A program made the translations under genes and the position numbers. Positions 1 through 64,000 of a stretch of DNA of 64,000 bases are shown here, piece after piece (position 1 is the first letter of the stretch; the number at the start of each line of letters is the position of its first letter). Location: positions 1-64,000 of the forward strand of contig JAPLQS010000056.1 in assembly GCA_026399575.1 (NCBI GenBank), written 5' to 3'. The stretch comes from Nitrosospira sp. Its GTDB lineage: Bacteria; Pseudomonadota; Gammaproteobacteria; Burkholderiales; Nitrosomonadaceae. Below the pieces are notes generated by a model, which worked only from the letters and a program-made list of their open reading frames with translations, did no database searches and was not told where the DNA came from.

Positions 1-1005
1 AATCTTCTCCACCTGCAACTGCTCCACCTTGTTGCGATAACTATAACGGTTGATGCGTGCCATCCCGGTATCCACCACATACCGGATGCCGGGAACGGTG
101 AGCGAAGTCTCCGCCACATTGGTGGCCAGCACGATGCGCCGGGCGCCGCCCGGCTTGAATACGCGTTCCTGCTCGGCGAACGACAGCCGCGCAAACAATG
201 GCAGAATTTCCGCGCCAGCCGGATGGTGCTTGCGCAACGCCTCGGCAGTCTCGCGGATTTCACGCTCGCCGGGGAGAAACACCAGCACGTCGCCGGAACC
301 CGAACGCACGGCTTCGTCCACCGCATCGAGTATGCCCTGCTCGACATCGGCATCGCCTTCGCCCTCGACCGCGATGGGGCGATAACGCATTTCCACCGGA
401 TACATCCTGCCCGACACCTCGATCACCGGTGCATTGTCGAAATGCCTGGAAAAACGTTCGGCATCGATGGTGGCGGAAGTGATGACAAGCTTGAGGTCGG
501 GCCGCCGGGGAAGCAATTGCTTGAGATAACCGAGTAGAAAATCAATGTTGAGGCTGCGTTCGTGCGCCTCATCGATGATGATCGTATCGTAGGCCGAAAG
601 CGTATGATCGCCCTGGGTTTCCGCCAGCAGGATGCCGTCGGTCATGAGTTTGATGTAAGTATCCGCGCCCACCTTGTCGGAGAAGCGCACTTTGTAGCCC
701 ACGGCGTGGCCCAACGGACTGTTGAGCTCTGCAGCAATGCGCGCCGCTACCGTACGTGCCGCAATGCGCCGTGGCTGGGTGTGACCGATCATCCCGGCCA
801 CGCCACGTTTGAGTTCGAGACAAATCTTCGGCAATTGGGTGGTTTTGCCGGAGCCGGTCTCGCCGCATACGATCACCACCTGATTTGCTGCTATCGCACG
901 CGCGATCTCTCCCCGCTGCGCGACTACTGGCAGGTCTTCGGCATAAACGGGTGCCGGCAGATTGGCGAGACGCCGCGCCAGATCGGCGGCTGAGTACTTT
1001 TTCAT
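1..1005 (-). CDS. hrpA: ATP-dependent RNA helicase HrpA, DEAH-box (3' part outside window)
   Basis: N-terminal ~335 residues of a DEAH-box RNA helicase; the gene runs off the left edge of the window with no stop codon, so the product is incomplete here. The start is the ATG at 1003-1005 ([13 protein letters not shown]). Walker A is GETGSGKTT, the motif II box is IIDEAHERS, motif III is SAT (VITSATID), and VFLPGEREI and ATNVAETSL follow from the second RecA domain. These motifs and their order fit the HrpA/DEAH family, which acts on RNA in the cytoplasm using ATP. It is transcribed divergently from accA across a ~140-bp gap. Confidence 0.9.
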
Positions 1006-1147
1006 TGGACTATCTGATTGAGCAAGGCGCCCATTTTACCGTGGCAGGGCTTCTGACAGATCACAAATAAGGCGCAGATGCTGTTCATGGATGCTAGTAG
1101 GCGCAAATCCTGTATCATTACGGCTTCCAAATTACGTCCTGTGCTCC

Positions 1148-2116
1148 ATGAAAATTACCTTCCTGGATTTCGAGCAGCCCATAGCCGAGCTTGAAGCAAA
1201 AATCGAGGAACTGCGCTTTGCCCAGGACGATTCCGCACTGGATATCTCAGCCGAGATATCCCGTCTGCAAAAGAAGAGCCTGACACTCACCAACGGCATC
1301 TACGCCAAGCTTACGCCCTGGCAGATTTCACAGGTGGCACGACACCCGCAGCGGCCCTACACGTTTGACTATGTCCAGCATCTGTTTACCGATTTCGAGG
1401 AATTGCACGGCGATCGGAATTTTGCCGATGACCATGCCATCGTCGGCGGATTGGCGCGTTTCGACGGTCAGACGGTGATGGTTATCGGCCACCAGAAGGG
1501 GCGCGACACCAAGGAAAAAATCCATCGCAATTTCGGCATGCCCAAGCCGGAAGGCTATCGCAAGGCGCTGCGGTTGATGCGTCTGGCGGAAAAATTCGCA
1601 GTGCCCCTGCTTACTTTCATTGACACTCCAGGCGCGTATCCCGGCATTGATGCCGAAGAGCGCGGCCAATCCGAAGCCATCGGGCGCAATCTGTATGTGC
1701 TGGCAGAACTGAAAATACCGGTGATCTGCACCATCATCGGTGAAGGTGGTTCCGGCGGTGCGCTGGCGGTCGCGGTAGGTGATGCAGTACAAATGCTGCA
1801 ATATGCGACTTACTCCGTCATTTCTCCCGAAGGCTGCGCCTCAATTCTGTGGAAAAGCGCGGACATGGCGCCGGAAGCTGCCGAAATCATGGGCATTACC
1901 GCGCATCGTCTCAAAACCATGGGCCTGATCGACAAGATCATCAGCGAACCGGCCGGTGGCGCCCACCGCGATTATCCGCTGACCATGCAGTTCGTAAAGA
2001 AGGCATTGCAGGAATCGCTCAAGCAGTTGCAGGGTTATTCCACGGAAATACTGTTGCAAAAACGCTTCGAGCGGCTGATGGGATATGGCAAGTTCAAGGA
2101 AGTCAAAATCAAGTAG
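1148..2116 (+). CDS. accA: Acetyl-CoA carboxylase carboxyltransferase subunit alpha
   Basis: AccA carries half of the carboxyltransferase of acetyl-CoA carboxylase (with AccD), the first committed step of fatty acid synthesis. I chose the ATG at 1148 ([16 protein letters not shown]), which gives 322 residues, the usual length; the open frame extends upstream to 1091 but that part is not AccA-like. The N-terminal helical region is followed by the crotonase-like carboxyltransferase fold, with [22 protein letters not shown] and [12 protein letters not shown] as family landmarks. The end overlaps tilS by 32 bp, and accA-tilS adjacency is typical of betaproteobacteria. Confidence 0.95.
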
Positions 2117-3437
2117 CCTCTCCAACCGCACCGAGAAGATATTGCGCGGGCAAATCGAGCGGGGAAATCACCTGATTGTGGCGTTGAGCGGCGGGGTGGA
2201 TTCGGTCGTGCTGCTGGATTTGCTTGCCGCACTGTCGCTCAAAATGCAGTTCAAGCTCTCCGCTGTTCACGTCAATCACGGCATCAGCGCCAATGCAGAT
2301 AAGTGGGGCAAATTCTGCCGCGATCTGTGCCGCACATCTGGTATCCCGCTAAAAATTGCCAAGCTGAAAATCAGCAGAGAATCCGGCGTAAGCCTGGAGG
2401 CGGCTGCCCGCGATGCGCGTTACCAGGTATTTGGTAAACTCAAGGCCGATTATGTGGTGCTGGCGCAACATCTGGACGATCAGGCTGAAACCCTGTTGCT
2501 GCAATTATTGCGCGGCGCCGGAGCAAAAGGACTGGGGGCGATGCCGCTAGTCCGAAAGCAATCGTCAGACCTTGCGCCACGGATACTGCGGCCATTGCTC
2601 GAAATGCCGCGCAGCGAGATCGAGAGTTACGCCCGTAACAACCAATTGCACTGGATTACTGATGAAAGCAACACTGATGTTTCTTTCGACCGGAATTTTT
2701 TGCGCCATGAAATCTTTCCTGTGCTGGAACAGCGCTTTCCTTCCTACCGCACCACATTTCTGCGCGCCAGCCGCCACCTGGCGGAGGCATCCAGTCTGCT
2801 GGATGAATTGGCTGCAGCAGACGGCAACAACTGTAGTGTTGCGGGCAAGCTTCAGGTTGAAGGCTTACGCAAGTTAGACTCCCCGCGCGCGAAAAACCTG
2901 TTGCGCCATACTCTGGTACAGCAAGGTGTCACGTTGCCGAGCACGGTGAAGCTGGAAGAAATCCTGCGGCAATTGCTGTCATCCCGTCCCGATGCAAAAT
3001 TGCATATCGCTTTTGGCAATACTGAAATCCGCTGTTTCAAGGGAGCGCTGCATGTTCGCCCGCTGGCTGTGCCCGCTGCAACGGATTGGCTGTTGGCATG
3101 GCGCGGCGAGAAATTGCTGGGAATTCCCGAACTGGGCGGCACGGTCAGTTTCCTGCAGCAGAAAGGTACAGGAATCAATCTGTCAAAGCTGATGGAGAAA
3201 GCCGTCACCATTCGACCGCGCCAGGGGGGGGAACGTTTGCGCCCCGATTGCAAACGTCCGCGCCGCAGCCTCAAGAACCTGTTGCAAGAAGCGGCATTAC
3301 CGCCATGGGAACGAGAGATGTTGCCCTTGCTGTTCAGCGGCAAGCATCTGGTATGGGTGCCGGGAATCGGCATCGACTGTGAGTTTCAGGCGGCGGCTGG
3401 AGAGCCGGGTTTGGTGGTAAAGTGGCAGCGTAACTAG
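2085..3437 (+). CDS. tilS: tRNA(Ile)-lysidine synthetase
   Basis: TilS modifies C34 of the CAU-anticodon tRNA-Ile to lysidine so that it reads AUA. The PP-loop ATPase motif SGGVDS lies at residues 35-40, followed by VHVNHGIS and the family motif around [19 protein letters not shown]. The C-terminal part, with [12 protein letters not shown], matches the TilS C-terminal substrate-binding domain. At 450 residues it has the normal length. The ATG at 2085 lies inside the end of accA, so the two are probably co-translated. Confidence 0.94.
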
Positions 3438-3478
3438 CACTCGCCCTTCTATACTTGATAAATACCCGAATCCATTCC

Positions 3479-4828
3479 ATGGCCAAATCAAAATCCACTT
3501 ATTCCTGTACCGAGTGCGGCGGACAGACTCTGAAATGGCAGGGCCAATGTCCGCATTGTCAGGCATGGAACACGCTGGTCGAAACCATCGCTGAAAAAAC
3601 CGCATCGCGCTTCACCCCCGTGTCTGAAACCAGCAAGGTGCAAAGCTTGAGCATGGTGGAGGCAGGGGAAGAACAGCGTTATTCCACCGGCGTGGCCGAG
3701 TTCGACCGGGTGCTGGGCGGCGGGCTGGTGCATGGTGGAGTGGTATTGCTGGGGGGCGACCCTGGTATCGGCAAATCCACTTTGCTGCTGCAGACGCTCT
3801 GCCACATGTCGGCCGCACACAATGTGCTGTATGTCAGCGGCGAAGAATCGGCACGGCAGGTGGCATTGCGTGCCAAGCGCCTGGCGCTCGATGCCAGCGC
3901 GGTGCATATGCTGGCAGAAATCCAGCTGGAGCGTATCCAGTCGGTGCTCGGCGAGCGCAAGCCCGACATCGCGGTAATCGATTCGATCCAGACGGTCTAT
4001 TCCGAGGCGCTGCAATCCGCACCCGGCTCGGTTGCCCAGGTGCGCGAGTGCGCTGCCCAGTTGACGCGGCTGGCCAAGGCCAGCGGCACCTGCATCATTC
4101 TGGTGGGGCATGTGACCAAGGAAGGGGCGCTGGCTGGGCCGCGCGTGCTGGAGCACATGGTGGATACGGTACTGTATTTCGAGGGTGACACCCACTCCAG
4201 TTTCCGCCTGATCCGTGCTTTCAAGAACCGTTTCGGCGCGGTGAACGAGCTGGGCGTATTCGCCATGAGCGAAAAAGGCCTGCGCGAAGTGAGCAATCCT
4301 TCGGCGTTGTTTCTGTCGCATCACGGTGCACAGGTGCCGGGTTCCTGCGTGATGGTGACCCAGGAAGGAACGCGCCCGCTGCTGGTGGAAATCCAGGCGC
4401 TGGTGGACGAGGCGCACGCACCCAATCCCCGCCGGTTGAGCGTGGGGCTGGAACAGAACCGGCTGGCGATGCTGCTGGCGGTACTGCACCGTCATGCGGG
4501 TATCCCCTGTTTTGATCAGGATGTGTTCGTCAACGCTGTCGGTGGGGTGAAAATCACCGAACCGGGAGCCGATCTGGCAGTGTTGCTTGCCATCGTTTCC
4601 TCCCTTAAAAACAAGCCATTGGCGGAGAAAATGGTAGTGTTTGGTGAGGTTGGTCTGGCAGGTGAAGTGCGGCCGGTTCAGCGTGGTCAGGAACGTCTGA
4701 AAGAAGCTGCCAAGCTGGGCTTTACCTCGGCGATCATTCCCAAGGCCAATAAACCGAAGCAGTCGATTCCCGGCATCGAGATCATCGCGGTGGAACGCTT
4801 GGAAGAAGCGGTTGCAAAAATGCGCTGA
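3479..4828 (+). CDS. radA: DNA repair protein RadA
   Basis: RadA (Sms) is a RecA-like ATPase that drives branch migration during recombinational repair. From the ATG at 3479 the protein has 449 residues. A C4 zinc finger is formed by Cys10, Cys13, Cys24 and Cys27, Walker A is GGDPGIGKST at about 92-101, the RadA-specific KNRFG motif is near 249-253, and the C-terminal third is the Lon-protease-like domain. The open frame begins 24 bp earlier, but MAKSKSTYSC is the usual RadA N-terminus. It follows tilS by 41 bp in the same direction. Confidence 0.95.
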   Translation: MAKSKSTYSCTECGGQTLKWQGQCPHCQAWNTLVETIAEKTASRFTPVSETSKVQSLSMVEAGEEQRYSTGVAEFDRVLGGGLVHGGVVLLGGDPGIGKSTLLLQTLCHMSAAHNVLYVSGEESARQVALRAKRLALDASAVHMLAEIQLERIQSVLGERKPDIAVIDSIQTVYSEALQSAPGSVAQVRECAAQLTRLAKASGTCIILVGHVTKEGALAGPRVLEHMVDTVLYFEGDTHSSFRLIRAFKNRFGAVNELGVFAMSEKGLREVSNPSALFLSHHGAQVPGSCVMVTQEGTRPLLVEIQALVDEAHAPNPRRLSVGLEQNRLAMLLAVLHRHAGIPCFDQDVFVNAVGGVKITEPGADLAVLLAIVSSLKNKPLAEKMVVFGEVGLAGEVRPVQRGQERLKEAAKLGFTSAIIPKANKPKQSIPGIEIIAVERLEEAVAKMR

Positions 4829-4856
4829 AGCGCTGACCAGAGTTGAAACAGCTCGC

Positions 4857-5642
4857 ATGAATCATCGAACCCGGCTGTGGCTGCTGGGCATACTTGCGGT
4901 GGCAATGCTGCTGCTGGCAGCCATCATGCCGCCAATTCCCCAGCCTGCCGAATATCACCAGTTCGCCGACCGGCGCAGTTATTTCGGTATCCCGAATTTC
5001 TTCGACGTCATTTCCAATATTGCTTTCCTGTTTGTGGGCTTCGCAGGTCTGGCATTCTTGTTGCAGCCGCACGGACCACATTCCAGCGGGATATTTGTCA
5101 CATTGCCAGAACGTTGGCCTTACCTGATTCTGTTCCTGAGCATGCTGGCTGCAGGTTTCGGCTCTGCCTACTATCATTGGCAGCCGGACAATGAGCGGCT
5201 GGTCTGGGACAGACTGCCGATGGCGGCGGGCTTCATGGCGCTGCTTGCCGCAGTATTGACCGAACGCATCAATCCAAGAGTGGGTTTGCAACTGCTGCCT
5301 TTTCTGCTTGCGGCTGGAATTGGCAGCGTATTGCACTGGCATTGGAGCGAGCAGGCGGCTGCCGGAAATCTGAATTTCTATCTCGTCGTGCAGTTTTGTT
5401 CTCTGCTGCTGGTCCTGTTGCTGGTCACTTTTTTCCCGCCCAGATATAGCCACGGGATGGATATCTATGGAGCGATCGCATGGTATGGTCTTGCCAAGCT
5501 GGCAGAACTGGCAGATCAGGAAATTTACGCCGTCGGGCAACTGATCAGCGGCCATACGCTAAAGCATCTGCTCGCAGCGCTGGCTGTTTACTGGATCTTG
5601 CGCATGCTGCGAAAACGCAGACCGCTGCCAGAGAAAATATGA
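4857..5642 (+). CDS. Alkaline phytoceramidase/CREST-type membrane protein
   Basis: A 261-residue integral membrane protein with about seven hydrophobic segments. FFDVISNIAFLFVG, GFGSAYYHWQPDN and LVWDRLPMAAGFM contain the Ser, His and Asp positions typical of the alkaline ceramidase (aPHC/CREST) superfamily of metal-dependent membrane amidases. The ATG at 4857 gives a plausible N-terminal signal anchor; the frame opens at 4812 inside radA but that part is not family-like. It lies 28 bp downstream of radA on the same strand. The substrate in a bacterium is unknown, so a lipid amidase role is inferred from family only. Confidence 0.7.
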   Translation: MNHRTRLWLLGILAVAMLLLAAIMPPIPQPAEYHQFADRRSYFGIPNFFDVISNIAFLFVGFAGLAFLLQPHGPHSSGIFVTLPERWPYLILFLSMLAAGFGSAYYHWQPDNERLVWDRLPMAAGFMALLAAVLTERINPRVGLQLLPFLLAAGIGSVLHWHWSEQAAAGNLNFYLVVQFCSLLLVLLLVTFFPPRYSHGMDIYGAIAWYGLAKLAELADQEIYAVGQLISGHTLKHLLAALAVYWILRMLRKRRPLPEKI

Positions 5643-5646
5643 ACGC

Positions 5647-5675
5647 GAAAAAATGGCCCGGACTTGCCGGGCCAT
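5647..5675 (-). terminator. Intrinsic terminator of rhlE-like gene
   Basis: A perfect 9-bp stem at 5653-5661 and 5667-5675 with a 5-base loop is followed, on the minus strand, by a run of six T (A-run at 5648-5653 on the plus strand). It begins 23 bp beyond the helicase stop codon. It may also slow readthrough from the convergent membrane protein gene ending at 5642. Confidence 0.8.
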
Positions 5676-5697
5676 CTTGCTGCTTCCTGCTCAGATC

Positions 5698-7050
5698 CTA
5701 CTTGGTTCTGGCGTAAGGGCTGGGATTGCTGCTGCCCCGGAATGAGTTGCCACGATTGTCACTATCAAACGAACGACCACGGCTGTTGTCCCGGTTACCG
5801 TTGGCGCTGTTGGCATTGCGTCCGCTGGTATCGTTTGACCATGTGCGGCTGCGTTTGTGGGCGACATTGGGCGTACCTCTGGACGCGCCACCAGCACCAG
5901 GACGCGGCTTGAAGCGCGGCTCCAGGCCCGGCACCACATGCGAGGCAATCTGCTGACCAGTGAAACGTTCGATTTTCTTCAGATTGACACCATCCTTGCC
6001 GGAAGCGAATGACACCGCAATGCCCGCTGCGCCAGCGCGGCCGGTGCGGCCGATGCGGTGCACGTAATCTTCAGCAAATTTTGGCAGATCGAAGTTGATG
6101 ACATGGGTAATGCCGGCGACATCAATACCCCGCGCTGCCACGTCAGTGGCGACCAGTACTCGCAATCCGCCATGACGCAGCTTGGTCAGGGTACGGGTGC
6201 GATCGCGCTGGCTCATGTCGCCGTGCAATGCAGCAGCCTCATGCCCCTGGGCAGAGAGATTGTCCGCCAGCGTATCAGCGTCGCGCTTGGTGGCGGTGAA
6301 AACGATAGCCTGCTTCAATGCCATATCGCGCAGTAGATGATCCAGCAACCGGTTCTTGTGCGAGAGATCGTCCACATAATGCAGCCGTTGTTCGATGTTA
6401 TCGAGCCTTGCCTGCTGTGCCGCAATCTGGATGCGCTTGGGTGTTTTCAACAGACGCGCTGCAACCTTGTCGATTGCGCTATCCAGGGTGGCCGAGAACA
6501 GCAAGGTTTGGCGGGTGGCAGGCGTGGCTGAAGCAATTCTTTCCACATCATCGATAAAGCCCATATCGAGCATGCGGTCGGCTTCGTCCAGCACCATCAT
6601 TTCCAGGCGCGAGAAATCGATGCGTCCACGCTGGATGTGATCAATCAGGCGCCCTGGTGTTGCCACCAGAATATCAACTGGTTGTGATAACAGTTTGTTT
6701 TGCAGCGGATAAGGCATGCCGCCGAGTATGCTCACCACTTTGACGCGGGGCAGATGCTTGCCGTATTTGGCGGCAGCTTCCGATACCTGCAGCGCGAGTT
6801 CGCGCGTCGGGGTCAGCACCAGCACGCGCGGGCCGCGGCTGTGCACTTTGGAAGGTGTGGCAAGGCGATGCAGCGCCGGCAGCATGAACGCGGCGGTCTT
6901 GCCGGTGCCGGTCTGGGCTGAGGCCATGATGTCGTGCCCTGCCAGCAATTCTGGAATGGCTTGTTCCTGGATCGGGGTCGGCTCAGTGTAACCGGAGTCG
7001 ACTATGGCTTTGAGGATAAGGGGATGCAGATTCAGATTTTCAAAAGACAC
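5698..7050 (-). CDS. rhlE: DEAD-box ATP-dependent RNA helicase, RhlE type
   Basis: A 450-residue DEAD-box helicase that remodels RNA (ribosome assembly or decay) in the cytoplasm. The Q motif region is YTEPTPIQEQAIP, Walker A is AQTGTGKT at 45-52, motif Ia is PTRELALQV, motif II is VLDEADRMLDMGF, motif III is SAT, and motif VI is HRIGRTGRAG. The last ~70 residues are a low-complexity basic Arg/Asn/Gly/Ser tail, as in RhlE and related helicases, and probably bind RNA nonspecifically. A long leader with a possible hairpin lies upstream. The call of RhlE rather than another DEAD paralogue rests on overall similarity. Confidence 0.88.
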   Translation of the reverse strand: MSFENLNLHPLILKAIVDSGYTEPTPIQEQAIPELLAGHDIMASAQTGTGKTAAFMLPALHRLATPSKVHSRGPRVLVLTPTRELALQVSEAAAKYGKHLPRVKVVSILGGMPYPLQNKLLSQPVDILVATPGRLIDHIQRGRIDFSRLEMMVLDEADRMLDMGFIDDVERIASATPATRQTLLFSATLDSAIDKVAARLLKTPKRIQIAAQQARLDNIEQRLHYVDDLSHKNRLLDHLLRDMALKQAIVFTATKRDADTLADNLSAQGHEAAALHGDMSQRDRTRTLTKLRHGGLRVLVATDVAARGIDVAGITHVINFDLPKFAEDYVHRIGRTGRAGAAGIAVSFASGKDGVNLKKIERFTGQQIASHVVPGLEPRFKPRPGAGGASRGTPNVAHKRSRTWSNDTSGRNANSANGNRDNSRGRSFDSDNRGNSFRGSSNPSPYARTK

Positions 7051-7120
7051 GTTATTTTCCTAATAAGAAATAAAAAATAAACGCGCAAGCAGGAAATGAC
7101 TGCCGGAGATTAACGGGCAA

Positions 7121-7160
7121 AGTACCGCTAGCGCAAAACATCGCCGCTAACCAGGGTACT
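7121..7160 (-). promoter_or_regulatory. Possible hairpin in the leader between ftsH-like and rhlE-like genes
   Basis: Bases 7121-7126 and 7155-7160 form a 6-bp palindrome, with a second inner 5-bp pairing (CGCTA with TAGCG), giving an interrupted stem. It lies 70-110 bp upstream of the helicase start and 39 bp upstream of the FtsH stop on the plus coordinate axis. It could be part of a structured 5' leader or the 3' end signal of the FtsH message; there is no T-run. Confidence 0.25.
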
Positions 7161-7198
7161 GCGCAATTTCCGGAGGGAGCTTGAAAATCGAAGAGAGG

Positions 7199-9046
7199 TC
7201 AGGAACGATGAACCCGAGAAAAAGGCATGAGCGTGAGCTCGGTAATAATCGCGCGCTTCAACGCCTCTATCTGGGGATGATTCAGCGTTTCGGTCTTGAG
7301 CAGTTCCTCCGCGGTACGGTCAAGCAACGCCCGGTTGAGCTGCAGAATGGTGACAGCATGCTTGAAAGCCTGGTCGATGAGCGCACGCACGGCAGCATCG
7401 ACTACATGCGCGGTCTGTTCGCTGTAATCACGGGTCTGCGACATGGGAATACCGGGCTCCAGGAAGGTCGAGCGTTCGCGATCATAAGTGACGTTGCCCA
7501 AAGCCTCGCTCATGCCGTAGCGCAGCACCATGGCGCGGGCAATGTCGGTGGCACGGGCGAGATCGTCTGCTGCACCGGTCGAGATTTCGCTAAACACCAC
7601 CTGCTCGGCCGCGCGGCCGCCCAGCAGCACGGCCATCTTGTGCTCCAGTTCTGTGCGCGTCATCAGAAACCGGTCTTCGGTCGGCCGCTGGATGGTATAG
7701 CCAAGTGCGCCGACACCGCGCGGAATGATCGAGACCTTGTGCACTTCATCGGTGCCAGGCAGGGCCAGCGCCACCATGGCATGACCCAGCTCGTGGAACG
7801 CAACAACGCGACGTTCTTGCGGATTGAGCAGGCGATTGCGTTTCTCGAGTCCCGCGATGATGCGCTCGATGGCGTTGTTAAAATCTTCCATGGTTACCGA
7901 TACGGCCTTGCGCCGGGTGGCAAGCAGCGCCGCTTCGTTGATCAGGTTCGCCAGATCCGCGCCGGTAAAGCCCGGCGTCAGCGCAGCGACTTGCTCGGGT
8001 TTTACGTCAAGGTCGAGCTTCACTTTTTTCAGATGCACCGCCAGAATCTGCTCGCGGCCAATCTTGTCCGGGCGGTCCACCAATACCTGGCGGTCAAACC
8101 GTCCGGCACGCAGCAATGCTGGGTCGAGGATCTCCGGCCGGTTGGTGGCAGCCAACAGCACCACGCCGCTCTTGGGATCGAAACCATCAAGCTCGGCCAA
8201 TAGCTGATTCAGTGTTTGCTCTTTTTCATCGTGCCCGCCGAGTCCGTAGGCGCCGCGGGCGCGACCGAGCGAATCCAGTTCATCGATAAAGATGATGGCC
8301 GGGGCCACCTGTCGTGCCTGTTCAAACAAATCGCGTACTCTGGCGGCACCGACACCGACGAACATCTCGACAAATTCCGAGCCGGAGATCGAGAAGAATG
8401 GCACCCCTGCCTCACCAGCCACGGCGCGCGCCAATAGCGTCTTGCCGGTACCGGGCGGGCCGATCAGCAGAATGCCTTTGGGTGCGCGGCCGCCGAGACG
8501 ACTATAGCCCTCGGTATCCTTCAGAAAATTGACGATCTCGATCAGCTCTTCCTTGGCTTCGTCAACCCCGGCCACATCCGCGAAAGTAACTTTGATCTCC
8601 TTTTCCACGAATACCTTGGCGCGGCTCTTGCCGATCGACATCAGGCCGCCGCTGACGCCGCCACCCATGCGGCGGATTGCGTACAGCCAGATCGCGATGA
8701 AGACAGCCATCGGCAGGAGCCAGGACAGCAGGTCGCGAATCCAGGTGCTCTGCACCACTCCGGTGTAGATCACATTGTGCTTGTCCAGCTTGTCGGCAAG
8801 CTCGGGTTCCACCCGCGTAGTGACAAATTCCTTTACCCCATCGGCGCCAGTCTCTCTAAGCTTGCCGTAGATATAATCGTGGGTAACCGCGATCTCGGCG
8901 ATCTTGTCCTGATCCAGCAGGGTCTGAAACCGGCTGTAAGGGATAGGCTCAATCTTGGTGTATTGTTTGTACAAGTTCTGCACGAACAAAACACCGAGCA
9001 AGGCAATGATTACGTACCAGAAGTTGATTTGAGTTTTTTTGTCCAT
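7199..9046 (-). CDS. ftsH: FtsH-type ATP-dependent membrane zinc protease
   Basis: A 615-residue AAA+ metalloprotease. Membrane segments near residues 9-24 and 105-123 flank a short periplasmic domain. Walker A GPPGTGKT is at 197-204, Walker [10 protein letters not shown] at 251-259, and the second region of homology is around 301-320. The zinc motif is HELGH at 418-422, where most FtsH proteins have HEAGH, and the third zinc ligand Asp lies in the [11 protein letters not shown] region. It sits alone, not next to rlmE (rrmJ) as the main ftsH usually does, so it may be a second paralogue. Divergent from typA. Confidence 0.88.
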
Positions 9047-9297
9047 TGAATTCTCCCAGCGTGCCTCAATATTAGAGGCAGTTCAGCAGTTGCACTCAGC
9101 ATAGCACATGGCAAAGACAGACTTGAGCACCTCCAGTCAGCCATGAACGCCTTGCAGTGCCTGAGTGACAGGATCCAGACCGAGGCCGAGTCGTTTGAGG
9201 TTGAGTATAAAATCCTGATTCTGGACATAAGTTAGCTATGTCACTGACTTGCTGATATAATGCCGCCCTTTTGCCGTTCCAACCAAGGATTTACCTA
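9047..9297. other. Divergent intergenic region between ftsH-like and typA genes
   Basis: About 250 bp with no convincing gene. It must hold the start signals of both divergent genes. On the plus strand a perfect -10 box lies at 9256-9261 (see separate entry). A minus-strand open frame inside it has no family features and is taken as chance. Confidence 0.6.
9232..9261 (+). promoter_or_regulatory. Putative sigma-70 promoter of typA
   Basis: A perfect TATAAT at 9256-9261 lies 37 bp before the typA ATG. A weak -35 candidate, TTAGCT at 9232-9237, is 18 bp upstream. A purine-rich ribosome site (AAGGAT, 9285-9290) follows. Confidence 0.5.
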
Positions 9298-11112
9298 ATG
9301 TCTCGTCCCATCCGCAACATTGCTATCATCGCCCACGTTGATCACGGCAAAACCACTTTGGTGGACAAGCTGTTGCATCAGGCGGGTTCTTTTGCCGCAC
9401 ACCAGCACATCGCCGAGCGGGTGATGGATTCCAATGATATCGAGCGTGAGCGCGGCATCACCATACTTGCCAAAAACTGCGCGGTGGATTACGAAGGCGT
9501 GCACATCAATATCGTGGACACACCCGGTCATGCTGATTTCGGTGGTGAAGTGGAGCGCGTGCTGTCGATGGTGGATGGGGTGCTGCTGCTGGTGGATGCG
9601 GTTGAGGGACCGATGCCGCAAACGCGTTTTGTCACCAAGAAAGCGCTGGCACTGGGGTTGCGCCCGATCGTCGTGATCAACAAGGTTGATCGCGATGGTG
9701 CGCGTCCCGACTGGGTGGTGAATCGCACTTTCGAATTGTTCGACAAGCTGGGTGCGACCGAAGACCAACTGGATTTTCCGGTGGTTTACGCTTCGGCGCT
9801 CAACGGTTATGCCATGCTGGAACTGAAACAGACCAGCAGCGACATGCGTCCGTTGTTTGACACCGTACTCAAGCACGTGCATGCACCCGCCGGCAATCCC
9901 GACGAACCGTTACAACTGCAAATCAGCGCGCTGGATTATTCCAGTTTTGTCGGGCGCATCGGCATCGGGCGCATCAGCCGTGGACGTATCAAACCTGGCC
10001 AGGAGGTAATGGTGCTGGCAGGAAGCAATACGCCGAAGAAAGCCAAAGTCAATCAGGTGCTGGGTTTTCGTGGCATCGAACGGGTACAGTTGGACGAAGC
10101 GCTGGCAGGTGACATTGTGCTGATCAATGGTATTGAGGAACTCTGCATCGGCGCGACCCTGGCCGATATCAACCAGCCCGAAGCCTTGCCGATGCCTGCG
10201 GTGGACGAACCGACACTAACCATGAATTTCCAGGTAAACACCTCGCCTTTTGCCGGCAAGGAAGGAAAATTCGTTACCAGCCGCCAGTTGCGCGAACGCC
10301 TGGAAAGAGAACTGCTTACCAACGTTGCGATGAAACTGGAAGATACCGGCGACACCGATTCATTCCTGGTTTCCGGACGCGGCGAATTGCATCTCACCAT
10401 TCTGCTCGAAAGCATGCGGCGCGAAGGCTATGAACTCGCTGTCTCACGCCCGCACGTGGTGATCCGTGAAATAGACGGCGTCAAGTGCGAGCCGTTTGAG
10501 ATGCTCACTGTCGACGTGGAAGAAACCAATCAGGGTGCGGTAATGGAAGCGCTGGGTGCGCGCCGTGGCGATCTGCAGGACATGGTTTCCGACGAGCGCG
10601 GACGTGTCCGGCTGGATTACCGCATCCCCGCACGCGGCCTGATCGGTTTCCAGTCCGATTTCATGACCATGACACGCGGCACCGGCATCATGAGTCACGT
10701 CTTCGACGAATATGCGCCGGTACGGCCGGAAATCGCCTCGCGCAGAAACGGCGTGCTGATTTCCGCCGAACAGGGTGAAGCGGTGGCCTATGCGCTGTGG
10801 AAATTGCAGGAACGCGGACGCATGTTCGTCAGCCCCGGCGACCGTCTGTATGAAGGCATGGTGATCGGCATACACAGCCGTGACAACGACCTGGTCGTCA
10901 ATCCGATCAAGGGCAAACAACTGACCAACGTGCGCGCATCGGGAACCGACGAAGCCGTGACCTTGACTCCGCCAATCCAGCTCACGCTGGAATCCGCGAT
11001 CGAATTCATCTCTGACGATGAACTGGTGGAAATCACCCCCAAGACCATCCGTGTCCGCAAGCGTCATCTGCAAGAACACGAACGCAAGAAAGCCTCGCGC
11101 GTCGCTGCGTAA
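9298..11112 (+). CDS. typA: Translational GTPase TypA/BipA
   Basis: TypA/BipA is a ribosome-associated GTPase involved in 50S assembly and stress adaptation. The ATG at 9298 ([20 protein letters not shown]) gives 604 residues, the usual size; an in-frame ATG 27 bp upstream lacks a better ribosome site. G1 is in [10 protein letters not shown]2 in the ERERGITI segment, G3 is DTPGHAD, G4 is NKVDRDG; the domain II beta-barrel, EF-G-like domains III and V, and the BipA-specific C-terminus with [13 protein letters not shown] follow. It is divergent from the ftsH-like gene. Confidence 0.95.
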
Positions 11113-11117
11113 TCAGG

Positions 11118-11142
11118 GTGTCGGCAGCCAGCCTGCTGACAC
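11118..11142 (+). terminator. Weak hairpin after typA
   Basis: Bases 11118-11127 pair with 11133-11142 (10 bp with one G-T wobble and a 5-base loop), starting 6 bp after the typA stop. There is no clear T-run, so it may be an attenuating or 3'-protecting hairpin rather than a full intrinsic terminator. Confidence 0.4.
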
Positions 11143-11224
11143 TTGAGCCACGCCGGTGCTGCCGGTGTGGCACCCTGCCCTCTTCCACCAGTCGAACGAA
11201 ACCGGCTGGATGAAAGCCCATGCT

Positions 11225-11848
11225 ATGAACGAAAAAACCCTCTGGTATCTCGCTGATCCCATGTGTTCATGGTGCTGGGGGTTTGCGCCGGTGATTGAAG
11301 CAATCCGGCAGAATTACTCTGACCGCCTGAATGTTGATCTGGTACTGGGCGGGTTGCGCCCCGGAACAAGAGCGCCCATGGAATCGACGCAACGTGAAGA
11401 AATATTGCACCACTGGCAGGCGGTACAACGCCAGACGGGGCAACCTTTCCGGTTTGAGGGTGCGCTGCCGCAAGGATTCATCTACGACACCGAACCTGCC
11501 AGCCGCGCCGTGGTGGCAGTCTCTGCCATCAACCCGGAAACAACCTTCCCGTTCTTCCAGGCCATTCAATCCGCTTTCTATGTCGAGCAAGCAGACGTGA
11601 CCAGACCCGATGTGCTGGCTCTGTTGGCCGTCAGCGTGGGAGTGGACGCACAACACTTCTTGCAGATATTCGAATCCGACGCAATAAAAAGTCAGACCCT
11701 GGCCAATTTTCATAAAGCCCGGCTATGGGGCGTACATGCTTTTCCCACCGTGATCGTACAGAACGAGACAGGTTACAGTCTGCTCGCCAGAGGTTACTGT
11801 CCGCTGGGACAACTGCGCCCGCAACTCGACGCATGGCTGGGGACATAA
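11225..11848 (+). CDS. DsbA family thioredoxin-fold protein
   Basis: A 207-residue protein of the DsbA/FrnE-like cytoplasmic group. The thiol motif is C14-S-W-C17 in DPMCSWCWGF, right after the first beta strand, followed by a long helical insertion and a C-terminal cis-Pro segment (VHAFPTVIV). There is no signal peptide from the chosen ATG at 11225, so it probably acts in the cytoplasm as a thiol oxidoreductase or isomerase of unknown substrate. The frame is open from 11156, but the first residues are unlike the family. It is followed with an ATG overlap by a 30-codon frame. Confidence 0.8.
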   Translation: MNEKTLWYLADPMCSWCWGFAPVIEAIRQNYSDRLNVDLVLGGLRPGTRAPMESTQREEILHHWQAVQRQTGQPFRFEGALPQGFIYDTEPASRAVVAVSAINPETTFPFFQAIQSAFYVEQADVTRPDVLALLAVSVGVDAQHFLQIFESDAIKSQTLANFHKARLWGVHAFPTVIVQNETGYSLLARGYCPLGQLRPQLDAWLGT

Positions 11849-11940
11849 TGAGTTATCACGGCGGGATTCTGTTATTGACTGAAACGAAGCCCGCGGATCA
11901 TCTGCATCCATTGCAACACTCCGTATCTGAATACGCATAA
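11848..11940 (+). CDS. Possible 30-residue peptide, translationally coupled
   Basis: An open frame starts at the ATG whose A is the last base of the preceding stop codon and ends one base into the next possible start at 11940. It encodes MSYHGGILLLTETKPADHLH plus ten more residues. Start/stop overlaps on both sides suggest coupling, but the peptide has no recognisable features and could be chance. Confidence 0.2.
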   Translation: MSYHGGILLLTETKPADHLHPLQHSVSEYA

Positions 11941-11960
11941 TGGCTGGTGAAGGAGCCTCT

Positions 11961-12698
11961 ATGACCCCGATAATCGATGCGTTGCTACGTGCGTTTCGCG
12001 ACTTGTTCCGCTTGCAGGTATTGTGGATCGTGATCTGGCCGATTCTGGCGGCGACGCTGCTGTGGCTGGTTCTGGGTGTGAGCTTCTGGGATACTTTCTC
12101 GGGCTGGATCGCCAGCGGCCTCACTGCCATCGGCATTCAAATGTGGCTCGAAGGTGTGGAGCCGCGCTGGGTTGCGTATGCAATCCAGGGCATGGCACAT
12201 CTGCTGCTGTTCGTACCATTGGTCTTCATTACCGCGCTGGTGCTTACCGCTTTGTTCGCCATGTCCGGGCTAATTCGTCTGGTAGCCGAACGTGATTATC
12301 CGCTGCTTCTACGCGAAAACGGTGGCAGCCTAGGCGGTAGCCTGCTTAACGCCCTGGCTGCCATCGGTATTTTTAGCGCCATCTGGCTGGTCACTCTACC
12401 GTTGTGGCTAATCGGTGCAGGTATGGCGGTTCCATTTGTTGCCGCGACCTATCTAAACCAGCGTTTGTTTCGATATGATGCGTTGGCGGAACACGCCAGC
12501 CGCGAGGAAATGCAAGCCCTGTTGTCCACACAGCGATCGTCATGGTGGGGTTTGGGGCTGCTGACCGGCTTGCTGCAATTTGTGCCATTCCTGAATCTGT
12601 TTGCCCCGGCACTGACGGCGCTGGCTTTTATTCACCTCGGGCTGGCGCGCCTGGACAAGCTGCGACAAAACCGCAGTGACAAGGTTGAGAGTCATTGA
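11961..12698 (+). CDS. EI24 domain (CysZ-like) membrane protein
   Basis: A 245-residue membrane protein with about four to five hydrophobic segments, matching the EI24/CysZ family (Pfam EI24). FVAATYLNQRLFRYDALAEH followed by a late transmembrane pair (LLTGLLQFVPFLNLFAPALT) is characteristic. CysZ imports sulfate, but many EI24 proteins have no known role, so transport is only a family suggestion. I chose the ATG at 11961, which has GGAG eight bases upstream; an in-frame ATG at 11940 is possible. Its end is 4 bp from the next start. Confidence 0.75.
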   Translation: MTPIIDALLRAFRDLFRLQVLWIVIWPILAATLLWLVLGVSFWDTFSGWIASGLTAIGIQMWLEGVEPRWVAYAIQGMAHLLLFVPLVFITALVLTALFAMSGLIRLVAERDYPLLLRENGGSLGGSLLNALAAIGIFSAIWLVTLPLWLIGAGMAVPFVAATYLNQRLFRYDALAEHASREEMQALLSTQRSSWWGLGLLTGLLQFVPFLNLFAPALTALAFIHLGLARLDKLRQNRSDKVESH

Positions 12699-12702
12699 AC
12701 TG

Positions 12703-12969
12703 ATGAGTACATGGAATGTTTACATGGTGCGTTGTGCGGATGGCAGTCTCTACACCGGTATTGCCAGGGATGTGGTACGACGCGTGGCAGAGCACAATTC
12801 AAGTGATGAGTTGGCTGCCAACTACACGCGTGCGCGACGCCCGGTGGTTCTTGTCTACCAGGAGAAACAGGATACGCGTTCGGCGGCAAGCAAACGTGAG
12901 TATGCAATCAAGCAGATGGACAGGAAAGAAAAAGTGGCGCTGATAGCTGGTGCCAGCGTACAGTTGTAA
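12703..12969 (+). CDS. GIY-YIG endonuclease-superfamily protein (YhbQ type)
   Basis: An 88-residue stand-alone GIY-YIG domain: VYMVRCADGSLYTGI carries the first motif as V-Y-M and Y-T-G, followed by the conserved Arg (DVVRRVAEH) and Glu (SKREYAIKQM). Proteins of this UPF0213/YhbQ group are presumed nucleases with unclear cellular role. The ATG at 12703 is preferred over an in-frame start 27 bp upstream inside the EI24 gene. Confidence 0.82.
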   Translation: MSTWNVYMVRCADGSLYTGIARDVVRRVAEHNSSDELAANYTRARRPVVLVYQEKQDTRSAASKREYAIKQMDRKEKVALIAGASVQL

Positions 12970-13012
12970 GTGATTCACCCCCGGAAAATCAACCACAGTA
13001 TACTTATGCAAT

Positions 13013-14140
13013 ATGAGACCTGAAATCCTGCTATTTGTTATTTCTGCCGCCGTTATGCTTGCCATGGCTTTTCTGGTGATCAGGCTGGGCATACTCTCGG
13101 CAACGATACGTAACTTGCTGGCACAACAGGCCAAATTGATAGAAGACAAGCATCGTGAAATGCTCAAGGATGCGCATGAAGGGTTGACCAAGCAGGGTGA
13201 CCGGCTGTCCGAGATGCTGAGCAAATCTTCCGAACAGTTGCGCAGCATGGTGGAAGGGAGGCTCGATCAAATCAGCGGCAAAGTTACCGAACGTCTCGAT
13301 GAGGGATTCAAAAAAACCAACGATACTTTCATCAATGTAATGACACGGCTGGCGACCATTGATGAGGCGCAAAAGAAAATAGACGGCCTCACTACCAATA
13401 TGATGAGTTTGCAGGAATTGCTCGGCGACAAACGTTCGCGTGGCGCTTTCGGCGAAGTGCAGCTGGAGGCGCTGGTACGCAATATTTTACCTGCGGGTGC
13501 TTACGCAATGCAGTACACGCTTTCCAATGACAGCCGCGTCGATTGTGTGTTGCATCTGCCGCCCCCCACCGGCATGGTAGCGGTGGATTCAAAATTCCCG
13601 CTGGAAAATTACCATCGCATGTTTGATCGTGATGCGAACGATGCCGACCGGGCGCTGGCGCAAAAGCAGTTCAGGGTGGATGTGAAAAAACACATAGACG
13701 ACATCGCCGGCAAATACATTCTGCCGCCTGAAACCTGCGATGGTGCAGTGATGTTCGTTCCGGCGGAAGCGGTGTTTGCCGAAATCCATGCTTACACTGC
13801 CGATGTGGTGGATTACGCCATGCAGAAACGGGTATGGATAGTCTCTCCTACCACGCTGATGGCGGTACTGAACACTGCACGTGCGGTGCTGAAGGATGTG
13901 GAAACGCGCGAGCAGGTGCATATCATCAAGCATGAATTGTCCGGACTCGGCAAGGATTTCGGGCGCTTCGACGAGCGCATGAAAAAACTCGCCGAGCATA
14001 TCCGCCTGGCCAATCAGGATGTAGAGGAAGTGCATATCTCCAGCCGCAAAATCAGCCAACGTTTTGCCAAGATCGAGGCGGTGGAACTGGATGTGCCGCA
14101 AGTGGAAAGCAAGCCGGCACTGGAATCCGGCCAAGACTGA
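13013..14140 (+). CDS. rmuC: DNA recombination protein RmuC
   Basis: RmuC-family protein, 375 residues. One N-terminal membrane anchor (about residues 5-25) is followed by a coiled coil (about 30-130) and the RmuC core, with GDKRSRGAFGEVQLE, VAVDSKFPLENY and VWIVSPTTLMAVLNT as landmarks. The fold is related to PD-(D/E)XK nucleases, and the family limits inversions between short repeats. It stands 43 bp after the GIY-YIG gene and 12 bp before mtfA. Confidence 0.92.
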   Translation: MRPEILLFVISAAVMLAMAFLVIRLGILSATIRNLLAQQAKLIEDKHREMLKDAHEGLTKQGDRLSEMLSKSSEQLRSMVEGRLDQISGKVTERLDEGFKKTNDTFINVMTRLATIDEAQKKIDGLTTNMMSLQELLGDKRSRGAFGEVQLEALVRNILPAGAYAMQYTLSNDSRVDCVLHLPPPTGMVAVDSKFPLENYHRMFDRDANDADRALAQKQFRVDVKKHIDDIAGKYILPPETCDGAVMFVPAEAVFAEIHAYTADVVDYAMQKRVWIVSPTTLMAVLNTARAVLKDVETREQVHIIKHELSGLGKDFGRFDERMKKLAEHIRLANQDVEEVHISSRKISQRFAKIEAVELDVPQVESKPALESGQD

Positions 14141-14152
14141 GCCTGAAGCGCA

Positions 14153-14926
14153 ATGTCCTGGAACCTGAAAACCTGGCGACAGCAGCGCATTCTCACCCAT
14201 GAACTGGTGCCGGATGGTCTCTGGCAAGGAGTGGTACAGCAGCTGCAATTTCTGCGTGGCCTGACTCTGGATGAGCTTGCGCGCTTGCGCCAGAGTGTTA
14301 CGCTGTTCCTTCACGTCAAGCAAATTAATGGGGCGGGCGGCCTCGTGATCACCGAACCAATGCGCGTAATAATCGCAACGCAGGCCTGTATCCTGATTCT
14401 GAATCTCGATTTGGATTACTACGACGGCTGGGTCGAAATCATTGTTTATCCCGGTGAGTTCATCCGCGACTATGAATATACCGACGAAGACGGCATAGTG
14501 CATCGCACACGCGAGCCGTTGAGTGGAGAATCATGGCCAGCCGGGCCGGTGATTCTGTCGTGGGAAGATGCCGCTGGCACTGGTGCGGAACCGGGATATA
14601 ACGTCGTGATACACGAATTTGCCCATAAACTGGACATGTTGAATGGCGATGCCAATGGCTATCCTGCTCTGCATTCCGGCATGAGTCGGCAGGCGTGGAG
14701 CTACGTGTTCAGCAAGGCTTATGCGGATTTCTGCAGGCAGGTGGATGCGGATGAAGAAATCGTCATTGATCCCTACGCCGCCGAAGATCCGGCAGAATTT
14801 TTCGCGGTATTGAGTGAAGCGTTTTTTGAAATGCCGCTGGCGATAAAACTGCACTTCCCGGAAGTGTACGAGCAGCTTGCCTTGTTTTATCGCCAGAATC
14901 CGGCACAACGCTGGAGCAGTCCATGA
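14153..14926 (+). CDS. mtfA: Zinc-dependent peptidase MtfA family
   Basis: A 257-residue MtfA-like protein. The zinc site HEFAH (in VVIHEFAHKLD) and a downstream Glu-rich helix (AEDPAEFFAVLSEAFFE) match the family, in which E. coli MtfA binds the repressor Mlc and controls the glucose PTS. Here the neighbour is glucokinase, with an ATGA overlap, so a link with glucose use is attractive but inferred. No PTS genes are visible in the window. Confidence 0.88.
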   Translation: MSWNLKTWRQQRILTHELVPDGLWQGVVQQLQFLRGLTLDELARLRQSVTLFLHVKQINGAGGLVITEPMRVIIATQACILILNLDLDYYDGWVEIIVYPGEFIRDYEYTDEDGIVHRTREPLSGESWPAGPVILSWEDAAGTGAEPGYNVVIHEFAHKLDMLNGDANGYPALHSGMSRQAWSYVFSKAYADFCRQVDADEEIVIDPYAAEDPAEFFAVLSEAFFEMPLAIKLHFPEVYEQLALFYRQNPAQRWSSP

Positions 14927-15924
14927 ACAGATATTTTATTTGCGGTGATATCGGCGGCACCAAGACCTGGTTGCAGGCACTGCAATTGGGCGACGGCGCG
15001 CTGCAGGTGCGCCACGAGCAGCAATACGACAGCCGGATCTACGCTGGCTTTTCAGATGTCCTCAGGGATTTCCTGGACAAGGCCGGAATGAACCATGCGG
15101 ATTGCAGCCCGGCGGCCGCCTGCCTGGCTGTAGCAGGACCGGTGGTGGCGCAGCGGGCAAAACTCACCAATCTGCCGTGGCTGATGGATGTCGCCGCTAT
15201 TGCAGCGGAGTTTTCCATCCCCAGCGTGAAACTCATCAATGATTTTGAGGCGGCGGCACTGGGGATAGAAATATTACCCGAGAATGATCTGGTAACGTTA
15301 CAACCGGGCAAGCCACAGACCCAAGGGGTGCGAGTAGTATTGGGCGCGGGTACCGACATGGGTGTGGCGTGGCTTATCTGGCAGGGAGGACGTTATCTGC
15401 CACTGCCTACGGAAGCAGGACACATGAACTTCGCCCCGGCAAATAAATTGCAAGCTGATCTGCTCGAGTATCTATGGAGAAAATTCGATCATGTACCGGT
15501 CGGACGGGTGTTGTCCGGCTCCGGCCTGACGGAGATATTCAACTTTCTGCACGCAAGCCTGGGGACGAGTTCCGGGTTGGTGCAAACAACTCTGGGCAGC
15601 AATGATGCAGCGCAGGTAACTGACCTTGCAATAAACCGCAAGCATCCCATCGCAGTAAAAGCACTCGATCTGTTTGTTGAAATCTATGGTGCCTATGCCG
15701 GAAATCTGGCGCTGGCAGGACTGAGTCGCGGCGGAGTGTATGTAGCCGGCGGTATTGCGCCTAAAATTATCGATAAACTGAGAGAAGGCGGTTTCATGCG
15801 GGCTTTCTGCAGCAAGGGAGGTTTCTCCGCAATGATGAGTGAGATTCCGGTGCAGGTGGTGATGGATCAGAAAGTCGGATTGCTGGGTGCTGCACGGGAA
15901 GCGCAGCGCATGCTGGACGTATAG
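14923..15924 (+). CDS. glk: Glucokinase
   Basis: A 333-residue glucokinase of the Glk (ROK-distant) type, phosphorylating glucose with ATP. The N-terminal phosphate motif is GDIGGTKTWL, LINDFEAAALGIE holds the catalytic Asp, and GAGTDMGVAW and EAGHMNFAP are typical sugar-binding and adenosine-motif stretches. The last part has YVAGGIAPKI. It overlaps mtfA by four bases and is convergent with the sigma-54 regulator 22 bp away. Confidence 0.92.
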   Translation: MNRYFICGDIGGTKTWLQALQLGDGALQVRHEQQYDSRIYAGFSDVLRDFLDKAGMNHADCSPAAACLAVAGPVVAQRAKLTNLPWLMDVAAIAAEFSIPSVKLINDFEAAALGIEILPENDLVTLQPGKPQTQGVRVVLGAGTDMGVAWLIWQGGRYLPLPTEAGHMNFAPANKLQADLLEYLWRKFDHVPVGRVLSGSGLTEIFNFLHASLGTSSGLVQTTLGSNDAAQVTDLAINRKHPIAVKALDLFVEIYGAYAGNLALAGLSRGGVYVAGGIAPKIIDKLREGGFMRAFCSKGGFSAMMSEIPVQVVMDQKVGLLGAAREAQRMLDV

Positions 15925-15946
15925 ACGGGCGAAGTCCAGAAAAAAG

Positions 15947-17533
15947 TCAGCCCCGGTAATCTGCCAATTTGAGATTATGTTTTTTTATCTTGGCATAGAC
16001 AGCGCGTGACGTAATGTTCATCTCCACAGCCACCTTCTTTATATCCCCCTGATGCACCTTTAAAATCGTCGCAAGAAATGCGTACTCAACTCCAATCAGA
16101 GCACGCTCTTTCACATTCTTCCATTCATCGACATTGTTTGTAGCGGCTGGAAGTTCCAAATCCAGTTGGGTCATTTCCTTGCCAGTGGCAAACAGAAGGC
16201 TGCGTTCAAGGATATTCTCCAGTTCGCGGACGTTACCCGGCCATGGGTATGCACGGATCTTCCGCATTACTTCACGGCTGACAGATTCGACGGTTTTATT
16301 GTATTTCTTGTTCATGCGCTGCAATATGAATTGCACCAGGTAAGGCAGGTCTTCAGGCCGTTCGGCCAGCGGCGGAATATTCAATCGAACCACGTTGACC
16401 CGATAATACAGATCCTGGCGGAATTTCCCTTGTTTGACCAGTTCCTCCAGATTTTGATTGGTTGCGGAGATTATTCTCAGATCAACCGATAGCGTTTGCT
16501 TGCCGCCAACCCGTTCCAGCTCTCCTTCCTGTATCACCCGTAACAATCTTGTTTGTGCAGCAGCGGATAATGAGTCCACCTCATCCAGGAACAGAGTGCC
16601 ACCTTCAGCTCTTTCAAAATAACCCTGATGGACCTCGATGGCTCCAGTAAAAGCGCCTTTCTCATGCCCGAACAATGTGCTCTCAATCAGGCTTTCCGGA
16701 ATCGCACCGCAGTTGATGGAAACAAAGGGTTTTTGACTGCGCCCGCTCATGGCGTGAATGGCCCGTGCAATCAGTTCCTTGCCGACACCAGTCTGACCTT
16801 GAATCAACACTGTCGCCGAGGTAGGCGCGATCACTTCGACGGATTGCAATATCTTCTGCATGGCAGGCGATTTGGCGATAATCACCGGCGGCTGATGTTT
16901 CTTGGTGGTGGGCCTGGATTGTTTGCGCCAAATCTGCTGCATGCTTTCTTCAATGCGGGAATGCAGGTCATTGATATCCTGCTTCTCCTTGATCGGCGTG
17001 GTATCGGTGTATTCAATTCCAGGGCGTCCCTTGGCCGCACTCGGATTGGTGTACACACATACTTCGCAGTGGCCATCGCGCCGGGCTATGCTCTTCTTGA
17101 TCTCCACTTTGGCGTAACCGAAATTTCTGGCTGCGATGCCGCCAAAGACACTGGAGGTCATGCGGCATAATTCCGGTGAATTGGTAACCCGCTCACCAAA
17201 CGGACAGCAGGAGTTGGTAACAGTTATGCAATCCTGATTGCTGGATGCCAACGAAAACTTGCCACCGATATTGTTTTTAAGCCCCAGTATGAGATCGGTA
17301 TAGCTTTCAATATCCAGCAAACCGTTTTTCCGAGTGTCGCCACGATAGGTTTCTTCAAAAAAACAGCCGGCAGTTTTAGCTATGTGCTCAATCAGCTCTT
17401 CGCTATGCTGACTGCCCTGTTGTTCGCTGGCATGTATCAGCTCAAGAATGAAAGTTTGCAGAAAAAAAACCGGGGTCAGATCGGAGAAAGAATCGCTTTT
17501 CATGATGAATTTGTGAAATTGAACTTCACTCAT
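15947..17533 (-). CDS. Sigma-54-dependent activator with Cys-rich N-terminal sensory domain
   Basis: A 528-residue enhancer-binding protein. Residues ~1-190 form a sensory region with a dense cysteine pattern (C102, C109, C110, C123, then C156 and C159 in GHCEVCVY) resembling the methanogen-output (MetOD1)/V4R-like domain. The AAA+ domain has Walker A GQTGVGKE at 246-253, GAFTGA at 293-298 (sigma-54 contact) and Walker B GGTLFLDE. The C-terminus is a Fis-type helix-turn-helix. I prefer the ATG at 17533, preceded by AAGGAA, although the frame opens at 17578. It faces the sigma-54 promoter at 17611. The cysteines suggest a metal, Fe-S or redox signal; this is inference. Confidence 0.85.
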   Translation of the reverse strand: MSEVQFHKFIMKSDSFSDLTPVFFLQTFILELIHASEQQGSQHSEELIEHIAKTAGCFFEETYRGDTRKNGLLDIESYTDLILGLKNNIGGKFSLASSNQDCITVTNSCCPFGERVTNSPELCRMTSSVFGGIAARNFGYAKVEIKKSIARRDGHCEVCVYTNPSAAKGRPGIEYTDTTPIKEKQDINDLHSRIEESMQQIWRKQSRPTTKKHQPPVIIAKSPAMQKILQSVEVIAPTSATVLIQGQTGVGKELIARAIHAMSGRSQKPFVSINCGAIPESLIESTLFGHEKGAFTGAIEVHQGYFERAEGGTLFLDEVDSLSAAAQTRLLRVIQEGELERVGGKQTLSVDLRIISATNQNLEELVKQGKFRQDLYYRVNVVRLNIPPLAERPEDLPYLVQFILQRMNKKYNKTVESVSREVMRKIRAYPWPGNVRELENILERSLLFATGKEMTQLDLELPAATNNVDEWKNVKERALIGVEYAFLATILKVHQGDIKKVAVEMNITSRAVYAKIKKHNLKLADYRG

Positions 17534-17610
17534 TGAAGCATAATTTCCTTTTTCAGGCAAAAATATAAAACAACTCATTGTTATACAGGGTTAATTATAT
17601 ATCAGCCCGC

Positions 17611-17626
17611 TGGCACAGCACTTGCT
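17611..17626 (+). promoter_or_regulatory. Sigma-54 (-24/-12) promoter
   Basis: TGGCACAGCACTTGCT matches the sigma-54 consensus; the invariant GG at 17612-17613 and GC at 17624-17625 are exactly 10 bases apart. It lies 36 bp upstream of the DUF938 gene start and between it and the divergent sigma-54 activator gene. The sequence ACTCATTG occurs twice upstream (17527-17534 and 17573-17580), but both overlap possible start codons of the regulator, so their role as enhancer sites is doubtful. Confidence 0.85.
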
Positions 17627-17661
17627 GTTATGTAATGTCATTCAAACAAAAGGAGCTGATC

Positions 17662-18321
17662 ATGAATCAAGAAAGACCACCCCTGGATCCGCATCCGCTC
17701 AGTGAATATGTCGCTTGGGCTGGGGCACGCAACCGGGAGCCTCTGTTGGGTGTCTTAAAAGAAAAACTACCCAAGGAATCAAGCCAGGTTTTGGAGTTGG
17801 CCAGCGGCAGCGGCATGCACATCAACTACTTTGCCCCGCATTTCGGGCATTTGCACTTTCATCCCTCCGATAAGGATCACGAGGTTCTGGATAACATCAA
17901 GAAATTATCGGTTGATCATGGCAATGACAATATTGCCGATCCTGTACACCTCGATTTAACCAAACCTGAGACCTGGTTCAATGCAAACAATTATGGGGGG
18001 TTTGCGGCGATTTTCTGTATCAATATTTTTCAGGTGGCACCCATTTCAATCGCAGATGGCATGATGGAGTGCGCTGCGCGGTTATTGAATAATGACGGCT
18101 TTCTGCTGATTTATGGGCCGTTCCAGATTGAAAGCTCGTTTACGACCGATTCCAACAAGGAATTCCATGATACGTTACGTTCTGCGGGCGTTCCGGAATG
18201 GGGACTCAAGGATATCGCCGATCTGAAAAAAGCGGCGGCAAATCACGGTCTGGAATTAAAGGAAAAGATCGACATGCCGAGCAATAATTTCTCGTTGATA
18301 TTTGGTAGAAAATCATTATGA
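17662..18321 (+). CDS. DUF938 family SAM-dependent methyltransferase-like protein
   Basis: A 219-residue protein of the DUF938/UPF0585 family. LELASGSGMHINYFAPHF is a class I methyltransferase motif I, and HPSDKD and IFCINIFQVAP match later parts of the fold. The start at 17662 follows AAAGGAGCTGATC, a strong ribosome site, and lies just downstream of the sigma-54 promoter, so the longer frame that opens at 17578 is excluded. Substrate unknown. First gene of the four-gene operon. Confidence 0.85.
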   Translation: MNQERPPLDPHPLSEYVAWAGARNREPLLGVLKEKLPKESSQVLELASGSGMHINYFAPHFGHLHFHPSDKDHEVLDNIKKLSVDHGNDNIADPVHLDLTKPETWFNANNYGGFAAIFCINIFQVAPISIADGMMECAARLLNNDGFLLIYGPFQIESSFTTDSNKEFHDTLRSAGVPEWGLKDIADLKKAAANHGLELKEKIDMPSNNFSLIFGRKSL

Positions 18322-18366
18322 GTGCCGATCGGAATCTCTGAAACGATAGCGGCCGGAAAACAATAC

Positions 18367-19101
18367 ATGGCGTCACAACATTCAGCCGTTGTCATCGGAG
18401 TCGGTCCAGAACAAGGACTGGGGGCTACGCTTGCCTGTCATTTTGCTGCAAAAGGCCTGCACGTTTTTATCGCCGGGAGAAGTGAAAACAAGCTGCAGCG
18501 CGTCGCTACAGATATTCAACAACGCGGCGGTTCAGCTACTGTTGTAGTTGCCGATGCAACCATAGAACAGAATGTCGCACACCTGTTCGAAATGGCGCAA
18601 CGTGATGATCACGTTATCGATATTGCCGCCTACAATGTGGACAGCAATATTTCTGCACCTTTGCTGGATATGGATGCGGAAACGTTCACCATGCTCTGGC
18701 GGCAGAATTGCCTGGGTGCTTTTTTATTTGGCAAGGAAGCAGTCAATGCCATGAAGAAAAGAAAACAGGGAACCTTGTTTTTTACCGGTGCAACCGCGTC
18801 GTTAAGGGCGAAGCCGCCATTCACCGCGTTTGCGGCGGCAAAGGCGGGTTTAAGAGCATTGGCCCAGGGTATGGCAAGGGAATTCTCACCGCAGGGTATT
18901 CATGTAGTGCATGCCATTATCGATGGTGTGATTGATGGCGAACGGGCAAGAAATCAATTTCCCAATTATGTTAACGCCAAAGGCAAGGATGGCTTGCTGC
19001 AGCTTGCTGCCATCGCTGAGACTTACTGGGCCATGCATGCACAGCACCCAAGCGCATGGACGCATGAACTGGATTTGAGACCATTTAAAGAACCCTTTTA
19101 G
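18367..19101 (+). CDS. SDR-family oxidoreductase-like protein lacking the catalytic Tyr
   Basis: A 244-residue Rossmann-fold protein of the short-chain dehydrogenase family. The nucleotide-binding loop is GVGPEQGLG rather than TGxxxGxG, and FFTGATASLRA carries the usual Ser. At the YxxxK position the sequence is F-A-A-A-K, so the catalytic Tyr is a Phe. A Phe at this place is known in a subgroup of bacterial SDRs, hence it may be a binding protein or use a different mechanism. The ATG at 18367 (preceded by CCGGAAA) is preferred to the GTG at 18322 that abuts the previous stop. Confidence 0.78.
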   Translation: MASQHSAVVIGVGPEQGLGATLACHFAAKGLHVFIAGRSENKLQRVATDIQQRGGSATVVVADATIEQNVAHLFEMAQRDDHVIDIAAYNVDSNISAPLLDMDAETFTMLWRQNCLGAFLFGKEAVNAMKKRKQGTLFFTGATASLRAKPPFTAFAAAKAGLRALAQGMAREFSPQGIHVVHAIIDGVIDGERARNQFPNYVNAKGKDGLLQLAAIAETYWAMHAQHPSAWTHELDLRPFKEPF

Positions 19102-19109
19102 GAGACGTC

Positions 19110-19718
19110 ATGTCAGAAACAAAAAATTGGAACTTGCAAGGCAGCTATTTTGAAACCTGTAACTGTGAAACAGCTTGTCCTTGTGTCTGGCTTAAGCCGC
19201 CGACCGAAGGCAACTGTAAACTGCTGGTGGCATGGCACATTGAACAGGGGCATCTGAATGATCAGGCACTAAATGGGTTGAATGTCGCATTAGCGTGCTA
19301 CTCGCCCAGCCATATGAAAGATGGTAACTGGCAAGCAGCCCTCTATGTCGACGAGCGGGCAACCGACCCGCAATTTGATGCCATTGTGCAAATCTTCAGC
19401 GGCCAGCAGGGTGGACACCCGGCCATTCTGATGAGCTTTGTGACTGAAGTCTTGGGAATGAAAAGAGTAAAAATTGATTATCAGGAACAAGACGGTCAGC
19501 GGCGATTAGTCATCCCCGATATCGCCCAGGCCGAAATCGAAAGCATTGAGGGCATAACCGGCGGACAGGCAACCATCAATAACCCTCCCCTATGCGTGGT
19601 GACGAGTCACCCCACGGTCGTCGCCCGGTCAAAAAGTTACCGTTACAAGGATTACGATAAGGACTGGACATTTTCCGATCGCAATGGCTATTTCTCGGCA
19701 TTTGTTTATCAGCCATAA
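19110..19718 (+). CDS. DUF1326 domain-containing protein
   Basis: A 202-residue soluble protein of the DUF1326 family, function unknown. The hallmark is an N-terminal Cys cluster (YFETCNCETACPCVW, four Cys), a possible metal site. GGHPAILMSFVTEVLG and the C-terminal Tyr/Phe-rich segment also fit. There is no signal peptide. AGGAGACGTC before the ATG is a good ribosome site. It overlaps the following DUF2182 gene by 35 bp; the two families are frequent partners, which suggests one complex or coupled synthesis. Confidence 0.82.
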   Translation: MSETKNWNLQGSYFETCNCETACPCVWLKPPTEGNCKLLVAWHIEQGHLNDQALNGLNVALACYSPSHMKDGNWQAALYVDERATDPQFDAIVQIFSGQQGGHPAILMSFVTEVLGMKRVKIDYQEQDGQRRLVIPDIAQAEIESIEGITGGQATINNPPLCVVTSHPTVVARSKSYRYKDYDKDWTFSDRNGYFSAFVYQP

Positions 19719-20472
19719 CATCTTGCTCAAGGCACCCGCTACCGTAGCGACGACACTGGTGTCGTTGATTTTTGCTGCCTGGGGATATCTTTTTTATCTG
19801 CAGTGGCAAATGACCAGCCTGCCGATGTCGGCAATGTGGATGCCGCCATCGGAAGCAGCGGCGTGGAGCGCCATGGATTTTGGGCTGGTCTATACGATGT
19901 GGGCGGTAATGATGGCGGCAATGATGCTGCCTTCTGCTCTGCCCATGATCCAGGCTTTTACTCAAGTTTGCCGGCGGCGAACAAAAACACCCTCTAACTT
20001 GAGCTATATTTTCACTTCTGCCTATCTCTGGGTGTGGCTGGTATTCAGTGTGGCTTTAACCCTGCTGCAATGGCAAATGCATGGTTGGGGCTGGCTGTCG
20101 CCAATGATGGACAATCAAAATACGGCCATGGCCGCAGGTATTTTATTTCTGGCGGGCTCTTACCAGTTCATGCCGCTAAAGAACGCATGCCTGACACACT
20201 GTAAAACGCCGATGGGTTTTCTATTGAATGAATGGCAGGAGGGGTCCAGAGGAGCTTTTCAGATGGGGTTGAAGCATGGGGCAACCTGTGTCGGCTGCTG
20301 CTGGGCGCAAATGCTGATCATGTTTGCGGTAGGCGTGATGAATTTATTGGCGATGGCTCTGATTACCCTGCTGGTCATTTTTGAGAAATCCATGCCGCTT
20401 GAGTCCAAGCTTATTTGTAAAACCGTAGGGGTGGCATTTTTTGCATGGGGACTCCTGCTGTTGATGTCTTAG
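19684..20472 (+). CDS. DUF2182 predicted metal-binding membrane protein
   Basis: A 262-residue integral membrane protein of the DUF2182 family with about six to seven hydrophobic segments. Met- and Cys-rich motifs stand out: MWAVMMAAMMLPS, YQFMPLKNACLTHCKTP and GATCVGCCWAQM, all within or beside membrane segments and suggestive of soft-metal binding such as copper. Function is unknown. The ATG at 19684 lies inside DUF1326, and it is the last gene of the sigma-54 operon; it ends 14 bp from the convergent ald. Confidence 0.82.
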   Translation: MAISRHLFISHNILLKAPATVATTLVSLIFAAWGYLFYLQWQMTSLPMSAMWMPPSEAAAWSAMDFGLVYTMWAVMMAAMMLPSALPMIQAFTQVCRRRTKTPSNLSYIFTSAYLWVWLVFSVALTLLQWQMHGWGWLSPMMDNQNTAMAAGILFLAGSYQFMPLKNACLTHCKTPMGFLLNEWQEGSRGAFQMGLKHGATCVGCCWAQMLIMFAVGVMNLLAMALITLLVIFEKSMPLESKLICKTVGVAFFAWGLLLLMS

Positions 20473-20486
20473 CGTCTTAATGCCTC

Positions 20487-21605
20487 TCAGATACCCAGCG
20501 CTTTTTTGGCTGGCGTGTACTTGAGCTTCAAGGCATTCGCCACCGCTTGGTAAGTAACCTGTCCGGCATGGATATTGAGGCCGTTCAGGAGATGCGGATC
20601 GTCAATGCAGGCCTGTCTGATACCCTTGTTGGCCAGCGCTACCGCAAAAGGGAGTGTGGCGTTATTAAGCGCAAAGGTCGAGGTGCGTGCAACCGAGCCC
20701 GGCATATTTGCAACGCAGTAATGTGTGACGCCATCCACCGTATAGACCGGATCAGCATGGGTAGTAGCGCGGCTGGTCTCGAAACAACCACCCTGATCAA
20801 TGGCGATGTCGATCACGACCGAACCGGGACGCATCTGCTTGATCATCTTGCGGCTAACCAGTTTGGGAGCTGTACCACCCGGCACCAGCACCGCGCCTAT
20901 CACCAGATCAGCCCCGATCACATATTGTTCAATCGAATCCATCGTTGAATGGATGGTGGTGAGGCTGGCACCAAATAGCTCATCCAATTCGCGCAGGCGG
21001 TCGAGGTTATTGTCAATAACGGTGACAAAGGCTTCCATGCCAAGCGCGATGCGCACTGCTTGCGTACCCGCAATGCCGCCGCCGATGACGACCACGTTGG
21101 CGGCTTTCACGCCTGGCACACCGCCGATCAGAATGCCCGCGCCACCTTGGGCCTTTTCCAGATAATGTGCGCCGATCTGTACTGACATGCGGCCAGCGAC
21201 CTCGGACATCGGTGCCAATAGAGGCAGTCCGCCGCGTGCATTGGTCACGGTCTCGTAAGCGATGGCGCTACAGCCAGATTTGAGCAGACCCTCGGTCTGC
21301 TCTGGGTCTGAAGCCAGATGCAAATAGGTATAGAGTATCTGTTGCTGACGCAGCATCCTGCACTCGTCAGGCTGCGGTTCCTTTACTTTCACGATCAAGT
21401 CGGCTGCAGCGAATATTTTGGCTGCAGTCCTGGCGATGGTTGCACCTGCTGACTTGTAATCCGCATCGTCCAAGCCGATGCCCGCGCCTGCTCGGGTTTC
21501 AACCAGCACCTTGTGGCCCTGATGAATCAATTCGCGCACCGAGGAAGGTGTCAGGCCCACGCGATACTCGTTATTCACAACTTCTTTTGGTACGCCGATC
21601 AGCAT
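20487..21605 (-). CDS. ald: Alanine dehydrogenase
   Basis: A 372-residue NAD-dependent alanine dehydrogenase, interconverting L-alanine and pyruvate plus ammonium. The N-terminus [20 protein letters not shown] has the pyruvate-binding Arg, VKVKEPQ and TYLHLASD are family stretches, and [13 protein letters not shown] is the NAD loop. Length and motifs are normal. It is convergent with the sigma-54 operon and has a ~315-bp region upstream. Confidence 0.93.
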
Positions 21606-21920
21606 ATCCTTACTCCGAATCTATATATTTAACCGGCCCGATGGCCCTCAATCCCAAAGGGAATCGATCTGGCAATGATACCTTAAAATGCATAACCCTC
21701 GTTCCCGCGTGTTCCCGGAAATTCACCCTGATTGCATTGATGTTTTAGCCAGCTCCCGATCATTTAATATTCCTTGCAACAACTCCTTTCCAGCGCTAGC
21801 ATGATGTGAAGTAATCACCGCATGTGAGTTACTTGCCATCGCTCACAAATCCAATCAATCAGATTATCTATAGTGACACGACATAAATCGGCGTCGCATG
21901 ACACAACAGGAGAACTCTAT
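21606..21920. other. Intergenic region upstream of ald and cytochrome P460
   Basis: About 315 bp without a credible gene; the short open frame in it has no family features. It contains a palindrome at 21801-21823 (separate entry) and the ribosome site AGGAG before the P460 start. Confidence 0.5.
21801..21823. promoter_or_regulatory. Palindromic site upstream of cytochrome P460
   Basis: Symmetrical arrangement ATG-N2-GTGA-N5-TCAC-N2-CAT, about 100 bp upstream of the P460 start. The half sites also pair with GTGA and TTACTT further right to give a 10-bp hairpin with one bulge (21809-21834). It could be a dimeric regulator site; GTGA/TCAC resembles CRP/FNR-type half sites but with spacing of five rather than six. 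Confidence 0.3.
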
Positions 21921-22478
21921 ATGAATCGCATCATGTCCATTATCACCGTCACGGCATTGGCCGCGGCTCTGATTGGCTGCGCGCAGGTGCCATCGGCACC
22001 GCTAGCCAATAACTTCAAGGATGGTGAGTTGCCGGTGCCTGCAGACTACAAGAGCTGGCCCAAGTTCCTGTCCGAAGTACAGCGCCCCGAGGTCAAACAA
22101 GTTCGCGAGATCTACATCAATCCGCTTGGACATCGCACGAAAGCCGGAGAGGCTTTCCCCAATGGCACCGTCTCCGTGATGGAAATTTACAAGGCACGAG
22201 AAGCGGCCGATGGTTCACCGCTCAAAAATTCCGATGGCAAGTTCGTCAAGGGTGAGTTACTGAAAATAGCCGTGATGGGAAAAGGTGCTGGCTGGGGTGA
22301 GAGCGTCACACCGGTGGAGCTGAAGAATGGTGATTGGATCTACGCCATCTACCTGTCTGATGCGAAAACAAAAGCACCGGATGATACCGCAACCTGTCGT
22401 GCCTGCCATTTGCCGCTGGCAGACAAGGATTATATTTTCCGTTACGACGAGTATTTCCAGAAGCGCGCAAACCAGTAA
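21921..22478 (+). CDS. Cytochrome P460 family lipoprotein
   Basis: A 185-residue protein with a lipoprotein signal (lipobox ending at Cys20, AALIGC), so it should be anchored on the periplasmic side of a membrane. A c-type heme motif CRACH is at 159-163. VMEIYKAREAADGS contains a Lys that is a candidate for the heme-Lys cross-link typical of cytochrome P460. The family oxidises hydroxylamine or handles NO in ammonia and methane oxidisers. The preceding SD is AGGAG. Maturation of its heme fits the ccm operon at 47.9 kb. Confidence 0.85.
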   Translation: MNRIMSIITVTALAAALIGCAQVPSAPLANNFKDGELPVPADYKSWPKFLSEVQRPEVKQVREIYINPLGHRTKAGEAFPNGTVSVMEIYKAREAADGSPLKNSDGKFVKGELLKIAVMGKGAGWGESVTPVELKNGDWIYAIYLSDAKTKAPDDTATCRACHLPLADKDYIFRYDEYFQKRANQ

Positions 22479-22738
22479 ACAGTTGGCATGCAGCGATCCG
22501 GGCGACAACGCTCTAAGTGCGTTCGGTGTGGTATGGAACGACTGTCACTGGCCAGTCGGATAGTGAAAGGATGAAGAAGAGGAAGGGAGAATTCCAAGCC
22601 ATTGTTTTTACTGGTGCCCGGAGCCGGAAACCGTAAGCTAGTATTCATGCGGCTGTGCGGTAGGCTGTCGGGATTGTGTCGGGATTGCGGGTCGATACCA
22701 AGAAAAGGAATCGCAACGGAATTGCGCCACACAACTTC
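22479..22738. other. Intergenic stretch at left end of the integrated island
   Basis: About 260 bp. It holds the left attachment repeat (22612-22628) and no convincing gene. An open frame beginning at a GTG at 22676 may extend the small membrane protein below. Confidence 0.5.
22612..22628. repeat. Left attachment site (attL), copy of tRNA-Leu 3' end
   Basis: TGGTGCCCGGAGCCGGA, identical to 34078-34094 and to the reverse complement of the T-arm, acceptor and CCA end of the tRNA-Leu gene. The match stops after 17 bases on both sides. Confidence 0.75.
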
Positions 22739-22909
22739 ATGCTATCATGGCTTATGGAACTCCTGCTCGGTTTCTTCGTTCTGTTCGTTATTCTGGTGGC
22801 CGTGGCCCCGGAGCAACTCATGCAGGTGCTGCTGGTCATCATGTGGGGAAGCATGGGATTGGCGACAGTGTACAGCGTGGGCAAGGCGGCATTCTCCGTT
22901 ATGTCTTAA
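22739..22909 (+). CDS. Possible small membrane protein at island edge
   Basis: About 56 residues, almost all hydrophobic: a short N-terminus then two predicted membrane helices around VLFVILVAVAP and LLVIMWGSMGLATVY. The end overlaps the stop of the opposite-strand polyvalent gene by four bases. No clear ribosome site precedes the ATG at 22739; starts at 22676 (GTG) or 22754 are possible. Could be a phage membrane protein or a chance frame. Confidence 0.3.
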   Translation: MLSWLMELLLGFFVLFVILVAVAPEQLMQVLLVIMWGSMGLATVYSVGKAAFSVMS

Positions 22910-25900
22910 TGCGCGGGCTCCTGCCGCAACTCCTTCACCCTCTCATTCAGTCCAGTCATTAACGTAGTGATCCTCGCTTCGGCCGCCTTGATCTGCTCCG
23001 GTGGCGCATTCTTTTTCACCAGCTCACGCTTGCGGGTGCGCATTTGTCCAACCATTCTCTCGGTAATGTTGGCGCGTGTGACCAACTTGTATTCAGGATT
23101 ATCATTCTTGTACTCTTCCACCGGTAGCCCGTCCTTGCGCCGGCCTTTCAACTCCGCCTCGACCTCATTGATGCGCTTCAGGTTGGTGTAGAACTTATTT
23201 CCCTGACTCGATTGCGCCCCGCTGTCGCCGTAGAACCGGCCAAGCAGAGGAATCTTATGCGGCGGAAGATCCTCACCAGTGACAAGCGCCATTATGGATT
23301 GCTCTAGTTTGCTGGACTCGCGCCCTACCCCGCCAGTTACTTGTCCGAACAGGTAGTCTATCTGGTCGGCTGTTGGACTCATCGCCCCTGGGGTGTATTT
23401 GGTGCCACCTGACAAGGTATTGATCGCCTCAGATAGCCATTTCGACGGATCGCTGGCAGTGTCCTTGTTGCGGGTAAACCCGGGTGACGGGGAAAGTTTG
23501 TTGAAATTCTCCCGGGCGATAGGCTTGCCCGTCCAATCCTTGTTTTCAGAAAGCGCAACCAAGGGGTCGATAGCTGTTGGCGCAATGGTTTGGATTGACA
23601 CACCGGAGGAGCCGAGCGGGTTGAATGCTTCCGCAAATACTCCAACCAGGCGCAAGATATGATCACCGGGGTTCTTGAATCCGCCCATGACAAACTCGGT
23701 CGGGATGCGCCCGATGTTCGGGACCGCATGGAAACCCAAGGGCATGGGCACGGTGAGATACTTCCTGTCACCGATAGGCAGGATCAGGTTGCGCTCACGG
23801 ATGAACTCTGGCGGCTCGTCATCATCGAATCCTGCTGCCAGCAATAGCATCGCCTGCATGGAGCCAAGCATCACCCCGCCGGCAATCGCCTTGGTACCGA
23901 AGCTGCTCAACCGGAACGTCTTGATGTTGCCCTTGTCCATCGTGGTCAAGGTTTCACCGATGCGCGCCGTGCCCTGCATGGCGGCATTGAAGAACGCATA
24001 CAGCGCACCAGCCTGCTGCCCAGCCTGCCCCTTGCGGTTGAAGTTTACCGAGATGTTCTTGGCGAGGCTGGCGGCCTGTGCCTTGTTCATGCCGTTATCC
24101 AGCGCCGTCTTATAAACGGATAGCCTGGTGGCGCCTTCCATCGTCTGATTGTAGTCAGATAGCCAGTCGAAGATCCACGCCGCTTTGTCTTGCGCTACTG
24201 CCAGCGGAACCTTGAGCGTCCCGTTTGCCGTGAATATCTTGCCCAGCTTGCTGTCGTGCCATGCGTGCGGATCGAGCGCGTGCTTGATTGCCTTCGCCCG
24301 ATCATCACTATCCCGGTACAGATCACGATAGCCGGTCATGCCGCCTTCGTTCTGCATTTCTTCCCACAGATCCGCCCAAACCGACTTGGTTTCATTCCCC
24401 TTGGTCGCTGCGCGCGTGGCGGAATAGACCCCGATCAGCGCCGGGATAATGTGCGAGGCCATTTCCTTCTGGTGACCGGCAATCGGGGTGGATGATAGGT
24501 TAATCAGCGAACCCTGAAAATCGCGCACCAGGTTGACCACACCGAAAATTGGATTGTATTGCGTGTTGATCGCGGCAAAATACCTGGTGATCTTGGCCGA
24601 TACGCCCAACAACCCCTCCATTTGCGGCGCGTCCAAGTTCTTCAGTGCTTCCGACATGCGCAGCGCGCGCGGGTTGCCCTCGTTGAACACTACCGCGCGT
24701 TCGTGGATCTCCCCGCTGCCGTCCTTAATCTTGGCGATGATGACGTTATTGCGGCTGCGAAACGTGGGATCGCTGCGCTCTTCCACTAATCCGGTTTGTT
24801 CATTCAGCACCCGCTCTGTCGGCACTTTGTCGAATGACCAGAAATCAGGATTGGGATTCAGCTTGACCAGCCCAGCCAACGCCACGGCTACCCGGTTCTT
24901 CTCCCCGCGCACAATCGCCTTTTCACGCTGCAGCGCAATGTTTGCAAGGATGTCGACCACTTTGCGGGTCGAACCGGTGCGGTGTTTAACCTCTTTCCCT
25001 TTAACCGAGAATCCCTGTCCGACGCCCATGGCGCCGTCGTGGTCCTCGCGCATCAACGGGATATAGTTGCGAAACATCTCTGCCCAACTGTTCGCCTGGT
25101 CTCTCGACACCAGCCCATAGGACACATACAGATTGCGGGTTTTATTGAGAATGGCGTCCACCCGGGCGGCGGCAGATTCAAGTTTCCTGCGCTTCTCTGC
25201 TGGGAGAGTGGCCAGGTAGTCCTTTGCTTCCTGCGTTTTCATGCCGGAACCGCCGTCCTGCATCTCAGGGTTGCCAGGGTTGCGCTCGGCAATCAACTTG
25301 TTCGCTTCTTCCGCGTGGCGCGCATGCAGGTACTGCTCCAGTTCTGGGATGGTCAGCCCGCGCATGGCCAACTCGGACAGCAGCGGCTTGAGTTCGCCAT
25401 TCACGAAATCAAGGGTACGCTTTGCGGATCTGCCGTGGTACAACTCTTCCTGCAGGTAGGCGTTGTACTTGTCGGCAATCGCTGCGCCTGATTCCTTGAC
25501 TGCGGCAATGACACGCTTCAGGTCAATATTTTTGTTCTGTAGCTTGTATAGCAGGTCGTCAATCTTGGATGGCTCTGGCGAATCCCACGATGCGCGGCTG
25601 CCGGTTGCGCCACCTTCCAGACCTAGCCCACCTTGGCGCGGCGGTATGGCGGGAGGGGCGGCTTCAATACCGGGGAGAGATTCGGCTGTGGTTGCCATGT
25701 AGGCTCCATCTGCTGTAAAGGCCCAATCACCGGATGTCGCCTGGTCGTCGTTGCGCAACTTGCCCAGTACGTTCTGCACATAGTTGCGTGCCGCCTCGTT
25801 ATCCTTGCCACGAATCCAGTCTCCAACTGACTTCATGCCGATCTTGTCAGCCAGGTTGGCCAGCCACTTGCGCACGGAGCGCAGGGTAACGTGGAGCGCA

Positions 25901-28900
25901 TCATTTTTCGCATACGCGCTGCCATTCGCGCCGATTGCCTCAGAAAAGTTCGCCAGCGCCTCATCAACCCCGCGCGCGAAAACGTAGGCATCAGCACGAT
26001 CTTTCAGTTCATCCTTGCTTTTGGCATAGCTCCTTGCCTTCTCTGCATCAGGGGATTTTGCCCAGGCCTGCGCATTTTTGCGAATAAACGCATCACGCAT
26101 GGCCAAGTCGCGCATAGTCTTGATATACTCATCAGCCGTCAAGAACCGACGAATTCCGTAATGGAGCAGTTCATGCCAGATAGTTCTGACCGCCTCATGC
26201 CCGCCAGCAATCCCGTCACGGAACAGGTAAATCTTCCCGCCTTTGACCATACCGCTGGCACGCCCTGCGTCATCTGCCCGTCCCGTGATATGCGACAGGC
26301 TATCTACGATCACGATAGAGGGTTTATGTCCAAGCTGGCCGACCGCCTGCTCGGCTACATCCAGAAGTTTCGCGGCAGATAACTGTTCACTTTCTGGGAC
26401 AAGGTTGGCGGAGCTGTAAATGGCAACGCCTTTGTCGGTTTCCTTGGTCTTGAGTTCGCCAAACAGATTGTCAAATGCTTCCACTACTGGCGCAATCTCT
26501 TCTGTTTTCAGGTACGGATACCGCCCAGCATCTCGTTTGAATTCTGCAATATCTACAACATTTGCCAAGTAGTCATTGTGGTATCCCTTTTCTGCCATCT
26601 TTGCAATGACATAATTCTCAAATGATCTGGCGGCGCGTTCGATGATTCTTGACCAATAGCCGTCCGCTTTCCCTTTATCAATGATTGAAGCGCGTGCTGT
26701 CATTGGGGATTCGTTTAGCGCCTCAACCAGTGCAGCGAATTTCGCCTCGACATCGGCTACGAAGTAGGTTTGACCGTTCTGGTGGTAGGCGAGGATGTGA
26801 TGACCGTCTTTGGAATATTCCGCCTCACTCACATCCACCGGAATATCCTTGGCTTCGATGATGTGAAACTTTCCGGTGGCAAGTAATAGACGTGCGAATT
26901 CCTTGGTCTTTGGGAATGCCTGGTCGATTGCTGCGGTGAGTGTGCTGCGGGTGTGGGGATTTACTACGGTTTGGGACGGTTGTTGCCGGGAGAATAAGCC
27001 AGATAAATCTCCCCCTAATACAAGTGAACGCCCCCCATTGAGAGCTTGTTCCAGTATTCCGGGTCTCTGGCCGCTCTCGCTTGATATAAGGGACTGGATG
27101 AGAATCCCGCGACGCATTGTAGCCTCACCAGCTCTAGATGAGCGCGCCACTCCAAGTCTTCCTGCGTCGGCAAAGCGGTCAGCCCCAACGGGTCGTCCTT
27201 GTCTGTCAACGAACTGTCTTGATGAGAAGTCATATTTATAGTCCTTGAGTTGCGGGAACTGATTGTGCAGTGTCGTGATGAAAGTATGGATCAAAGCGCG
27301 AGTTTTTGCAACATCATCCCCACGCCAAACAAGTGGCTCAACTCCATTCTTTGGATCTCCCGCTAATTGCTGCAGCGCGGGCTCAATATTCTGCGTCGTA
27401 CCATAACGCAATGCAGATGAAAGCATGTTGCTGGTTCTGCGGATAAGAGAGTCTGCTGTTAGACCAGCGGGGTCAGCAATAAACTTCTTGTTTGTATTGT
27501 AGGTATAATTTGCAACGGCGGCATAAACTGATTGTCCAAATTCGCCCGTTGAGAAATTACTGACATCAATGAACGCTTCTCCGTTATCTCGCTCATAGAC
27601 GTAGAATTGCTTGCCCTGGGGAGACTTGAACACAAACCGATGGTCTGCACCTGACGCATCGCGCTCATCTGCCCGTGTTCCATCTCCAATATATTCTGCT
27701 TCTGGATACACGTCCGAAAATACGCCTTCCAGTGACGTTTTGTTACTTACCGGATAGCGGAACAGTTCATCTACATCCGCAAGATTGGCCAGAAAATCAT
27801 GGGCGAATTCGGCATCAGAATTGTCGCTGCGGCTGAACAGCGCTGTGCCTTGGTCGGCTTTCTCAATCACCACCATGCGCGCATTGACGCCAGTGTTGAC
27901 CGGCAAGGATGAATCATTGAACGTACCTGACTCCAGTTTTTCACTGGTGCCGCCAATAGATTCCAGCCAGCCGCGGAATTCTGTTGCCTTCTTGTCGCTG
28001 CCGAAGAACACCCCCTCGCCCATGATCGCCACCAGCCTGCCGCCCGGCTTGAGCAATGAATAGGCATGCTGGACGTGCAGCGCATCACGCCGGTCACTGA
28101 AGGGCGGGTTCATCAGGATGCGGTCATATCCGCTGTCCACGCCATTATGCTGAATCGGCTTTAACTCATCACGGTTGTAGAATCCAAGGCTTTCCTTGTT
28201 GTCATCGCGCAGAACAACCCTCCCGCTTGCTGATCCTCCAGGATGTCCTGCCATTCTCCCAATCTTTCCGTCTGGAGCCTCAAAGGTGTCCCCATAGGTA
28301 TATGACTCCCTGGGCTTGATGCCCATAAAATCACTCCCTACAAGATAGAACCCCTTGGCTTCCAGCAACTCGCGCCGATCGCTTGCCATCTCAACCACGT
28401 CCGGCTCTACCCCGGCTTCACGGATGCGTTCTGCAATATGCCCCATGCCAGCAGAAGGCTCCAGCACGCTCATGCCTTCCTTGATGTCGGCGGCCTCCAC
28501 CATTGCATCGGCTGTGCTTTCCGGTGTTGGGAAGAAGTCCATGCCGTCATTTGAGCGCCCGATCATGGTGCGCTCCATTTCCTTGATCTTGCTGACCTCC
28601 TTGGGCGCTGTGCGTAGACCGATGAATTCCCTTAATGCAGCGCGCAACTCTGCCGGGGTTTCAATGCCCATGCCGGCTAGTCGCTTGCGGGAATCGTAGG
28701 TATTCTCGAATTGCCATGGCACGGATATTTTCTCGCCACGGCGCGCGGCCTTGCCTATTTTCTCTACCAGTTCTGCGCCAACGTCAGGATGAAGCGTAAT
28801 GCGCTTGTCGTTGTCACCTTCCCATATCCCGCGCTTGATCGCTTCGGACGGACTGAGAATTATCAGATTTTCATTGCGCTTGACCGGCAGCACAATGGCC

Positions 28901-29076
28901 GTTCCGCTGTACCCGGAACGGTTTATAGACGCCTCCGCCTCCGCTTTAGATGGGAATGCGGCGATACCGCCACCTTGAGTCCTGAAGGCCGAAACCTTGT
29001 GCAGACTCTCCTTGGCGAATTTCAGGTAGACATCGTTGACATCATCGGCCACCTTCAATATCCGCTGGCCAAGCAA
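22906..29076 (-). CDS. Giant phage polyvalent protein (DNA methylase-like, Zn-peptidase-like, LPD/PLxRFG domains)
   Basis: A 2056-residue multidomain protein. Residues ~175-420 contain an N6-adenine methylase-like domain (FFPTPESTADAMV, motif I LEPSAGMGH at ~205-213, motif IV NPPF at ~323-326). Around 820 lies an LPD1-like stretch (RAARSFENYVIAKM, NDYLANV), near 965 a zinc-peptidase signature HELLH, around 1640-1690 an LPD38-like region (VNFNRKG), and near 1945 the PLxRFG-like motif PLLGRFYG. This architecture is that of phage polyvalent proteins thought to be injected with DNA to counter host defence. The start is a TTG at 29076 with GGA upstream; the frame stays open to a stop at ~29122, so the N-terminus may be truncated. 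Confidence 0.8.
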   Translation of the reverse strand: MLGQRILKVADDVNDVYLKFAKESLHKVSAFRTQGGGIAAFPSKAEAEASINRSGYSGTAIVLPVKRNENLIILSPSEAIKRGIWEGDNDKRITLHPDVGAELVEKIGKAARRGEKISVPWQFENTYDSRKRLAGMGIETPAELRAALREFIGLRTAPKEVSKIKEMERTMIGRSNDGMDFFPTPESTADAMVEAADIKEGMSVLEPSAGMGHIAERIREAGVEPDVVEMASDRRELLEAKGFYLVGSDFMGIKPRESYTYGDTFEAPDGKIGRMAGHPGGSASGRVVLRDDNKESLGFYNRDELKPIQHNGVDSGYDRILMNPPFSDRRDALHVQHAYSLLKPGGRLVAIMGEGVFFGSDKKATEFRGWLESIGGTSEKLESGTFNDSSLPVNTGVNARMVVIEKADQGTALFSRSDNSDAEFAHDFLANLADVDELFRYPVSNKTSLEGVFSDVYPEAEYIGDGTRADERDASGADHRFVFKSPQGKQFYVYERDNGEAFIDVSNFSTGEFGQSVYAAVANYTYNTNKKFIADPAGLTADSLIRRTSNMLSSALRYGTTQNIEPALQQLAGDPKNGVEPLVWRGDDVAKTRALIHTFITTLHNQFPQLKDYKYDFSSRQFVDRQGRPVGADRFADAGRLGVARSSRAGEATMRRGILIQSLISSESGQRPGILEQALNGGRSLVLGGDLSGLFSRQQPSQTVVNPHTRSTLTAAIDQAFPKTKEFARLLLATGKFHIIEAKDIPVDVSEAEYSKDGHHILAYHQNGQTYFVADVEAKFAALVEALNESPMTARASIIDKGKADGYWSRIIERAARSFENYVIAKMAEKGYHNDYLANVVDIAEFKRDAGRYPYLKTEEIAPVVEAFDNLFGELKTKETDKGVAIYSSANLVPESEQLSAAKLLDVAEQAVGQLGHKPSIVIVDSLSHITGRADDAGRASGMVKGGKIYLFRDGIAGGHEAVRTIWHELLHYGIRRFLTADEYIKTMRDLAMRDAFIRKNAQAWAKSPDAEKARSYAKSKDELKDRADAYVFARGVDEALANFSEAIGANGSAYAKNDALHVTLRSVRKWLANLADKIGMKSVGDWIRGKDNEAARNYVQNVLGKLRNDDQATSGDWAFTADGAYMATTAESLPGIEAAPPAIPPRQGGLGLEGGATGSRASWDSPEPSKIDDLLYKLQNKNIDLKRVIAAVKESGAAIADKYNAYLQEELYHGRSAKRTLDFVNGELKPLLSELAMRGLTIPELEQYLHARHAEEANKLIAERNPGNPEMQDGGSGMKTQEAKDYLATLPAEKRRKLESAAARVDAILNKTRNLYVSYGLVSRDQANSWAEMFRNYIPLMREDHDGAMGVGQGFSVKGKEVKHRTGSTRKVVDILANIALQREKAIVRGEKNRVAVALAGLVKLNPNPDFWSFDKVPTERVLNEQTGLVEERSDPTFRSRNNVIIAKIKDGSGEIHERAVVFNEGNPRALRMSEALKNLDAPQMEGLLGVSAKITRYFAAINTQYNPIFGVVNLVRDFQGSLINLSSTPIAGHQKEMASHIIPALIGVYSATRAATKGNETKSVWADLWEEMQNEGGMTGYRDLYRDSDDRAKAIKHALDPHAWHDSKLGKIFTANGTLKVPLAVAQDKAAWIFDWLSDYNQTMEGATRLSVYKTALDNGMNKAQAASLAKNISVNFNRKGQAGQQAGALYAFFNAAMQGTARIGETLTTMDKGNIKTFRLSSFGTKAIAGGVMLGSMQAMLLLAAGFDDDEPPEFIRERNLILPIGDRKYLTVPMPLGFHAVPNIGRIPTEFVMGGFKNPGDHILRLVGVFAEAFNPLGSSGVSIQTIAPTAIDPLVALSENKDWTGKPIARENFNKLSPSPGFTRNKDTASDPSKWLSEAINTLSGGTKYTPGAMSPTADQIDYLFGQVTGGVGRESSKLEQSIMALVTGEDLPPHKIPLLGRFYGDSGAQSSQGNKFYTNLKRINEVEAELKGRRKDGLPVEEYKNDNPEYKLVTRANITERMVGQMRTRKRELVKKNAPPEQIKAAEARITTLMTGLNERVKELRQEPAH

Positions 29077-29157
29077 CTTTGTTCCAGGATTTGTCAGCAG
29101 GGCGCGACGGTTATCAAATTACACAAAAAGCAACTATCAGCCACTGAGGCTGATTGT

Positions 29158-29487
29158 GTGGCAACCACGGGGCAGGGCGGGCGCAGAGAGGCCGACCATA
29201 CAAGGGTTGCCGCTCTGTTCCCAACAGGTCGGGATCAAGACGCCAAGAAAAAATGGCTGTTGCATCACACGCTCTGGCTGGCAAAAGGAAGCGCAAGAGT
29301 GTTTACGCCGGTTTCTGTCGGGGATCGGTTCTACTGGAGCGATGCAATCACGGGATCGCTCTACAGTTGCGCAGGCCGCTGCCTGACATCCGATGTGCTG
29401 ACGATTGACACATCAGAGATGCGGGCAGGAGGGAGCGAGGCTGTTGAAATGCTGATGCAAGCCAAGTCTGGCGAGTTGTTTTTATAA
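29158..29487 (+). CDS. Possible phage protein, 109 residues, unknown
   Basis: The frame from a GTG at 29158 to a stop at 29485-29487 encodes a protein with plausible composition (LFPTGRDQDAKKKWLLHHTL, then a DRFYWSDAITGSLY segment). It runs in the same direction as the following small phage genes, 10 bp upstream of the next start. The frame stays open far upstream, opposite the polyvalent gene, so the true start is unclear. I do not recognise the family. Confidence 0.3.
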   Translation: MATTGQGGRREADHTRVAALFPTGRDQDAKKKWLLHHTLWLAKGSARVFTPVSVGDRFYWSDAITGSLYSCAGRCLTSDVLTIDTSEMRAGGSEAVEMLMQAKSGELFL

Positions 29488-29497
29488 GGGGGTTCTG

Positions 29498-29650
29498 ATG
29501 GGACAAGCAAAGCAGCGTGGAACATACGAAGAACGGAAGGCTACAGCATCCTGCCAGGGCAGAATCAAGAAGAAGCCTGCTGGCAATTGGTACAAGCAGG
29601 GCGTTACCTATGTCACAAAATTGCACTTCAAGTTGTTCGGGATGCGTTAA
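29498..29650 (+). CDS. Small phage hypothetical protein (MGQAKQRG type)
   Basis: A 50-residue basic protein starting MGQAKQRGTYEERKATA, an N-terminus that recurs in short phage proteins of unknown function. A strong ribosome site (AAGGGGG) precedes the ATG. It lies 12 bp before the zinc-finger gene and is likely in the same transcript. Confidence 0.55.
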   Translation: MGQAKQRGTYEERKATASCQGRIKKKPAGNWYKQGVTYVTKLHFKLFGMR

Positions 29651-29662
29651 AAGGGGTAATTG

Positions 29663-30190
29663 ATGAGCTTTCGTGAGAACTACGCGCGCGCGGTACTGAC
29701 TTCTGACCTCTCCGACTGCACGGACATTCGCAGGAACGGACACTCTACCGAGCCGCTGGCTGCCGTGGCGCTGGGCGCCAGTGAGTTAGGCTCCGGGTTG
29801 CTGCGGGTGAAGTGGAGTATGTCACGGAACGAGCCATGCCCAGAGATCATCCTGGCGTTGCTGGAATTGTGGCGCGGACTGGTGAGGAAGAAGGGATTGA
29901 AGCGGGGATGGAAGGACTTGGATTCGGTATCGGACACGATTGCACATCGATCATTCTGGTACTTCATGCACGATAAATGCCTGACTTGTACCGGGCTGGG
30001 CGCGCTGGCGATAGACAAGAACACGCCGGTACTGTCTGGCCATGTATGCCATGATTGCGGTGGCACCGGGAAACTCAGGTATGACTTCGACGAGTCGATC
30101 GCGGGGCGGGTGATAAATTGCGTGGCCTGGCTGCGCACCGAGGAATCGACTGCTGCGGCGCAGGCAGAAAATAAATTGGGTGAAGAATAA
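29663..30190 (+). CDS. Phage Q-like antitermination protein with DnaJ-type zinc finger
   Basis: A 175-residue protein. Its C-terminal half has a zinc-ribbon-like pair of motifs, CLTCTGLG and CHDCGGTGKLRYD, as in lambdoid Q-type late antiterminators; the N-terminal half has a helical region (EIILALLELWRGLVRKKG). Three intrinsic terminators follow before the lysis genes, as expected for the Q/late-gene switch. The ATG at 29663 has AAGGGG upstream; a TTG one codon earlier is less likely. Assigning Q function is inference from zinc motifs and context. Confidence 0.55.
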   Translation: MSFRENYARAVLTSDLSDCTDIRRNGHSTEPLAAVALGASELGSGLLRVKWSMSRNEPCPEIILALLELWRGLVRKKGLKRGWKDLDSVSDTIAHRSFWYFMHDKCLTCTGLGALAIDKNTPVLSGHVCHDCGGTGKLRYDFDESIAGRVINCVAWLRTEESTAAAQAENKLGEE

Positions 30191-30339
30191 AAACACTTGC
30201 GCTAAAGAATTGATTGATAAATAATGAATCCTCTTGCAATCTGGTAAAGGGTTGTGGCACAGCGAGAAAGTCTCCCCGAAAGGGCTGGCAACGGCGTCAG
30301 AAAGCCGGTCAACGCTGGAACGGCACCCTATACTTTAAT

Positions 30340-30366
30340 AAAACCGCCGCATGGGCGGTTTTTTCT
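30340..30366 (+). terminator. Intrinsic terminator after the Q-like gene
   Basis: ACCGCC (30343-30348) pairs with GGCGGT (30354-30359) through a 5-base loop, followed by a T-run. It lies ~150 bp after the Q-like gene; the space between (30191-30339) contains no gene and may be a leader or put-like region. Confidence 0.8.
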
Positions 30367-30392
30367 TTTCCACATTCGCTATCATTAAAAGA

Positions 30393-30420
30393 TTGAACTT
30401 TCGCGCACATCTGCTATTCT
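30393..30420 (+). promoter_or_regulatory. Putative promoter of the repeat protein gene
   Basis: TTGAAC at 30393-30398 and TATTCT at 30415-30420, spacing 16, lie between the terminator at 30340 and the ATG at 30464. A ribosome site GGGAGG (30449-30456 region) follows. Confidence 0.45.
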
Positions 30421-30463
30421 AAAAGTATATAAAAGTAAAAATATATCCGAGGGAGGTGGCGCC

Positions 30464-30745
30464 ATGAAAGTCATTATCACATTCGTTGCACTCGTGTTCG
30501 TATTGCTGGCAGCGCCCACAATGGCGCAAAAGACCATTTACCAGACATACCCTGGTGGCGTTGGAATAGATTATTCCAAGCCTGGGATGCGGGTTGATGG
30601 GAACAGGGCGCAGCCTACTTATCCTGGTAGCTCTGGCGCGGATTACTCGAAGCCGGGCTATGTGCGGGAAGGCAACACGATACGCCAGACATACCCTGGT
30701 GGCGGTGGAATAGATTATTCCAAGCCCGGCTATGTTGTTCAGTAA
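30464..30745 (+). CDS. Secreted tandem-repeat protein, moron-like phage cargo
   Basis: A 93-residue protein with a Sec signal (hydrophobic core VALVFVLLAAP, likely cleavage after AMA) and three tandem repeats built on TYPGG-x-GIDYSKPG, about 23-24 residues each. The coding DNA of repeats 1 and 3 is nearly identical over 45 bp (30542-30586 and 30686-30730). It has its own promoter and is bracketed by terminators, the arrangement called a moron in phages. Mature product should be periplasmic or exported; function unknown. Confidence 0.65.
   Translation: MKVIITFVALVFVLLAAPTMAQKTIYQTYPGGVGIDYSKPGMRVDGNRAQPTYPGSSGADYSKPGYVREGNTIRQTYPGGGGIDYSKPGYVVQ
30542..30730 (+). repeat. Near-identical 45-bp direct repeats inside the repeat protein gene
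   Basis: Segments 30542-30586 and 30686-30730 differ at only a few bases and are 144 bp apart, exactly two protein repeat units. The middle unit is diverged. Confidence 0.7.
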
Positions 30746-30855
30746 TACAATCAGATTTGGTGAATGCGGAGGCTGATCCGCTAATCAGCACGCTCGAATC
30801 GTCAGCTAAGAGCCGATAAGCCGGAAGAACGCAGCACCGGTCACCAACAACCCAT

Positions 30856-30880
30856 AACCGCCCATTGAGGCGGTTTTTTA
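30856..30880 (+). terminator. Intrinsic terminator after the repeat protein gene
   Basis: ACCGCC (30857-30862) pairs with GGCGGT (30869-30874), loop of six, followed by a T-run. Almost the same stem as at 30340, suggesting duplication or shared function. Confidence 0.8.
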
Positions 30881-30908
30881 TTTCCCGAATTCACCCCCCC
30901 GTGAATCC

Positions 30909-30942
30909 TGCCCGACACCTAAGACGTGCCGGGCATTTTTTT
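30909..30942 (+). terminator. Second tandem terminator before the lysis cassette
   Basis: TGCCCGACAC (30909-30918) pairs with GTGCCGGGCA (30926-30935) with one mismatch, then seven T. It ends only 11 bp before the ATG at 30953, so transcription into the lysis genes from upstream would need antitermination. Confidence 0.75.
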
Positions 30943-30952
30943 GGAGTAAATC

Positions 30953-31141
30953 ATGGCACTCAAAGATAAGCTCAAGAAATTCGGCAATGACGCTGATGCC
31001 GCCAATACCAAGGCCGACCCAGTTGTAGATGAGGCGCTGCAGAAGGTGGCGCGTAGCGGCTACAGTGCGGTGATCGTGCTGGTGGTGATGGCGCTGTCAT
31101 CCGTCGCCAGCGTCATAGCCTACGCAAAGTTGTTCTGCTGA
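30953..31141 (+). CDS. Small phage membrane protein, possible holin component
   Basis: A 62-residue protein with a charged N-terminus and one strong C-terminal membrane segment (VIVLVVMALSSVASVIAY). First gene of the lysis cassette; GGAG is placed 8 bases before the ATG. Its stop overlaps the next start by one base. Role as holin or antiholin is inferred from position. Confidence 0.6.
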   Translation: MALKDKLKKFGNDADAANTKADPVVDEALQKVARSGYSAVIVLVVMALSSVASVIAYAKLFC

Positions 31142-31377
31142 TGTCACCGGAAGAAATCAAGGCTATCGCCGCCGAGGTTGTTGTTCAACTCAAGGCAGGG
31201 AAGTCTGATTTCAGTATCCCGGCAGAAGCGCACTACAACAGCCACAAGAGCATGGATGACCTGGTGGCCGACTGGAAGATGGCCAAAGGGATATTTTGGA
31301 AGGCGTTTTTGGGGCTTGCCATATTGGGCGCAGTTGTGCTGGCTGCGGTAGGACTTGGTTATCACAAGCCATCGTGA
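31141..31377 (+). CDS. Small phage membrane protein, possible holin component
   Basis: A 78-residue protein: an amphipathic N-terminus (MSPEEIKAIAAEVVVQLKAG), a middle hydrophilic stretch, and one membrane helix near FLGLAILGAVVLAAVGLG. It directly overlaps the previous gene and the next. Function inferred from lysis-cassette position only. Confidence 0.6.
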   Translation: MSPEEIKAIAAEVVVQLKAGKSDFSIPAEAHYNSHKSMDDLVADWKMAKGIFWKAFLGLAILGAVVLAAVGLGYHKPS

Positions 31378-31742
31378 TCGATATACCGGGTTTGACAGAG
31401 CATTACGTGATGACCCTGAAATCAGGGTTCATCCTGTTCAACCTGCTCATGTTCCTGTACATAATCCTTGAACTCTCAAAGCGCAGCGAGGATTCCAAAT
31501 GCTCCTTTAACTGGGTCGATCTGCTGCTGATCCGAGGCAAGGCCAGCAAATCCGCCATAGTATTTCTTGGCTCCTGGCTGGTGCTGACTGTCAGCATGCT
31601 GTACATGACCATCATGGACCGGCTGACGGTAGAGCTTTTCACGGCCTATGGCGCAATAACTGTTGCGCCGGCAATAACCCGGCAATTCTCTCCCAACAAG
31701 GAAGACTTCTCTTCTACCACACCGGGAAAGGTTGACGAATGA
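31374..31742 (+). CDS. Phage membrane protein, three helices, candidate holin
   Basis: About 122 residues from the GTG at 31374 (111 from the ATG at 31410). Three hydrophobic segments (ILFNLLMFLYIILEL, VFLGSWLVLTVSMLYM and a third near AYGAITVAPAI) and a hydrophilic C-tail. The GTG overlaps the previous stop, and the end overlaps the endolysin start by four bases. Membrane topology and position make it a good holin candidate. Confidence 0.55.
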   Translation: MIDIPGLTEHYVMTLKSGFILFNLLMFLYIILELSKRSEDSKCSFNWVDLLLIRGKASKSAIVFLGSWLVLTVSMLYMTIMDRLTVELFTAYGAITVAPAITRQFSPNKEDFSSTTPGKVDE

Positions 31743-32299
31743 TCGATGTAACCCACCTGAAAGCAATCTGCCTGACTGCGAAGGCCGAGCGCCTGGCGCT
31801 ATTCATCGATCCGCTCAACGCGGCGATGGAAGAATTCGAGATCAATACCCCGCTGCGGCAAGCGGCGTTCCTTTCCCAGCTTGCGCACGAGTCCGGCCAA
31901 TTCCGCTACATGGAAGAGTTGGCCACAGGCGAAGCCTACGATCACCGGGCAGACCTTGGGAACACGAAACCGCAAGCAATCCTGATCGCGCAAGAGCATG
32001 GCAGCACGCCCGGCAAATGGTGGAAGGGGCACGGGCCAATCCAGATAACCGGGTTCGACAATCACATGGCCTGCGGTATCGCGCTCGGCCTGGATCTGAT
32101 GAATTCCCCCAAGTTGATCGCGGAGCCTGAAGGGGGCTGTCGTGCCGCTGGCTGGTTTTGGCGGACGCATGGCCTGAATAAACTGGCGGACGAAGGCGGC
32201 ATCACCCAGATCACGCGACGCATCAACGGCGGCACGAATGGGATTGCGGAGCGGCTGCAGTTCTACGCCCGCGCAAAAGTTGTGCTGGGCGTTAAGTGA
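31739..32299 (+). CDS. Glycoside hydrolase family 19 endolysin
   Basis: A 186-residue GH19 chitinase/lysozyme-like protein that would degrade peptidoglycan at phage lysis. The catalytic Glu is in AHESGQFRYMEE, with GHGPIQITGFDNH and GGCRAAGWFW matching the conserved core, and ITRRINGG near the end. No signal peptide, so release would need a holin. It overlaps both neighbours (ATGA with the candidate holin and TGATG with Rz). Confidence 0.85.
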   Translation: MIDVTHLKAICLTAKAERLALFIDPLNAAMEEFEINTPLRQAAFLSQLAHESGQFRYMEELATGEAYDHRADLGNTKPQAILIAQEHGSTPGKWWKGHGPIQITGFDNHMACGIALGLDLMNSPKLIAEPEGGCRAAGWFWRTHGLNKLADEGGITQITRRINGGTNGIAERLQFYARAKVVLGVK

Positions 32300-32838
32300 T
32301 GGGTTACGCCACGCTCATCAAGTATGCGCTTTGGGCGCTGCTGATTGCTGCCGTCATCGGAGGTATCTGGCTGGGCGTCCATAACATCTACCAAACCGGC
32401 TACACCGCTGGCACGAATGCCGAGCGAACCTCCTGGGAGCAGCGGGAGATAGTCAGGAAGGACGCTTTGGCCAAGGCGGTTGCCGAGGCCGTGAAGGCGA
32501 TCGCCGCCGCAAGGGCGGAGCAGGTAGCCGGATTAACGGGAGCTTTAGACCATGCCGCACAACAAAATACGAAACTTGGCCGTGATATTGCCGCTTTGCG
32601 CAATTCTGATGGGCTGTCCTTCAGTTCCAATATGCCCAGATGTGCAGCCGCCAATCCTGCCGCCGAAGATGAAGGTCCCGGCCTCGGTGGTGGCGGCGCC
32701 AGTCGAGTCCGACTTCCCCGCGAGATTGAAGAAAGCCTTTACGGAATTGCCGAAGACGCCCAGCGCGTCGTCATCCAGTACGAAACCTGCCGGCGCACCC
32801 TGACCCCGCTGGTCGAGGTCGAAGATGGTCAAAAGTAG
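32299..32838 (+). CDS. Phage inner-membrane spanin Rz (DUF2514-like)
   Basis: A 179-residue protein with one N-terminal membrane anchor (LLIAAVIGGIWLGVHNIY) and a long Ala/Lys-rich coiled coil in the periplasm, as in phage i-spanins. The ATG overlaps the endolysin stop. Another reading frame inside it encodes Rz1. The C-terminal tail resembles DUF2514. Together the two spanins would fuse inner and outer membrane at the end of lysis. Confidence 0.72.
   Translation: MGYATLIKYALWALLIAAVIGGIWLGVHNIYQTGYTAGTNAERTSWEQREIVRKDALAKAVAEAVKAIAAARAEQVAGLTGALDHAAQQNTKLGRDIAALRNSDGLSFSSNMPRCAAANPAAEDEGPGLGGGGASRVRLPREIEESLYGIAEDAQRVVIQYETCRRTLTPLVEVEDGQK
32552..32803 (+). CDS. Phage outer-membrane spanin Rz1 embedded in Rz
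   Basis: An 83-residue lipoprotein encoded wholly inside Rz in the +1 frame. The signal peptide ends in a lipobox (AILMGC), and the mature part is Pro-rich (VQPPILPPKMKVP) as is usual for o-spanins. Start and location, nested in the i-spanin gene, follow the lambda Rz/Rz1 plan. Confidence 0.75.
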   Translation: MPHNKIRNLAVILPLCAILMGCPSVPICPDVQPPILPPKMKVPASVVAAPVESDFPARLKKAFTELPKTPSASSSSTKPAGAP

Positions 32839-32931
32839 GGGGCGGATGCTGCGCCAGGCACGGGCGAAACTCTGGTTCAGGTTGGTCAATAAGATTGTGG
32901 CGCCACGTTCATACAAAGCAAGCCGGGCGCC

Positions 32932-33147
32932 GTGAGCGGGGAATCCCCCGACTACTTGGAAGAGGGGTCAAGATTCTCGTTTGGAGATCCGGCAAGGGTT
33001 GCCGAACTTCGACAACTGCGGTCATGCCACGGCTGCGCACACATCCTTGTGCTGCTGAATACGAAATACTGCGGGAAGGGCAAGAAGTTCGGAAAGAAGT
33101 GCGGAAAGTGGGAAAGTGCCTCTGCGGGACGCGCTACAGCGAATTGA
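32932..33147 (+). CDS. Small phage protein with Cys pairs
   Basis: A 71-residue protein from a GTG at 32932: a hydrophilic N-terminus (MSGESPDYLEEGSRF), a motif CHGCAH and a Lys-rich Cys segment (YCGKGKKFGKKCGKW). Cys and His positions would allow a metal site. It follows Rz by 93 bp. I do not recognise the family. Confidence 0.5.
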   Translation: MSGESPDYLEEGSRFSFGDPARVAELRQLRSCHGCAHILVLLNTKYCGKGKKFGKKCGKWESASAGRATAN

Positions 33148-33452
33148 AAGCCGACGATCATCCGCGCGACGTGATCACAGAATTTAATAAGGAAACGGGA
33201 GAATTCAAAACGGTGGTGGTCACCAAGGCCAAGCCGTGGCTTGATCCAACCACCAAGGGCGACGCCATGCTCGCTGCCGGGCTGGATGCTGCCGGCAACC
33301 AGGCTGGACTGTTTCAGGTCCGGCAGGGCGTCTTGAACGTCAAGGATTTCACCCTCGGCGTGGTCGGCCAGATCTCCCATGCGAACGGCACAGCTGGCGG
33401 GCATACTGATGCGGCCGCGATGTTTTCGATCTGGAAAGGCTGGGGCAGGTGA
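33099..33452 (+). CDS. Hypothetical phage protein, 117 residues
   Basis: From a GTG at 33099 the frame encodes a mixed hydrophilic N-terminus (CGTRYSELKADDHPRDVITE) then an Ala/Gly-rich tail with DAMLAAGLDAAGNQ. GGA precedes the GTG by seven bases. It overlaps the previous frame by 49 bp. The opposite strand has a long open frame too, so composition alone does not prove coding. Confidence 0.4.
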   Translation: MRKVGKCLCGTRYSELKADDHPRDVITEFNKETGEFKTVVVTKAKPWLDPTTKGDAMLAAGLDAAGNQAGLFQVRQGVLNVKDFTLGVVGQISHANGTAGGHTDAAAMFSIWKGWGR

Positions 33453-33458
33453 GCGCCT

Positions 33459-33713
33459 TCAGGTTCTAGATTTAATTCGGAATAATTCCCACATCGCCGG
33501 ATGCATGCGCCGGTGGCTGGGCGTTTCTGGCTCGGCCTCCCATTGTTGCCACACCCGGCAAGTAGTATGCACCTGTTCTGCGCACCAGATCTGCGCGGCG
33601 GTGATACCGAGGCCGAAGCGTACTTGTACCGTCTCGCGCCCGGCGCGCACCTCTGTAGGTGTGGGGTTGCGCGCCGCGTTACCCGCCCGGCTGCGGTTTG
33701 GATGGTTGGTCAT
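33459..33713 (-). CDS. Small helix-turn-helix protein, phage type
   Basis: An 84-residue protein whose C-terminal half has the pattern WQQWEAE...RRMHPAMWELFRIK seen in short XRE-like regulators of phages and plasmids. The ATG at 33713 has AGAGAGGAAC upstream. It is on the opposite strand to the lysis genes, as a repressor or transcription factor of the island might be. Its role is not established. Confidence 0.6.
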   Translation of the reverse strand: MTNHPNRSRAGNAARNPTPTEVRAGRETVQVRFGLGITAAQIWCAEQVHTTCRVWQQWEAEPETPSHRRMHPAMWELFRIKSRT

Positions 33714-33825
33714 AGTTCCTCTCTGCGTATGTCGCGGGCGCGGCGGGCGGCATCGCCACGGGTATGTTTTTCGTCGGCGGCGTCATGGCGGCTGCCGTCG
33801 TCTTGTCGATTGCCACCTGATACAT
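33679..33825 (-). CDS. Possible 48-residue protein upstream of the HTH gene
   Basis: A Pro/Ala-rich frame starting MYQVAIDKTTAAAM, preceded by AGAGG four bases before the ATG and overlapping the HTH gene by 35 bp. No known motif; it may be only the leader of the HTH gene. Confidence 0.25.
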   Translation of the reverse strand: MYQVAIDKTTAAAMTPPTKNIPVAMPPAAPATYAERNYDQPSKPQPGG

Positions 33826-33901
33826 TTTGCCTCTGTGCACTATACTGGCCACCCTTCCTCCCCGTTTTACCTATTCTGCATAGATTTTATCTGTTCTGCA
33901 T

Positions 33902-33936
33902 AAATTCCCCGCTTGTTGGGATGATGCGGGGAATTT
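33902..33936. repeat. Perfect 11-bp inverted repeat near the right end of the island
   Basis: AAATTCCCCGC (33902-33912) and GCGGGGAATTT (33926-33936), with 13 bases between. There is no T-run. Just to the left, a TTCTGCATA sequence occurs twice within about 25 bp. The region 33826-34077 has no gene; the palindrome could be an operator or a recombination/accessory site next to the attachment site. Confidence 0.35.
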
Positions 33937-34077
33937 GCGGGGATAGACTACCGTTTGAAGCACGAAGATGTCAACGGATATTAAATTTAAGGGCGCGGAG
34001 AATCCGCTAGAAGTGGCTTATTTGTTGAGTTTGAGGGGTGAAGCAGGAAGAAGCGGGGAGATGTTAAAATGTTACCG

Positions 34078-34094
34078 TGGTGCCCGGAGCCGGA
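34078..34094. repeat. Right attachment site (attR), within tRNA-Leu
   Basis: 17 bp identical to 22612-22628 and forming the 3' end of the tRNA-Leu gene, including CCA. The tRNA remains complete at this end. Confidence 0.75.
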
Positions 34095-34166
34095 GTCGAA
34101 CCGGCACAGCCGTTTCCAGCCGAGGGATTTTAAGTCCCTTGTGTCTACCAATTTCACCATCCGGGC
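34078..34166 (-). tRNA. tRNA-Leu (anticodon TAA)
   Basis: An 89-base class II tRNA with CCA encoded. GCCCGG begins the acceptor stem (34161-34166), the anticodon loop reads TAA within CTTAAAA, a long variable arm follows, and the T-arm loop GTTCGACTC is intact. It is the counterpart of E. coli leuZ and the integration target of the island. Confidence 0.92.
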
Positions 34167-34352
34167 GATTGGGGCTACGGAGGGGGCCACATGCACATAT
34201 GTCGCCTGAAAGCTACGTATTTATGGCGTTTCAGAACTGATAACCCTGCAAGTTACAAACTTTCGCCCCAAGTTTATTTTACCGGATTTCCACTCTGGAG
34301 CTACGTATTTCTAGGATTGACGCCTACTCCAGGTCGTCATGACAGAGAGACT
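34167..34352. other. Intergenic region between tRNA-Leu and recQ
   Basis: About 185 bp with no gene. AGCTACGTATTT occurs twice, at 34211-34222 and 34299-34310. Upstream control of tRNA-Leu and the end of recQ must lie here. Confidence 0.4.
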
Positions 34353-36215
34353 CTAAACTTCATTCCTCACATCCTCCACCACTCGCAAAAACGCATCTCC
34401 ATACCTTGCCAGCTTGGCTCGCCCTACCCCACTGATCTGAGCCAGATCGGTCAAGCTGCCGGGGCGGCGATTGAGAATTTCCAGCAAAGTGCTATCGTGA
34501 AAAATCACATAGGGTGGCACACCTTGGTCGCGGGCGAGTTCCAGGCGTTTTGCTTTGAGCGCCTGCCACAATGGGTCTTCGCTGGCTCCGGCAAAGACCT
34601 CGCGTAGGCGAGAACTGCGTTCTGCTTTACTGATTTTGCGTTTGACCAGTTCAGCGTCGCGCCTTAACCATACAGATTGTTCGCCACGTAATACTGGGCG
34701 GGCAGTTTCGGTAAGCTTCAGCCCGCCATAAGCTTCCATGTCCGTATTGAGCAAACCGGCTGCTATCAGCTGGCGAAAGACGCTGCTCCATAGCGCCTGT
34801 GCCAATTCCTTGCCGATACCGAAGGTGCTGAGTTGCTGGTGATGGAATTGTTCTACCTTCGCGGTGGCCTTGCCGAGCAGCACGTCAATCAGATGGGCGA
34901 CACCAAAGCGTTGGCCGGTGCGATAAACGCAGGACAGCGCCATCTGCGCCGCCTGTGTCGCATCCCAAGTATCCATTGGTGTAAGGCAGTTGTCGCACTG
35001 ATCGCAATTGCCGGGAAGTTCTTCGCCAAAATAGCGCAACAGAATCTGGTGGCGGCAGGCGGTGGATTCGCAGAAACCCAGCAGCGCATCGAGCTTTTGC
35101 AGTTCCACCCGTTTGCGCTCCTCGGATGCGTCGCCGGAAAGCAGCATCTGGCGCATGGAGACCACATCGCCCAGGCCGTAAACCATCCACGCATTCGCAG
35201 GCAGGCCGTCGCGCCCGGCGCGCCCGGTTTCCTGATAGTAGCCTTCCATGCTCTTGGGCAGGTCGAGATGCGCGACGAAGCGCACATTGGGTTTGTCTAT
35301 CCCCATGCCGAACGCGACGGTCGCGACAATAATGACGCCCTCCTCGCGCAGAAATCTTTGCTGGTTGGTGTTGCGGGTGGCAGCGTCGAGTCCGGCGTGA
35401 TAGGGCAATGCATTCCAGCCCTGTCCCTTGAGCCACGTTGCGGTCTCTTCAACTTTCTTGCGCGACAGACAATACACTATGCCCGCATCGTTTGGATGTT
35501 CGGCTTCGAGAAAGGCCTGCAACTGCTGGCGCGCACTGGCCTTCTGCGTGACATGGTAGCGGATGTTGGGGCGATCGAAGCTGGAGACGGACTGCTGCGC
35601 CTGCTCCAGCGCCAGCCGCTCGACGATCTCGCGCCGCGTCGGCGCATCTGCCGTGGCTGTCAGCGCAATACGTGGCACATTGGGAAAGCGTTCGTGCAAC
35701 ACGGTCAGCTCGCGATACTCAGGACGGAAATCGTGCCCCCACTGAGACACGCAATGCGCCTCGTCTATGGCGAACAGGGCCAACCCGCTGCTCTCTTGCA
35801 ACTGCTCCAGCAGATCAAGAAAACTCTCCATCATCAGACGCTCGGGCGCGACATACAGCAGCTTCAATTCGCCGCGCAGCAAACACCCTGACACCTCGCG
35901 CGCCGCAACAGCATCCAGGCTGGAGTTCAGGAAAGCGGCTTTCACGCCAAGCTGCTTGAGCGCATCCACCTGATCCTGCATCAGCGCGATCAGCGGTGAC
36001 ACCACGATGCCGACTCCGCGCCGCAGCAAGGCAGGAATCTGGTAGCACAACGACTTGCCGCCGCCGGTCGGCATCAGCACCAATGAATCGCCCCCCGCCG
36101 CGACATGCTCAACGATGGCCTGCTGCGCGCCACGAAAGGCCGCGTAGCCGAAAACATCGCGCAGGATTTGCTGGGCGGATTGGGAATGAGTGGAGACAGG
36201 CTTTCTGAGCACCAT
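34353..36215 (-). CDS. recQ: ATP-dependent DNA helicase RecQ
   Basis: A 620-residue RecQ: Walker [13 protein letters not shown] box with the aromatic-rich loop [17 protein letters not shown], helicase motif [12 protein letters not shown], the zinc-binding Cys residues (CRHQ...CDQCDNC), winged helix, and a C-terminal HRDC domain with [15 protein letters not shown]. Acts in recombination and replication-fork repair. The length is typical. It lies ~190 bp from tRNA-Leu, on the same strand. Confidence 0.94.
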
Positions 36216-36293
36216 CAGTCTGATCGATTCTTTTTGAGTACGAGTGGTTAATATTCAGTGCGCACCAGAAGCTTTACCTGCGACCGGGCCTCG

Positions 36294-36521
36294 TCAGCTC
36301 ATCTCAATCACTCGTGCCACATCACCATGGCACTCCGAACACAAACCTACCAGCAGCAAGTCGCCTGTTTTGACTGCCCCCGAGAAATTAATGATGGTTA
36401 CTTCATGACGGCACTTACCGCACCAGACATTAGAGAGTAGGAGCTTCTTGCTATAACTGGGAATGGCTGCCCACAGCTTGGCTGCGGGTGCAGTAAATTT
36501 AGGAATGGATTCGATGGTCAT
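36294..36521 (-). CDS. Hypothetical protein with CxxC pairs (zinc-ribbon-like)
   Basis: About 75 residues from the ATG at 36521 (frame open from 36581). Two CxxC motifs, CGKC and CSEC, with His residues close by, suggest a zinc-ribbon. It may be part of a short operon with the retropepsin gene 23-80 bp upstream. No clear ribosome site. Family not recognised. Confidence 0.5.
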   Translation of the reverse strand: MTIESIPKFTAPAAKLWAAIPSYSKKLLLSNVWCGKCRHEVTIINFSGAVKTGDLLLVGLCSECHGDVARVIEMS

Positions 36522-36604
36522 ATGCTTATGTATGGCACTGATGGTGCTACACGGCTTTATATGGGATTGCAGCATCTTCATCGGACTTTTAACATTTTAC
36601 GGGA

Positions 36605-37096
36605 TTATTTGGTCCTGATTCGCAGTACCATCTTATCGTCCGACTGGAGCACATCTACCCTGCGCAAGAAGTTTTGTCCAAGTAGTGCCATATTTCCTTG
36701 GATACCAACACCCACACTGAGATTCTCTACTATGATGCCTCCTGCCTCAATAGTTTGCCCTGAAACAATTTCGCCCATTACCCCACCGTTCGCAGTCAGA
36801 AAATTGACCGGCATACCCCTAGGTAAATCGACGTTCCGCGCAATATCACGGCTGATAGATACTGTACTGGCTCCCGTATCCACCATGAAATCTACGGGGT
36901 GACCGTTGATCGCACCTCGCACATAGTAATGTCCATCCCGTGATCTTGGGATCACTATTTCTCCGCTGACTAGTTTCGCGCTGGCTATGGCAATTGATGG
37001 TTTCTGACTGGCGTCAAAATATAAATAAGCCACACCAGAGATAGTGATCCAGATCCCGAGAGCGGCGATATGGCCCCAAGGGCGGCGGCTACTCAT
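36605..37096 (-). CDS. Retropepsin-like aspartic protease (clan AA)
   Basis: A 163-residue protein. An N-terminal membrane anchor (HIAALGIWITISGVAYLY) is followed by a periplasmic domain with the aspartic protease motif VDFMVDTGASTVSIS; the second flap-like region is GNMALLGQNFL. Single-domain retropepsin-like proteins of TIGR02281/clan AA type are often membrane-anchored and probably act as dimers. Substrates are unknown. Confidence 0.75.
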   Translation of the reverse strand: MSSRRPWGHIAALGIWITISGVAYLYFDASQKPSIAIASAKLVSGEIVIPRSRDGHYYVRGAINGHPVDFMVDTGASTVSISRDIARNVDLPRGMPVNFLTANGGVMGEIVSGQTIEAGGIIVENLSVGVGIQGNMALLGQNFLRRVDVLQSDDKMVLRIRTK

Positions 37097-37344
37097 GCTA
37101 TTGAGAGTGGGTTTCAGGAAGTCAAGGCGAATTTAATCTCAGCAAGCCGGGCAATTCAAAATCAGATGATGAGCAAAGCGGCTTTTTGATGTATGCCATC
37201 CCCACCAAGGAGGTATCGGGTTAGACTCACCCTTGCCTTCTTCCAAAGACGCATCTACCACGCTGCATTAAACTATCGACTCACCCTAACTCTGCGCATT
37301 CACTTGGTTTCCCGGAAATTACCGGGCAAGTTAGGGTGTTGAAT
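37097..37344. other. Intergenic region between retropepsin gene and tRNA-Cys
   Basis: About 250 bp with no gene. A 9-bp inverted repeat (37282-37290 and 37330-37338) with an inner 5-bp hairpin lies immediately downstream of tRNA-Cys on the minus strand; it may mark the 3' processing or end of the tRNA transcript. Confidence 0.45.
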
Positions 37345-37418
37345 TGGAGGCGGGGGTCGGAATCGAACCGGCGTCCACGGCTTTGCAGGCCGCTGCATGA
37401 CCACTCTGCCACCCCGCC
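37345..37418 (-). tRNA. tRNA-Cys (anticodon GCA)
   Basis: A 74-base tRNA, CCA encoded. GGCGGGG opens the acceptor stem, the anticodon loop reads CTGCAAA (GCA), and GGTTCGATTCC forms the T-arm. It follows tRNA-Gly on the same strand, as in the E. coli pgsA-glyW-cysT group. Confidence 0.95.
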
Positions 37419-37555
37419 GTTGTTGTGCAGCCAGCAAGCAGGCTGCGTTACAACGCTATAGCAAAAACTAAAAAAGGAAAACAGATTTTTCAGCAAAAAT
37501 CACGCAAGCTGCGTGCGTGGGGTCTCATGCTAAAAGATCCATTTTCCCTGGAAGC

Positions 37556-37630
37556 TGGAGCGGGAAACGAGGCTCGAACTCGCGACCCCAACCTTGGCAA
37601 GGTTGTGCTCTACCACTGAGCTATTCCCGC
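37556..37630 (-). tRNA. tRNA-Gly (anticodon GCC)
   Basis: A 75-base tRNA, CCA encoded. GCGGGAA opens the acceptor stem, the anticodon is GCC (TTGCCAA), and GAGTTCGAGCCTC is the T-arm. It lies ~110 bp downstream of pgsA. Confidence 0.95.
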
Positions 37631-37742
37631 AAATGAGGCATCCCAGTATTTCTTGAGACACCTCGAAAACAAAGCAGGGATTATAGAGATGCTGCTGTTT
37701 TTGTCAAGAAAAGCCACGTAATGACGCGGTTTCAGAATAGTC

Positions 37743-38315
37743 TCAGCTGTGCTTCAATGCCTGTGGAATTGCAACCTTAAGGTAATACACCATGGACCAC
37801 AGCGTCAGTACGGCTGCCAGATAGATCAGCCAGGTCCCCACTTCCTGCGGGTTGAAACCTTCGCCAACTTTGTCATGATACAGCAGTAACGGAATGGCTA
37901 TCATTTGCGATGCGGTTTTTATTTTCCCCATAAAGGAAACCCCCACGCTTTTGCTTTTGCCGATCTGCGCCATCCACTCGCGCAGAGCTGAAATGGTGAT
38001 TTCACGGCCAATGATGATAAAAGCGACCAGTGCATCGAGCCGCTCCAGTTGTACCAGGACGACCAGTGCCGCTGCCACCATCAGTTTGTCCGCCACTGGG
38101 TCAAGAAATGCGCCGAAAGCCGAGGTCTGGTTCAGTACCCGGGCCAGATAGCCATCCAGCCAATCGGTGATGGCCGCACCGGCAAAGATAATAGTGGCAA
38201 TCAGATTCTGGTCAGAGTGCGATAACCATGCTGGTGGAAAATAGAAAATTCCGACGAACAATGGAATCGCCAGTATCCGTAACCAGGTGAGAATATTGGG
38301 CAGGTTAAAAGGCAT
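37743..38315 (-). CDS. pgsA: CDP-diacylglycerol-glycerol-3-phosphate 3-phosphatidyltransferase
   Basis: A 190-residue membrane enzyme that makes phosphatidylglycerophosphate, the first step toward phosphatidylglycerol and cardiolipin. The CDP-alcohol phosphotransferase motif is complete: DG, AR, G and two Asp in the stretch around DGYLARVLNQ and GAFLDPVADK. Four or more transmembrane helices. It follows uvrC by 51 bp and precedes tRNA-Gly and tRNA-Cys. Confidence 0.93.
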   Translation of the reverse strand: MPFNLPNILTWLRILAIPLFVGIFYFPPAWLSHSDQNLIATIIFAGAAITDWLDGYLARVLNQTSAFGAFLDPVADKLMVAAALVVLVQLERLDALVAFIIIGREITISALREWMAQIGKSKSVGVSFMGKIKTASQMIAIPLLLYHDKVGEGFNPQEVGTWLIYLAAVLTLWSMVYYLKVAIPQALKHS

Positions 38316-38366
38316 GGAGAGCGGAATATGCCGCTGAAATGTAATTGGAGCGTTCAGTCGCTGGAT

Positions 38367-40187
38367 TCAATGTAGTTCCTTATAGATTTTTTCTGCGAGC
38401 GCACGGCTAATACCTTCGGTCTGCTGCAGCTCTTCAATGCTCGCAGTCAGCACGCCTTTCAATCCACCAAACCGCGCCAGCAGATTCTGCCGGCGCTTGA
38501 TGCCGATCCCGCTGACTTGCTCCAGGCTTGAACTGGTGCGGGATTTGCCACGCCTGGCGCGATGACCCTGAATCGCAAAACGATGGGCCTCATCGCGAAT
38601 TTGCTGGATCAGATGTAAGCCAGGATGATCCTTGGGCAATTGTAACGGCTTTTTCATGCTTGGAAAGATCAATTGTTCCAGGCCAGGCTTGCGTTCTTCG
38701 CCTTTCGCCACCCCCAGTACATTAGCATCATTCAGTCCGAGTTCTACCAGTGTTTCCTGGGCAACGCTTATCTGCCCTTTGCCGCCATCTATCAAAATCA
38801 GATCGGGCAACCTGCCCTCCCCCTCGGCAACTTTATGGTAGCGCCGGGACAGAACATCGCGCATGGCAGCGTAATCATCCCCCGGCGTGATGCCACCAAT
38901 GTTGTAGCGGCGGTATTCACCGTTACGCATGGAGTAGTTGTCGTAAACCACGCAGGAGGCAACGGTGGCCTCGCCCTGTGTGTGGCTGATGTCAAAGCAT
39001 TCGATGCGAGCCAGACCTGTCATATCCAATGCTTGCTGCAAGGCCTGCAACCGCTCTTCCTGGCTGATCTGTCGTTCCAGCATTTGTTTCAGTGCCAGTC
39101 GAGCGTTCTCTGTCGCCATCTCCAGCCAGATGCGACGTTCACTGATGGAATTGAGACTGATCGCAACTTTATGGCCGCATTGTTCGCTAAGCAGGACTTG
39201 CAAAGCTTCCCGGTGAATCTTCTCACCGACGATGATGACTGGTGGTACGCCACGATTAAGATAATGCTGGGCGAGAAAAGCCTCCACTGCGGCAGTCGGA
39301 TCATATCCTTCCGCATTCTGTGGGAAAAAGCTCTTGTCCCCCAGGTGGCGTCCCCCCCTTACCATGGCAAGATTGACACAGATTTTTCCGCCACCCTCAT
39401 CCTGCACAGCGCAGGCAATGATATCAGCATCCAGCGCCCTGCCGCTGTCAACGAACTGTTTCTCCCGGATTTTGCGCAATGCTTGAATCTGGTCGCGGAA
39501 TAATGCAGCCTGCTCGTAATCCAGGCAGTCAGCAGCCTGCTGCATTTTTTCAGCAATGCTTTCCAGCACTTCGGTTTGCTTGCCCTGCAGAAAAAGCTCG
39601 GCGTTTCTTGCATCCTCGCGATAAGCTGGTTCAGTGATCAACTGGACGCAAGGTCCGCTGCAACGCTTGATCTGATACAGCAGGCAGGGCCGGGCGCGGT
39701 TACTGAAGACGCTGTCCTCGCAAGTACGAATGCGAAATACCTTTTGCAGGAGCTGAATGCTCTCCCTTACCATCCCTGCGTTGGGAAAGGGACCGAAATA
39801 ATGGTGCCGTTTGTCCAATGCCCCCCGATAAAAACCAAGACGTGGAAAATGATGCCCGCTCAGAACAACATACGGATACGATTTATCATCCCTGAACAGT
39901 ATGTTGTATTTCGGTGCTAAGGTTTTAATCAGGTTGTTTTCAAGCAGCAATGCCTCGGCTTCGGAACGGGTGACGGTGGTCTCGATCGCCGTGATTTGGG
40001 ACACCATCAACTTGGTGCGGGGGGCTAAACCGGTTTTTTGGAAATAGGATAAAACGCGTTTCTTCAGATTTATTGCCTTACCGACATAAATCACCTGCCC
40101 TGCCGCATTCAACATGCGATAAACGCCCGGTTGGGCGGGGAGGTTTGAGGCAAAAGCCTTGGCGTCGAAAACAGGTACTGCTGGCAA
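38367..40187 (-). CDS. uvrC: Excinuclease ABC subunit C
   Basis: A 606-residue UvrC, which makes the dual incisions in nucleotide excision repair with UvrAB. The N-terminal GIY-YIG nuclease (GVYRMLNAAGQVIYVGKA) precedes the Cys cluster/UVR region and the RNase H-like C-terminal endonuclease (RIECFDISHTQGE, LILIDGGKGQ), followed by helix-hairpin-helix repeats. 5 bp downstream of the tautomerase gene and upstream of pgsA; the uvrC-pgsA order is widespread. Confidence 0.95.
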   Translation of the reverse strand: MPAVPVFDAKAFASNLPAQPGVYRMLNAAGQVIYVGKAINLKKRVLSYFQKTGLAPRTKLMVSQITAIETTVTRSEAEALLLENNLIKTLAPKYNILFRDDKSYPYVVLSGHHFPRLGFYRGALDKRHHYFGPFPNAGMVRESIQLLQKVFRIRTCEDSVFSNRARPCLLYQIKRCSGPCVQLITEPAYREDARNAELFLQGKQTEVLESIAEKMQQAADCLDYEQAALFRDQIQALRKIREKQFVDSGRALDADIIACAVQDEGGGKICVNLAMVRGGRHLGDKSFFPQNAEGYDPTAAVEAFLAQHYLNRGVPPVIIVGEKIHREALQVLLSEQCGHKVAISLNSISERRIWLEMATENARLALKQMLERQISQEERLQALQQALDMTGLARIECFDISHTQGEATVASCVVYDNYSMRNGEYRRYNIGGITPGDDYAAMRDVLSRRYHKVAEGEGRLPDLILIDGGKGQISVAQETLVELGLNDANVLGVAKGEERKPGLEQLIFPSMKKPLQLPKDHPGLHLIQQIRDEAHRFAIQGHRARRGKSRTSSSLEQVSGIGIKRRQNLLARFGGLKGVLTASIEELQQTEGISRALAEKIYKELH

Positions 40188-40192
40188 AAAGC

Positions 40193-40378
40193 TTACTCCT
40201 CGCCTAGCAACTTGCCAGCGATAGCCCAGTTTTCATGAGGCAATTCGTCAAAAGCAATGTAGGTATAGGATTTTGGTTTGTGTGCGATGCGCTCCAGCGT
40301 ATCGGTAATTTCTTCGGCTATCTTCTGCTTTTGCTCACGGCTGAGAGCGCCGGCAATACGGATATTGACGTAGGGCAT
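40193..40378 (-). CDS. 4-oxalocrotonate tautomerase family protein
   Basis: A 61-residue tautomerase-fold protein. After removal of Met the N-terminal Pro (PYVNIRI) is the usual catalytic base; EQKQKIAEEITDTL is the conserved helix. Substrate unknown. It sits 5 bp upstream of uvrC and 15 bp after the uracil-DNA glycosylase gene in an operon-like row. Confidence 0.8.
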   Translation of the reverse strand: MPYVNIRIAGALSREQKQKIAEEITDTLERIAHKPKSYTYIAFDELPHENWAIAGKLLGEE

Positions 40379-40393
40379 GCTTCCTCCAGTTAT

Positions 40394-41068
40394 CTAGATG
40401 AGCGCCAGATCGGCGCAAATCTTTGCGAATACATTTTCGAACATTTCGGTGGTCAGGCGTTTGGTCTGGGTATTGTAGCGGCTGCAATGATAACTGTCAT
40501 AGAGCGTCAGACCGTTGGGCAAGGCGTGAACGGCAGCATGCGCAAAAGGATAAGCCTTGGATTTGAGTCCCAAGGCCATCAACCCCGCCTGGTGAGCGAC
40601 TGTGCCCAGAGCGAGCAGTGCCCTGCCCCTTCCCGCTGAAAAATCTGTAATTTCAGCCGCAAGATAGCTGTTGCATTGACGGATTTCAGCCAACTCTGGT
40701 TTGTTCTCCGGCGGCAGGCATTTGACTGCATTGGTAATGCGGCATCCAGGAAGTTGTAAGCCGTCATCTGCAGAAATTGATTCATCATGACTGGCCAAGC
40801 CGAATTTATGTAGCGTCTGGTATAACAGAATTCCCGCATGATCTCCGGTAAAAGGTCTGCCGGTTCGATTTGCTCCATGCATGCCGGGGGCAAGGCCAAT
40901 GATGAGAAGCTTGGGCGTGGTATCGCCAAAGGCCGGGACAGGACGAGCATAATAATCCCCGTGCCGAGTTTTCACTTCATCCAGGAATCGCGCCAGTCGC
41001 TGACACTGACGACAATCTGCCGAGAACTTGAGCTGCATGGAATTGTCGCTTGCCTGTCGTGGTAGCAT
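40394..41068 (-). CDS. Uracil-DNA glycosylase, family 5 type (UdgB-like)
   Basis: About 224 residues, excising uracil and perhaps other deaminated bases from DNA. The motif GLAPGMHGANRTGRPFTGD matches family 5 glycosylases. An Fe-S cluster is likely: CRQC at the start plus further Cys (GCRIT, KCLPPENK). SYHCSRYNTQTKRLT near the end corresponds to the second conserved His segment. Start may be 41068 (weak SD) or the ATG at 41038 (MQLKFSADCRQC), which would give 214 residues. Confidence 0.82.
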   Translation of the reverse strand: MLPRQASDNSMQLKFSADCRQCQRLARFLDEVKTRHGDYYARPVPAFGDTTPKLLIIGLAPGMHGANRTGRPFTGDHAGILLYQTLHKFGLASHDESISADDGLQLPGCRITNAVKCLPPENKPELAEIRQCNSYLAAEITDFSAGRGRALLALGTVAHQAGLMALGLKSKAYPFAHAAVHALPNGLTLYDSYHCSRYNTQTKRLTTEMFENVFAKICADLALI

Positions 41069-41122
41069 TTTCTTTTTCTACTTTGCTGAAGTTCTTGCGG
41101 GCCAATACTACCGGAGTCAGAC

Positions 41123-41154
41123 GAAAAAAGGGCGGCTTGAAAAAGCCGCCCTTT
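41123..41154 (-). terminator. Intrinsic terminator of the tRNA-Ala/tRNA-Glu transcript
   Basis: A 12-bp stem (41127-41138 with 41143-41154) closed by a GAAA loop, with a T-run on the minus strand (A-run 41124-41129 on the plus). It begins 16 bp beyond the tRNA-Glu CCA. Being symmetrical it could also stop plus-strand transcription. Confidence 0.8.
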
Positions 41155-41169
41155 ATTTCTACGCATCAA

Positions 41170-41245
41170 TGGCGTCCCCAGCGGGATTCGAACCCGCGTA
41201 CTCACCGTGAAAGGGTGATGTCCTAGGCCTCTAGACGATGGGGAC
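41170..41245 (-). tRNA. tRNA-Glu (anticodon TTC)
   Basis: A 76-base tRNA with CCA encoded. GTCCCCA opens the acceptor stem, anticodon TTC lies in CTTTCAC, and GGTTCGAATCC is the T-arm. It is 31 bp downstream of tRNA-Ala on the same strand. Confidence 0.95.
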
Positions 41246-41276
41246 TAAAGGAATTTTACTGTTGCTACCGAGAATT

Positions 41277-41352
<76 letters not shown>

Positions 41353-41368
41353 GACAAAAAGAAGGCGA

Positions 41369-41397
41369 ATTATACTGAGGCACCCGGCCCCAGTCAA
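41369..41397 (-). promoter_or_regulatory. Sigma-70 promoter of the tRNA-Ala/tRNA-Glu operon
   Basis: On the minus strand TTGACT (41392-41397) and a perfect TATAAT (41369-41374) with 17-base spacing lie 17 bp upstream of tRNA-Ala. A textbook strong promoter. Confidence 0.8.
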
Positions 41398-41458
41398 TGT
41401 AAAGCCTTCGCCATGAATCGGCAAGTCAAATGAATCCCATGATCTAATACGCTTCTGA

Positions 41459-42637
41459 TTAAGCCCCATAGCGCGCTTTCTTTATATTTTCCAGGGCTGC
41501 CGCAATGACATGACGCGGTGCACCGATATTCATGCGCATGAAACCGCCGCCGCTCTCGCCGAACAAAGTACCGGGACTCATGCCTACATGGGCCTCATGC
41601 ACGAAAAAATGTTTGAGTTGTGCATCAGTTTGTCCCAATGCAACTCCCAGCGTGCGGCAATCCAGCCATAGCAGGTAGGTACCTTCCGGCTGGATAAGCC
41701 GGATTTCCGGGAGATGGGTAGTCAGGTATTCTTCGACGAAATCCCGCGTATCCCGCAGGTAAATCAGCAATGCATCCAGCCATGCCGCTCCTTCCCGGTA
41801 AGCAGCCTCAAAGGCGACGATGCTGAAGGGATTGGATGCGCTGACGTGCATCGTGTCGAATGCCCGGGCAATTGCTGTGCGGCGCTCCAGGTTCGGCACA
41901 ATGAGCGCAGAAAGATTCAGACCGGGGATATTGAAAGTCTTGCTGGGTGCAACAGCGGTAACGATGTTTGCCGAATTCCCAGCTAGTAGTGAAAGTGTGC
42001 AGTGTTTGTTTTCAGGGTAGACCAGGTCAGCATGGATCTCGTCCGAAAATACGATCAGATCATGTTTTTCCGCGATCCGCAGCAGGCGCTCCAACTCAAA
42101 TTTTCTCCATACCCTGCCCACCGGGTTATGCGGGGAGCACAGCAGCAGCAGACGTGCCTTCGTCGCGCACTGCTCCAGATGATCAAAGTCGATAGTGTAA
42201 CGACCGTTCTCCAAGTGCAACGGGTTTAGTAGCAGTTGTCCACCAGTGCTGGTGACGGCGGAGAAAAAGGGGAAATACACTGGCGGTTGCACGATGACCG
42301 ATTCGCCCGTTCCTGCATAAGCCATGACCGCCGCATGCAGCGTAGGCACTACCCCAGGGCACATCACGATCCATTCGCGCTGCACCTCCCAGTCATGGCG
42401 TTGTTTTAGCCAGTGTATCAGTGCCTGGTACAGGCTATCTGGATAGATGGTGTAACCATAGATGGGATGGGCGGCGCGCGCAGCAAGTGCTGCGGTTACG
42501 GCTGGCGGTACAGGAAAATCCATATCAGCAACCCACAGCGGGGTGACCTCTGCCGTGCCGAACATGTTCTGCCGGCCATCATATTTGAGACTGGCACTTC
42601 CGCTGCGGCTGATGTCACGACTGAAGTCGAAACTCAA
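41459..42637 (-). CDS. ovoB: PLP-dependent C-S beta-lyase, likely OvoB (MalY/PatB family)
   Basis: A 392-residue fold-type I PLP enzyme. SKTFNIPGLN contains the PLP Lys, CSPHNPVGRVW and FSDEIHADLVYP are cofactor-binding stretches of the MalY/PatB (cystathionine beta-lyase-like) group. It overlaps ovoA by four bases. In ovothiol synthesis a PLP lyase of this kind (OvoB) cleaves 5-histidylcysteine sulfoxide to 5-thiohistidine, so this identity is strongly suggested by the pair; by itself it could be any C-S lyase. Confidence 0.82.
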   Translation of the reverse strand: MSFDFSRDISRSGSASLKYDGRQNMFGTAEVTPLWVADMDFPVPPAVTAALAARAAHPIYGYTIYPDSLYQALIHWLKQRHDWEVQREWIVMCPGVVPTLHAAVMAYAGTGESVIVQPPVYFPFFSAVTSTGGQLLLNPLHLENGRYTIDFDHLEQCATKARLLLLCSPHNPVGRVWRKFELERLLRIAEKHDLIVFSDEIHADLVYPENKHCTLSLLAGNSANIVTAVAPSKTFNIPGLNLSALIVPNLERRTAIARAFDTMHVSASNPFSIVAFEAAYREGAAWLDALLIYLRDTRDFVEEYLTTHLPEIRLIQPEGTYLLWLDCRTLGVALGQTDAQLKHFFVHEAHVGMSPGTLFGESGGGFMRMNIGAPRHVIAAALENIKKARYGA

Positions 42638-44817
42638 GCAATCCTCTCCCAGATCGTCACTTCCGATAATGTGTGCTGAAATTTATGCCGGGTTTCACGG
42701 ATGACAAAAGGTACTTCCTGCGGTCCTTGAACCAGCTTGAAATGACTGCCAAGAATTTCTTTCAGGCCATCCAGAGTGCCGAAACTTTCACCATCGCGCT
42801 TGAACCCGCCTATCCATGCTTCCCGTTTGGTGTGTTCCTTCAACCAGGTATAGGGTGAAGCGATCAGCAGCAAGCCACCGGGATTCAGCCGGGTATGAAT
42901 GCTGCTGAGCAGTTTGGTTGGGTCGTACAGACGATCAATCAGATTGGCCGCGAGTATGAGGTCATAACCTGAGAACAATGGTTTGAGGTTGCACGCGTCA
43001 CCCTGGTAGAACTCAACTTTATGCTTGACGTCGTCCAGACCAAGACCGCTCAGGGTGCGCTCCTTGTAGAAAACGAGTTCACCTTCATCCGTCAACGTAT
43101 AGCGCAGCACGCCTTGTTCTGCAAGTTGCACACCCTGGCCGATAAAGCGGGCGGAAAAATCAATGCCGGTGACGTGGTCGAAATGCCGCGCCAACTCGAA
43201 AGTGGCGCGCCCCGAGGCGCAGCCCAGATCAAGCGCCTTGTGTGCCGGTTTGCCGTGCATGGCGACAATGGCCAACTCGGCCAGCGCCACCGAAAAATTG
43301 ACTACGCCGAAATAAGTGTCCCCATAATGGAATTCCGCATACTCTGAGAGCAATTTGTCGGTTTCATAATGCGAGCCAGGCTGAGCAGCAGGCATAGCGG
43401 CAATTACATAGCGAAACCCGGCATGCTGGAAGAAATGACGGCGAAAGGCATAGCGAGCACTCTTCAGCGACTCATTGCCGCATGAAATCCAGGAGCCGCC
43501 TTTGATGAGATTGTGCCGATCATCGAAGGTCGGCGTAGTGAAATCATCGTAATGCGGGTGGATATCGAAACCTGCAAATGGATAAGTCGGTGTTTCCATC
43601 CATTGCCAGACATTACCGACCACATCGAAAAATTCTCCCTGTGGAAATTCGGTAACGGAACAACTGGAAGCGAAGTAGTCTAGATGGATATTGCCCGCTG
43701 CCACTGCGGTACGCGGGACTTCGGACAAACCCGCTACGTCGTATAACCGGTACCATTCATCTTCTGTCGGCAGTCTAACTGGTTGCCCGCATGCCGCCGC
43801 TTTCCAGTTGCAGAAGGCCTTGGCCTCGTGATAGTTCACCTCCACCGGCCAATCCCATGGCATGGCCACTTCTTCAGTCATCAAACGCAGCCGCCAGTCG
43901 GAGCCATGTCTGACCCAGAAAGTGGGATGCTCGGCGCGCACGTGGTTTAGCCAGGCGCGGCCTTCTTCTTCCCAGCAAGCTTCCATGGCATAGCCATCTG
44001 CCTGGACGAAAGCCAGGAATTCCTGGTTGCTGACCAGATAGCAGCTGGCCTGAAAAACCGGAACTTCCGCTATGTGACTGCCATATTCGTTGTCCCAACC
44101 ATAGATCGGATCGGTCTTGCTTTTACCGAGATGCACCGTACCCGCCGCTACGGTAATGAGCCGGTTTTGCGGTACCGGCCCGGATTTGCGGCAGGGCTCC
44201 CAGTCAGGATGTGGCTTGACGTATTCAAGTGCATGCTGCCGGATCAATACTGAAGAGGTTTCCAGGTGGATGAGTTCATGTTCGATCCCCATCAGAATGG
44301 TCCACCAAGGGTGGTCCCAGCCTATCGGCAAGGTGAGCGGAGTTTCGCTGATAAGCCGGTCGACGGTATTGCGTACGCTATTGCGATAGGCGCGCACTTC
44401 CTCGACTGCAGGCCAATCATAGTGCGTGGTGTTGAGATCATCCCAGCTCATCTCATCAACCCCGACCGCGAACATGGATTCCATCCTGGGGTTGATCCGC
44501 TCCGTGATCAGTCCCGCAAGTAGCAACTTGTTGGTAAAGAAAGTTGCGGTATGGCCCAGATAGAAGATCAGCGGATGCCGCAACGAGATGGGTTTCTTGT
44601 AGTAGGCTGCATTATCGCGCAACATTTCGAAAAGCTGCTCGTAACGGTCGAATGTGGCGTGGAAGTAGGCACGTATCTCCCTCCGCTTGGCTGCAGTATC
44701 ATCGCCGCTGAGTAAAGGTGTTCTTTGCAAGAGCTGTTGTCGCATAGGGTGTTCTGTCGGATTTTCGCAAGCTGCCTGATGCTCTGCCGGATTTAGTACG
44801 TGCAATATGGTGTTCAC
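42634..44817 (-). CDS. ovoA: Bifunctional 5-histidylcysteine sulfoxide synthase / methyltransferase OvoA
   Basis: A 727-residue OvoA. The iron-binding DinB-like domain has HELIHLE with His180, His184 and Glu186, plus a His near 89; the FGE-sulfatase-like domain runs over the middle (GGSWISCGNESLKSARYAFR), and the C-terminal SAM methyltransferase begins near 540 with LDLGCASGRATFE. OvoA joins Cys to His with oxygen and later methylates thiohistidine to ovothiol A. The annotated start is GTG at 44817; no good ribosome site is seen and an ATG at 44745 is an alternative. It overlaps ovoB. Confidence 0.9.
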   Translation of the reverse strand: MNTILHVLNPAEHQAACENPTEHPMRQQLLQRTPLLSGDDTAAKRREIRAYFHATFDRYEQLFEMLRDNAAYYKKPISLRHPLIFYLGHTATFFTNKLLLAGLITERINPRMESMFAVGVDEMSWDDLNTTHYDWPAVEEVRAYRNSVRNTVDRLISETPLTLPIGWDHPWWTILMGIEHELIHLETSSVLIRQHALEYVKPHPDWEPCRKSGPVPQNRLITVAAGTVHLGKSKTDPIYGWDNEYGSHIAEVPVFQASCYLVSNQEFLAFVQADGYAMEACWEEEGRAWLNHVRAEHPTFWVRHGSDWRLRLMTEEVAMPWDWPVEVNYHEAKAFCNWKAAACGQPVRLPTEDEWYRLYDVAGLSEVPRTAVAAGNIHLDYFASSCSVTEFPQGEFFDVVGNVWQWMETPTYPFAGFDIHPHYDDFTTPTFDDRHNLIKGGSWISCGNESLKSARYAFRRHFFQHAGFRYVIAAMPAAQPGSHYETDKLLSEYAEFHYGDTYFGVVNFSVALAELAIVAMHGKPAHKALDLGCASGRATFELARHFDHVTGIDFSARFIGQGVQLAEQGVLRYTLTDEGELVFYKERTLSGLGLDDVKHKVEFYQGDACNLKPLFSGYDLILAANLIDRLYDPTKLLSSIHTRLNPGGLLLIASPYTWLKEHTKREAWIGGFKRDGESFGTLDGLKEILGSHFKLVQGPQEVPFVIRETRHKFQHTLSEVTIWERIA

Positions 44818-45008
44818 GAAGAAGGTCGGGTTATTTTGTTATCTAAAAATATAATTAAAATCAATGTGTAACAACTCTTTATTAAATCAATTTCGATATT
44901 CAGAGGCGGCCTTCCTGCAACCATATAATTCCCATGGTTTTAAGCTTTCCTCTTCCACAAGGAACCACATTCTACAGTACCTTTTGAAATTGAGATTGTG
45001 GAGGAAGC
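44818..45008. other. AT-rich region upstream of ovoA
   Basis: About 190 bp with no gene; the part near 44838-44875 is rich in A and T and likely holds the ovoA promoter, but no clear boxes stand out. The GT gene end is on the same strand. Confidence 0.4.
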
Positions 45009-47588
45009 CTAGTAGCCCAAATACCCCTGCGCGATTCGGTAATATACACGGCGCAACGGCTTGTTATCCCGCATGATCTCGCGATACTGGATTGGACCAG
45101 GTTGATAGAGCATCGGATCCAGGTCCTTGCCTGCCCGATTACGCTCAAGATGTCTATATTCCATCCCCACCAGAATGATTGGCCGGGTTGTTGGCGCTGG
45201 CGCCGGCGACCAAAAGTCGTACATGGCACTCTTATCCCCAAACACGTTGCGGGAGTGAATCTCCATTCTGTTCCCGCCATGATTATAGAAAGACAAGGCA
45301 CTTGCAACCGACCATCTGCTCATGCCGACAACAATCGGCTCCTGCCCGGTCTGGCGTCGGACATCCTGTGCAATTTGTTCGATTTCATTCGTGGCTTCAC
45401 GCCAGAAATAATGTTTTGTGAAATTCGGGTATGGGGCCCCTGGTATTCCAAGCACTGCATAGTGCAATACAAATGCATAGAAAAACATGGCAACTATGAT
45501 CGTCGGTTTCCACATTGCTCGCAAACGGCTGGCGATAGCGCGCTGATCACCAACCTGCCCCATCATCCATGCCACCGTCGGCAGCAGCATAAGCCATACC
45601 GGGCTGGTCCAATGAAACTTCGGCGAACCGAACAGGCTGAGGCAGAAGAATATTGCCAGCGGTACAACAGTGAATATCCGTATGAACAGGCGGCGCCGGC
45701 GTGCATATTGACCATCATCGCGATCGCTGCCTGGCAGTAGCGCCAATATTGCAGCGAGCAAACCTACAGGGGTCAGCAATATCAGCATGTGCAGAAACAG
45801 GTAATGCAGCGAGAACTGATCGCCTATTCCTTTGGCTCGTTGCGACTGGAACAGGAACGACACCCACTGATGCTCGCTGTTCCAGATGATGACTGGCGAA
45901 AACAGCAGCAATGCCAGTGCTGCTGCGAGATACGGATGCGGGCGGCGCAGCCAGCGGCGTGCAATCGGATCCAGGATCACAAACAGCAAAGCTGCAATAC
46001 CCAGCAGACCAAGGGTGTATTTGGATAGTATGCCCAAGCCGAATGCAATACCCATACCCAGCCAGGCTGAACTGCGACCCGCTACCAACGCTCGTTCCAT
46101 GTAGTACAACGTAGCGGCCCAGGCAGCGAGCAACGGCGCATCGGGGGTCATCAACATGCCGGAAGCAAAGCTTAGCGGCAGCACGGCCAGCAGCAGCACG
46201 GTGCGCATGCCCGTCGATTTGTCGTACAGATTGCGCGCCAGCGCATACAGATAACCCATCGTTACCAGACCACAGAGGAAGGCGCCGATGCGCACCCCGA
46301 ATTCGTTGTCGCCCGCGATTGCGGTGCCTAGCCAGATCAGCCACGCAGTCATCGGCGGATGATCCAGAAAGCTCAGATCCATGTGCTGGGCATAACTCCA
46401 GTAATATGCCTCATCCGGAATCAGTTGCGCCTGGCCAAGATAGATCAGACGCAGCAACAAGGTAAATGCCACCACCCCGACCGCCGCCACCCGCCAGCGC
46501 ACATCCAATGATGGCGGATTCTGCCCGACTGGAAATACATAAAAGGCGGAACCCAGATAGTTGATCGCTGCCGTTGCAGCGATCGCCGGGAAGATTGCCA
46601 GTGTGGCCGGGACGTGCCAGCCATAGACCAGCAAGGCCAGCACTCCACCGCGCAGCAACAACGCAAATATGCCCACCGTTAGAAAACGGCCGAATTGGCG
46701 CCAGCGCAGATAACCTGAGTGATGCGGACGAAATGACCATTTGGAATTGAGCGAATAGTTCACTGCAGCAGCCACGAAGAAACTGCTGACATGCGCCACA
46801 GCAAGCCCGGTCTCGCGGCTCATCAGCCAGTGGAACAGCAACGCATCAACGACCACACCGAACAACCCGACCGCCGCAAAGCGACTGGCGGTACCGACAG
46901 AGACCGTGCCCCCCGCCAATATCATCAAGCGCTGCAGATAAGTCCACTGATGGACAAAGGACAGCTTGGAGGTGCCCTGTGTCCGGTCACGGAAACAGAT
47001 GGGTACTTCCACCACCCTGAGTTTGCCCTGACCCGCCATGATCAGCTCAAGCAGGATCTTGTACCCGCGTGCATTTCCGGCAATGGTCGCCGCTAGATCC
47101 CGGCGGAAGGCGAAGAATCCGGAAGTGGCATCATTCACATCACAGATGGGACGTGCGAGCCAGCCACCGACGCGTGACAGCCATTGCCGATACCATGGCC
47201 AACCCTCGGTGCTTCCGCCCGGTACGTAACGGCTGCCGACGGCCACGTCATGGCTGCCATCCAGCACTGGCGCCACCAACGCAGGCAAGCGCTCAGGCGG
47301 GTGACTCAGATCCGCATCCATCACCACGATGACATCGCCTTGCGCCACCGCCACCCCGGCCAGGATGGATGCCGTCAGATCCGGTTTCTCCCGGCGTTCA
47401 ATCAGCCGCACGTTGGCCTGTCCTTCCCAAGCACGAACCTTGTCGGGCGTGCCGTCGCTTGAGCCATCATCAACAAAAATGACTTCGAAGCTATCCGGTG
47501 GCAGATCGAGTGCAAACAGACGAGTCAGCAACGGATCGATGTTGTCTGTTTCGTTGAGCGTGGGAACTACTACAGAAAATCGTGTCAT
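45009..47588 (-). CDS. Fusion of polyprenol-phosphate glycosyltransferase (GT2), GtrA domain and GT39-like lipid-sugar transferase
   Basis: An 859-residue membrane protein of three units. Residues ~1-230 are a dolichyl-phosphate-mannose-synthase-like GT2 (VVVPTLNETDN, VDDGSSDGT, VMDADLSHPPE). ~235-355 form a GtrA-like four-helix membrane unit (SRFAAVGLFGVVVDA, NYSLNSKWSF). ~370-859 are a GT39/ArnT-like polytopic domain with a periplasmic loop motif (IPDEAYYWSYAQHMDLSF). The unit likely loads a sugar on a lipid carrier, flips it, and transfers it to an envelope target; the acceptor is unknown. Confidence 0.83.
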   Translation of the reverse strand: MTRFSVVVPTLNETDNIDPLLTRLFALDLPPDSFEVIFVDDGSSDGTPDKVRAWEGQANVRLIERREKPDLTASILAGVAVAQGDVIVVMDADLSHPPERLPALVAPVLDGSHDVAVGSRYVPGGSTEGWPWYRQWLSRVGGWLARPICDVNDATSGFFAFRRDLAATIAGNARGYKILLELIMAGQGKLRVVEVPICFRDRTQGTSKLSFVHQWTYLQRLMILAGGTVSVGTASRFAAVGLFGVVVDALLFHWLMSRETGLAVAHVSSFFVAAAVNYSLNSKWSFRPHHSGYLRWRQFGRFLTVGIFALLLRGGVLALLVYGWHVPATLAIFPAIAATAAINYLGSAFYVFPVGQNPPSLDVRWRVAAVGVVAFTLLLRLIYLGQAQLIPDEAYYWSYAQHMDLSFLDHPPMTAWLIWLGTAIAGDNEFGVRIGAFLCGLVTMGYLYALARNLYDKSTGMRTVLLLAVLPLSFASGMLMTPDAPLLAAWAATLYYMERALVAGRSSAWLGMGIAFGLGILSKYTLGLLGIAALLFVILDPIARRWLRRPHPYLAAALALLLFSPVIIWNSEHQWVSFLFQSQRAKGIGDQFSLHYLFLHMLILLTPVGLLAAILALLPGSDRDDGQYARRRRLFIRIFTVVPLAIFFCLSLFGSPKFHWTSPVWLMLLPTVAWMMGQVGDQRAIASRLRAMWKPTIIVAMFFYAFVLHYAVLGIPGAPYPNFTKHYFWREATNEIEQIAQDVRRQTGQEPIVVGMSRWSVASALSFYNHGGNRMEIHSRNVFGDKSAMYDFWSPAPAPTTRPIILVGMEYRHLERNRAGKDLDPMLYQPGPIQYREIMRDNKPLRRVYYRIAQGYLGY

Positions 47589-47907
47589 GCTGATTGCAGC
47601 TAGGTTAGATGTGCTTGGAGAAGTCGACGAGAAGGAGTCTGGGGAACTGTTGGCGGGAAGCGTAGCACAACTCCCGGAGAGAGAGGTGATTCATATGATC
47701 TGTCGGAATATTTTCCATGAAGATTCTCTAAACAAGCAGCCCTGCATGATCCTTGAAGCCAATAAACCCTGACTTTGCAATTCCCCGGCTTTCCTCGATC
47801 CTCTATGCTGCTGTACATGGCAACAACTGATATGAATAACTGGGCGGATTGAGGTGAAGCCACAGGGTGTGTCAATACGCTATAATGCAACCTTTTTGCT
47901 CTGACCA
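47589..47907. other. Divergent intergenic region between GT fusion and ccm operon
   Basis: About 320 bp with no gene; open frames here have no protein-family features. The ccmA -10 box is at 47881-47886. Confidence 0.5.
47881..47886 (+). promoter_or_regulatory. Putative -10 element of the ccm operon
   Basis: A perfect TATAAT 22 bp upstream of the ccmA ATG. No strong -35 hexamer is seen at 16-18 bp, so an activator or another start is possible. Confidence 0.4.
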
Positions 47908-48528
47908 ATGTCGATATTGCAGGGAAGTGACCTGGAATGTGTGCGCGGTGACCGCAGGTTATTCAGGGATATCAATTTTTCCCTCAATGCGGGTGAGCTG
48001 CTGCAGGTGCATGGGCCCAATGGTAGCGGCAAGACCAGTCTGCTACGGATGTTGTGTGGGCTGGCGACTCCAGCCCATGGGAAAATCTGTTGGCATGGCA
48101 CGGATATCCGCTCTTTGAAGGGGGATTATTACGGCGCCATCACTTATCTTGGTCACTTGAGCGGAGTGAAAGACGATTTGACCGCTATTGAGAATCTGCG
48201 GATTTCCAGCGCACTTGCAGGTGTCGAGATTGAGGCAAAAAAGGCGCACGAAGCCCTGCAGCATATGGGATTGGGTGGACGCGAGTTATTGCCCGCAAAG
48301 GTGCTGTCGCAAGGACAGCGGCGCAGAGTGGCGCTAGCACGCTTGTTGGTCTGCGGTACGGTATTGTGGATACTGGATGAGCCATTGGCAGCACTGGACA
48401 GTGCGGCGGTAAAATTAATGCAAACTCTGCTGGAGCAGCATCTGGGGAAAGGCGGCATGGTGGTGATGACAACCCATCAGGAGATTGATATCACTACTGG
48501 CGCAACCCAACGGTTGCAACTTACCTAG
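47908..48528 (+). CDS. ccmA: Heme exporter ATP-binding protein CcmA
   Basis: A 206-residue ABC ATPase of the cytochrome c maturation system. Walker A GPNGSGKT is at 36-43, the signature is SQGQRRR, Walker B is LWILDEPLAAL. With CcmB and CcmC it drives release of heme-loaded CcmE. First gene of the ccmABCDEFGHI operon and 1 bp from ccmB. Confidence 0.94.
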   Translation: MSILQGSDLECVRGDRRLFRDINFSLNAGELLQVHGPNGSGKTSLLRMLCGLATPAHGKICWHGTDIRSLKGDYYGAITYLGHLSGVKDDLTAIENLRISSALAGVEIEAKKAHEALQHMGLGGRELLPAKVLSQGQRRRVALARLLVCGTVLWILDEPLAALDSAAVKLMQTLLEQHLGKGGMVVMTTHQEIDITTGATQRLQLT

Positions 48529-48529
48529 C

Positions 48530-49189
48530 ATGTCTCTGTGGGTAATCCAGCGCGACCTTCTTCTGGCGATGCGACGGCGGTCGGATGTTCTGACCACGCT
48601 GTTTTTTTTCATCATTGTGGTGAGTTTGTTTCCCCTCGGTGTGGGTCCGGAAATCAATATACTCCGCACCATGGCGCCGGGCGTGGTGTGGGTGGCGGCA
48701 CTGCTGGCTTCAATGTTATCCCTGGGGAGAATGTTTTCCAGCGATTATCTGGATGGCACACTGGAGCAGATGCTGCTCTCGCCCCAGTCGTTATCCATGC
48801 TGGTATTGGGCAAAGCGCTGGCACATTGGCTGGTGACGGGGGTGCCGCTGGTGCTGATGTCGCCAGTACTGGGCATCCAATATGACTTGTCGGCGGATGC
48901 ACTACTGGTACTGACTGCATCGCTGTTGCTGGGCACGCCGGTTCTGAGTCTGATTGGTGCCATCGGTGCGGCGCTGACTTTAGGTCTGCGGGGCGGTGGC
49001 GTATTGGTATCGCTGCTGGTGCTGCCATTGTATATCCCGATACTGATTTTTGGTGCGGGAGCGGTAGAAGCAAGCGCAGCGGGTTTGGGAGCAGGTGCAC
49101 ATTTGTCGCTACTGGGCGCTTTTTTGCTGGCGTCGCTGGTATTGGCGCCGTGGGCCACGGCAGTTTCATTGCGAATTTCGATGGAATGA
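48530..49189 (+). CDS. ccmB: Heme exporter membrane protein CcmB
   Basis: A 219-residue inner-membrane protein with six helices (for example TTLFFFIIVVSLFPLGVG, and VLVSLLVLPLYIPILIFGAG). MSLWVIQRDL is the usual N-terminus, so the start at 48530 is chosen over the frame opening at 48485. It forms the membrane partner of CcmA. Confidence 0.93.
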   Translation: MSLWVIQRDLLLAMRRRSDVLTTLFFFIIVVSLFPLGVGPEINILRTMAPGVVWVAALLASMLSLGRMFSSDYLDGTLEQMLLSPQSLSMLVLGKALAHWLVTGVPLVLMSPVLGIQYDLSADALLVLTASLLLGTPVLSLIGAIGAALTLGLRGGGVLVSLLVLPLYIPILIFGAGAVEASAAGLGAGAHLSLLGAFLLASLVLAPWATAVSLRISME

Positions 49190-49263
49190 AGAAAGCAATT
49201 CTGAATTTTAGGTTTTTAGTTTAGAATCGGCGGCTGCAAATATAGGACTCAGAGCTTTTAAAC

Positions 49264-50004
49264 ATGGCAATTAACTGGTTCAAGTATTCCTCTCCGGCGA
49301 GTTTTTATTTTCTGGCCGGAAAAATGATTCCACTGTTCACTATCGCCGCAATCATATTGTTTGCGGTGGGACTTTATATCGGCTTTTTTGTCGCCCCCAC
49401 CGATTTTCAGCAAGGTGAAGCCTATCGCATTATTTTCATTCATGTGCCGGCAGCGTGGATGTCGATGTTTCTCTACGTGATAATGGCGATTTGGGCCGGT
49501 ATCGGCCTTGCGTTCAACACCCGGCTTTCTTCCATGATGGCCACTGCCATTGCACCGACAGGAGCAATGTTTACTTTTCTTGCCCTATGGACTGGTGCAT
49601 TGTGGGGCAAGCCGATGTGGGGAACATGGTGGGTATGGGACGCCAGGCTCACATCCGAACTGATCCTGCTGTTTCTCTATATTGGCTTTATGTCGCTACA
49701 GGCAGCGATCGACGACCCGCGCCGTGCCGATAAGGCCGGGGCAGTAATTGCGCTGGTGGGGGTGGTCAACATACCGATCATCTATTTCTCGGTTAAATGG
49801 TGGAATACTCTGCATCAAGGAGCCACCGTCAGCGTTACGCAGTCGCCAAAAATGGCAGCCACCATGCTGACCGGCATGCTTATCATGTCCATCGCATGCT
49901 GGATGTACGCTATCGCGGTGATATTGATACGTACGCGCACCATCATTCTGGAACGCGAGCGTCATACCGCCTGGGTAGGTGAATTGCGGGGAATGGCGCA
50001 ATGA
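49264..50004 (+). CDS. ccmC: Heme transport protein CcmC
   Basis: A 246-residue six-helix membrane protein. The tryptophan-rich heme-handling motif WGTWWVWDARLT is present, with flanking His residues (IFIHVPAAW and WWNTLHQGATVS) as axial ligands. It passes heme to CcmE. The ATG is 75 bp after ccmB and overlaps ccmD by four bases. Confidence 0.94.
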   Translation: MAINWFKYSSPASFYFLAGKMIPLFTIAAIILFAVGLYIGFFVAPTDFQQGEAYRIIFIHVPAAWMSMFLYVIMAIWAGIGLAFNTRLSSMMATAIAPTGAMFTFLALWTGALWGKPMWGTWWVWDARLTSELILLFLYIGFMSLQAAIDDPRRADKAGAVIALVGVVNIPIIYFSVKWWNTLHQGATVSVTQSPKMAATMLTGMLIMSIACWMYAIAVILIRTRTIILERERHTAWVGELRGMAQ

Positions 50005-50198
50005 TCTGGGCCAGTTGGTCGGATTTCTTTTCCATGGGCGGATACGGGTTTTACGTATGGGGCTCCTATTTGGTATCGGTTGCCTGCATAGCCGGAGAAA
50101 TTGCGCTGGTATTCAATCGCAAGCGAACTTTGCTGAAACATCTCAGTCTGATTCATGAATCAACCAAACAAGAGAAAAGAGATGAAACCACGTCATAG
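50001..50198 (+). CDS. ccmD: Heme exporter small protein CcmD
   Basis: A 65-residue protein with one membrane helix ([19 protein letters not shown]) and a basic tail, as expected of CcmD, which joins CcmC and CcmE. It overlaps ccmC and ccmE. Confidence 0.85.
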
Positions 50199-50628
50199 AA
50201 AACTGGCGATCATTGTTTCAGGTGTGAGTGCCTTGGGTATTGCTGCTGCACTGGTACTGAACGCGTTTGAAAGCAACATGGTCTTTTTCTTCAGCCCCTC
50301 CCAGGTAGCCGCCAATGAAGCCCCTGTAGGCAAAAGTTTCCGCATCGGCGGACTGGTGGAAGAAGGTAGCATCAAGCGCCAGAGTGATGGGGTAACGGTA
50401 AACTTTGTCGTAACCGATACCGCCAAAGTTATCCCTGTAGTCTATACGGGTATTCTCCCTGACCTGTTCAAGGAAGGCAAAGGCGTAGTGGCCCAGGGAA
50501 AACTGTCGGCGGATGGCGTTTTCCGCGCAGACGAAGTACTTGCCAAGCACGACGAAAATTATATGCCGCCAGAAGCTGCTGGTGCGCTGGAGCAGGCTAG
50601 AATACAAAAAACAGTAATGACACAGTGA
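50182..50628 (+). CDS. ccmE: Cytochrome c-type biogenesis heme chaperone CcmE
   Basis: A 148-residue heme chaperone. One N-terminal membrane anchor is followed by a periplasmic OB-fold ([15 protein letters not shown]) and the covalent heme site His123 in [10 protein letters not shown]. The start at 50182 (MKPRHRK) is preferred to one 27 bp upstream. It overlaps ccmD. Confidence 0.93.
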
Positions 50629-50713
50629 TCGAACCGGAGCAGGAGCAAAGTTGTCCCTGCTTACCTACCCCTTCAATCCTTAGCTCTTAACCCCTAACTT
50701 CATAGTCCCGACC

Positions 50714-52735
50714 ATGATTCCAGAACTCGGTAATTTTGCCCTTATTCTTGCGTTGCTGCTGGCGATAACACAGGGGACCCTGCCTATCATCGGTGCCGCC
50801 CGCGGCATCCCTTCATGGGTTGCACTGGCGCGACCGGTGGTACAAGGACAATTTGTATTCCTTGCGATAGCCTTTGGTTGCCTCGCTTATTCATTTGTCA
50901 ACAATGACTTCTCGGTGATGAATGTTGCCAGAAACTCCAATTCCGAACTGCCGATACAGTACCGCATTGCCGCATCCTGGGGATCACATGAAGGCTCATT
51001 GCTGTTATGGGTATTCATGCTTGCAGGCTGGTCAGTTGCGGTAAGCGTATTCAGCCGTCATCTGCCGGATGAGATGGTGGCACGGGTACTCGGTGTAATG
51101 GGGCTGGTCAGCGTGGGCTTTATCCTGTTCCTGCTGGTCACATCCAACCCATTTGATCGCCTTCTGCCTGCCGCCTTCGAGGGAAGCGACCTGAATCCCT
51201 TGCTGCAAGATCCCGGCATGGTAATCCATCCCCCCATGCTTTACATGGGTTACGTCGGCTTCTCTGTCGCCTTTGCTTTTGCCATTGCTGCGTTGATCAG
51301 CGGAGAGATGGATGCAGCTTGGGCGCGCTGGTCACGTCCCTGGACTACTGTCGCATGGGTATTTCTCACCATCGGCATCATGCTGGGCAGCTGGTGGGCT
51401 TATTATGAGCTTGGCTGGGGTGGCTGGTGGTTCTGGGATCCGGTCGAGAATGCATCTTTCCTGCCGTGGCTGGTAGGCACCGCGCTGGTTCATTCGCTGG
51501 CAGTAACCGAGAAACGTGGCAGCTTCAAAAGCTGGACTGTGCTGCTTGCCATCTGTGCATTTTCCTTAAGTCTGCTCGGCACCTTCCTGGTTCGCTCCGG
51601 GGTGCTGACGTCGGTTCATGCTTTCGCTACTGATCCCACGCGCGGCGTATTCATTCTGGCATTTCTGGTTATCGTCATTGGCAGCTCCCTGTTGCTGTTC
51701 GCCTGGCGAGCACCCAAAGTTGGTCTGGGCGGAAAATTTGATCTGGTATCCAGGGAATCGATGCTACTTGCCAATAATTTATTGCTGATGGTGGCTGCAG
51801 GCAGCGTTTTGCTGGGTACGCTTTATCCATTGATCATGGACTCGCTTGATCTCGGCAAAATATCAGTCGGCACCCCTTATTTCGAGGCAGTATTCGTGCC
51901 GCTGATGACCCCGGCAATTTTCCTGATGGGGCTAGGCCCCCTCGCCCGCTGGAAACAGGCGAGCTTGCCGGAACTGATGCTGCGTTTGCGCTGGGCTTTT
52001 GGTGTGAGCGTGGTAACCGCACTGCTGATGCCATTTGTCATGGGGGAGTGGAAACCATTGGTAAGCTTTGGCTTACTATTGGCTTTCTGGATTATTGCCA
52101 CCATCTTTGTCAGCATACGCCAGCGCCTGCATAACAGCGGCCAGGGTGGATTGTTCACAAAACTCGCCAAGCAATCACGCAGCTATTACAGCATGCATTT
52201 GGCACATTTTGGAATAGCGGTATTCATTATCGGCGTAACACTGGTGAATGGGTACGAAACCGAAAAAGATGTGCGTATGGAAATCGGCAGTACTGTGACA
52301 ATGGGCGGTTACACTTTCCGCTTCAATGGCGCAAGTCCAGTATCCGGACCTAATTACCAGGCAATGCGCGGCGATATTGACGTATTGCGTAATGGCGAGA
52401 AGATTCGTGTAATGCAACCGGAAAAGCGTACCTATAACGCTTCCGGCATGGCGATGACCGAACCCGCGATCGATACCGGTTTTCTGCGTGATCTTTATGT
52501 TGCGCTGGGTGAACCCCTGGAAGACGGTGCCTGGGTGGTACGGGTATACCATAAACCTTTTGTCGACTGGATCTGGTTTGGCTGCTTGCTGATGGCGTTT
52601 GGTGGAATATTGGCAGTGACCGACCGGCGCTACCGTCTAAAGGTGCATAACAAACATGTCGAAACTGCTACTGTGGCTGAGGACAAGAGGGCTGCCAGCA
52701 ATCCCCGTTTGTCCACAGGAGGCAAGAAAGCATGA
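50714..52735 (+). CDS. ccmF: Cytochrome c heme lyase subunit CcmF
   Basis: A 673-residue polytopic membrane protein (about 15 helices), the core of the heme ligation complex. The WWD-type motif is GWGGWWFWDPVENASF, and conserved His residues occur around HEGSLLLW and VHPPMLYMG-like IHPPMLYMGY. It sits 85 bp after ccmE and overlaps ccmG by four bases. Confidence 0.95.
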   Translation: MIPELGNFALILALLLAITQGTLPIIGAARGIPSWVALARPVVQGQFVFLAIAFGCLAYSFVNNDFSVMNVARNSNSELPIQYRIAASWGSHEGSLLLWVFMLAGWSVAVSVFSRHLPDEMVARVLGVMGLVSVGFILFLLVTSNPFDRLLPAAFEGSDLNPLLQDPGMVIHPPMLYMGYVGFSVAFAFAIAALISGEMDAAWARWSRPWTTVAWVFLTIGIMLGSWWAYYELGWGGWWFWDPVENASFLPWLVGTALVHSLAVTEKRGSFKSWTVLLAICAFSLSLLGTFLVRSGVLTSVHAFATDPTRGVFILAFLVIVIGSSLLLFAWRAPKVGLGGKFDLVSRESMLLANNLLLMVAAGSVLLGTLYPLIMDSLDLGKISVGTPYFEAVFVPLMTPAIFLMGLGPLARWKQASLPELMLRLRWAFGVSVVTALLMPFVMGEWKPLVSFGLLLAFWIIATIFVSIRQRLHNSGQGGLFTKLAKQSRSYYSMHLAHFGIAVFIIGVTLVNGYETEKDVRMEIGSTVTMGGYTFRFNGASPVSGPNYQAMRGDIDVLRNGEKIRVMQPEKRTYNASGMAMTEPAIDTGFLRDLYVALGEPLEDGAWVVRVYHKPFVDWIWFGCLLMAFGGILAVTDRRYRLKVHNKHVETATVAEDKRAASNPRLSTGGKKA

Positions 52736-53256
52736 CGCGTTTCCTGCTGCCGCTGGCCGCCTTTATCGTGCTGGTGGGGTTTCTTGCTGTCGGCCTTAAT
52801 CTCAAGCCGCGCGAGGTTCCATCTCCATTAATCGGCAAGCCTGCTCCGGTTTTTCAATCACAGTTGCTGCATGAACCGGAGAGAATGCTCGCATCCCAGG
52901 ACAATCTGGGCAAAGTATGGCTGCTTAATGTGTGGGCCTCATGGTGCGTTTCCTGCCGTGAAGAACACCCGCTGCTGGTAGAGTTGGCCAGATCTGGCAT
53001 CGTGCCCATCTACGGCCTGAATTACAAAGACAAACGTGACCTTGCCCTGCAATGGCTCAACCAGTATGGTGATCCTTATACCGTCAGTGTCGTAGACCCG
53101 GAAGGCAGGATTGGTATTGATTATGGCGTCTATGGCGTTCCTGAAACCTATGTCATCGACAAGAACGGCGTCATTCGCCACAAACAGATAGGCCCTGTAA
53201 CTGTTGAGTCGCTGGAGAAAAAGATTCTGCCACTGATTAAGGAACTGCAGGGATGA
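52732..53256 (+). CDS. ccmG: Thiol:disulfide interchange protein CcmG/DsbE
   Basis: A 174-residue membrane-tethered thioredoxin-like protein with WASWCVSC (Cys72 and Cys75). It reduces apocytochrome c Cys residues before heme attachment. Overlaps ccmF and ccmH. Confidence 0.93.
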   Translation: MTRFLLPLAAFIVLVGFLAVGLNLKPREVPSPLIGKPAPVFQSQLLHEPERMLASQDNLGKVWLLNVWASWCVSCREEHPLLVELARSGIVPIYGLNYKDKRDLALQWLNQYGDPYTVSVVDPEGRIGIDYGVYGVPETYVIDKNGVIRHKQIGPVTVESLEKKILPLIKELQG

Positions 53257-53801
53257 ATCTGGCGCTTCCATTCGCTTTACTCAAGAATTCCTATCCGCAG
53301 AAAATTTCGGATTTACGCAATACCTTTGCTGGAAAACAACTTATTCTACTGCTCGCTTTTGTTCTGTTGTCACCTTTAAGCTGGGCAAAGGAAGCGGCGC
53401 CAGTAGCCGAGGATCCGGTGCTCGAGCGGCGCATGATTGCGCTTTCTGAGGATTTGCGTTGCCTGGTGTGTCAGAACGAGTCGCTGGCAGGTTCGCGCGC
53501 AGACTTTGCCAATGATCTGCGGCGCGAAATTCGCGAGCAGATGCAAGCCAACAAAAGTGATCGGGAGATCATCGATTTTCTAGTGGCGCGCTACGGTGAT
53601 TTCGTACTCTATCGACCGCCTGTCAAACCTGCGACCTACTTGTTGTGGGGCGGACCCTTCGCATTTCTCCTGACAGGAGCGGGAATATTGTTCTTTTATC
53701 TCAAACGCCGCCGCAAGCAGGTTGAAGAACCGCCATTAACGGAAGAGCAACATCGGCATGCCGAAGCCTTGCTGAAGGAAGATAAAGGTAACAACGCATG
53801 A
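53253..53801 (+). CDS. ccmH: Cytochrome c maturation protein CcmH
   Basis: A 182-residue protein; LRCLVCQN with Cys70 and Cys73 is the active site of the thioredoxin-like partner. The hydrophobic segment LILLLAFVLLSPLSWA is the signal, and a C-terminal helix anchors it. It is some 28 residues longer at the N-terminus than usual, but the ATG overlaps the ccmG stop. Confidence 0.9.
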   Translation: MNLALPFALLKNSYPQKISDLRNTFAGKQLILLLAFVLLSPLSWAKEAAPVAEDPVLERRMIALSEDLRCLVCQNESLAGSRADFANDLRREIREQMQANKSDREIIDFLVARYGDFVLYRPPVKPATYLLWGGPFAFLLTGAGILFFYLKRRRKQVEEPPLTEEQHRHAEALLKEDKGNNA

Positions 53802-55117
53802 CGTCATTCTGGGTTGTTGCCGGCATCCTGACCATCGGTGCCTTGTTGTTCATCCTGCCTACCTTGTTACGCAAGGGAAACGGCCGGACAGGGATAGTAC
53901 GCGAGGCTGCTAATGTAAGCATTTATCGCGATCAGTTAGCCGAACTCGAGGCTGACTTGCGTAGTGACGTCTTGAGCAAGGAGCAGTACGAGCAAAGCAA
54001 ACGGGAATTACAGCAACGGATGCTGCAGGATGTCCCTGCAGGAGAGTCCATGACCAGCACGGTAATGGCTGGCGGCAACCGTAGCAACGTTGCGACCATA
54101 ACGGTGATGGTACTGGCAATGCCGCTTCTGGCAGTCTCGCTTTACCTATGGCTCGGCAATACCAAGGGGTTAACGCCACAGCCAGCTCCTGAGCAGATGC
54201 CGATGGTAGAAGAAGAAGCAGGCCATCAGAATTTTTCTTCGGTACTGGATAGTCTTATCGCACGGCTCAGAGATCAGCCGGATGATCTGGAAGGCTGGAT
54301 TATGCTGGGGCGTACCTATGCAATAATGCAGCGTTTCAATGAAGCCAAGATTGCTTACGAGAGAGTGATCGCTTTATCTCCGGAAAGTCCGGAATTGCTG
54401 GTTGATTATGCGGATATTATGGCAATGACGAACGAGGGAAGCCTTCTGGGGAAGCCCATGGAGCTGATTAATAGGGCATTAAGTCTCGATCCCAAGAATC
54501 CCAAGGCACTGGCGCTAGCGGGCACAGCTGCATTCGAGCAAAAGAATTTCAAACAAGCAGCAGTTTACTGGGAAAAATTGCTGGTACATATTCCAGCGGA
54601 GTCCAAGCTGGCTCAATCTGTTAAAGATAGCATAGCCGAAGCGAAATCCCTGGCTACCGGCAAAGGCAGTGCCATGGCTGGAATGCAGACGCAAATACCA
54701 AATAGTCAGAATGCTCCACCTGTCGCAGACAAATCTGTGGTGGCGGGAGCAGGAACCGCTGCAGCTGAAACGGGCAGCACCCTTTCAGGTACTGTCACAC
54801 TTAGCGCCGCATTTGCGGGAAAAGTATCACCTGACGATACGCTATTCATTTTTGCTCGCGCCACAGAAGGCCCGCCGATGCCGCGAGCGATTTCAATAAA
54901 GAAGGTCAGGGATCTGCCAGCGTCTTTCTTGCTGACCGATGGTATGGGTGCGCGCCCCGATTTGAAGATCTCTAACGTCCCTCAATTGATAATCAGCGCC
55001 AGAATTACAAAATCCGGGAAAGCCATGCCTGAGAGCGGCGATCTGCAAGGTTTCAGTCAGAAAGTTAAGCCGGGTGACAAGAATATCAATATCGTGATTG
55101 ACCAACAGGTGCCTTAG
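53798..55117 (+). CDS. ccmI: Cytochrome c-type biogenesis protein CcmI
   Basis: A 439-residue protein that brings apocytochrome c to the heme lyase. Two N-terminal helices flank a cytoplasmic loop (EQYEQSKRELQQRMLQD), then TPR repeats (about 150-280) and a periplasmic beta-rich C-terminal domain (SLSGTVTLSAAFAGKV-like) that binds apocytochrome. Last gene of the operon; it overlaps ccmH. Confidence 0.9.
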   Translation: MTSFWVVAGILTIGALLFILPTLLRKGNGRTGIVREAANVSIYRDQLAELEADLRSDVLSKEQYEQSKRELQQRMLQDVPAGESMTSTVMAGGNRSNVATITVMVLAMPLLAVSLYLWLGNTKGLTPQPAPEQMPMVEEEAGHQNFSSVLDSLIARLRDQPDDLEGWIMLGRTYAIMQRFNEAKIAYERVIALSPESPELLVDYADIMAMTNEGSLLGKPMELINRALSLDPKNPKALALAGTAAFEQKNFKQAAVYWEKLLVHIPAESKLAQSVKDSIAEAKSLATGKGSAMAGMQTQIPNSQNAPPVADKSVVAGAGTAAAETGSTLSGTVTLSAAFAGKVSPDDTLFIFARATEGPPMPRAISIKKVRDLPASFLLTDGMGARPDLKISNVPQLIISARITKSGKAMPESGDLQGFSQKVKPGDKNINIVIDQQVP

Positions 55118-55140
55118 CATTCGGTCGGTACTGGATGCGC

Positions 55141-58100
55141 TTACAACACAGCAATATATTTATCCACTGCGGCCAACTCTGTTTCGAACCGGGGCAATAA
55201 CGCCGCCAGTGCCGTAGTGTCTCCCGCCTTCCCTGCCCGCTCTATCTGGGCACACAACTCACCCAATGCCAGCGCACCGACCGAACGGGACGATGATTTG
55301 AGCTTGTGTGCCGCTGCACCAACCACTGCAGTCTGTCCTGCCTGATAGGCTGCACGCAATTCCGTCGCTATTTTTTCCGAACTGGTGCGGAAATCACGCA
55401 GAAATTCGCTGATCACCACCGGATCATTGCCTACCAGCGCTTCAAGGACGCGCACATCTACCGGCCCTGCCATCGTGGCAGAAGAGACCTCGGCGCCGAT
55501 ACCTGCGACAACTGTCTCAGTACCGGACTTGGCTGCTGGCAGCCATTTCTCCAGCATGACTTTCAAGTGGGCAAGCTGCACCGGTTTGCTCAGATAATCG
55601 TCCATACCAATATCCAGACAATGCTCGGCCTCGCCTTTGAGTGCATTGGCGGTGAACGCGATGATGGGTGCGTGGGCTTTACCGAATTCGGCAGCACGAA
55701 TCGCCGTGGTCAGTTGATAGCCGTCCATCTCCGGCATGTGCAGATCAGTCAGCAGCAGTGCGTAATTGCCGCTCTCCCAGCGTTTCAGTGCTTCACGGCC
55801 GTCGCCGGCAATATCTGCGGCATATCCAAGCAAAGCGAGTTGTTGCCGGATCACCTTCTGGTTGATTTCATTGTCTTCAGCAACCAGCAGCAGCCTGCCC
55901 TCCTGCAAGGCTTGCTCGCGCGATGGCGGAGTGACCCCAGCCTTGATCAGCAGCGTTTCTTCTTCCTCATGTGCCCGTCCTGCAGCGATGGCCACTGCCT
56001 GGAGAAAAAGGTTACGGTGCATGACATCGCCATCCAAGGTGACGAGATCCACTGTCTCGCTGCGCCCATGATGGCGCCGCCCGCGCCTGACGATGACAAA
56101 ACGGGGCTCGGCATCGGGTTGATGATGCCCGTGCTCAAGCACCACAAAATGTGGCTCCAAGTCGTGGCGGCTGCGGAAGGCCGCGCGTAATTCTTCGACC
56201 GGTGGCATATCGTGCCCGGCATCAATAACCAACAACCACTGCCCAGCTGGCAACGTGTCAATCCGTTTGCGCGCTGCAGTCATATCGGCCACTCGTTCAG
56301 CGACTGCACCGCCATACCGCAGGTAGGCAGCCAAATCATCGCCCAGCCCCTCGGCACCACCCAGCACCAGACAGGAAAGGCCGCTCAGATCGACCGCTTT
56401 GCCTGCGGTAGCCGACTTGGCTGGCAGCGGGATGAACGGCAGGCGCACGGTAAAGGTAGAACCCTTACCTAACGCACTTTGCACTGCAATCTCGCCGCCC
56501 ATTAGTTCCACCAGGTGGTGGGAGATGGCCAATCCCAAGCCGCTGCCGCCAAAGCGCCGGGTGGTGGAAGCATCACCCTGGGTAAAGGAGGTGAAAATTC
56601 GCGCCAAAGTCTCTTCATTCATACCGATGCCGTTATCGGTTATGCGAAACTCTACTGTCATTTGATCCGGGCCGTGTTCGGCCAGCAACGCGCGTACCGA
56701 TACCAGGCTTGGCTGCTGCTGTCCGCTGGAGAACTTGATGGCATTGTTGGTGAGATTGACCAATACCTGGCGCAGGCGCAAGGCATCGCCCAGAACTTCC
56801 TCGGGAATCGCCGGATCAATGAACAAAGTCAGTTCCACATCTTTTCTAACGGCCAAGCTTTCCACTGTCCCACAGGCCTTCTCTACCACATCCATTACCG
56901 ACATGGGTTCGCGCTCGATCTCCAGCTTGCCAGCCTCGATTTTGGAGAAATCGAGAATGTCGTCGATGATGTCCAGCAGAGCAAAAGCCGACTCGCGGAT
57001 CAGGTTGACCATCTCCATCTGGTGACCGCTGAGGCTGGTTTGCTGCAACACATCAGCCATGCCGATCACACCGTTCATCGGGGTGCGGATCTCGTGACTC
57101 ATGGCCGCGAGGAAAGTCGATTTGGCCCGGTTGGCCTGTTCGGCCTCCAACCGGGCCTGTTCCAGATCCTGCATGATATGGATCCGTTCGCTGATGTCGA
57201 CACCGGAAGGAATCAGTTTGACCACCCGACCATCGGTGCCATAAACCGGTACCAGCATGAAATCGATGGTCATGAGGTTGCCACCGGCTATGCGCACATC
57301 CAGGTCATGCCGTACTATCTGACCTTGCAGAGCCCGTTCGATATCTTCGCGGATCTGTGTCTGCACTGCCGATGAATGAGAAAACCACCAGGTTTCTTCG
57401 AGCCGCTTGCCGATGACATTCTGGCTCTGCAGGCCACCCACTTCCAGCGCGGTGCGATTGATCTCCACCAGCACCCCATCCGGCGTCATTTCGCCGACGA
57501 AAGCAGCCATGTTGTCTACAATGGCACGCAGACGTTGTTCACTGCCGCGCAACGCCTGCTCCGCTTGCTTGCGTTCGCGGATGTCGCGCATCAAACCGGT
57601 GAAATAGCGTTTTCCTCCAACGAAATATTCACTGACTGCGAGATACAGTGCAATGGGTTCGCCATTCTTGTGCAGTCCCTCAACCTCGCGGCCGATACCG
57701 ACACCATGTGCACCTGATACATATTCCTGCCCCTGCCCGGTCAGGCGATACCTCACCATATAACTCTCATGCTTGCTGCGGTGGGGTTCGGCCATGAGCA
57801 TGCCGACATCCTGCCCGATCACCTCGTCGCGGCTATAACCGAAGATCTTTTCCATGACCGGATTGGTGGAAAGAATGATGCCGCTCTCGTCGGTAGTGAC
57901 GACACAATCCTCCATATGCTCGACCACCGAGCGGGTTTCTTCTTCCTTGCTGATCAGGATTGCATTGGCTTGCTCCAGATCAGCAGTCCGTGCCGCTACC
58001 CGGTTTTCCAGCTCCTGGTTAAGTTTGCGCAGGTCATTTTCAGCACTCTCCCGCTCGTGGTTACTGGCACTCAGGCGTTCAGTCATGGCATTGAAAGTGC

Positions 58101-59229
58101 GTGCCAGTTGCCCGATTTCATCCCAGCCTTCAACCGGTACGCGCTGCTGCAGATTGCCGGCGGCGATATCCTGCGCACTATGACTGAGCTTTTTCAAGGT
58201 AGTGACCACGCGGCGACTGAATAGAATGGCACCCAGCATGGCAGCGAGGAGCGTCAGACCCAGAACCACCAGACTGAAGGTGCGCACACGGTGAACAGGC
58301 GCGAACACTTCATCCACATCCATTTTGACTTCCATGCCCCAGCTCATGCGCGGCAGGTAGCGCCATGCCGCGACCACTTCCTTGCCGCGGTAATCCGTCG
58401 TGAGACCAGCACCGCGCTGGCCGTGCAAACTATTCCAGATCGCGGTGGAAAGCGGTGGAGTATTGAGTGGGATCTTGAATTTCAGTGCTGCATCAGGTTC
58501 ATCTTTCAGCGGAGCCATCACCAGTGCGGTATGCTCGTCCTCTAAACGAGTCACCACGGTTTCACCGCTGGCCCCCAGCCCCACATTGTCTGTCAATACC
58601 TGAAATACGCGTCCACTATAGATCTGCAGCGCCAGTACACCTTCAATTTTTTCCTGAACCATGATCGGGAATGCGACAAAGGCAGCGATTTCACCGTGTG
58701 ACGGTGCGTAGTACTCAAAATCAGATATGCCGCTTTGCAGCGTGTTCAGTGCCTGACGAGTGACCTTGCCAAGACCGCTGTTGTGATACGGACCGGTGAA
58801 CAGGTTGGTAGCAAAATCGGCTTCATGGGTCTGAGAATAGACTATCGTACCTTGCGGAGAGATCAGGAACAGGTCGTAATAACCTGCATCGTCGACAAAG
58901 CGTTCAAAGTGGTCGCGGTAGCTGGCATCCAGTCGGCGGTAGGCGTCGGATTCCACTCCATCTTGAATAAATACTCGGGCAAACTCACGCATGGCTTCGC
59001 GCGTGGTACTGGCGGTGTGTATCACCCGGGCATCGAGAAGGCGCTCACTCAAGTAATTGTCGATCCGATCCGCTTTCATATCGGCAATAGCCGAGACTTG
59101 CTGGATCGCTGTCTTCTGCATTTCCGTTTCGAAGGTACGCAACAGACTGTAACCAATCATGAGGATCGGCAATAGTGAGACCGCCACAAACCAGACTGCA
59201 AAGCGCTGCGTGAGGGAGCTAAACTTCAT
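55141..59229 (-). CDS. Hybrid sensor histidine kinase (Cache-HAMP-PAS-PAS-HisKA-HATPase-REC-REC-Hpt)
   Basis: A 1362-residue membrane kinase. A periplasmic Cache-type sensor lies between two membrane helices (~10-30 and ~305-325), followed by HAMP, two PAS domains (to about 690), HisKA with MSHEIRTPMNG (His near 708), HATPase (NNAIKF, DNGIGM, GSGLGLAI), a degenerate receiver (~960-1090), a canonical receiver (LLLVAEDNEIN, phospho-Asp near 1160 in LLLTDLHMPEMDG) and a C-terminal Hpt with AAHKLKSSSRS. It starts inside the end of the binding-protein gene, so the two likely sense the same ligand. No dedicated response regulator is seen nearby. Confidence 0.88.
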   Translation of the reverse strand: MKFSSLTQRFAVWFVAVSLLPILMIGYSLLRTFETEMQKTAIQQVSAIADMKADRIDNYLSERLLDARVIHTASTTREAMREFARVFIQDGVESDAYRRLDASYRDHFERFVDDAGYYDLFLISPQGTIVYSQTHEADFATNLFTGPYHNSGLGKVTRQALNTLQSGISDFEYYAPSHGEIAAFVAFPIMVQEKIEGVLALQIYSGRVFQVLTDNVGLGASGETVVTRLEDEHTALVMAPLKDEPDAALKFKIPLNTPPLSTAIWNSLHGQRGAGLTTDYRGKEVVAAWRYLPRMSWGMEVKMDVDEVFAPVHRVRTFSLVVLGLTLLAAMLGAILFSRRVVTTLKKLSHSAQDIAAGNLQQRVPVEGWDEIGQLARTFNAMTERLSASNHERESAENDLRKLNQELENRVAARTADLEQANAILISKEEETRSVVEHMEDCVVTTDESGIILSTNPVMEKIFGYSRDEVIGQDVGMLMAEPHRSKHESYMVRYRLTGQGQEYVSGAHGVGIGREVEGLHKNGEPIALYLAVSEYFVGGKRYFTGLMRDIRERKQAEQALRGSEQRLRAIVDNMAAFVGEMTPDGVLVEINRTALEVGGLQSQNVIGKRLEETWWFSHSSAVQTQIREDIERALQGQIVRHDLDVRIAGGNLMTIDFMLVPVYGTDGRVVKLIPSGVDISERIHIMQDLEQARLEAEQANRAKSTFLAAMSHEIRTPMNGVIGMADVLQQTSLSGHQMEMVNLIRESAFALLDIIDDILDFSKIEAGKLEIEREPMSVMDVVEKACGTVESLAVRKDVELTLFIDPAIPEEVLGDALRLRQVLVNLTNNAIKFSSGQQQPSLVSVRALLAEHGPDQMTVEFRITDNGIGMNEETLARIFTSFTQGDASTTRRFGGSGLGLAISHHLVELMGGEIAVQSALGKGSTFTVRLPFIPLPAKSATAGKAVDLSGLSCLVLGGAEGLGDDLAAYLRYGGAVAERVADMTAARKRIDTLPAGQWLLVIDAGHDMPPVEELRAAFRSRHDLEPHFVVLEHGHHQPDAEPRFVIVRRGRRHHGRSETVDLVTLDGDVMHRNLFLQAVAIAAGRAHEEEETLLIKAGVTPPSREQALQEGRLLLVAEDNEINQKVIRQQLALLGYAADIAGDGREALKRWESGNYALLLTDLHMPEMDGYQLTTAIRAAEFGKAHAPIIAFTANALKGEAEHCLDIGMDDYLSKPVQLAHLKVMLEKWLPAAKSGTETVVAGIGAEVSSATMAGPVDVRVLEALVGNDPVVISEFLRDFRTSSEKIATELRAAYQAGQTAVVGAAAHKLKSSSRSVGALALGELCAQIERAGKAGDTTALAALLPRFETELAAVDKYIAVL

Positions 59230-60482
59230 GGCCTAATCCCCACGAATGTCTGTAGTAACTGGCTCCACTCTTCGCGCGTGCGATATGCGGGAAATGGCGC
59301 CGGCTCAAGCGGTTGTCCTGAGTCCCAGACAATATCAAACTGGCCGTCGGCCCGTACCTTGCCGACGCGCGCTATTTTCCATGAATGGTGAGTGGCCGGG
59401 TCAAGTGAGACCACTCCTTCGGGTGCAAGCAGGCTTTGGCGCAGAATAGTACGCTGTACCTGAACAGGTTCGGCTGAGCCAGCTTCATGTGCGGCTTGAG
59501 CCCACAGCTTCAAGTTGATATAAGAGGCTTCCATCGGGCCATCGAGTACGGCCTGCTGGCCGAATCGGCTGCGGAAGCGTTGTACGAAGACTTGATTCTG
59601 CGGCGACTGGATACTCTGGAAATAATTCCGCGCCGCATAATGACCCGCTAGTGACGGAGTATCCTTGGCTGCCAACTCCACTTCGGTAATACTGAATGAC
59701 AGCACCGGTATCTTGTCCGCGGTGACTCCCACTCTATTCAATTCGCGGAAAAAGGCACTGATGTCATCGCCATCAACGGTATTCACCACTATACTCGGCC
59801 GCTGTTTGACGATGTCGGCTACCAGTTCAGCCACTGCGGTTGATTCCAGCGGCAGATAGCTCTCCCCTACTACCGTGGCACCTTGTGCATCCAGCATATC
59901 CTTGATGAGGATATTCACGATACGTGAAAAGGCATAGTCCGATCCCACCAGATAAACGCGCTCATCACGCTGGCCGCGTCTACCGAGATTATCCAGTGCC
60001 CAATACACGGCAGGCATCGCTAGTTGGCTGGGCACGGCACCGGTGTAAATGATATTGGGCGACTGCTCCATACCTTCATACTGCACCGAGTAAAACAGCA
60101 GGTGCTGATGTTTCTCGACCACTGGTTTCACCGCCTTACGGCAGGCGGATGTCCAGCAACCAAACAGGGCTTTGACCTTTTCCTCGGTGATCAGGTGCTC
60201 TGCCTGCTGGGCGCAATATATCGGGTCGGAGCGGCAATCGACCACCACCGCCTCGATCTTTTGCCCGCCGATACCGCCCGCTGCATTGGTCTCTTCAATG
60301 GCTAACTGCAGCGCATCCACCAGCGGCTTTTCTCTGGTTGCCATGGCGCCGGACAAAGAGTGCAGTATGCCAACCTTGATATTCGGCACAGCAGCCGAGT
60401 ATTGTTGCCATGCCACGAAGGCGGCAATCGATAGAGTGACCAGCAGCACTAGCGCGGTGCTAATTCTCTGGCTGGTTTTCAT
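59226..60482 (-). CDS. Periplasmic amide/urea-type ABC substrate-binding protein
   Basis: A 418-residue type I periplasmic binding protein, similar to UrtA/FmdD-like urea and short-chain amide binders (GILHSLSGAMATREKPLVDA, CWTSACRKAVKPVVE, YEGMEQSPNIIYTGA). A signal anchor (LVLLVTLSIAAFVAWQQ) begins the protein. There is no ABC permease or ATPase next to it; instead it overlaps a hybrid kinase gene by four bases, which suggests a signalling role. Confidence 0.85.
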   Translation of the reverse strand: MKTSQRISTALVLLVTLSIAAFVAWQQYSAAVPNIKVGILHSLSGAMATREKPLVDALQLAIEETNAAGGIGGQKIEAVVVDCRSDPIYCAQQAEHLITEEKVKALFGCWTSACRKAVKPVVEKHQHLLFYSVQYEGMEQSPNIIYTGAVPSQLAMPAVYWALDNLGRRGQRDERVYLVGSDYAFSRIVNILIKDMLDAQGATVVGESYLPLESTAVAELVADIVKQRPSIVVNTVDGDDISAFFRELNRVGVTADKIPVLSFSITEVELAAKDTPSLAGHYAARNYFQSIQSPQNQVFVQRFRSRFGQQAVLDGPMEASYINLKLWAQAAHEAGSAEPVQVQRTILRQSLLAPEGVVSLDPATHHSWKIARVGKVRADGQFDIVWDSGQPLEPAPFPAYRTREEWSQLLQTFVGIRP

Positions 60483-60624
60483 AGCTTGGTTCCATCGGAT
60501 TCAGGCAACTAATCATCGATATGATTCGGATACTACTGCTTCATCATAGACACAATGGCCATTTTACGGAACAAATCCTGTACAAGACACCATCGATGGA
60601 CATGCTTGCGATAATGATTCTCGC

Positions 60625-61548
60625 TCAAGGAGCGCTCAGAACTTTTATATGCGCAGCCACGCTCCGTCCCAATGCATGCAGTTCATAACCCCCTTCCAGC
60701 ACCGATACAATACGACCTTTGGCATGTTTGTCAGCGATCTCCTTGATCCTTTCGGTTACCCATGCGTAATCAGTCTCCAGCAGATTCAATGCAGCCAGGT
60801 CATCGTCGCGGTGGGCATCGAATCCAGCGGAGATGAACAGCATCTGCGGCTTGAATGCTTCCAAAGCAGGCAACCAGTATTCGTTCACCGCCGAGCGAAA
60901 TTTCTCGCCATTGCTGCCCGCCGCCAGCGGGATATTGACCATGCGTGCGGAGCGCCCCGCCACACCACTGTATGGATAGAATGGATGCTGGAAAGTAGAG
61001 ACCATCAGCACTTGCGGATTGTTCCGGAAAATATCTTCGGTACCATTGCCGTGATGCACATCAAAATCCACCACTGCAATGCGTTCCAGCGCATGCGCCT
61101 GAATCGCATGCGCCACGCCCACCGCGATGTTGTTGAACAGACAGAAACCCATTGCCAGATCATGCTCCGCATGATGGCCCGGTGGGCGAATGCTGCAAAA
61201 AGCGTTCGCTGCTTTTCTATTGATCACCAGATCCGTTGCCAGCACAACGGCACCCGCCGCCCGATAAGCTGCCTTCAAACTATGTGGATTCATCGCCGTG
61301 TCAGGATCGAGGTATACGATCCCGCTGGTTGGCGCCCTGGCGTCAAGAGAGTCAATGTATACCGGCGTGTGCACCCGTTCCAACTGTGCGCGCGTCGCCA
61401 ATGGCGCCGCATACTGCTCCAGCATATTCATCAGACCGGAGGCGATCAACTGATCCTCGATGGCATTGAGCCGCGCCGGACACTCCGGATGATATGACCC
61501 CATCTCATGCAGCAGGCAATCGGGATGGGAAATGAAAGCAGTATGCAT
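60625..61548 (-). CDS. Histone deacetylase family hydrolase (acetoin-utilisation/HDAC-like)
   Basis: A 307-residue zinc hydrolase of the arginase/deacetylase fold. Metal ligands and catalytic His pairs appear in RPPGHHAEHD, DFDVHHGNG and GFDAHRDDD, with LEGGYEL near the end. Bacterial homologues deacetylate proteins or small amides; the substrate is unknown. It is separate from the kinase by ~140 bp. Confidence 0.88.
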   Translation of the reverse strand: MHTAFISHPDCLLHEMGSYHPECPARLNAIEDQLIASGLMNMLEQYAAPLATRAQLERVHTPVYIDSLDARAPTSGIVYLDPDTAMNPHSLKAAYRAAGAVVLATDLVINRKAANAFCSIRPPGHHAEHDLAMGFCLFNNIAVGVAHAIQAHALERIAVVDFDVHHGNGTEDIFRNNPQVLMVSTFQHPFYPYSGVAGRSARMVNIPLAAGSNGEKFRSAVNEYWLPALEAFKPQMLFISAGFDAHRDDDLAALNLLETDYAWVTERIKEIADKHAKGRIVSVLEGGYELHALGRSVAAHIKVLSAP

Positions 61549-61651
61549 GGATGATTCTTTATCGGTAGCGCGTACGGCTGTTACGTTAGACGGAGCAATT
61601 GCTGCAACTACCCTCTGTCACTGCGTCAGTTGGCTCTGTCTGCTCTGTGAA

Positions 61652-62743
61652 TCAATGAGCAGCGAGCGAGGGATAATCGGTATAACCTTTCGCATTGCCG
61701 CCATAGAATGTCGCCGGATCGGGCTTGTTGAGCGGTGCACCCGTGGCAAAGCGCAGCGGCAGATCGGGATTGGCAATAAACAATGTGCCGAATGCCACCA
61801 TGTCGGCTTCATCCTGTGCCAGCGCGGCATTGGCACGCGCAAGGTCGTAGCCGCTGTTGGTCATGTACACCCCTTGCCAGATGCGCCGCAGCTTGACCAG
61901 ATCGAATGCCGGGCCGGCCACGCCGGGCGCTTCCTTGCCCATTTCGGTCACATGCAGATAAGCCAGACCAAAACGGTTGAGTTGTTCCACCGCATAACTG
62001 AACGTCGCTTCCGGGTTGGAGTCGCGCATATCGTTGAATGGCTGCAGCGGCGATAGACGGATGCCCACGCGATTCGCACCCCACACCGAACACACCGCAG
62101 TGGTCACCTCGAGCATCAAGCGCATGCGGTTCTCGGCGGAACCACCATAGCTATCGGTCCGATGATTGCTGCCGTCACGCAGGAACTGGTCGAGCAGATA
62201 ACCATTGGCGCCATGAATTTCCACGCCGTCAAAACCGGCTGCAAGCGCATTTTCCGCACCGCGACGATATTGTTCGATGATGTCGGGGATTTCCGCCAGC
62301 CCGAGCGCACGCGGCGTCACAAAGTCCTTCAGCCCTTCATAGGTAACGGCCTGTCCTGCGGGTTTAATTGCTGAAGGTGCCAGTGGCAGCGCTCCATCGG
62401 GTTGCAGCGAAGGATGCGAAATGCGCCCGACATGCCACAACTGCAGGAAGATGCGCCCACCCTGGGCATGCACCGCGGCAGTGATATGCCGCCAGCCCGC
62501 CACCTGTTCCTGACTGTGGATCCCCGGCGTTGCGGGATAACCCACGCCTTGCGGTGATACCTGCGATGCCTCAGTAATGATCAATCCGGCGCTGGCGCGC
62601 TGCGTGTAATACTCCACATTGAGTGGCTGCGGAACATTGCCCTGCCCGGCACGGTTGCGCGTCAGTGGCGCCAGCACCATACGGTTCGGCAACTCGTACG
62701 AGCCGAGCTGGATGGGAGATAAAACAGTAACGGCGGTATGCAT
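61652..62743 (-). CDS. nemA: Old Yellow Enzyme, N-ethylmaleimide reductase-like alkene reductase
   Basis: A 363-residue FMN-dependent oxidoreductase of the OYE family. LGSYELPNRMVLAPLTRNRA, EIHGANGYLLDQFL (with active-site His and Asn) and the C-terminal YGGNAKGYTDYP are landmarks. Reduces activated double bonds and nitro compounds with NADPH. The start at 62743 gives MHTAVTVLSPIQL. The gene-name is the closest paralogue, not a proof of substrate. Confidence 0.9.
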   Translation of the reverse strand: MHTAVTVLSPIQLGSYELPNRMVLAPLTRNRAGQGNVPQPLNVEYYTQRASAGLIITEASQVSPQGVGYPATPGIHSQEQVAGWRHITAAVHAQGGRIFLQLWHVGRISHPSLQPDGALPLAPSAIKPAGQAVTYEGLKDFVTPRALGLAEIPDIIEQYRRGAENALAAGFDGVEIHGANGYLLDQFLRDGSNHRTDSYGGSAENRMRLMLEVTTAVCSVWGANRVGIRLSPLQPFNDMRDSNPEATFSYAVEQLNRFGLAYLHVTEMGKEAPGVAGPAFDLVKLRRIWQGVYMTNSGYDLARANAALAQDEADMVAFGTLFIANPDLPLRFATGAPLNKPDPATFYGGNAKGYTDYPSLAAH

Positions 62744-62761
62744 GATTATTCCTCTAATATT

Positions 62762-63175
62762 TTAGTTTGAGATTCTGGCAGCAGCGCCTTTCACTGCTTT
62801 ATCTTTGGCAGGCGCAACATAAGGTTTGCAATAAAGTTTCGATGGGAACTCTTTGGTTCTGCGATGATTTCTTATTATGTCGCCCCCGCTTTTTACGCAC
62901 TCCATGGTTGCCTTGTCCTGGCTTGCGAAATGTTCGTTCGTTCCGGGGCTCGCTGAAATCGACGGCACTTTTTCCCTGATCTTGAGACAGGTTTCCGGTT
63001 CATCCATTGCGGGTGGAATATTTTTCATGGGCGGTAACGGACATAATCTGCAGGGATCACCCGGACAGATACATCCGCTGCATTCTGCCTGCGCTGGCGT
63101 AGCAGGCACTGCCAACAACAAGCTGAACACGAGTGGGACAATCACTCGCAATCTTCTGATTGATCGAACATGCAT
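62762..63175 (-). CDS. Small secreted Cys-rich protein
   Basis: A 137-residue protein with a Sec signal (VIVPLVFSLLLAVPATPAQA) and a mature N-terminus rich in Cys (ECSGCICPGDPCRLCPLPP). Further Cys occur at CLKIRE, ECVKSG and YCKPY, so disulfides or metal binding are likely. Family not recognised. It lies 18 bp upstream of the nemA-like gene. Confidence 0.65.
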   Translation of the reverse strand: MHVRSIRRLRVIVPLVFSLLLAVPATPAQAECSGCICPGDPCRLCPLPPMKNIPPAMDEPETCLKIREKVPSISASPGTNEHFASQDKATMECVKSGGDIIRNHRRTKEFPSKLYCKPYVAPAKDKAVKGAAARISN

Positions 63176-63224
63176 GACGATTCTTCCTCAAATATCGTAG
63201 TCCGCCGTTTCAACGGCAATTCAT

Positions 63225-63920
63225 TCATCCGGCTATTTCAAACAAGGATCCAATGGCAGCGGTCAACCCCATCGCCAGTGCGCCCCAAAAGGTAACGCGC
63301 ATCGATCCTGCCGCCACATTCGCTCCACCAGTATGCGCCGCCACCCCACCCAAAAGTGCGAGAGAAAGCAGCGAGGTGCCTGCGACCAAGGGGATCAAGC
63401 TCGCCGCGGGAGCCAACAAGATCACCAGCAGCGGCATGGCTGCGCCGACAGCAAAACTGGCGGCCGAAGCAAAAGCTGCCTGCAGCGGACGCGCACGCAG
63501 CGCATGGGAAATGCCGATTTCATCGCGGATATGCGCACCCAGCGCATCGTGCGCCATGAGTTGGTCGGCAACCTGTTTTGCCAGCGCAGCGTCAAGGCCG
63601 CGCTCGATATAAATCGCGGTTAATTCCTGATGTTCGCCCGCATCGTCCTGCTTGAGCTCTTTGCGTTCCCGCTCGGTGTCTGCCTGTTCGATATCTGCCT
63701 GGGAGTGGACAGACACGTACTCGCCGGCAGCCATCGACATGGCACCTGCAACCAGACCGGCAACCCCGGCAATCAATATATTATCGTGAGTGGCGTCAGC
63801 CGCTGCGACGCCCAGCACCAGACTGGCGGTGGAAACGATGCCATCGTTCGCACCCAGCACTGCAGCACGCAGCCAGCCGGTATGTTTGGTGTAGTGTGGT
63901 TCCAAATGGCGTGAAGGCAT
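63225..63920 (-). CDS. VIT1/CCC1 family transporter (DUF125)
   Basis: A 231-residue membrane protein with five helices, matching the vacuolar iron transporter family. The first membrane segment GANDGIVSTASLVLGVAAA is the family hallmark, MSMAAGEYVSVHSQADIE follows, and acidic residues before the loop (EQADTERERKELKQ) bind metal. In bacteria it likely exports Fe2+ or Mn2+. The ATG at 63920 is inside the window; 80 bp remain to the right end. Confidence 0.9.
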   Translation of the reverse strand: MPSRHLEPHYTKHTGWLRAAVLGANDGIVSTASLVLGVAAADATHDNILIAGVAGLVAGAMSMAAGEYVSVHSQADIEQADTERERKELKQDDAGEHQELTAIYIERGLDAALAKQVADQLMAHDALGAHIRDEIGISHALRARPLQAAFASAASFAVGAAMPLLVILLAPAASLIPLVAGTSLLSLALLGGVAAHTGGANVAAGSMRVTFWGALAMGLTAAIGSLFEIAG

Positions 63921-64000
63921 CGGATAATCCCTGGAAACGGCATAATCTTACCAGTCTGGTTTTCGGCAAATGAACGCTCAAATTGGAGGCAAGTAACGCC

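Follow-up and report, generated by a model that had tools for sequence, protein, structure and literature searches.

An 11.5-kb island beside the tRNA-Leu(TAA) gene of this Nitrosospira genome is very probably a decayed and rearranged prophage remnant that integrated into the 3' end of the tRNA gene, later lost its integrase, and is now without most of its replication and structural genes. In the 64,000-nucleotide stretch that we analyzed (hereafter the window), it is bounded by an exact pair of the sequence TGGTGCCCGGAGCCGGA at positions 22612 to 22628 and 34078 to 34094, with a start-to-start distance of 11,466 bp. This 17-mer is the CCA-bearing 3' end of tRNA-Leu(TAA), which is encoded on the minus strand at 34078 to 34166. 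The original prediction had placed an exact copy of this end approximately 11.5 kb away from the gene, and the pair is unique in the 2.09-Mb assembly of 93 contigs, where the 17-mer occurs twice, both times on the same strand, and where its letters read backwards do not occur at all. Chance copies would be expected at a rate of about 1.5e-5 in 64 kb on both strands (first-order Markov estimate). Ten 17-mers are exactly repeated on the plus strand of the window, i.e., the one of tRNA-Leu and nine overlapping ones at 30541 to 30582 and 30685 to 30726 that represent repeats within one small gene. The attR-like copy (34078 to 34094) is part of a complete tRNA gene with encoded CCA (Rfam tRNA match at 34081 to 34166) that is identical at 89 of 89 positions to the tRNA genes of 2 same-genus genomes without the island (G004 and G007), confirming that the tRNA was left intact. 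The attL-like copy (22612 to 22628) is contiguous with the left flank in a third genome, G001, and most likely is the displaced original 3' end of the tRNA, still joined to its old downstream flank.

Support for this arrangement comes from the predicted empty site, which is present in G001: the sequence of the window up to 22628 is joined there to the sequence from 34078 onward with a single 17-mer, and the same contig carries both flanks (93% identity over 13 kb and 91% over 3.7 kb). In gapped alignments, window positions 9583 to 22628 correspond to positions 1 to 13049 of the stretch fetched from G001 (93%) and window positions 34078 to 37739 to its positions 13033 to 16716 (91%), and the 17-bp overlap of these 2 alignments is the single 17-mer. 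The comparison rests on the gapped alignments and not on ungapped letter counts, which give 43 of 77 (left) and 111 of 140 (right) identical letters in flanks that contain small insertions and deletions. On the island sides of the 2 junctions, only 10 of 60 and 15 of 60 letters agree with G001, as expected for foreign DNA. The same data bear on the idea that the island is an assembly chimera in which a common 17-mer led to a false connection between phage DNA and the chromosome. A draft genome of 93 contigs, with no more than 17 bp as an anchor, would leave room for such an artifact. It would, however, take false joins at both ends exactly at the biological attachment boundary, and the two flanks otherwise follow the order of G001 throughout the compared stretch, which makes this reading extremely improbable.

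Both flanks are found on one contig in 3 of 8 other same-genus genomes (G001, G004, and G007), and all 3 are without the island. Flank genes are on separate contigs in G003 and G008, while G002, G005, and G006 gave no match to the left flank. Neither the large protein described below nor the DNA of positions 29000 to 34077 was found in any of the 8 genomes, save for one 34-bp match of the latter in G002; as these genomes are 51% to 99% complete, absence of the island is firm only where both flanks were seen. At its tRNA, G004 retains a 22-bp piece of the left junction, and a HigB-like toxin/HTH antitoxin pair is found there between a cytochrome P460 gene and tRNA-Leu at the position of the island (contig C22; locus L013, 3181 to 3787). 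The site in G007 holds a 5.4-kb stretch with genes for an oxidoreductase, a carbonic anhydrase, and a sigma-54 activator, which we do not take as evidence for a second mobile island, as no second 17-mer was found within 4 mismatches on the strand scanned. Separately, G003 has three partial tRNA-Leu-like matches within 560 bp (contig C75, 23203 to 23763) that perhaps represent a tRNA array or remnants.

The proposal that phage genes occupy the interval between the repeats is borne out by its content, because phage families are found inside, whereas 10 flanking proteins compared with PHROGs (a subset of the flanking genes) gave matches that we judged to be of housekeeping type, e.g., RecQ helicase and alanine dehydrogenase. 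A point against the favored reading is that the island does not stand out by its GC content (0.551 compared to 0.543). Its left part is dominated by a gene on the minus strand (22906 to 29076) for a protein of 2056 amino acids that combines a methyltransferase-like region with the domains LPD37 (E 1.6e-94), LPD1 (E 3.7e-14), and LPD38 (E 5.1e-42) by Pfam and PHROGs, including matches to methyltransferase PHROGs. With LPD-type domains and an enzymatic domain in one giant chain, it qualifies as a large polyvalent protein. As far as the family of polyvalent proteins of phages and conjugative elements is outlined in PMC5512222, the island protein resembles its members as a multi-domain giant with LPD domains and a methyltransferase-like region, but it differs in that it probably lacks its N-terminal part and is found without its phage. 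The open frame extends to 29118, and residue 2 of the protein aligns with position 1670 of phrog_11358, while residue 146 of the open frame aligns with residue 1667 of the D66 phage frame (itself cut at the edge of its locus); these offsets suggest that an N-terminal part is probably missing. It is also possible that the N-terminus is naturally different rather than lost, because polyvalent relatives vary widely in length and the 2231-residue frame of Nitrosospira sp. Nsp11 aligns over its C-terminal 910 residues only. Cargo with a function in defense was considered and discarded, as the only matches from a PADLOC analysis of 8 island proteins were of methyltransferase type and fell on the polyvalent protein (mad2, E 2.2e-14, and 2 others).

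The 277 bp between the stop of the polyvalent gene and the left repeat (22629 to 22905) contain a convergent small gene on the plus strand (22754 to 22909; overlapping stop codons) for a protein of 51 amino acids that appears by eye to be of membrane type and has no PHROG match up to E 10. Similar small ORFs follow the stop of the polyvalent gene in at least 7 of 33 viral loci as judged by eye, a lower bound that comes from at most 4 ATG-started ORFs per locus and from loci of which some end early.

The right part of the island is a lysis cassette on the plus strand from 29.1 to 33.4 kb. The polyvalent frame ends head to head with this operon at 29118/29119, and it is likely that the 2 units face opposite ways across a rearrangement junction near 29118, although an assembly join at this place in a draft of 93 contigs is possible instead. 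No match was obtained for the first stretch of the cassette (29119 to 29487), which is followed by a gene for a protein of 176 amino acids (29660 to 30190) with a CxxC-type zinc motif and a weak likeness to Q-type antiterminators (phrog_127, E 0.0084; phrog_3931, E 0.00053). Apart from itself, this protein found a single weak counterpart (E 7.3e-5) among 399 genomes of the order, and no match was seen in phages. Next come a 93-amino acid protein (30464 to 30745) that is made of three 24-residue repeats (TYPGG..DYSKPG) and has, by eye, a signal-like start, and then 3 small ORFs of membrane type by eye (30953 to 31141, 31141 to 31377, and 31374 to 31742) that are candidate holins or associated proteins, the third one matching the membrane protein family phrog_1322 (E 2.9e-7). 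The core of the cassette is formed by a GH19 endolysin (31739 to 32299; PF00182, E 3.3e-11; phrog_181 endolysin, E 6.7e-55) and an Rz-like inner-membrane spanin (32296 to 32838; phrog_2466, E 1.4e-8). Nested in the latter in another frame is a putative lipoprotein gene (32552 to 32803) with an LMGC lipobox by eye and a PHROG match at E 0.36 only (phrog_812, Rz-like); lipoprotein frames nested in Rz are of the kind called Rz1. Further downstream, the best match of the stretch at 33111 to 33452 has an E value of only 0.8, and a minus-strand gene at 33459 to 33713 encodes a putative DNA-binding protein of 84 amino acids with a very weak repressor-like match (phrog_7950, E 0.036). Two noncoding stretches on the plus strand (30230 to 30375 and 30765 to 30890) end in terminator-like hairpins (fold z-scores of −2.14 and −1.02) and reach the gathering score of no Rfam family. 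A search with the endolysin gave 17 loci at 52% to 60% identity. Scans of viral contigs with 31374 to 31742 and 29663 to 30190 confirmed no close relative of the lysis half.

Among the island ORFs scanned with Pfam and PHROGs (a selection that includes a subset of the small ORFs), we found no integrase, terminase, portal, capsid, or tail family. The packaging, capsid, tail, and replication genes of a functional temperate prophage were likewise not seen among them, and we rejected this interpretation. PF00589 integrases are encoded at 6 places in the genome, on contigs C17, C37, C49, C60, C82, and C87, and none on contig C8 that carries the window. Integrase-type sequences from 4 other tRNA-Leu(TAA) neighborhoods matched the island no better than at E 0.26. 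No integrase gene was thus found beside an attachment site, and the island is at most a decayed member of the tRNA-integrated islands. The notion of a typical tRNA-targeted integration is supported by the repeat, the empty site, and the intact tRNA, with the additions that the polyvalent gene and the lysis cassette are opposed across a likely rearrangement, that the gene content is that of a remnant and not of a phage genome, and that no integrase was found. This last point counts against our preferred explanation, since no enzyme is present to which the 17-mer could be tied, and for lack of a detected integrase autonomous excision of the island is not supported.

The absence of an integrase could also be accommodated if the island were a small but complete mobile element, or a phage satellite, for which a helper supplies the integrase in trans. 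In line with this reading, the two copies of the 17-mer have not diverged, and neither the lysis genes nor the large polyvalent frame is interrupted. Satellites of the PICI or P4-like kind carry their own integrase, regulator, primase, or capsid-hijacking genes. None of these was found among the ORFs scanned, nor was a clear repressor or a packaging family, and the island was not found in the 8 other same-genus genomes. Moreover, the polyvalent protein looks truncated and the 2 gene cassettes stand head to head, so that we regard a satellite as very unlikely.

More can be learned from relatives of the polyvalent protein. Among 33 viral loci, the closest C-terminal part (69% identity over residues 1144 to 2053) is encoded by IMGVR_UViG_2671180073_000002 (65,355 bp), and a match with the same coordinates in Nitrosospira sp. 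Nsp11 (NZ_FRBV01000002.1) indicates that this record is probably the prophage of that strain, i.e., the same DNA. A second Nitrosospira locus (L245) shows 70% identity over a shorter part. The Nsp11-like prophage resembles the island in the order of polyvalent C-terminal part, similar small convergent ORF, and attachment site, and in its association with the same tRNA-Leu(TAA), but it has about 61 kb between its repeats and possesses an integrase beside the tRNA as well as genes for terminase, portal, and major head protein. An exact 47-bp repeat that corresponds to the 5' half of tRNA-Leu(TAA) forms its two ends (arrangement in record G061: 1172 to 1260, 1215 to 1261, and 62214 to 62260) and places it on the 5' side of the tRNA, unlike the island. 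An N-terminal fragment of an Arm-DNA-bind_3 integrase lies on the 3' side in the same record, making this tRNA a two-sided integration hotspot.

Polyvalent-phage DNA abuts tRNA-Leu(TAA) in 4 places, with geometries that differ: in the window (via the far repeat), in the Nsp11-like record, and in G027 and G030. In the latter two, C-terminal polyvalent fragments lie just upstream of the tRNA, within approximately 350 bp of its 5' end (G027, contig C1, 1488427 to 1488660; G030, contig C11, 37834 to 38007). In a survey of the 33 viral and 8 genome loci, with flanks of at most 10 kb that are often cut, a piece of tRNA-Leu(TAA) was seen only in the Nsp11-like DNA (L055 and L242, 2 copies of it). In two other relatives, the polyvalent gene is shortly followed by tRNA-Leu(CAG) (L245, 3127 to 3213; L072, 12770 to 12856). 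Three of the 8 genome loci with polyvalent relatives belong to Nitrosospira or Nitrosovibrio and the other 5 do not, which weakly hints at Nitrosomonadaceae as the host family. In the literature on prophages, Nitrosospira, and tRNA genes, nothing on this element appeared among the matches listed.

These relatives allow for a reading in which the island has 2 separate sources. The repeat would then stem from an older island at the 3' end that encoded an integrase of its own, whereas the polyvalent and lysis fragments would have entered this island later or would derive from different phages. The Nsp11-like prophage, a near relative by its polyvalent gene, occupies the 5' half of the tRNA, and its endolysin belongs to another PHROG family and shares a strand with the polyvalent gene, while the two are opposed in the window. 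In addition, Arm-DNA-bind_3 integrase sequences are found on the 3' side of tRNA-Leu(TAA) in 2 relatives. Given one near relative in the other half of the tRNA and two near tRNA-Leu(CAG), the polyvalent half indeed need not have brought the 3'-end site. On the other hand, the 277 bp between polyvalent stop and repeat, with the small gene between them, are much like the 236 bp from polyvalent gene to repeat in the 5'-half prophage, suggesting that the attachment-proximal end is ancestral to this phage. We therefore view 2 sources as a possibility worth keeping in mind yet not the probable history. If the Nsp11-like gene order is ancestral, the divergent cassettes of the window would require either an inversion with deletion near 29118 or a composite of 2 phages.

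Prophages and islands integrate into tRNA 3' ends by means of tyrosine recombinases. The remnant that we favor matches such elements in the 3'-end repeat at its far boundary, its intact tRNA, and the one-copy empty site, but it is short and rearranged, with no integrase detected and most phage genes missing. We envision that a single temperate phage or an element composed of 2 phages would have entered the 3' end of tRNA-Leu(TAA) by site-specific recombination, presumably through a tyrosine recombinase. The incoming element would have supplied a new 17-bp 3' end that kept the tRNA intact and pushed the original one to 22612 to 22628. Subsequent loss of the integrase and of nearly all replication and structural genes, together with rearrangement, would then have left an 11.5-kb relic of polyvalent-protein gene, convergent small gene, and lysis cassette. 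The lost integrase may have been of the Arm-DNA-bind_3 class, which we take to be P4-type, judging by integrases at the same tRNA in other genomes and not by the island itself: a 407-amino acid Arm-DNA-bind_3 frame downstream of it in G030, the fragment in the Nsp11-like record, and a C-terminal fragment downstream of it in G015. One more integrase fragment is located approximately 2.4 kb downstream of this tRNA in G012.

The island is thus an ordinary kind of insertion that apparently can no longer move by itself, and its value is that of a prophage relic with clean boundaries at a tRNA hotspot, for which an empty site provides confirmation. A lineage of polyvalent phages may have remained faithful to tRNA-Leu genes while switching integration modules between the 5' half of tRNA-Leu(TAA) in one host (47 bp) and its 3' end in another (17 bp), with the same polyvalent and small-gene end at both sites; we consider this scenario rather doubtful, not least since tRNA-Leu(CAG) is the neighbor of two polyvalent relatives. 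A modest additional interest lies in the contrast with a related phage that is inserted in the 5' half of this tRNA gene, which would make it possible to ask how related phages change their attachment site.
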